From a virus, in the IMG/VR virus record IMGVR_UViG_3300037549_000240, positions 1 through 26,375 of that record: a stretch of 26,375 nt of DNA; one strand, 5' to 3'. The notes below the pieces were generated by a model. The model did not search any database, was not told the origin of the DNA, and was given only the letters and a program-made list of their open reading frames with translations. Below are positions 1 to 26,375 of this stretch, in pieces (the stretch's first letter is position 1; each line of letters opens with the position of its first letter). A program made the position numbers and the translations under genes.

Positions 1-1
1 C

Positions 2-28
2 GCGCTCACGAACCCGGAAAACCTCTGA
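2..28 (+). CDS. C-terminal end of an upstream phage gene (partial)
   Basis: The second frame from the left edge is open and ends in TGA at 26-28, reading ALTNPENL. Seven of its eight codons end in G or C, which suits coding sequence here better than the competing frame that ends in TGA at 33-35. In Mu-like phages the gene before this module is usually a lysis or late-regulation gene, but eight residues cannot show which. Confidence 0.35.
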   Translation, partial: ALTNPENL

Positions 29-31
29 CGC

Positions 32-391
32 ATGATGCTCGCTCAAATGGAACCGGATGTTCACTGGCCGCTCACCGTCCAGGCCATCATTGGCCTGGTC
101 GGTGTGCTCTCCATTGTCTGGCTCGTTTTGAGCGTGGCCATCGCTTGTAAGAAATTGTTCGGCAAGCATCCGCCGATTCATGAAGAGCTGCGCGATCTGC
201 GCACGGAGTTCGAGAATTCCGACCTATTGCTCTCCACCGCCATCGCCGCCGAGCGGACGGCCCGCGAGAAGGCATTCGCAGACCTGGCCGTCGAACGTCG
301 GACAACCTTGGCCGAGTTGAATAAAAAAATTGACGATCTGCCCGGCAAGATCGTCGCCGACATGCTCAACACCAAAAAACTTTTCCTATGA
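32..391 (+). CDS. Small phage membrane protein with one TM segment and a helical tail
   Basis: This 119-residue protein has one clear membrane segment at about residues 15-37 (AIIGLVGVLSIVWLVLSVAI) followed by a charged, probably coiled-coil region at about 50-112. Its place just ahead of the gp26/gp27/terminase genes matches the small membrane proteins that Mu-like phages encode between endolysin and terminase. Some of those act as holins or inner-membrane spanins. The single TM with a long soluble helix fits a spanin-like or structural accessory role, but no sequence motif proves it. Start choices are ATG 32, 35 or 47; no strong Shine-Dalgarno separates them. The stop overlaps the next start (ATGA). 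Confidence 0.7.
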   Translation: MMLAQMEPDVHWPLTVQAIIGLVGVLSIVWLVLSVAIACKKLFGKHPPIHEELRDLRTEFENSDLLLSTAIAAERTAREKAFADLAVERRTTLAELNKKIDDLPGKIVADMLNTKKLFL

Positions 392-642
392 CTGATCTCG
401 AACGCAATGTGCGCGCCGCGATTTTGCGGGCGCTGCTCGCCGCCAAAGGCCCGATGCCGGAGACGGCATTGAAACAACATCTGCGCAACGTGTTCGCCCA
501 CGTCGCGTTCACCGATGGTGATCTCACGCAACGCATCCGCGAGCTGGAGACCGCCGGCATCCTCTGCGGCACCGATGATGAGATCGTCGGCACGGTTTGG
601 GATTTGACGCTGAAGGGAAAAACCCGCGCGCAACAACTGTGA
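388..642 (+). CDS. Small winged-helix protein, Mu gp26-like
   Basis: The 84-residue product is compact and mostly helical. Helix 'RNVRAAILRALLAAKG' is followed by a second helix pair and a short beta wing ('GILCGTDDEIVGTVWDLTLKGKTRAQ'). This arrangement and the ending 'W.LTLKG...A' resemble the small helix-turn-helix protein that precedes gp27 in Mu-like phages (gp26-type). Its role there is not established; packaging accessory or transcriptional functions are both possible. It starts in an ATGA overlap with the upstream gene and stops 3 bp before the next start, so it is translated as part of the packaging operon. The assignment rests on fold pattern plus position. Confidence 0.72.
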   Translation: MTDLERNVRAAILRALLAAKGPMPETALKQHLRNVFAHVAFTDGDLTQRIRELETAGILCGTDDEIVGTVWDLTLKGKTRAQQL

Positions 643-645
643 ACC

Positions 646-1233
646 ATGAGCAAAAAAATCGAATCGAAGCTGGATGCGTTTGCGGAGCGCCTCGACGCCT
701 GGTTCACGCCGAAGGAAAAGGGCGGCGACGGACTCACGCTGGCCGAAGCGCGCGAGCAGCTCGCCTTGGATGGTTGCTCGGTATCGCCGTCCACGTTGTC
801 GCGTTGGTGGCAAACGCGGCAGCGGGAAACGAATCAGAAGGAATTGTTGGGCGAGATCGTCACCAGCTCGAACCAATGCGCGTCGGTGGAAAAGGAATTT
901 GCCAAAAATCCGGCACCGGAACTGGAGACGATCATCAAGCTGCACCGCGTTTTGATTTTCAATCTGCGCACGGCGGGCCGCGAAAACCCGGACATGATCA
1001 AGCTGGCGGATCAATGCACGCGGACGGTGATGGATTATTTGTCGGGCCAGACCAAGGCCGGTCAGAAGGAACGCGAGTTGTCGCTGTCCGAGAAAAAATT
1101 CGAGGAGTTCAAATCGAAGGCCGCTGCGGCGCGGACGGAACTCGCCAAGCTGCGCGATCCGAAGGCGGCGCTCTCCGATGCGGATCGTCTCTCCATCGTG
1201 GACAAGGTGGACGAAGTGCTTGGCATCAAATAA
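646..1233 (+). CDS. Mu gp27-like protein, likely small terminase subunit (DUF3486-type)
   Basis: The 195-residue protein has a helix-turn-helix-like segment at about residues 30-60 (LTLAEAREQLALDGCSVSPS followed by TLSRWWQTRQRE). It corresponds to the N-terminal 'gydeLaewLaeqGy.iSrSalhRy' pattern of DUF3486/Mu gp27 proteins. A long helical region follows at about 85-185. In Mu, gp27 lies directly before the large terminase gp28 and is considered the DNA-recognising small subunit; the same order is seen here, with the large subunit starting 2 bp after this stop. The C-terminal region is richer in Lys/Glu than typical family members. Family membership is from pattern and synteny. Confidence 0.75.
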   Translation: MSKKIESKLDAFAERLDAWFTPKEKGGDGLTLAEAREQLALDGCSVSPSTLSRWWQTRQRETNQKELLGEIVTSSNQCASVEKEFAKNPAPELETIIKLHRVLIFNLRTAGRENPDMIKLADQCTRTVMDYLSGQTKAGQKERELSLSEKKFEEFKSKAAAARTELAKLRDPKAALSDADRLSIVDKVDEVLGIK

Positions 1234-1235
1234 TC

Positions 1236-2735
1236 ATGGCCGCGATCATCCCCAATCTCACCGTTGATTCCAGCGAGACGAAGTTAAGCAAATACTTCCT
1301 CCCGTATCAGCTCGCCTGGATTCGTGACAATGCGCGGATGCGGTTCGCGGAAAAGTCGGTGCGTATCGGTTGGACGTATGCGGACGCGTTCAAGAATGTC
1401 CGCAAACGCATCCAGGAGAAAAACCGGGACTACCTGTTTGCCACGAAGGATCAGGCCAGCGCCGTCGAGTATTTGCAGCAATGCGAAAAGTTCGCCGAGA
1501 TTTTCAACCTCACGCGCAGCATCGTCTCGCGCGGTGAATCCAGCGAGGTTATTTCCGGTAAGCTGCCGGGCGGCGAGAAGTTCACGCAGGAAGTGAAGTT
1601 CGGTTACATCAAGTTCGACACCGGGTCGCGCATCATGGCCTTCAGCTCGAACCCGTATGCGATGGCCGTCTTCGGCGGTGATGTCGGCTTGGACGAATTC
1701 GCAAAACATCAGCAGGCGGAAAAATTATGGGAGACAGCGCAAGGCCGCATCACATGGGGTTACGATCTCGGCATCTGGTCGGCGCATGACGGCACCGACA
1801 CTTTGTTCTACGTTTTCGCGCAAGAGGCTCGCGCTGGTAAAGGCGGCTGGAGTTATTACCGAGTCACGATGGAAGACGCCGTTGAACTCGGACTCGTGGA
1901 TAAAATCAATGCCGTGCGCGGCACGACGTGGACGCGCGCAGCGTTTATTCAGGACTGCAAAAATCGTGCGCGCTTGCCGGAAATCTACGAGCAGGCTTAC
2001 AACTGCAATCCGACCGGCAGCACGTCGGCCATCGTTCCCTGGGCGCAACTGGCGAACTGCCAGAAGGATTATCAGATCACGCGCTGCCATCTCGAAGCGG
2101 GTCAGATCAACGAACTGTTCGGCGCGTTCAATCCGATGATGAAGGTGTCGCGCGAGGCGCGCATTGACGGCTTCATCAAATCCACTTTCGCCCGGCTGTT
2201 CAACACGCCGCAAAAATATCGTCTCGGCTTCGACGTGGCGGCGAGCGGTGAAGGTGACTTGGCGGTGATCTACATTGATCGGAAGGAAACGCCGAACCTG
2301 AAACTCGACGGCCTGTTCACCTGCCGGACGGACGATTGGAATTTTCTCGAAACGGTTTTGTTCACGTTCAACCGCAATCTCTCCGCGCTGAAGGCGTGCG
2401 GTGATGAGACGGGCCTGGGCCGGCAAATCTGTTGGAACGCCCAGCAGTATTTTCCCGGCAGATTTACGCCGGTCAATTTCTCCAGCGACAAACACGACAT
2501 GGGCTTCGCGCTCATGAACCAATTATCCGTCGCGGAAAAACAGATGCCCAAAGATCAGCCGGACATTGCGTCTGATTATTTTGCGCTCCGCAAAATCTAC
2601 CAGGGTAAGCGTTGGGTCTTCACCGAAGGCCGCAACATGCTCCTGCCGGAAAGTCACTGCGACATCGCCTGGGGCGGTGCGCTCTCGTCGAAGGCTGACG
2701 CCAGTGCCGGCGGAATGGGAGCAATCGTCGGATGA
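1236..2735 (+). CDS. Terminase large subunit, Mu gp28-like
   Basis: This ATP-driven packaging motor and nuclease is 499 residues from ATG 1236, close to the usual family length. The ATPase half has the degenerate Walker A segment of the gp28 family at about residues 35-51 ('RFAEKSVRIGWTYADAF', comparable to 'KSRQIGWT'). It also has a Walker B motif at about 149-158 ('DVGLDEFAKH'). The nuclease half shows 'RLGFDVAASGEGDLAVIYID' at about 329-348, with its acidic metal-binding Asp, and 'CGDETGLGRQ' near 387. The open frame extends far upstream over the gp27-like gene, but ATG 1236, 2 bp after that stop, is the sensible start. The stop overlaps the next ATG (ATGA at 2732). Confidence 0.93.
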   Translation: MAAIIPNLTVDSSETKLSKYFLPYQLAWIRDNARMRFAEKSVRIGWTYADAFKNVRKRIQEKNRDYLFATKDQASAVEYLQQCEKFAEIFNLTRSIVSRGESSEVISGKLPGGEKFTQEVKFGYIKFDTGSRIMAFSSNPYAMAVFGGDVGLDEFAKHQQAEKLWETAQGRITWGYDLGIWSAHDGTDTLFYVFAQEARAGKGGWSYYRVTMEDAVELGLVDKINAVRGTTWTRAAFIQDCKNRARLPEIYEQAYNCNPTGSTSAIVPWAQLANCQKDYQITRCHLEAGQINELFGAFNPMMKVSREARIDGFIKSTFARLFNTPQKYRLGFDVAASGEGDLAVIYIDRKETPNLKLDGLFTCRTDDWNFLETVLFTFNRNLSALKACGDETGLGRQICWNAQQYFPGRFTPVNFSSDKHDMGFALMNQLSVAEKQMPKDQPDIASDYFALRKIYQGKRWVFTEGRNMLLPESHCDIAWGGALSSKADASAGGMGAIVG

Positions 2736-3136
2736 AAAAGAGCATGAACAAATCATTTCAATTTGCGCGTAAAAATGCCGCTCCGGCGGTTCCGACGCCT
2801 TATGAGGTTCAAACCGCGCTTAAATGGCTTAAAGAAGGGCAAAGCGGGCAGATTAAAGAGGGAATCCCCAACCCTTCGACGGCCTTGGTGCTCTTGGCCG
2901 GTCGGAAGGCCGTCGCTTGGGTGGACGCCGAAGACTTCCCGCGCGTCTGTAACTACCGCTGGAAGCTGGTAAAAAGCAGCCGGTATTTTTACGCCCAGGC
3001 TGATTCCTGCGGCCAGACATTTTTCCTGCATCGCCTCGTCTTGCCGGTCGAAGGGAAGATTCATTTCCGAGACGGCAATTCGCTGAACTGCAAAAAAACG
3101 AATCTCGCAGTTAAAGAGGAGGTAATCCATGCCTGA
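2732..3136 (+). CDS. Degenerate HNH-endonuclease-like protein
   Basis: The 134-residue protein resembles phage HNH endonucleases of the AP2/HNH type. Residues 60-77 ('AVAWVDAEDFPRVCNYRW') match the usual 'a.vD.eDy..v..y.W' block. 'FFLHRLVL' (His100) matches the 'lHRli' motif. 'KIHFRDGNSLNCKKTNL' (109-125) lines up with 'eVdHidgngLDNRrsNL'. In that alignment the catalytic 'DH' pair is replaced by His111-Phe112 and the 'DN' by Asn119-Cys120, so nuclease activity is doubtful. It sits between terminase and portal, a classic site for intruding HNH genes. It starts in an ATGA overlap with terminase and its end overlaps the portal start, so it is fully embedded in the operon. Confidence 0.62.
   Translation: MKKSMNKSFQFARKNAAPAVPTPYEVQTALKWLKEGQSGQIKEGIPNPSTALVLLAGRKAVAWVDAEDFPRVCNYRWKLVKSSRYFYAQADSCGQTFFLHRLVLPVEGKIHFRDGNSLNCKKTNLAVKEEVIHA
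3116..3123 (+). promoter_or_regulatory. Strong Shine-Dalgarno for the portal gene
   Basis: GAGGAGGT lies 5 bases before ATG 3129 and inside the end of the preceding gene. Most genes in this operon have weak or no visible ribosome-binding sites, so this one stands out and fixes the portal start. Confidence 0.8.
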
Positions 3137-5468
3137 AAAATTGTCATTCCTCGGACGGGTCGGACTGGCCATCACGGCCTTCGCCGAAGCCAAGTCCGTG
3201 ACGGATAAAGTGAACGCGTTCACGACCGGCAGCGACGTGGACGACGGCGGCGCAAAAATCTCCACGCCTTACGCACAGTCGGCCTGGGTGTATATCGCGG
3301 TGTCGCGCCTGGCTGAAAAAGTTTCTTCCATCCCGTTCCGTATTTCCCAGATCGGCGGCGGCAGGGCCAAACACATCCGGGCGCTCCGCAACGCCGGCGA
3401 TCCCCGGCAACGCGCGTTCGTCCGTCGCGCCCTGGGCGAGACGATTATTGAGAGCGGCGATGCGGTGGATTTGTTTGAGCGCCCGCACCCGACGATGAAC
3501 CGGCAGTTGTTTTGGGAAATGGTCGTGACGTGGAATTGTCTGCGCGGCGAATTTTTCGTGCTGCCGCTCGACGTTGCCGACAACGTGATTGATCTCACCG
3601 ATCCATCGCCGCGCGTCAAACGCTTGATCGTCGTGCCGACCGGATTGTTTTCGCACATCGTTTCTGGTTACGAGTTGCAGGGCTGGCGTTATACCGGCTC
3701 GCCGTTGCTCACGCCGATTGCGAGCCAGTTCCTTTTGCCTGGGGAAGTCATCCATTCGCGCACGCCTAATCCCTACCAGTATTGGCGCGGCATGAGTCCG
3801 CTGATGGTGGCCATGCTCGCTGCCGGCGCTGACTACGCCGCCGCTCAATACGCCAAAGGCTACTGGCTCAACAATGCCGACACCGGCGTGATCGTCACGA
3901 CCGAACAGCAGGCCGATGACACGCAGCAAAAGCAAATCCTCGCCGCGCTCAACGAACGCAAGCGCAAGGCCGGCACTGCCGACCGTCCCTTGTTTTTGTG
4001 GGGCGGGGCCAAAGTTGAGAAGCCGCAACTGTCCGGGATGGAACAACAATTCATCGAGAACCGGAAAATGAACCGTCAGGAGATCGGCGCGATTTTCAAG
4101 GTGAGCGATGCCATCATGGGATTCAGTGCCGCGACTGCGCTTTCCGGCGGCGACGCGAAAAAGTCCGAAGAGCAGAGCTTCATAGAAAACACCATCGAAC
4201 CGTTGTGCTGTCACCTCGAAGCGGCGGTTGCGCCGGTGATCACCACGTTCGGCGACGATCTGATCGGCTGGTTTGATGTGGATTCTTTGCCGGTGATGCA
4301 AGACGCGCGACGGGCGCGCATTGAAACCGCCGTGAAGATGTTTTCGCTGTCCGTGCCGATGGAAGACATCAATGCCAACCTTGATTTGGATTTGCCGATG
4401 CGGCCCTGGTATAAAAAAGGTTTCCTGGCGTTCAACCTGCAAGATGCCTCCGGCGATGCCGGTGCGCTTCCCGGCGAAGACGATCCGAACAATCCGCCAG
4501 CGGACGATGCGGAGGATAAAACCGGAGATCCATTTTCACGCATGGGCAATCTGCTCGCGGCCTTGCGGGAGCAACCTCCCGTCGTCGAGAAAAAGCCCGA
4601 CGTGATCTCGCTCTGGAAAAAACACATCACCGCGCGCAAGGCGGCGGTGAAGATGTTCCAGAACAAGACGAACAAGGTCTTGCTGAAGTTCCGCGCCCGT
4701 GCGCTGCAAAAACTTTCGTCGCTGAAGCTCGCCGACTACAAGGCCATCGCCGGCATCGCCGACATCGAAGCGAAAACGAAGTCGCTCGTGGACGTGATAT
4801 TCTCTGCCGCTGATTTCGGCGAGTCGTTGAATCACGAGCTGGAAGTTCCGTTGCGCTCGACGTTGCAGTCCGCTGGTGAAGAGCTGATGGACGAAGTCGG
4901 CAACGACGATCCGTGGAAGTATCCGCCGAAAGCCGTCCATGAATTTCTCGACTCGCGTCGGCAGAAAATCCAGGGCTGCGGTGACACCGTGCGCGCGCAA
5001 CTCAACAATGCGCTGCGTGATGGCGTCGAGGCCGGCGAGACGCACGATCAGATTGCGGCCCGTGTGAAGGAAGTGTTCAACAATCTCTCCGACGCCGAGG
5101 CCCGGCGCATCGCGATGACGGAAGTGAACGTTGCTTACAACACGGCCCGGCAACAGGCGATGGACGATGCCGGCGTGCAATACAAGGCGTGGCTATCCAG
5201 TCACGGCCCGAATGTGCGCCAAGCCCATGCGGACGCCGAGGATCAATATATTGAAACGCCGATCCTGTTGGACGAACCGTTCGAGGTCGGCGGCGAGCAG
5301 CTCATGTTCCCCGGCGATGATTCGCTCGGCGCTTCCCCTGGCAACACGATCAACTGCCAGTGCATCCAGCTCGCGGCCTTGAAGGCCGGCGAGGATGAAA
5401 AATCCGTCACGTTCAAAATCTTCGGCGTTGGTGAAATGAAGTTCCAGAAGCGCGGAGGTGCAGCATGA
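3129..5468 (+). CDS. Portal protein fused to a Mu F-type head morphogenesis domain
   Basis: This 779-residue protein combines two functions usually encoded separately. Residues from about 45 to 430 look like an HK97-family portal: 'SAWVYIAVSRLAEKVSSIPF', 'ERPHPTMN', 'EVIHSRTPNPYQYWRGMSPL', 'NRKMNRQEIGAIFKVSDAIM'. It would form the dodecameric ring through which DNA enters the head. An acidic linker (about 438-470) and a Lys-rich helical region follow. The C-terminal domain (about 620-745) has the Mu F/SPP1 gp7 signature: 'RRIAMTEVNVAYNTARQQA', 'WLSSHGPNVRQAHA', 'LDEPFEVGGEQLMFPGD', ending 'NTINCQC'. The start has a strong ribosome-binding site. The stop overlaps the next ATG. Confidence 0.92.
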   Translation: MPEKLSFLGRVGLAITAFAEAKSVTDKVNAFTTGSDVDDGGAKISTPYAQSAWVYIAVSRLAEKVSSIPFRISQIGGGRAKHIRALRNAGDPRQRAFVRRALGETIIESGDAVDLFERPHPTMNRQLFWEMVVTWNCLRGEFFVLPLDVADNVIDLTDPSPRVKRLIVVPTGLFSHIVSGYELQGWRYTGSPLLTPIASQFLLPGEVIHSRTPNPYQYWRGMSPLMVAMLAAGADYAAAQYAKGYWLNNADTGVIVTTEQQADDTQQKQILAALNERKRKAGTADRPLFLWGGAKVEKPQLSGMEQQFIENRKMNRQEIGAIFKVSDAIMGFSAATALSGGDAKKSEEQSFIENTIEPLCCHLEAAVAPVITTFGDDLIGWFDVDSLPVMQDARRARIETAVKMFSLSVPMEDINANLDLDLPMRPWYKKGFLAFNLQDASGDAGALPGEDDPNNPPADDAEDKTGDPFSRMGNLLAALREQPPVVEKKPDVISLWKKHITARKAAVKMFQNKTNKVLLKFRARALQKLSSLKLADYKAIAGIADIEAKTKSLVDVIFSAADFGESLNHELEVPLRSTLQSAGEELMDEVGNDDPWKYPPKAVHEFLDSRRQKIQGCGDTVRAQLNNALRDGVEAGETHDQIAARVKEVFNNLSDAEARRIAMTEVNVAYNTARQQAMDDAGVQYKAWLSSHGPNVRQAHADAEDQYIETPILLDEPFEVGGEQLMFPGDDSLGASPGNTINCQCIQLAALKAGEDEKSVTFKIFGVGEMKFQKRGGAA
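5454..5460 (+). promoter_or_regulatory. Shine-Dalgarno for the 55-residue Cys-rich gene
   Basis: GGAGGTG ends 4 bases before ATG 5465. It lies within the last codons of the portal gene and supports the small overlapping gene as a real one. Confidence 0.65.
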
Positions 5469-5632
5469 GCAAAAAAATTGTGGTGATTCAAAAATTAGAA
5501 AGCTGTGCGCGCTGTGGCGGAAATCATCGCCGCCTTGAATTCAGAAAACTCAAATTTCCATGTGGTGATTTAACCCACTGGTGTCCATGCCCGAAAAACA
5601 AGCAACCAATCCTTTTGAAACTCGTATCATGA
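5465..5632 (+). CDS. Small Cys-rich, probably zinc-binding protein
   Basis: This 55-residue open frame has a good GGAGGTG ribosome-binding site. It starts in an ATGA overlap with the portal stop and ends in an ATGA overlap with the likely protease start. It contains Cys at residues 14, 17, 33, 40 and 42, as 'CARCGGNH' followed by 'FPCGDLTHWCPCP'. The CxxC pair plus the later Cys/His residues fit a small zinc ribbon or knuckle. I do not recognise a family. Its position between portal-Mu F and protease suggests a head-assembly accessory or a small nucleic-acid-binding protein; that is inference. Confidence 0.68.
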   Translation: MSKKIVVIQKLESCARCGGNHRRLEFRKLKFPCGDLTHWCPCPKNKQPILLKLVS

Positions 5633-6339
5633 AAACACTTCTCGAACTCCAAAACGAATTTGGCAAACGCCTGGTAAAACTTCACACCGGCGCGGACGGT
5701 ATCCAATGCGGCCTGCACGTGAAAGCCAAACAATTGGACGGCGATCAGCCGATTGTTTCCTTTGTCGCCAGCGACGGCAGCGTTGACCGTTACAACGAAG
5801 TGATCCTGCCGACCGCGTGGGGCGACTTCAAAAACTTCAAGCGCAATCCGGTGATCACCGATTGCCACAACTATTCGAGCATCGGCTTCACGCTCGGCAA
5901 GGCCGTGCGCTACGCCGTCAACGCAGCCGGCCAGTTGGAAAACGACGTGCTGTTCGCGCTCTGCAATCCCCTGGGGAAAATCGCCTACGACATGGCGCGC
6001 CAGGGATTCTGCCCTACGCAATCGGTCGGCTTCATCCCGGAGGCGTGGACGAACGGCAACGCGCAAGGCCAGCCCGACCGCACTTACTCGAAGTGTGATC
6101 TGCTCGAAATCGCTTTGACCGTGGTGCCGGCAAACCAGAACGCGACGAACATCAAGAAAGCGTTCGAGGCCGGCGCGCTGGAGAAATCCGATCTGCGCGA
6201 ACTCGCGCAATGGCTCAAACAATTTTGCAGTGACGAAAACCCAGACCCGGCAGGCAAGGGAAGCGCATCCGCCGCCGGTGTCCATGATGCGCAGTTATTG
6301 CAGTTGGCGCGGACAGCAAAAAATCTGCTCGCAAATTAA
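5629..6339 (+). CDS. HK97-type prohead protease
   Basis: The 236-residue serine protease should process the capsid scaffold during head maturation. The catalytic His is probably His80 in 'NPVITDCHNYSSIGFTLGKA', corresponding to the family's 'vl..Hd....iGk' block. The nucleophile is Ser132 in 'CPTQSVGFIPEAW', matching 'lSvGf'. The block 'CDLLEIALTVVPANQNAT' matches 'LlEvSlvpvPAnp.A'. The frame is open further upstream (GTG 5581, ATG 5587), but ATG 5629 overlaps the preceding stop as ATGA like most starts here, and gives a normal N-terminus. The major capsid gene follows 27 bp later, the standard order. Confidence 0.9.
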   Translation: MKTLLELQNEFGKRLVKLHTGADGIQCGLHVKAKQLDGDQPIVSFVASDGSVDRYNEVILPTAWGDFKNFKRNPVITDCHNYSSIGFTLGKAVRYAVNAAGQLENDVLFALCNPLGKIAYDMARQGFCPTQSVGFIPEAWTNGNAQGQPDRTYSKCDLLEIALTVVPANQNATNIKKAFEAGALEKSDLRELAQWLKQFCSDENPDPAGKGSASAAGVHDAQLLQLARTAKNLLAN

Positions 6340-6366
6340 CAACATTAACCAAAGGAAAATTCGATT

Positions 6367-7809
6367 ATGAAAACGTTCTTAAAGAAATTCCGCCACACGA
6401 TCTCGCTGTTGGCGGTCGTCACGCTCGCCGTCTGCGCCGTGATGCTCGGCATGAATCCCGGCGCGACTTTTGTCTGCGTCTGTCTGTATCAACTCGCACA
6501 GCTCGCCATGAATAAACGCACGGCCATGTGTTACACCACGGCCTTGTCCGAACAGCAGATCAAAGAGTTCGGCGAAATCCTGGAATCGTTCAAAGGCTAT
6601 GGCGAGATGTTCAAGCAGTTGAAAGACCTCGGCTCCGTCGAAGGTGGGTTTGCGGCGATCAAGCTGCTGCCTCAACTGCTGAAGACGGCCACGCTGCGTG
6701 GCGATGAACTCGACGGCGAAGTCAAACGCCTGAAGAAACAACTGCTCTCGCGTTCCAATCTTGCCGCTGTTCGTCGCAACGGCCAGGTGAGCATCGAATG
6801 CGCGCAGTTCCTCGGTTCGGCGTTCGTCATCGGCAACGCCAAGTCCGGTCGGCTTGACCTGCTCGACGCCGGCCCGCGCGAGAAACTGTTCGCCGAAGCC
6901 AAATCGTTCCTCGGCATGGAAGCGAAAGCCGCCATCGGCACGGGAGACATTCCGCTGCCCGTCGAGTATTACGGCGAAGTCCGGGAACTGATCAGCGACT
7001 TCGGCGTCGCCCGCAAGAAGATGATGATCTTCCCGATTGGCCGTGGCACTGCCAAGCCGCCGCGCTTCAAAACGCGTCCGGCCTTCGGCAGCATCGCCAT
7101 GAGTGCGGCCTTCGCTGAAAAAAATCCGCAGATTGATTTTGCCTCGTTGGAATCGCACAAGGTCGGCGGCATCGTCCGTCTGCCGCGCGAGATTGACGAG
7201 CAGAGCATTGTGCCGATGGGCCAGTTCCTGGCGAAGTATGGCGCGGTGGAATTCGCCCGCGCCGAAGACACCTGGGCGTTCCTCGCCGATGGCAGCAATA
7301 CCTACGAGCAGGTCAAGGGCATCGTCCAGATCGCGCGTGACAAGGGCACCACGATTGTCCTGGACGCCGGCAAGACGAAGCCGAGCGACGCGACGCTCAC
7401 GGACTTCCGCAACCTGCGCACGAAAGTGAACAAGGCGGCGTTGAGCGCGACGCGCTCGGCGTATTATCTGGACACCACGTGGGAAACCACGCTGCGCAAG
7501 TTCAACACGAAGGACGATCTCTACGTCTATGTGCGCCAGCCGGACGGCAGCGCCACGCTGGATGGTTATCCGATCATCTGGACGGACGTATTGACGCCTT
7601 ACGGCCAGGTGGCCACGCCGGACAGCCCGCTCGCCGTCTTCGGCGCGCTGGATTACTGGTGGATGGGCGAGCGCAATGCGCCTCGCATGGACTTCTCCTC
7701 GGACGTGTTCTTCGCGACCGACGAACTCGCCACGCGCTTCCTCGAAGAATACGACTTCGATTATCAGCAGGGCGATGTCACCTCCGCGTTGCTCACCGCC
7801 GCGCAATAA
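6367..7809 (+). CDS. HK97-fold major capsid protein with a hydrophobic N-terminal extension
   Basis: The protein is 480 residues. Residues about 60-150 form the helical scaffold (delta) region normally removed by the prohead protease; the HK97 fold follows. Recognisable blocks are 'GGIVRLPREIDEQSIVPMGQ', 'AVEFARAEDTWAFLADGSNT', 'TDFRNLRTKVNKAALSATRS', 'LDGYPIIWTDVL' and 'AVFGALDYWWMGERNAPRMD'. Unusually, the first 48 residues carry basic residues followed by two hydrophobic stretches ('ISLLAVVTLAVCAVMLGM' and 'ATFVCVCLYQLAQLAM'). The start at 6367 is supported by AAAGGA 10 bases upstream. An internal ATG at 6508 would remove the hydrophobic part but has no visible ribosome-binding site. Confidence 0.9.
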   Translation: MKTFLKKFRHTISLLAVVTLAVCAVMLGMNPGATFVCVCLYQLAQLAMNKRTAMCYTTALSEQQIKEFGEILESFKGYGEMFKQLKDLGSVEGGFAAIKLLPQLLKTATLRGDELDGEVKRLKKQLLSRSNLAAVRRNGQVSIECAQFLGSAFVIGNAKSGRLDLLDAGPREKLFAEAKSFLGMEAKAAIGTGDIPLPVEYYGEVRELISDFGVARKKMMIFPIGRGTAKPPRFKTRPAFGSIAMSAAFAEKNPQIDFASLESHKVGGIVRLPREIDEQSIVPMGQFLAKYGAVEFARAEDTWAFLADGSNTYEQVKGIVQIARDKGTTIVLDAGKTKPSDATLTDFRNLRTKVNKAALSATRSAYYLDTTWETTLRKFNTKDDLYVYVRQPDGSATLDGYPIIWTDVLTPYGQVATPDSPLAVFGALDYWWMGERNAPRMDFSSDVFFATDELATRFLEEYDFDYQQGDVTSALLTAAQ

Positions 7810-7825
7810 CTGAACTGACATTCAT

Positions 7826-7852
7826 CCCGCGCCGGACAGCCAACGGCGCGGG
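7826..7852 (+). terminator. GC-rich hairpin after the capsid gene
   Basis: CCCGCGCCG at 7826-7834 pairs perfectly with CGGCGCGGG at 7844-7852 across a 9-base loop, 16 bp after the capsid stop. There is no T-run after it, so it is not a classical intrinsic terminator. It could act as a partial terminator or as a 3' stabiliser that keeps capsid mRNA abundant relative to downstream genes. Confidence 0.6.
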
Positions 7853-7895
7853 GCTTCAAACCAAAATAAAAGAACCATTAACGAAAGGTTATACG

Positions 7896-8513
7896 ATGAA
7901 AAAAATTCTGTTAGTCACCGTGGCCGTTGGCAGCGTGGCATTGTCCGCGTTCGCCGACCGGCCTTACTACAAGACACTGTCCGGGAATGGCAATGCCACC
8001 ACGCCCGCGCAAGTGATCTTCCCGGCTGCACCGTTGCAGCAAATCCGCATCGTGAACGCGAACTGGAGTTCCGACACGAACAACGCCGCGCTGAATTTCA
8101 GCGGCGGCACGACCGGCTACAGCATCGTGGAAACGAACCAGGCTTCCACGTCCGTCACGAACAAGATCAATTCCACGAACGGCCTCTCCGCGAATGCCGT
8201 TCTGGTTTTGCAACACGCCGGCGTCGGTTACGCCGCGACGGTCTCGACGTGGAACTCGTCCACCAACAGCGGGCCATACGGCGGCACCAACGTCGTCCTG
8301 GCATCCGGCGGTTGGGGCATGGCCACGTCGGTCGGCGATGACGTGTATCTGATGGACACGCCGGTCGCGGTGCCTATCGGCGCGACGACGAATGCGATGA
8401 ATGGCGACGCGCTTTACGTTGCCAACCTTGTCGCGCGGCCAGTCCTGGTGAAGCTCACGCCGGCGCTGGCCACAAACAAGCTCAATTCTGTCGTCGGTCG
8501 TTACGAATACTGA
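7896..8513 (+). CDS. Signal-peptide-bearing virion-module protein, possible head decoration protein
   Basis: The 205-residue product begins with a textbook Sec signal peptide: MKK, hydrophobic core 'ILLVTVAVGSVALS', and cleavage predicted after AFA (about residue 20). The mature part is rich in Ala, Asn, Thr, Gly and Ser and looks all-beta ('TTGYSIVETNQAS', 'GDDVYLMDTPVAVPIGATTN', 'VLVKLTPALATNKLNSVVGR'). I recognise no family. A GAAAGG site lies 7 bases before ATG 7896, so the longer open frame starting further left is a shadow of the capsid gene. Its place between major capsid and connector is where decoration or head-fibre genes sit, but an export signal on such a protein is strange. Confidence 0.75.
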   Translation: MKKILLVTVAVGSVALSAFADRPYYKTLSGNGNATTPAQVIFPAAPLQQIRIVNANWSSDTNNAALNFSGGTTGYSIVETNQASTSVTNKINSTNGLSANAVLVLQHAGVGYAATVSTWNSSTNSGPYGGTNVVLASGGWGMATSVGDDVYLMDTPVAVPIGATTNAMNGDALYVANLVARPVLVKLTPALATNKLNSVVGRYEY

Positions 8514-8517
8514 CGCC

Positions 8518-8655
8518 ATGTTAAATCAGCCGCCAAAGGATCGGATGTTGCAAAGCTCGCAGGTTACAGTGCGCAGACCTGCACCTGCCGCGTCGCGTCC
8601 GCCTTTGGCGGCCCTTCCCAAACCTGCACCGCAACCCGTCATTAAAAAACCGTGA
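8518..8655 (+). CDS. 45-residue Pro/Ala-rich mini-protein
   Basis: The open frame from ATG 8518 starts 4 bp after the preceding stop and ends in TGA overlapping the GTG start of the next gene (GTGA). The product is basic and rich in Pro and Ala ('RRPAPAASRPPLAALPKPAP'), ending VIKKP. No ribosome-binding site is obvious. Evidence that it is real is the exact packing between neighbours and the absence of any other gene in this gap. It may simply serve translational coupling to the connector gene. No function can be assigned. Confidence 0.45.
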   Translation: MLNQPPKDRMLQSSQVTVRRPAPAASRPPLAALPKPAPQPVIKKP

Positions 8656-9293
8656 ACGCTGGCTTTTCCAATTTCGCCACGCTGAAGAAACATCTGCTCG
8701 GCGGATCGTCGGCGAAGAATGAAACGCGCTTCGATCTCACGATCAAGATGATCGGCCTCGGCATGGCGTCGGCTATCGAGAACTTTTGCGGCAGCCGGAA
8801 ATTTTTCCGCGCCGAGGATGCGAAGGAAATTTATCCCGCCGACCGCTGCCAATGGATCGTTGCGCGCTACCCGGTGGAAAGCGTCGCCAGCGTGGAGATC
8901 AAAGTGAACGAAACCGAAGGCTTCGTTTTGCAGACGCCCTCGCCGATTGTCACCGTGGACACCGTCGCCGGCATCATCAATTTTTCCGGCAGCGCCGACG
9001 CGGGCGCGCCGACCTCGCAAGTCCGTTTCACGCTCACCGGCGGTTATTGGTGGGAAACGCTCGAACCGGATGACGACGAATATCCTTCGACGATGCCTGA
9101 AGGCGCGAATCCGCTGCCGGAGGATTTGAAGCTCGCCTGGCTCATGCAATGCGAAGTGATCTGGAGCAAGAGCGACAAGCTCGGCACCGGCCTCGTGGAC
9201 GATCCTGAAGCGCAGTCGAAAGTTTCCACGCTCGAACTCTCGCCCCTGGTGAAACAGATGCTCGGACAGTTCGTCCGCTACAACCTCGTATGA
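8652..9293 (+). CDS. Head-tail connector / adaptor protein, gp6-like
   Basis: The 213-residue protein has the pattern of the HK97 gp6/DUF3199-type adaptor that docks under the portal. A helical N-terminus ('LTIKMIGLGMASAIENFCGS') leads into 'FFRAEDAKEIYPADRCQWIV'. A beta insertion follows ('YPVESVASVEIKVNETEGFV', 'TVDTVAGIINFSGSADAG', 'RFTLTGGYWW'), then C-terminal helices ('LPEDLKLAWLMQCEVIW') and a short tail. The 'YPV.sv.sv' plus 'G.i.f......l.vty.GGY' pattern is typical of this family. The start is GTG 8652, coupled to the mini-gene before it. The stop overlaps the next ATG. Confidence 0.8.
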   Translation: MNAGFSNFATLKKHLLGGSSAKNETRFDLTIKMIGLGMASAIENFCGSRKFFRAEDAKEIYPADRCQWIVARYPVESVASVEIKVNETEGFVLQTPSPIVTVDTVAGIINFSGSADAGAPTSQVRFTLTGGYWWETLEPDDDEYPSTMPEGANPLPEDLKLAWLMQCEVIWSKSDKLGTGLVDDPEAQSKVSTLELSPLVKQMLGQFVRYNLV

Positions 9294-9880
9294 GCGAAGC
9301 GTTCAAATTCAAGATTGATCTGACGCCGGAGGCAAAGCGCATTGTCGCCAATCTCCAGACGCTGCCGCCAAAGGTGGTGCAGTCAATCGCGCGGGCGATG
9401 GATTTGTCCAACCAACTCGCCATCGCAAAAATTCAAACGGATCACTTGACCGGGCGCGGGCCGTATCCGGTAGATCAACACAAGCTCGGCGTCGTCACGA
9501 GCCGGCTGCGCGGCTCGGTGCGCGCCAGCGCGGCCACGATCCACGGCGAGACTGTCGAGACGGCCATTGGCTCTAACGTTGTCTATGCGGCGATTCACGA
9601 ATTCGGCGGTCGCGTCCATCACGAGGCCCGCACGGTGAAAGTCCGGCTACGCACGGATGCGAAAGGAAATCTTTTGCGGCAGTTGAGCAATTCCCACCTC
9701 GCCATTTTTGCCAGTCGCACGCACAAGCGCGCGAAGGAAGTCACGAGCAAGGCGGAAGCCTACGACGTGGACATGCCGGAACGCGCGCCGTTCCGCACCG
9801 GCATCGAGGAGTCCCTGCACCATTACAAACGCTTTGTGTCCGCCGGCATCGTCGCCGCGTGGAACGATCTGAAGAACTGA
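9290..9880 (+). CDS. Neck/tail-completion protein, Mu gpG / HK97 gp10-like
   Basis: This 196-residue protein has the block 'VETAIGSNVVYAAIHEFGGR', characteristic of the phage virion morphogenesis (gpG) and HK97 gp10 families. The late motif 'MPERAPFRTGIEESLHHY' corresponds to 'ipaRPFLr.al'. An N-terminal helix-rich segment contains 'VVQSIARAMDLSNQLAIAKI' and the 'TGRGPYPVDQHKLGVVTSRL' region corresponds to 'tG....LtGrLrnS'. These proteins sit at the head-tail junction and help finish or join the tail. The gene overlaps the connector gene by ATGA and is followed 1 bp later by the next start. Confidence 0.8.
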   Translation: MSEAFKFKIDLTPEAKRIVANLQTLPPKVVQSIARAMDLSNQLAIAKIQTDHLTGRGPYPVDQHKLGVVTSRLRGSVRASAATIHGETVETAIGSNVVYAAIHEFGGRVHHEARTVKVRLRTDAKGNLLRQLSNSHLAIFASRTHKRAKEVTSKAEAYDVDMPERAPFRTGIEESLHHYKRFVSAGIVAAWNDLKN

Positions 9881-9881
9881 T

Positions 9882-10649
9882 ATGGAAACTCTCGACATCA
9901 TTGATCGTCTGCCCTTCGAGCTGGCGGCCCGGCTCGAATGCGATCCGTTCTTCCGGGACATTCCCGTCGTCGTCGCCGAGGCCGGCAACATCAAACTGGA
10001 GATGGAGCGCAAGCAAGCCGTCACAACGGAAAAATCCGGCAAACGCGGCGTCGCGGTGATCGTTCTTCAGATCGTCGCGGAAGATCCATTTAAGAATATC
10101 CAGTTCGCGCCCATGCAACTGAATCCCGCGTTCCAAGTCGTCGAGAATGTCGAGATGAACAACGACGACGACGGCACGAAAAAATCACACCGCAAGGTCG
10201 CACGCCGCATCCGCGACGTGATCAAGCATTGCGTGTTCGCCGGACTCGTCCAGGACATGAAGGCCGGCAAGCCGTGCATTGAGCCGGTGGATTTGTCGGA
10301 CATCGGCAAGACGATCAAGGCGAGCCAGGTGAACTTTGAATGCCTGGAAGTCAGCGGTGAAGCGCAGACGCTGGTGCAGATGCCGATCTTCACCGGCGAC
10401 GCCAACGGCGGCAACCCGCAACTCACCATCGCCAGCGCCACACCGGGTGCGGCCATCTGGTTCACGACCGACGACAAGTTTCCTTACAACGGAGACAAAG
10501 ACATTTTCCCTGGCAGCACCGCACAACTCTACACCGGGCCGATTCCGATCCCGGCTGAAGGTTTTGTTGTTCGCGCGTGCACATACCTCGACGAACCCGG
10601 CGCGGTGGCCAGTGGAATCAACCGGGCAACCATCAAATACAGCCTATGA
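9882..10649 (+). CDS. Putative tail terminator with C-terminal chitobiase-C/Fn3-like beta domain
   Basis: The 255-residue protein appears to have two parts. Residues 1-170 are a mixed alpha/beta domain in the genomic slot usually held by the tail terminator or minor tail protein; I see no diagnostic motif there. Residues about 178-255 match the chitobiase/beta-hexosaminidase C-terminal (CHB_HEX_C) type of beta-sandwich: 'PQLTIASATPGAAIWFTTDD', then 'STAQLYTGPIPIPAEGFVVR' and 'ASGINRATIKYSL'. Such domains are common in secreted proteins and sometimes decorate phage tails. The start lies 1 bp after the previous stop, and the stop overlaps the next ATG. The beta domain is well supported; the terminator role is inferred from position. 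Confidence 0.7.
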   Translation: METLDIIDRLPFELAARLECDPFFRDIPVVVAEAGNIKLEMERKQAVTTEKSGKRGVAVIVLQIVAEDPFKNIQFAPMQLNPAFQVVENVEMNNDDDGTKKSHRKVARRIRDVIKHCVFAGLVQDMKAGKPCIEPVDLSDIGKTIKASQVNFECLEVSGEAQTLVQMPIFTGDANGGNPQLTIASATPGAAIWFTTDDKFPYNGDKDIFPGSTAQLYTGPIPIPAEGFVVRACTYLDEPGAVASGINRATIKYSL

Positions 10650-10888
10650 AAAACAAACTCGAACTCTTGCGCGCGGCCCAGGACACCGCGCTCAAATTCA
10701 ATGCTGCGAAAAACACTCGCGAAAAAACGGACGTGATCACCAGCGCCTTCGACGCGCTGAAGATTGACGTGAAACATTTCGACACCTTCAAGGCGCAAGT
10801 CGAAGAGCACGCCTACCAGTTCGCCTCGCTGGAAAAGCAGTTGCTCGAACCGGACAAGGCCGCTGCACCTGCACCGGCGGCGAAGTAA
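10646..10888 (+). CDS. 80-residue helical phage protein
   Basis: From ATG 10646, which overlaps the preceding stop as ATGA, the product is a charged, almost entirely helical protein of 80 residues ending in an Ala/Pro-rich tail ('KAAAPAPAAK'). The open frame extends upstream to 10577, but that part overlaps the previous gene. No family is recognised. Its place between the neck genes and the tail-tube candidate would fit a small tail-assembly or accessory protein. Confidence 0.7.
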   Translation: MKNKLELLRAAQDTALKFNAAKNTREKTDVITSAFDALKIDVKHFDTFKAQVEEHAYQFASLEKQLLEPDKAAAPAPAAK

Positions 10889-10922
10889 CTGACACCGACA
10901 GCAACCTCAACCAACAAACATT

Positions 10923-11918
10923 ATGAGCCAATCAATCTACACCGGGCCGGGCAAAGCCTACATGAACGCGAAGGCGTTCCAGCCCCAAAACGAAAACGGC
11001 GAACTCAACGTCGCCATTGACGAGCGCACGACGCAAGTCCGCAACGCGATGTTTGGCTACCAGGCCGAAAGCACCGAGGACGTGAACGCCAAGGTGTCGC
11101 TCGTGCCGTTTGACAGTTGGGGTTTGCTGCCGGTTTTGTTTCCGGCCTTCCTCGGCGTCACGTGTGGCGCGACGACGGGCGCGCTCGCCATCGGCACGCG
11201 CGCACACGATGCCGCCGCCGGCAGCGCCAACGCCAACAACGCCGTGAAGGTCTGGACGCCGGATGGCCGGCTCTACAATTTCGTGCGCGGCGCGATCACC
11301 AAACACCCGGAAGTGTATTTCGGCACCGGCAAGGAATTGTTCGGCGGCATGGAGATCACGTGCCTGGGCGACGTGACGAAGCGGCCCGGCGACTCCGGCT
11401 ACCTGGTTGCCGGCAATGCCATCACGGAAACGGGCGCTGCCGATCCGGGCGGTGCCTTCTCGCTCACCGACTTCATCCGTGGTTATTGGACTGCGGCCTG
11501 GGGAACTGGCGCGGGCTTCGGCGGCGACGGCGGCTCGCCGATGGAAGCCGAGGATTTCTGGACGCTCGTGCCGGAAGTGAAATACAACGAACCGCTCCAG
11601 CAGAAAATCAAACGGCACATGCCGCTTGCGTCTTCGCGGTTCATGCTGAAGGGAAAAATCTTCGGCCCGACGCACTCGCTGCTGATGGCCGCTGTCCTGG
11701 GCAAAGCCTCCGGCTATCGCAACGCCAGCGGCGCTGCCGGCGCCGATTTGCTTCTGTCCGGCCCGTCGTCCAAGACGGTCACGCTGAAGCAATGCGAAGT
11801 GAAAGGCGCGGGCTTCAAGTTCGGCGGCACCACACTCAACACGGGCGAGTTCGGATTCGTGTCGCAATCCATGTTCACTGCCGGCGCTCCGCAACCGCAG
11901 CTCATCTTCAGCGCCTAA
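10923..11918 (+). CDS. Major tail (tube) protein candidate
   Basis: The 331-residue protein starts 'MSQSIYTGPGKAYMNAKAFQ' and is rich in Gly, Ala and beta-forming residues, with 'AKVSLVPFDSWGLLPVLFPA', 'GRLYNFVRGAITKHPEVYFG', 'GGMEITCLGDVTKRPGDSGY' and 'KTVTLKQCEVKGAGFKFGGT'. The N-terminal 'TGPGKAYMNAK..Q' plus repeated strand pairs resemble phage tail-tube proteins, and the position between neck genes and tape measure fits. No sheath gene accompanies it, in line with a siphovirus tail. It is set apart by 34 bp on the left. Function is from position and composition; no exact family is recognised. Confidence 0.65.
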   Translation: MSQSIYTGPGKAYMNAKAFQPQNENGELNVAIDERTTQVRNAMFGYQAESTEDVNAKVSLVPFDSWGLLPVLFPAFLGVTCGATTGALAIGTRAHDAAAGSANANNAVKVWTPDGRLYNFVRGAITKHPEVYFGTGKELFGGMEITCLGDVTKRPGDSGYLVAGNAITETGAADPGGAFSLTDFIRGYWTAAWGTGAGFGGDGGSPMEAEDFWTLVPEVKYNEPLQQKIKRHMPLASSRFMLKGKIFGPTHSLLMAAVLGKASGYRNASGAAGADLLLSGPSSKTVTLKQCEVKGAGFKFGGTTLNTGEFGFVSQSMFTAGAPQPQLIFSA

Positions 11919-11941
11919 ACGCCAGTGCGGCTCGCACCACG

Positions 11942-12349
11942 ATGCTCGTCAAATACAAACCTGTGTCCGGCGGCAGCTACACGCTGCTGTTCGACGAATC
12001 TGCCGGCGATGGCAATGAGAAGTTCGCGCCGCAGTTCAATGACACGGTCTTTAAGCCGGGCGGATATGGCGCGGCCTCCGCGCCGAAGATTCCCCTGGCG
12101 AACACTGACGGGCAGATCACGTTCAAGTGGAACGCGAATTACACCACGGAGACGCTCGCCGCCGCTGCCATCCCGGCGCTGCGAGCGATCTTCAAGGGCA
12201 TTCCCGTCCACCTGCAATGCACCATCGGCACGACGATCCTTTATTTTCCGAACGCGAACATGCGCGGCAGCGCGCATGATCAGAACGGACGCGAGGTCGT
12301 GCATCAGATCACTTTTGAAACCGACGACGTAACCACCACTGCACCATGA
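11942..12349 (+). CDS. Second tail protein, possible tube or tube-like subunit
   Basis: This 135-residue protein from ATG 11942 is predicted to be mostly beta ('KYKPVSGGSYTLLFDES', 'KIPLANTDGQITFKWNANYT', 'VHLQCTIGTTILYFPNANMR', 'VVHQITFETDDV'). The closing 'G..V.H.ItFE.ddv' and the discussion-like pairing of strands are of the kind seen in small tail-tube or tail-adaptor proteins. The open frame extends left to 11117, but that part is a shadow of the preceding gene. The stop overlaps the next ATG. It could be a tube subunit with the 331-residue protein as a partner, or the reverse. Confidence 0.62.
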   Translation: MLVKYKPVSGGSYTLLFDESAGDGNEKFAPQFNDTVFKPGGYGAASAPKIPLANTDGQITFKWNANYTTETLAAAAIPALRAIFKGIPVHLQCTIGTTILYFPNANMRGSAHDQNGREVVHQITFETDDVTTTAP

Positions 12350-13629
12350 AAAAATCCCTTACCTCCATTTTCTTTTTAATCTTCGGCTCCATCGCCTTCA
12401 CCGCCTTTGGCTGCTTCATCGCATTCGCTGCGGCCGTATTTGTGCGCTGCCTGATCCGCGCCTGGAAACTCGGCTGGCTGATGTTTGCAGTTTTGTTTCT
12501 GGCCGCAGGCATTGGCTGGAGCACGCCCGTGCTCTTCACCATGCAATCGCTCACCGGGCAAAATAATAATCGCACCATCCTGGTGCAGCCCGACCGCGTG
12601 CAGAATCCGCTCGTGATCGGCACGAACTTGATTCCGATCTTCGACTTCAACTTGCAGCCGGTCGGCGGCCAGGTGCAGACGAATCTCGCGCCGTGGGGTT
12701 ATACCATCAAGGTGGACGGCTGGCCGCGCCCGGCGCACATCGTCGTGCCGAGCGGAACAAATGTCATCAATGCCGCGACGCTGATTAATACGAACGCCTT
12801 CGCGCCGCTGAACATTTATTTTCAGTCGGTAGGCGGCGGCATGACGAACGTGGCCACGAGCAACACGCCGAGCATAACGTTCACCGGCGATGGCTCGCCG
12901 ACCAATCCGATTGCGGCCACGATTGGCACGGTGCCGGTCGGCAACATCAGCGGCCTCGGCACCGCTGCGAAATCGAACGCGACGGATTTTGCTTCCGCGC
13001 CGGCATTCAACTCTGCGCGCTCAAATACGGTCGCGGCGCTCACGACGACGGCGACGAACAACATCACGCTCACGACGACGACGAACTCCGATGGCAGTCA
13101 GTCCATCGTGATCCGGGGATTTAGCAATGCGTCGCTGACGAACTTCGTGAACGCGCTTTTGATTTACAACAACGTCGTCACCAACAATCCGCTGCTATTG
13201 AACCTAAATGGAGCAACCGGCGTCGCCTACGCGAAAACAATTAATGCGGCAAATTTTATCAGCGATGATCCCCTTGCCGAAACGTCCGGCTCTGTCACCT
13301 TTAGTTCGTTCGGCAACATCATCGATTTCGACTTTGGGGGACAGGTGGTGACCTTTTCGGGGTTTGAAGTGGATGCCAACGCCTTCTTTTCGACGACTGG
13401 CTATAATGGCGATGGCGGTGGACTGACTGGACTCCAAACAACCGCGCTTGTCGGTGCGGTCACGAACCAAATCAATTCTGTATCTGGTGTCATCACCAAT
13501 GGCACCGTCGCCTGGTATTTCCTGCGCACCAACAACACGCCGGCCATCACGGCCACGAGCGGTTCAATCTGCTCGACGACGAATGGGCAATTCTACGTTC
13601 GCTCCAACACTGTCTGGCTTTTGAAATGA
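12346..13629 (+). CDS. Membrane-anchored, tail-fibre-like Asn/Thr-rich protein
   Basis: The 427-residue protein has two strong hydrophobic segments at its N-terminus (about residues 6-33 and 42-58) separated by a short basic loop. An Asn/Thr/Gly-rich, probably beta-structured stalk follows. Two segments look like phage fibre repeats: 'VGNISGLGTAAKSNATDFAS' and 'YNGDGGGLTGLQTTALVGAV'; the 'GDGSGLTxL' type of motif is frequent in tail fibres. The end '...GQFYVRSNTVWLLK' is typical of a compact terminal strand. The gene lies between tail-tube candidates and the tape measure, where tail-assembly chaperones are usually found. Its start and stop both overlap neighbours as ATGA. Function is unknown. 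Confidence 0.68.
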   Translation: MKKSLTSIFFLIFGSIAFTAFGCFIAFAAAVFVRCLIRAWKLGWLMFAVLFLAAGIGWSTPVLFTMQSLTGQNNNRTILVQPDRVQNPLVIGTNLIPIFDFNLQPVGGQVQTNLAPWGYTIKVDGWPRPAHIVVPSGTNVINAATLINTNAFAPLNIYFQSVGGGMTNVATSNTPSITFTGDGSPTNPIAATIGTVPVGNISGLGTAAKSNATDFASAPAFNSARSNTVAALTTTATNNITLTTTTNSDGSQSIVIRGFSNASLTNFVNALLIYNNVVTNNPLLLNLNGATGVAYAKTINAANFISDDPLAETSGSVTFSSFGNIIDFDFGGQVVTFSGFEVDANAFFSTTGYNGDGGGLTGLQTTALVGAVTNQINSVSGVITNGTVAWYFLRTNNTPAITATSGSICSTTNGQFYVRSNTVWLLK

Positions 13630-13787
13630 GCGAAGCTCAACTCAAACGTGAAATTGACGAGCGCAACGCCACGGAATTAAAACGGCTGCGCTGGGAAAAT
13701 TCTTTGCTAAAAAAAATTCTGGAAGCCGGCCATCCGCTCACGGCGGATTTTTCGGATCGGCGGTTTGACCAGAAAAACGAGAACTGA
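13626..13787 (+). CDS. 53-residue charged helical protein
   Basis: An open frame from ATG 13626 overlaps the preceding stop (ATGA) and ends 2 bp before the tape-measure start. The product is highly charged and helical ('SEAQLKREIDERNATELKRL', 'WENSLLKKILEAGHPL'). Position directly before the tape measure is that of a tail-assembly chaperone, but the protein is much shorter than those. No function can be assigned; the tight packing makes it likely to be translated. Confidence 0.6.
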   Translation: MSEAQLKREIDERNATELKRLRWENSLLKKILEAGHPLTADFSDRRFDQKNEN

Positions 13788-13789
13788 CT

Positions 13790-15394
13790 ATGGCAGACGA
13801 AAACGGCCAAGAGTTAAAAATCCACATCGTCAGCGATGCGGATAATTCCGGCTTCAAATCCGCCGCAACCGCGTCGAACGAACTCGGCGCAGAGAATAGC
13901 AAAACTGCTTCGACGACGGATGAGCTGTCGAAGAAACAAGAGGAAGGCGCGGAACACGCTAATATCCTTCACAAGAATCACCGGCTCGTCCACGACATCC
14001 TGCACCTGATCGCGCACGAGAGCGGCCCGGCAGCCGGCGCGGCCTTCGCTGCCATCGGTGCCGCTGCCGGCGGCGGCTTGATGCTGGCCGTGTTTGCGGT
14101 GAAGGAACTCCTGAACTGGTTCCACGAGCTTCACGAGAAGGCGAAAGAATTTCGCGAGCTGATGGAAAGCCAGATTGATCTCACGCCGATGGTCAAGGAG
14201 ATTGGCGAAGTCGCCACGGCCACGGAAACCGCCAAGCAAAAGACGAAGGAGTTTTTTGAGGAGCTGGAGCGCAAGTCCAAGGAGACGGACGGCTGGAAGA
14301 AAATCGCCGACGCACAGATCGAACAGTTGAAGCGCGTGGCGGACGAGCAAAAGAAAGTCGCCGATGCCGACGCCGACCGCGACAAGGCCAAGCTTGAATA
14401 CCTGAAGGCGACGAAACAAATCACCGCCGAGCAATATGCGCAAGGCATGGCAGCGGTCGAGGCCATGAAGCAAAATAAAAAGGACGATGCGGACGCTGGT
14501 CTGTCCGAGAAATCCATCGCCGTGCTGGTCAATGCGCTCAACAATATTGACCTGCAAAAGCATCTCACCGCGCCGCAAGTCCAAGGTGCAAACCAGAAGG
14601 CCGAGGAGGCAAAGAAAGCGGTTGAATCTCTCAAAGCAACGATTGAGACCAACCGTAAACTGATGGAAGCACACTTGGAAAAAATCACCGGCGGCAAAGA
14701 TGGCAAGGGACTTCAGGGGGCGCTGGGTGATGTGACCGGCTTCATGGACAATCTGTTTGGCGAGTCAAAGGTGATGGAAGTTGCCGGCATGTCGGACGAG
14801 GATCGCAAGAAAGAATGGGAGGCAGACCAGAACCGCAGCTTCACCAAACACTCGCCGGATTTTTGGGACAAGGTCAAACGGGCGCGTGAAATCATGGACA
14901 AGATCGGTGAGGAGCGTTCCGCCGAAGCCGGCAACGCCGGAACAATCCGCAGCCTTCGCGCCAAATTACCGGGCGCTGAATCCACCGCCAGCACTTCGGA
15001 AAATGATGTCAAGGCGCTCGAACAAAAACTTAACCAGTTGGAGGCTGATCAAAAAGCCATCAAAGAGGAACTGGAAAAACGCCAGGGCGAAGATTCGGCC
15101 CGCGCCGGTGCAGCGGGCGACATCGCCGGCGCAAAAACCGTCGAGGGTGCGTTCAAATCGGCAACGGTGCCGACGCCGGGCGGTGCCAACCATCATTTGA
15201 CGGCGTTCGCCCAGGCGCAACATCAGTTGGAAGAAAACCAGAAGGTCGGGCGTGAACTTGCCACCGCCGCGCAGCAGGCCGCGCGTGAACATAACTCCTC
15301 GCTCGGTTCCATCCTGAAGTCGCTGCAAGAAATTCGCGCGCAAAACATCTCGCTCCAGCAACAGATCAATTCGATGCCGCACACCGTCAAATGA
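13790..15394 (+). CDS. Tape-measure protein candidate
   Basis: The 534-residue protein is mostly long charged helix, with a single hydrophobic segment at about residues 79-105 ('PAAGAAFAAIGAAAGGGLML'), the usual make-up of a tape-measure protein that lines the tail tube and sets its length. Heptad-rich stretches include 'AQIEQLKRVADEQKKVADAD' and 'KALEQKLNQLEADQKAIKEE'. At about 0.15 nm per residue, 534 residues would correspond to a tail near 80 nm, which is short for a siphovirus. No peptidase or lysozyme domain is visible. It starts 2 bp after the preceding stop and ends in an ATGA overlap with the tail-tip gene. An alternative role as a scaffold-like coiled-coil cannot be excluded. Confidence 0.75.
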   Translation: MADENGQELKIHIVSDADNSGFKSAATASNELGAENSKTASTTDELSKKQEEGAEHANILHKNHRLVHDILHLIAHESGPAAGAAFAAIGAAAGGGLMLAVFAVKELLNWFHELHEKAKEFRELMESQIDLTPMVKEIGEVATATETAKQKTKEFFEELERKSKETDGWKKIADAQIEQLKRVADEQKKVADADADRDKAKLEYLKATKQITAEQYAQGMAAVEAMKQNKKDDADAGLSEKSIAVLVNALNNIDLQKHLTAPQVQGANQKAEEAKKAVESLKATIETNRKLMEAHLEKITGGKDGKGLQGALGDVTGFMDNLFGESKVMEVAGMSDEDRKKEWEADQNRSFTKHSPDFWDKVKRAREIMDKIGEERSAEAGNAGTIRSLRAKLPGAESTASTSENDVKALEQKLNQLEADQKAIKEELEKRQGEDSARAGAAGDIAGAKTVEGAFKSATVPTPGGANHHLTAFAQAQHQLEENQKVGRELATAAQQAAREHNSSLGSILKSLQEIRAQNISLQQQINSMPHTVK

Positions 15395-17523
15395 CTTACG
15401 AGACGCTTCAGTATGTGGACGGTGCGGGCGCGACACAGGAGGTCGCGGTGCAGCGCCTTTCTTCGCCCGGCGCGGTGAGTCTCAAACTCATTCCCCGTTC
15501 GCACGCGCCGGGCGAGTTTCACATTTCATTGCCGCAACCGCCAGAGGTCGCGCTGACGATCCCTTTCAAGAGCCGGTGCGTCGTTTGGGCCTGTCGCACA
15601 TCGGCGAGTGGCGCGAACAATTCCTTCAGCGGCGGAACGAAGATTTTTCAGGGCCGGCGCACGGACAATTCCGGCGAGGCGAGCCGCAGCCGTGTGAACA
15701 CGAACATCGTGCTGTCGGACGCGCTGTGGGATTTGCAGAAGATCACCTATCAAATCACCTGGCAGTTGATCACCGGCGGCACTTTGACGAGTCCGACCTA
15801 TTCGACGTTCTATTTTCCCGACGTGATTTTGTTCCAGGCCGCGCCAGCCACGACGTATTCGCCAGCAGCCGTCAACGGCACCATCACGACATGGCAGCAA
15901 ATCCAGGCCATCATTGATTACGCGAAAAATTATGCGACCGGCGACAACGCGGTGCAGTTGCAGCTCGCCGGCAGCGGCACCCTGACTGCCGGCGTTTGGT
16001 CGGCTGGCACCGGCGCGGAGTTCACGCCCTGCTACGTCAACTGGTATCCGATCCGCTCCATGAAATGCCTGGCGGCGCTCACGTTCTGTATGCGTCCGCA
16101 TCCCGGTGTCTTCACGGAGATTGATTACACCACGACGCCGCCGACGCTGCACTTCCGCGACCGCGCGCACATGACGGCGCTCACGCTGCCTTACAAATCC
16201 ACCGATGCCAACGGCATCACGCACGTCGCGACAAACATCCAGCCATTGAACGAACTCGTGCCGGATCGTGTGGCCATCTTTTACAAGATCAATGGCACGT
16301 TCAAAGGCCAGCCGGTCGTGAGCTATGGCAGCGACATTTATCCAGTCGGGGCCGGGCCTAGTTTGTTGAGCCAGGAATTCTCGGTGGACGTGACAGGAGC
16401 CGCGCGCCAGGAAACGATTTACAATTTCCGCAGTTCGGCCTTCGATCCGACCGACCTGGATTTGTGGCGGCTGAAGGTGCCGGCACTGAAGCAAATGGCC
16501 GATGGCGGGCAAGTCGCCAACGACGGAGATCCGGGCGCGCTCGCCTTCGTGGACAGTGCCGTGAACGGCGGCACCGGACATCCGAAGTGCATCACGGTTG
16601 AAGATGAGAACGGCGACGCCATTGATCTCTCGACGTATCAATACATCACCGACGATGATGTGTTCGCCTGGATGAAGTTGTCCGGCGGCGGTTCGGCCTC
16701 CGTGGTGAAGGCCACGGTGAAAGCGTTCTTCACCTACAATAAGATCACGACGATCTCGGCTGAAGAGTTCACGGATTCGTTCAAGGAACACGTCCATCAC
16801 TTCCGAGTCACGCTCACCAACGCGCCGACCGATGAATATATTTTGAAGCAAGTGCTCAACACGGGCGAATCCATCCCGTCGAATCTGGCGCAACGCATCT
16901 ACACCGAGCTTCAGGACTTGCAATGGAAACTTCAGCATCAGGTCTGGCAGATTGGCGCGGATGGCAGCACGGTGCCGACGCTGGTGAAGCCAGGCAAACA
17001 TAAAATCAATTTGCTCGGCGGTTTGTCGGATTGGGAAACGATGAATGCGGTGCCGGAAAATATCTCCATCGAATTTCTCCGCACCGGCGATGGCCGTCTC
17101 TACGCCGCGCACACGATCAACTGCGGCCCGGTCAACCATCTTGAGCCTGGCTACCTGATCCAGCTTTGGAGTCTGTTCACGAATCGTGACCTCGCGCGCA
17201 TTGATGCGCAGCAACGCTTGAACGGTCGCACGGCCAGCTCGCAGGTGGATTTGTCCAACACCTCGGCCCGCGAGAATTCCACCGCTGCCGAGTCGGTGCC
17301 GATCACCACGAATCACGTTTACATCGCTGCCGGCGTTCTCGCCGGCCAGGTCGTGAACGATGCGAAGAAAATCGCCGACATCCTCGCCGCGACGACGCCG
17401 ACCACGGTGGACACCGATCATCCGCCAAAAAAAATGGAGCCGAAAGAGACGGCGATGTATGACCAGAACTGCAACCTGGTCTATTGCATCCTTCAGCGCG
17501 GCGGCGCTTACACCAAACCGTAA
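15391..17523 (+). CDS. Tail-tip / baseplate hub-like protein
   Basis: This 710-residue protein directly follows the tape measure, the usual place of distal-tail and tail-tip proteins. Its first part is beta-rich ('IPFKSRCVVWACRTSASG', 'GGTKIFQGRRTDNSGEASRS', 'ALWDLQKITYQITWQ'), reminiscent of the hub barrel of gp27/gpD-type proteins in which 'iF.Gr..d' is followed by a helix. A middle region reads 'TTPPTLHFRDRAHMTALTLP' and 'VPDRVAIFYKING'. The C-terminal third includes 'LRTGDGRLYAAHTINCGPVN'. The ORF ends TAA overlapping the next ATG (TAATG). I see no catalytic peptidoglycan-hydrolase motif. The hub role is inferred from position and fold pattern. Confidence 0.6.
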   Translation: MTYETLQYVDGAGATQEVAVQRLSSPGAVSLKLIPRSHAPGEFHISLPQPPEVALTIPFKSRCVVWACRTSASGANNSFSGGTKIFQGRRTDNSGEASRSRVNTNIVLSDALWDLQKITYQITWQLITGGTLTSPTYSTFYFPDVILFQAAPATTYSPAAVNGTITTWQQIQAIIDYAKNYATGDNAVQLQLAGSGTLTAGVWSAGTGAEFTPCYVNWYPIRSMKCLAALTFCMRPHPGVFTEIDYTTTPPTLHFRDRAHMTALTLPYKSTDANGITHVATNIQPLNELVPDRVAIFYKINGTFKGQPVVSYGSDIYPVGAGPSLLSQEFSVDVTGAARQETIYNFRSSAFDPTDLDLWRLKVPALKQMADGGQVANDGDPGALAFVDSAVNGGTGHPKCITVEDENGDAIDLSTYQYITDDDVFAWMKLSGGGSASVVKATVKAFFTYNKITTISAEEFTDSFKEHVHHFRVTLTNAPTDEYILKQVLNTGESIPSNLAQRIYTELQDLQWKLQHQVWQIGADGSTVPTLVKPGKHKINLLGGLSDWETMNAVPENISIEFLRTGDGRLYAAHTINCGPVNHLEPGYLIQLWSLFTNRDLARIDAQQRLNGRTASSQVDLSNTSARENSTAAESVPITTNHVYIAAGVLAGQVVNDAKKIADILAATTPTTVDTDHPPKKMEPKETAMYDQNCNLVYCILQRGGAYTKP

Positions 17524-20500
17524 TGGAAACCAAAGTCGGCATTCCGTATCGCGCGCCGTGCGGCGGTTGGATCAACCCGCCGCTGATTCACTTCGCACCG
17601 CTTTACCGGCACGTCCATCCTTCCGACTTCGGCATTGACCGCTATGTGAATGTGACGGTCGTGCCGAATTACGATGCCGGCACTGGCGGCAATATCGCGG
17701 CCTACGAACGTTACGCGGTGGACGCGTCGGGGCCGTCTTCGTGCGAGGCACATTACGACTGCGGCACCGGCCCGATTCCCTGTGGTGGTTGGATCGGCGT
17801 GGACGCAAACCTTCCGACGTTTCAATACTCGCTCGTCGTCGGCCAGGTGAACGAAGCACCGCAATCATTCAATCACGATGGCACGGTGAACTTCGCCGTC
17901 TGCTACAAGAGCGGTTTTAAGAACGTGGCCGCTCGGCGGCAGTGGCACGGAATGTTTGGTTTCCTTGATGCCGATGGACGCGGGTGCAATGACACAACGC
18001 TGACTTGCGATGATGATTCCACCATCACATACCGCAGTTACCAGGCCGCGCCTTCGCAGACTAAATACTTGAACCTTTCGTGGGATTGCAAGGCGGTGAT
18101 GTATGACAATAACGAAGAAGGGATGGCACAAAATTTGAGCTTGGTGACTGAAACGCTCAAAGGCAATTGCTCGGTCAATCCAACGAGTGGAGAAATCACA
18201 GTCAGCGGCATCGTCACGACATGCGAACGGCCACTTTACCAGAATAACGACAGCGGCGGCGCAGACTATGTTTGCACGGGCCATCCGACGATCCGGGCAA
18301 GCACCTATGCGAACATCGCCGCGATGATTGCCTGCGGGTTCGACATCCCGGCGTTCTATCAAGAGTTTTTGGACTTTCAGGCTGGCACTGGTGTCGGCGT
18401 GACTTGCACGCGAAGCATCACGAACACGAAGCACGAAATTCATTTCTATTGGGATTATACGCCGCCGGGAAGTTCGACGAGCTATCGCATCCAGTCGTTT
18501 GAATGCACGGTGGAATTGGGCGGTGCAAATCCGGCAAGCGACATTTACGCAGACCTGAAGGGATTGCTCGGATATTTCCCGCTGAATGATGACCACCTGT
18601 ATCCGTGGCGCACCGACGGATTCCTTCAAGTCGCTCCGCTCATCACGCGCAACGAGAAAGGCTCGACTGCGCCGATGACAGTTTTTACTCCCACGGTGGA
18701 CGACATGCGTTCGCCGATTACGGACACAAACAACAACGCGCCGTTCACAACGCCGGAAACCCCGCCGCCGTTTGGATGGACATATAGTCCGACGAACAAT
18801 GGCGTAGCCATCAATGACGCAAACGGCCATGCCCCACACAGCAAGGCCGGCGATTGCACTGGCGGAACAATTGTCCCTGGGTCTGGTGGGGCGCAAGATG
18901 TAGATTGGATTCCGACTTACGACACGACTCCGGTCGCATGGTCTGCAACCTACGATCAGATGGACTGGTTTGATTCGTCAGTTTGGTATTGGCGCTGGCC
19001 GGCTGGTTACGACTCGTCAAACCACGCGGCTAGTTCGCTTGTGCAGATGATTGACGGCGCGGTGCAGGGAGCGCCGAAGCCGGCTGGCTACCAGAATTAT
19101 TTCCGGTTCGATTTCGTTGACTGGCACGCGTGCTGTTACGACGATGGTCTCGGTGTGCATCAGATGGATTGGTATGAATATGGTTACGGTATGTGGCTTG
19201 ATACCTACATCGCGGCCTCTGGCGCGCAGTTGCCGCGCAATGCAACGCAGTGGACGAACAACTATGCGGTGATCAATAAACCGCCGGGCGCGTCGCTGAT
19301 GTATGCCGACCCGACGAATCCGTTTCACGGCGGCTGTCCTTACGAAGGCATCGCCGGCGACGGTGGTGGATTGTGGGGTTACAAATACGCGGAGATCGGC
19401 GAGCGTTGGAATTCGGAGAATTTCGGCCAGCCCGCCGGCAAGATGCGTTTCGATTATGACGAGACCCAAGTTTACGGAATTGCTTCGCTCGCCGGCAGCG
19501 GCACCGGCGCGACGTTCACGAGCCAGGACTATCAGGGCAACGACGTGACGATTCCGAGCAGCGCCGGCGTTTGGGGCGGTTCTGCGGTCGGCGGTTTCTA
19601 CAACATCAGCGTGAGCGGTTCGCTCGTGACGCTCGGCACGAAGGTTTATGATCTCCCGACCGGATGGACATCGAAGAGCGGTGATGACGCGACGTGCTTT
19701 GGAAAATTGCGCTGGCCGTCTGCACCGGGAATCATGGGCCGCGCTGAAGCGACTGCCGACGTGCCGCCGGCCTACGCGGCTGGCACGACCTATTCCAAGT
19801 TTCAGCCGGTGATCAGCGCCGGCATCAGTTACTACTCGCTGCAAGATGCGAACACTGGCCACACGCCGGCAGCGAGTCCGACATGGTGGGCCGCTGGTTC
19901 GGTGATTCTGCTCGACTCGAAGTATTGCGTGGACGGCGACAAGGTGAATCTCTACACGCTGACAATGGGCGCGGTCGCGACGAACGTCGCAATGACTAAA
20001 GTGTTCGACACGGCCATCGCCGTCGCCCTCGACTACTCCGTGATCCCGGACGTGAAATGGGTGACGCCCTACAAGCTCAACGACGGCACGACGGACGGCG
20101 GCAAATACTATTTTGCGGACGATTATCCGAAGGGAGATTTTGTCACATTGCAATGGTTGTTTGATCGTCGCACGAACGGCGAGAACGGGCGGCTCACTGG
20201 AGTCCTGGATTGCAGCGGCGCACAAGTCACGGTGCCGGCGACGAATAACGGCTTCGCATCTTTCAGCCAGACGCCGGCATGTTTACCCTTCACGCCCTGT
20301 TGCCCGGCGGTCGTGTGTTTCTCGCCCAATGGTGAGACGTGGCCGAACGGCGTGACTTACGATTTTCCTGACACGTTTGAACTCGACGAAAGATACGGCT
20401 CACGCTGGCAGGGTCATGTTCAAATCACGATGACGGATTTGTTCTGGCAGACGCCGCACATTCCGACCGGAATTTTGGCGCCGGATTCACCCGATACGAT

Positions 20501-20882
20501 CCGGTGGACGATGGACGACGGCAACTGCAACGAGGACACCGAAGAGATGACTGAAGGCGGCGCGACCATCTTCATCAAATACTATCCGCACGCGCCGCAA
20601 GTCGAGGCGCGGACTTCGCTGCCGGGCAATTACGGCCCGGCACAGAATGAGACCGCGCCGGCCTTGCCGAGTGGCGTCACAATCGGATGGTTGTCGCCTG
20701 TGGATCACACCGGCGACGGCGTCGCTTATCCGCCGGGTGAGATTGGTTTTCTGGACTCCGGTTTGCCTGCCGGCATTGATACGCCCTGGGCGCTTCGTTT
20801 GCGGCTCTGCCTGGCCATAGCGGACGCGAGCGAATGCCGCTTCAAAGACGACTACAAACAGCAGGTCAACGGCTGCCAATGA
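17523..20882 (+). CDS. Large Cys-rich tail fibre / receptor-binding candidate with CBM5/12-like module
   Basis: At 1119 residues this is the largest phage protein here. It has about 29 Cys and many Trp and Tyr, which is unusual for a cytoplasmically assembled protein. A carbohydrate-binding-like module at about residues 745-790 reads 'PAYAAGTTYSKFQPVISAGI' followed by 'SYYSLQDANTGHTPAASPTW', matching the CBM5/12 pattern 'Y..G..V...g..Y......n.g..P..sp.W'. The motif CGGWI occurs twice near the N-terminus (about residues 13 and 88). 'CCPAVVCF' lies near the C-terminal third. Together with its position as the penultimate tail gene this suggests a central fibre or receptor-binding protein for a sugar-rich surface. 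ATG 17523 overlaps the previous stop; the frame upstream is a shadow. Confidence 0.7.
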   Translation: METKVGIPYRAPCGGWINPPLIHFAPLYRHVHPSDFGIDRYVNVTVVPNYDAGTGGNIAAYERYAVDASGPSSCEAHYDCGTGPIPCGGWIGVDANLPTFQYSLVVGQVNEAPQSFNHDGTVNFAVCYKSGFKNVAARRQWHGMFGFLDADGRGCNDTTLTCDDDSTITYRSYQAAPSQTKYLNLSWDCKAVMYDNNEEGMAQNLSLVTETLKGNCSVNPTSGEITVSGIVTTCERPLYQNNDSGGADYVCTGHPTIRASTYANIAAMIACGFDIPAFYQEFLDFQAGTGVGVTCTRSITNTKHEIHFYWDYTPPGSSTSYRIQSFECTVELGGANPASDIYADLKGLLGYFPLNDDHLYPWRTDGFLQVAPLITRNEKGSTAPMTVFTPTVDDMRSPITDTNNNAPFTTPETPPPFGWTYSPTNNGVAINDANGHAPHSKAGDCTGGTIVPGSGGAQDVDWIPTYDTTPVAWSATYDQMDWFDSSVWYWRWPAGYDSSNHAASSLVQMIDGAVQGAPKPAGYQNYFRFDFVDWHACCYDDGLGVHQMDWYEYGYGMWLDTYIAASGAQLPRNATQWTNNYAVINKPPGASLMYADPTNPFHGGCPYEGIAGDGGGLWGYKYAEIGERWNSENFGQPAGKMRFDYDETQVYGIASLAGSGTGATFTSQDYQGNDVTIPSSAGVWGGSAVGGFYNISVSGSLVTLGTKVYDLPTGWTSKSGDDATCFGKLRWPSAPGIMGRAEATADVPPAYAAGTTYSKFQPVISAGISYYSLQDANTGHTPAASPTWWAAGSVILLDSKYCVDGDKVNLYTLTMGAVATNVAMTKVFDTAIAVALDYSVIPDVKWVTPYKLNDGTTDGGKYYFADDYPKGDFVTLQWLFDRRTNGENGRLTGVLDCSGAQVTVPATNNGFASFSQTPACLPFTPCCPAVVCFSPNGETWPNGVTYDFPDTFELDERYGSRWQGHVQITMTDLFWQTPHIPTGILAPDSPDTIRWTMDDGNCNEDTEEMTEGGATIFIKYYPHAPQVEARTSLPGNYGPAQNETAPALPSGVTIGWLSPVDHTGDGVAYPPGEIGFLDSGLPAGIDTPWALRLRLCLAIADASECRFKDDYKQQVNGCQ

Positions 20883-21199
20883 TGCACAGCGTCTTTCTAC
20901 CCGCTCGGCAGAGCAATCGGATCAGTCCGGCCCGGCAACCGGCGCCGCCGCCGTCCACGTTGCCCCAGGTGAAGCCGGTGAAGGAATGGCCACTGCTAAT
21001 CAAATTGATTGCCCGGCATCGCCAGGCGGGCGATACTGGCGCTGGCGATACCCTAGAGCGACTGCTGAAGAAAGTTGGTGCAGATCGGGCCGCGAAAGCC
21101 TGGGAGCGGATGGCCGGACGGCCCTGCCGGTGTGTGGATCGGAAGGCGTGGTTGAACGGAAGATACCCTTACGAGGGGTTAAATGGCCCGCTGGTCTGA
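20879..21199 (+). CDS. Last phage gene: 106-residue CxC protein
   Basis: The start at ATG 20879 overlaps the previous stop (ATGATG; 20882 is an equal alternative). The first 45 residues are Pro-rich. The C-terminal half has 'LLKKVGADRAAKAWERMAGR' followed by 'PCRCVDRKAWLNGRYPYEG'. This ending resembles a small widespread phage-associated motif of the form 'GC.CakRke.LN...Py' found at the end of short tail-region proteins of unknown function. The open frame starting at 20834 would overlap the fibre gene by 49 bp. It is the last gene before the phage end. Function unknown. Confidence 0.65.
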   Translation: MMHSVFLPARQSNRISPARQPAPPPSTLPQVKPVKEWPLLIKLIARHRQAGDTGAGDTLERLLKKVGADRAAKAWERMAGRPCRCVDRKAWLNGRYPYEGLNGPLV

Positions 21200-21200
21200 C

Positions 21201-21218
21201 CTTAAAGGAGTCTTTAAG
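21201..21218 (+). terminator. Short hairpin after the last phage gene
   Basis: CTTAAAG at 21201-21207 pairs with CTTTAAG at 21212-21218 across a 4-base loop, starting 2 bp after the last phage stop codon. The stem is AT-rich and no T-run follows directly, so terminator function is only a possibility. Confidence 0.25.
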
Positions 21219-21272
21219 ACGCGTCCTGGGGCATTTTATAGCGTCGGTTTTTACCCGTTGGAACCCCCACAC

Positions 21273-21305
21273 CTTGTGAAACCATTTCAATGGCTTGTGA
21301 AACCA
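21273..21305 (-). repeat. Two 12-bp direct repeats at the phage right end, putative transposase sites
   Basis: CTTGTGAAACCA occurs at 21273-21284 and again at 21294-21305, exactly 21 bp apart (two helical turns). Read inward from the phage end it is TGGTTTCACAAG. The GTTTCAC core is shared with the MuA binding consensus, which from memory begins YGTTTCAY. Tandem 21-22 bp spacing at the right end is also how Mu arranges R1 and R2. Confidence 0.75.
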
Positions 21306-21312
21306 GCCGCGC

Positions 21313-21324
21313 TTTTACAGTGGC
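21313..21324 (-). other. Right terminus of the prophage and likely 5-bp target duplication
   Basis: The phage appears to end at 21319: the sequence read inward begins TGTAAAAG, with the 5'-TG typical of Mu-family ends. The next five bases, GTGGC at 21320-21324, are the expected target duplication and fit the Mu target preference N-Y-(G/C)-R-N. The second copy would lie at the left end, outside the window. The exact base is inferred from the break in the host reading frame plus the TG rule. Confidence 0.65.
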
Positions 21325-21549
21325 GTTGGCCGAGGTGCCGATGGCGCCAAACACCGCCGTGTCCCCCGGGCCGGGATTGCCGGTGGCGGGAGTCCAGTCG
21401 GCGTTCACATTCCAATAGTTCGCGCCGGGCGTGGCGACATTCCACAAGTAGGTTGCGGCCCGGCTTGATTGCGCCGCGCCAGCCAGAGTCAAGGCGACGA
21501 TGACGAGTAAGTTTGCCAGCGGATTGGATTGATGCGAAGTGGTTCTCAT
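21320..21549 (-). pseudogene. Host gene for a secreted beta-repeat protein, interrupted by the prophage
   Basis: The minus-strand frame from ATG 21549 encodes a signal peptide ('NPLANLLVIVALTLAGAAQS', cleavage probably after SRA). The mature start follows: 'TYLWNVATPGANYWNVNADW', then 'TPATGNPGPGDTAVFGAIGT' and 'SANATV'. This is the first repeat of autotransporter-type (PATR-like) exoproteins common in Verrucomicrobiota. After about 77 residues the frame runs into the phage terminus and ends at 21214 with 35 unrelated residues. Full-length relatives are normally many hundreds of residues, so the rest should lie beyond the phage's left end. The same motif pattern (W-N...GAN.W...W.P...D...F..A) occurs inside the neighbouring 1533-residue protein. 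Confidence 0.75.
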
Positions 21550-21712
21550 AAGTATTTTTGGCACACGATCAAGCAACGACCTATGAATGGTTGTCGTTGT
21601 CGAAACGGGGCTGATTGAAACCTTACACCCCAGCGGAACTGCCACAAGCTTAAAAAATACCGTTAAAAAAAATTTGGCCGCAGAAATGACTTTGCATCTT
21701 AAAACCAAAGCG
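21550..21712. other. Intergenic spacer between the two host exoprotein genes
   Basis: No gene is visible. The spacer is clearly more AT-rich than its surroundings, with A-runs on the + strand near 21653-21674. These read as T-runs on the minus strand after the large exoprotein gene and could aid termination, but I found no convincing stem before them. Promoter elements for the interrupted gene are not clear. Confidence 0.4.
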
Positions 21713-24700
21713 TCACTCCATTTGAATCCGAAAAAATTGCTGGAGCGAAGTGGCCTTGACGCCATTGGTGAATTGGAAACCACCGGTGCCATCAAACCGA
21801 TTGGTCGCCGTCACTGCCCAAACGGCCGGCGGTGACAGGTTCGTCGTGGTCTGGACGAAATACGGCCAGCCCGGCACGCCGTTGCTGCCGGAGAAAATCA
21901 AATTTGTGCCGTTCAACTTGACCGCGCCGAACAGCGGCGGCGTCGCGGGCTGCGAAACAAAAACCAAGTCCACTGAAGTGTTCGCGACATTGTTGGAGAG
22001 ATACGCGCTGAAGCCGCCGCCGGAAACGGGCGTGGCCAGAATGAAATTGAAGCCCGCGCCGCCGATGGCGCCGGCATAGTCAATCAGCGGAATCTGGGTC
22101 GGCGTGGAAACGGCCGGCAACGAAATGACGCTGATGAGATTTGAACTGCCGCCGGTCACGAGGCTGGTGGCAACCAGATTGTTCGCGGTCACATCCGCAG
22201 AAAATTGGAGCGACGCGTTGGTCAGCGCCACCTTGCCAACCGGCGCGCCGGGAGCACCGACGGAACCGGTCACGCCCAGCACGCCGCCGTTCACCGTAAT
22301 GGTCGAGGTGCCGCCGCCCGCAAGAATATCGCCGTCGCCCGCGACCGTGCCGCCGCTGATGTTGAGCGTGGCGACCGGCAGCGTGCCGCCGCCGGTGTAA
22401 TGCGCCAGCCGCAGCATTGAATTCACCAGCAGCGTCGCCGTGCCGTTCACATTCACCGTGCCGGTGACCACACCGGCGGCAGTGGTTGCGTTTTGATAAC
22501 CGGCTTCCAGCGTGTTCACGTCGAACGTGCCGGATTTCAAAGTCAAAGTTCCGGTGGCCGTGCCGCTGCCGCTGCCGGTCTGGCCTTTGCCGACGAACAC
22601 CGTGTCCGCCAGCGCGTCCACCATGCCGCCGCTGAAATCTGCCGTTCCGACCGTCGTGCTGCCGCTGGCGCTTTGCACGGAAAAATCACCGATGTTGAAC
22701 TGCGATACGCGATCCGGGCCAAAGCCGCGCAGGACAAGCTGCGGCGCGGATTCCGTGAACGCGGGATTGAACGCCAGCGTCGCCGTGCATTTCTGCCCGC
22801 CAACGGTGATGGTGTCCGCGTAAATTGCATTGGCGAGGCCCAGATAAATCTGGCTCGCGCTGCCGCCGTTGGAATAACAGTCGCCCTCGTCAATGCCCGG
22901 CGTGCCCGCAGCGAAAAGATTATTCGTCCGCGCCAAATACACGGTGCCGACCGGTCGGTTCACTGATCCAAACACACCCACCAACATCTGATTCACGTCT
23001 GCCAAAAAATTTCCCAAGCCGGACAAATCCAGCGTCGCGCGCTGCGAACCGCCGTTGGTGCTGCCCTGGCGCACAATCAAATCCGCGCTTTCATTGACCA
23101 GGTTCAGCGAGCCATTCAAGCCGGTGACTGTCGCAAAAACCGTTTGCGCGCTGCCGTTGTCCGTTTCCGTGCCGACGGTGATACCGTTTGCGCCGGACAA
23201 ATTCAGCGACTGGCCGTCGGCGATGCGGATCGTGTGGTTGCCGTTGGTGTTGCCGATTTGCAGCGACGCGAGGTTGCCGCCGAAATTCGCGTCCACGACG
23301 CTGTTCACATTGGAAACCGCCACGCCGGCCGCACCGGCGTCGAAAAATTTTACGTCATCCAAAAACTCCGGCGACTCCTTGGGCAACCAGTTGTTGGTCG
23401 TTGACCAGTTGTTCGCGCCCGCGCCAGGACCGTTCCACACAATCTTCGCCGCCGCATGGCTCGAAACCGTGAGCGTGAAATTGTCGCTGGCCGTGAGGCC
23501 GCTCGAATCGGTCACGGTCACGGTGATGATGGCGACGCCGGTTTGATTTGCCAGCGGCGTGATGGTGACAGTCCGGCTCGTGCCGCTGCCGCCGAATACG
23601 ATGTTTGCATTCGGCACAAGGCTCGGATTTGAAGAAGCACCGCTGACTGTGAGCGTAACAATTGAAGCGCCGCCAATCGTGAATGGAATCGGCCCGGTCG
23701 TCGTGTTCGGCGCAATCGTCAAATTGCCGAGGCTGGAAATGGTCGGTCCCGCACCGAGCAGCGACAGCACGAGCTGCGGCTGAATGGCTGCGTTCGCGTT
23801 TTCGCCCGAAGCGTAGCTGACGCTGTTCGTGCCGATGGAAAACAATTCCAGAGAAAGCTGCCGGTCATTTTGCAGCGCGTCCAAAACCTGTGGCGTCACG
23901 TCAAAGGAAACCGTTCCGTTGGTTGACGGAATCCACGTCGCGAACCGCTCGCCGCCGCCGGGCTGGTTGTTCCAAGTGACGCCGGTTTCCGTCCAGGTGT
24001 TTGCATTTGCGACGGCGACACCTTGTTCAATGCCATTCGCGCCAACACTGATCGGAGTAAGCGTGACGCGCGCCTGCGAAATTTTTCCCGACACGCCGCT
24101 CAAGTCCCACCGCAGATAAGCCTGCTGCTGGTTGTTGGTGGAAGAACTTTGCTGCACGATCAGATTGGTCGCGGTGCCGAAATTGTTTGCCGCATTGGTG
24201 CCGCCGCGCACGGTGGCGTCGGCCACGGGCGTGAGCGAAGTTGTCGTGGCGGCGACGTTCGGCGCGACTTGTAATTCGAGCATTGCCCAGTCAATGCCGA
24301 GGTCGCCTTGCGCCGCGACATTCAACTGGCCGTTGGTGAGCAGCGTGAGCTGGTTCGCCAAATCCAGAACGCGAACGGTCGTGTTGGTGCCGGTGCCAAC
24401 TGGCAACCAGCCAAGATTCGAAAACGTAAAACTGTTCGTGGTGCTGCCGAGATAGAGCACGTCGCCGCTGGCGGAATTGGTCGCGCGCATCGCCAGCGAA
24501 AAGGTGGCCGCGACCACGTGTTCGTTCGCGGCGAGCGTGAAGTTGAAGGTGAACGGAATCCAGTGATTGTTCGTCACCACGTCGAAAGCATCGAGCGACT
24601 GGCCCGACGCAACGGATTTCACGGCGTTGCTCCAAGTCGTGTCCAAAAAGATTTTTTCGCCGCCGGGAACATTGTTGCTGAAGGCGTCAATATCGCCGAG

Positions 24701-26314
24701 CCAGTAGTCGCGCGTCTGCAAATTCGGCGCGGCGAGCCGGTCTTGCAACTGTGAAAAATAAAGGCTGTCGGGAAAAACATTCGTCGCGGTGGAGCCGGAA
24801 GAATCATAATTTCCCGCTGCGTGCGGCATATTGGTGTAGCCGATGTTCCAAGCCGTGCCGGTTTGAATCGGGCCGACGGAACCGATGAGCCAGTTGTTCG
24901 CGCCCGGCGGATTTTGGACGATGAAGCCGCTCGCGGCGTTGTTCCAAATGACGCAGTTCGCGCCTTCCCAGCCGTGGCCGGTGCCGTAGTTGCCGGCGTT
25001 TTGAATGTCGTTGTTGCCGCCGTGAATGATGATGTTGTCCCATAAAATTCCCGTAGCCCAGCGCTGGTGCGGGCCGGCCTCGGCGTGCGCGTTGTCGCTG
25101 GTGCCGTCCACAAAAACATTCGGGCCGATGGTGAGCGATTGCGTGACAAACTGGTGCCGGTCCTGGCGCGTGTAGCAATTTTTCACGAGGCAATACTGCA
25201 CGTCATTCATCGCGAAGGCATAGCGCCGGCCGCCGGTGATGATGGAAATGGGATCGAGTGCTTGACAATTTTGCACCGTGATAAACTTGTCGCCGCTGTT
25301 CAGGTTGACGCACGAATAGCCGAAATACTGCGAGTTCACATCACGCGCCCAGCCGTTCACCGTGTTGTCGAATTGCACGAACGTCCAGCCGTGATTCTCG
25401 TTGGTGACATTCCCGAAATAATCCGACTTCGCAAAAATGTGCTCGATGCCCACGTTCGAGATGCGTCCGCCCCAGGTGAACGGACGGATGGTGCCGTTGG
25501 TATAATGCCGCGCGTCAATCGCACAGGTGATCGGCGCGTCCACAAAAATGTGATTGCCCTCGATGTGCGTGATGATGCGGTCCAGGTCCATGTTGTAGCC
25601 GCTCGCCGTCCACGGCACATCGGGGGCCGGGCCGAGCAAATCCATGCCGAGATCGTGAATCCAGTTCGTCGTGGCGACGCGGCGGACATAAACTTCCGTG
25701 CCGACGGACAAGCCGCTGGTGTTGTCCACAAAAAAACTGCGCGCCCCGGCGGGAATGTAAAGATTTGTGATGGTGTGCGTCGTGCCGCTCGACGCGGAGC
25801 CGGAGCCGGAAATTTCGACGAGCGTGTATTGGTTGCTGGCCGTGGCTTCAAGGACGGTGCCGCTGCCGTTGGTGTAGCTGCCGACGCCGCGCAGCACCAC
25901 GCCGCTCGCCTTGATGCTGATTGTGTTGGAACACGGATACAAACCGGCGCTCAACAAGACCGCACCACGAAAACCATTGGTGTCGAGCGGCAGCGCGGAA
26001 ACGTAATTGATGGCAGACTGGATGTTCGTCGTGTTGTCACCGGCCATCGGCGAAACAATAATTTTCACCGGCACCGTGTTGGAAGATGGCAACGGCGCGA
26101 GTCCGCCTTGGTAGCCGACGCCGGATTCGTCCAGGATGCGGTTGCCCAGCGCATCCGGCTGCGAAATAAGTCTGCCGCTGGCACCGGGAAAAACCCAGAC
26201 ACTCATATTGGTGGCCGAGGAAGCCGACAGGCCGAAGGCCGTGAACACCGCCACGACCCAAAGCCAATGGCTCATTGGGAATCGCAGATGTCGGGGCATT
26301 GGATAGCAATACAA
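21713..26314 (-). CDS. Large secreted multidomain beta-helix exoprotein
   Basis: The 1533-residue host protein starts with a signal peptide (hydrophobic 'WLWVVAVFTAFGLSASSA', cleavage near residue 34). Residues about 75-550 look like a right-handed beta-helix of the pectate-lyase superfamily: 'NIQSAINYVSALPLDTNGFR', 'NHGWTFVQFDNTVNGWARDV', 'DRHQFVTQSLTIGPNVFVDG', 'WDNIIIHGGNNDIQNAGNYG'. Residues about 690-852 match a CBM96/DNRLRE domain ('PVADATVRGGTNAANNFGTA', 'AYLRWDLSGV', 'TWTETGVTWNNQP'). About 857-951 is Ig-like, 957-1450 autotransporter-type beta repeats ('LNISGGTV'), and 1458-1533 a Verrucomicrobiota-type C-terminal domain ending 'QQFFRIQME'. The start is uncertain: TTG 26314 has AAGGTG 6 bases upstream; ATG 26299 and ATG 26275 are alternatives. 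Polysaccharide degradation or binding outside the cell is likely; substrate unknown. Confidence 0.85.
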   Translation of the reverse strand: MYCYPMPRHLRFPMSHWLWVVAVFTAFGLSASSATNMSVWVFPGASGRLISQPDALGNRILDESGVGYQGGLAPLPSSNTVPVKIIVSPMAGDNTTNIQSAINYVSALPLDTNGFRGAVLLSAGLYPCSNTISIKASGVVLRGVGSYTNGSGTVLEATASNQYTLVEISGSGSASSGTTHTITNLYIPAGARSFFVDNTSGLSVGTEVYVRRVATTNWIHDLGMDLLGPAPDVPWTASGYNMDLDRIITHIEGNHIFVDAPITCAIDARHYTNGTIRPFTWGGRISNVGIEHIFAKSDYFGNVTNENHGWTFVQFDNTVNGWARDVNSQYFGYSCVNLNSGDKFITVQNCQALDPISIITGGRRYAFAMNDVQYCLVKNCYTRQDRHQFVTQSLTIGPNVFVDGTSDNAHAEAGPHQRWATGILWDNIIIHGGNNDIQNAGNYGTGHGWEGANCVIWNNAASGFIVQNPPGANNWLIGSVGPIQTGTAWNIGYTNMPHAAGNYDSSGSTATNVFPDSLYFSQLQDRLAAPNLQTRDYWLGDIDAFSNNVPGGEKIFLDTTWSNAVKSVASGQSLDAFDVVTNNHWIPFTFNFTLAANEHVVAATFSLAMRATNSASGDVLYLGSTTNSFTFSNLGWLPVGTGTNTTVRVLDLANQLTLLTNGQLNVAAQGDLGIDWAMLELQVAPNVAATTTSLTPVADATVRGGTNAANNFGTATNLIVQQSSSTNNQQQAYLRWDLSGVSGKISQARVTLTPISVGANGIEQGVAVANANTWTETGVTWNNQPGGGERFATWIPSTNGTVSFDVTPQVLDALQNDRQLSLELFSIGTNSVSYASGENANAAIQPQLVLSLLGAGPTISSLGNLTIAPNTTTGPIPFTIGGASIVTLTVSGASSNPSLVPNANIVFGGSGTSRTVTITPLANQTGVAIITVTVTDSSGLTASDNFTLTVSSHAAAKIVWNGPGAGANNWSTTNNWLPKESPEFLDDVKFFDAGAAGVAVSNVNSVVDANFGGNLASLQIGNTNGNHTIRIADGQSLNLSGANGITVGTETDNGSAQTVFATVTGLNGSLNLVNESADLIVRQGSTNGGSQRATLDLSGLGNFLADVNQMLVGVFGSVNRPVGTVYLARTNNLFAAGTPGIDEGDCYSNGGSASQIYLGLANAIYADTITVGGQKCTATLAFNPAFTESAPQLVLRGFGPDRVSQFNIGDFSVQSASGSTTVGTADFSGGMVDALADTVFVGKGQTGSGSGTATGTLTLKSGTFDVNTLEAGYQNATTAAGVVTGTVNVNGTATLLVNSMLRLAHYTGGGTLPVATLNISGGTVAGDGDILAGGGTSTITVNGGVLGVTGSVGAPGAPVGKVALTNASLQFSADVTANNLVATSLVTGGSSNLISVISLPAVSTPTQIPLIDYAGAIGGAGFNFILATPVSGGGFSAYLSNNVANTSVDLVFVSQPATPPLFGAVKLNGTNLIFSGSNGVPGWPYFVQTTTNLSPPAVWAVTATNRFDGTGGFQFTNGVKATSLQQFFRIQME

Positions 26315-26374
26315 TCAATCACCTTGCCGCACAAATATATTGTGCTGGCGGACGAAGGCGTTGAGGACGAAATT
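26315..26374 (-). CDS. Possible C-terminal end of an upstream host gene (partial)
   Basis: On the minus strand one frame is open from the window edge to TGA at 26317-26315, reading NFVLNAFVRQHNIFVRQGD, with mostly G/C-ending codons in its first half. If real, its stop would abut the TTG start of the exoprotein gene. Nineteen codons are too few to exclude chance. Confidence 0.2.
   Translation of the reverse strand, partial: NFVLNAFVRQHNIFVRQGD
26329..26345 (-). promoter_or_regulatory. 17-bp palindrome just upstream of the exoprotein gene
   Basis: GCACAA (26329-26334) and TTGTGC (26340-26345) form a perfect inverted repeat around ATATA, a few bases upstream of the AAGGTG ribosome-binding site of the minus-strand exoprotein gene. 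The symmetry fits an operator for a dimeric regulator or a small leader hairpin next to the ribosome-binding site. It also lies within the possible end of an upstream gene, so it may be chance. Confidence 0.35.
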
Positions 26375-26375
26375 C

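Follow-up and report, generated by a model that had tools for sequence, protein, structure and literature searches.

A transposable prophage's right end within a gene of a likely Verrucomicrobiota host

Introduction

The 26,375 nucleotides of IMG/VR virus record IMGVR_UViG_3300037549_000240, referred to here as the window, pass from phage structural genes into bacterial DNA, and the boundary raises the question of how the phage came to lie there. An earlier note, made from the letters alone, had proposed that a Mu-type transposable phage ends at this point in a Verrucomicrobiota host. Our analysis upholds that proposal: with a probability of about 0.95, positions 21273–21319 form the right end, on the tail-gene side, of a transposable prophage lying inside a gene of an uncultured Verrucomicrobiota bacterium, as indicated by the MuA, MuB and Gam homologues of related phages, the geometry of their ends, their varied flanks and target duplications, and the match of the host gene. 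The record starts mid-phage and holds neither a transposase nor the left end, so that the proof of transposable type is drawn from relatives; since the left arm of the window phage is missing, its membership is argued from its end, from the host junction and from these relatives.

The right terminus

Direct reading of the window sequence places the switch from phage to host between 21319 and 21320, with 21319 the last phage base. Read inward, the terminus (21319 to 21306, minus strand, 14 nt) is TGTAAAAGCGCGGC; it opens with 5'-TG and adjoins R1, a 12-bp transposase-site candidate (21294–21305, minus strand), with a second candidate, R2 (21273–21284, minus strand), lying 21 bp further inside. 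R1 and R2 are identical, each reading TGGTTTCACAAG, and their start-to-start step of 21 bp recurs in other right ends; the spacer between them (21285–21293, minus strand) is CCATTGAAA, of which the TTGAAA part is conserved in relatives. The paired sites and the adjacent 5'-TG terminus had both been described before, and both are confirmed at base resolution. The proposal that GTTTCAC forms the conserved core of the sites has to be given up: the family consensus across relatives is YGGTTTSASAAG, and for that reason the sites resemble those of Mu only slightly.

Taken alone, the sites and GTTTCAC are weak evidence. GTTTCAC occurs seven times in the window against 5.1 expected, which is no enrichment, and a close exact 12-mer repeat arises in 19 of 100 dinucleotide shuffles. 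The window's own composite of TG, spacing and two GGTTTCACAAG sites appeared in none of 100 shuffles, and a broader composite (TG-TAAAA, the 14-nt spacing, both sites and the intervening TTGAAA) has a single occurrence in the window, at the 21273–21319 end itself. It is because this composite, which also fits other phages, is found there and nowhere else in the window that the sites carry significance. The pattern TGTAAAA-N7-YGGTTYSASAAG-N3-TTGAAA-WGGTTTSASAAR matches the window and four other phages or metagenome-assembled genomes (MAGs) exactly, each beside different host DNA, and the window is therefore assigned to the right-end type of these relatives; the TGTAAAA plus 7-nt segment of the terminus is also present in G017, G265, G273, G255, G270 and L101.

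Pattern searches of IMG/VR added little. The exact double TGGTTTCACAAG pattern had no match there, and a relaxed double-site pattern found seven stretches, two of which (G017 and G029) belong to the phage family of the window and five of which look, from their context, like chance matches. Right-end pattern matches that have no second site (L095, L096, L098, L099 and L100) were likewise set aside as probably fortuitous, and 14 more IMG/VR records yielded no further right ends.

The interrupted host gene

On the host side, a minus-strand open reading frame (ORF) begins at 21549, runs for 76 codons and then enters phage sequence, the host portion (21320–21549, minus strand, 76 whole codons) being the 5' part of an interrupted gene with a secreted-protein-like N terminus. 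It had been suggested that a host frame loses its family pattern at this point; the broken frame is plain, while the family pattern comes down to a weak match of the ORF's W..GAN.W....W pattern to the neighbouring host protein (BLASTP E 0.002). That neighbour is an intact gene (21713–26314, minus strand) encoding 1533 amino acids with a CBM96/DNRLRE domain, and its best match, at 66% identity over residues 8–1532, is a protein of Verrucomicrobia MAG JAJPKI010000178.1, which makes Verrucomicrobiota the most likely host phylum on sequence grounds. An uninterrupted copy of the host gene, which the earlier note had hoped to see in related genomes, was not found; it is absent beside the homologous neighbour in L065.

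Structural genes and related phages

The phage part of the window encodes, all on the plus strand, a terminase large subunit (1236–2735; Pfam PF03237 and PHROGs, 74% to G009 and 67% to G029), a portal fused to a Mu-F-like head morphogenesis domain (3129–5468; PF04860 at 1.9e-37, PF04233 at 9.8e-12), a Peptidase_S78 prohead protease (5626–6339), an HK97-type major capsid protein (6367–7809; PF05065 at 9.1e-21) and a probable Phage_tail_S or neck protein (9290–9880; a domain match just under the cut-off, and a match to PHROG 26). Three long ORFs at 13790–20882 are probable tail genes, judged by position and gene-order comparison. The right-most of them (17523–20882, 1120 aa) found no relative in any search, and its position suggests a tail tip or receptor-binding protein. 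Between terminase and portal, a plus-strand ORF at 2732–3136 has an HNH-like look (LHRLV...H.DGN.LNC), with no counterpart in the compared relatives and no family match. The Mu-type head genes that would mark a Muvirus are absent from this module, its capsid being HK97-type (PF05065) and its protease a Peptidase_S78.

The portal protein finds 25 IMG/VR contigs at 43–65% identity that share gene order over most structural genes; its profile had no match in GTDB r220 genomes. A MuA-type transposase gene is present in all 12 relatives with 8.5 kb or more of sequence upstream of the portal gene, usually adjoined by a MuB-type ATPase. In MuA/MuB searches of 23 records, 9 had phrog_310 and 11 had phrog_296, and other searches added the MuA-type gene of G003, G008 and G011. 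A profile of 25 transposases matches the solved structures of MuA (4fcy, E 6e-7) and of the MuA end-binding domain (2ezk), with an hhalign value of 96% against Mu MuA, and the best match of the predicted transposase model is the Mu transposase core (1bcm, VIA-align Z 19.9). The one transposase searched by tblastn among 50,697 phage records, that of G002, had no match.

In G017, a Mu-Gam-like protein (scoring under Pfam's own cut-off) lies near MuB, and the left arm comprising Gam, MuB, MuA and a large early gene adjoining MuA runs toward the left end, while the structural genes, together with a small HTH-like gene, are directed rightward. This two-armed plan is typical of B3 and of the Leptospira prophages and is not that of Mu (PMC8705779). 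Genome sizes of the relatives (34,922 b in G265, 37,687 b in G253 and 36 kb, or 36,050 b, in G017) fall within the range of about 35–39 kb seen in such phages.

Several other features of the relatives were recorded. The early region of several encodes a pentapeptide-repeat protein (PF00805; L072:2165-2749, minus strand, and also the left arms of G002, G016, G018 and G019), whose genes are built of 15-bp DNA repeat runs that vary in length from phage to phage. Proteins of the pentapeptide kind are able to act on gyrase, an enzyme that Mu needs. An IS21-type istA/istB pair lies at the tail-gene end of the G003 contig (L015:178-2623, minus strand). A second transposase clade (G002, G009 and G013) has other terminal sequences, with CGGGACA-type repeats (L040 and L041 in G009; L042 and L043 in G013).

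Ends of the relatives and target duplication

The ends of the relatives follow one plan. The right end of G017 reads TGTAAAAAAGCGTC CGGTTTCAGAAG with its second site 21 bp further, and its left end TGATTGAAAGAGGG AGGTTCCAGAAG with the second site 74 bp further. Left ends in general have TG and the same 14-nt spacing, the second site being 73–86 bp away. The rule of TG, 12 nt and a 12-bp site holds in G019, G029 (left), G253, G270, G355, G260, G273, G255 and others, and TG ends with subterminal sites occur at both ends of G017, G253, G265 and G355; the right end of G029 reads GG or GT. Flanking DNA differs at every right end compared, including that of the window, as expected for near-random insertion at many sites.

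Three prophages have both flanks available, in contigs that are continuous or that overlap, and each shows an exact 4-bp target duplication (G253, GTTT; G265, TTGC; G029, AAGA), the G253 case consisting of two contigs that overlap by 141 b. A length of 4 bp fits all three, and 5 bp would fit two of them if the right end were one base shorter; reading-frame continuity in the three does not discriminate between lengths. Four other end pairs (G017, G355, G270 C225 and G270 C246/C255) show no duplication, and they are poor tests, since three have at least one flank of 3–31 bases at a contig end and the fourth pairs ends from two contigs of a genome that has several copies. According to published values, Mu duplicates 5 bp and B3 duplicates 6 bp (PMC8705779). 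On these comparisons the duplication is probably 4 bp long rather than the 5 bp of Mu, and the repeat expected from the host bases adjoining the window end (21320–21324, GTGGC) is therefore GTGG rather than GTGGC. The fit of GTGGC to the 5-bp Mu target rule, earlier taken as support, proved uninformative: N-Y-S-R-N holds, read by eye, in about 5 of 13 right flanks against 1 in 8 expected, and the rule was accordingly given little weight and dropped as evidence.

The transposase active site

Four acidic residues (Asp281, Asp282, Glu360 and Glu414 in G017 numbering) are invariant in 25 aligned transposases, including those of L069 and L071. The structural model has an RNase H fold in which Asp281 and Asp282 lie on strand 1, Glu360 ends strand 4 and Glu414 lies on the following long helix, the places at which D, D and E would be looked for; Glu360 falls within a (V/I)E.GTATL motif. 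From its position in the model, Glu360 would stand in for the second catalytic Asp of MuA. In the Leptospira study, D, D and E were the only residues conserved in all TnpA compared (PMC8705779). The reading of these phages as a Verrucomicrobiota-associated lineage whose transposase is Asp-Glu-Glu rather than Asp-Asp-Glu and makes 4-bp duplications is one that we favour, if by a modest degree. If confirmed, the 4-bp duplication and the active-site Glu would show more latitude among MuA-type transposases in features that are regarded as constant.

Origin of the boundary

Many temperate phages that have HK97 heads and MuF portals integrate by means of an integrase, and the boundary might accordingly be the attR of a tyrosine or serine recombinase, the 12-bp sites being its arm or core sites. 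In G009 a long direct repeat with the hairpin AAAACGGGA..TCCCGTTTT lies close to both ends, and the G270 C225 prophage has an integron-integrase-like ORF close to its left end (L088:1761-2768, minus strand), which counts against the transposable reading. Set against these are the lack of any tRNA in the window, the MuA gene in every one of the 12 relatives with enough upstream sequence, the lack of an integrase among the ten left-arm genes of G017, and flanks that differ at every end together with 4-bp duplications; integration by such a recombinase is accordingly very improbable. Still less probable is that the boundary is an assembly chimera, in which phage and host contigs were joined. The record itself comes from a metagenome assembly, and the flanks of several relatives are assembly consensus, but the junction lies at precisely the base where the rule of TG, 14 nt, R1 and R2 at 21 bp puts it, and a random chimera is disfavoured because this rule holds in independent contigs and MAGs.

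The end could also belong to a decayed prophage that no longer transposes, a variant compatible with the transposable reading. Activity is not readable from sequence, and the left arm lies outside the record; on the other side, R1 and R2 agree without a mismatch and the reading frames of the structural genes are open, and we consider a dead remnant unlikely, though clearly less so than the two preceding alternatives. The window prophage may be active.

The boundary is best read as the right end of a B3-like, two-armed transposable prophage of a Verrucomicrobiota lineage, one that departs from the usual kind in its probable 4-bp duplications and in the invariant Glu at the expected second catalytic Asp. 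The window phage itself presumably carries a MuA-type transposase, with the 12-bp sites as its putative binding sites. Encoded in the missing left arm, this transposase would bind R1 and R2 at the right end, as well as L1 and L2 at the opposite one, pair the ends and cut after the terminal CA; the cut ends would be joined to staggered cuts in an essentially unselected target, and a short target sequence, probably 4 bp and here GTGG, would be copied.

Occurrence and comparison with known systems

Such transposases (E at most 1e-10) occur in 12 of 320 genomes from the host's order, and the right-end motif with at most one mismatch occurs in 9, some of which may be chance. A PMC search, whose limited coverage is no proof of absence, found no paper on Mu-like or transposable phages with Verrucomicrobiota. 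These findings place transposable phages, their ends resolved to the base, in a phylum of soil and water that is widespread and has hardly been cultured, and defined ends with a matching transposase are the requirements for a mini-Mu-like insertion tool in Verrucomicrobiota.

KS10 is likewise transposable, having two putative sites at each end and its early region inverted, but its ends are not of the TG-CA kind and no direct repeat has been found in it (PMC2628397). Escherichia phage Mu (NC_000929) shares the MuA fold and end-binding domain, MuB, a Gam-like protein, 5'-TG ends, and right-end sites paired about one site apart with left sites further apart. It differs in that the early genes of the relatives run toward the left end rather than away from it, the 12-bp sites are of another sequence when the Mu ends are compared, the capsid is HK97-type and Mu duplicates 5 bp. 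B3 and the Leptospira transposable prophages have in common with the family a DDE transposase with an ATPase partner, TG-CA ends, a length of about 35–39 kb, and left and right arms transcribed oppositely around a regulator (PMC8705779). They duplicate 6 bp (PMC8705779), whereas the phage family of the window probably duplicates 4 bp and is set apart from them by its HK97-type capsid and portal-MuF fusion.
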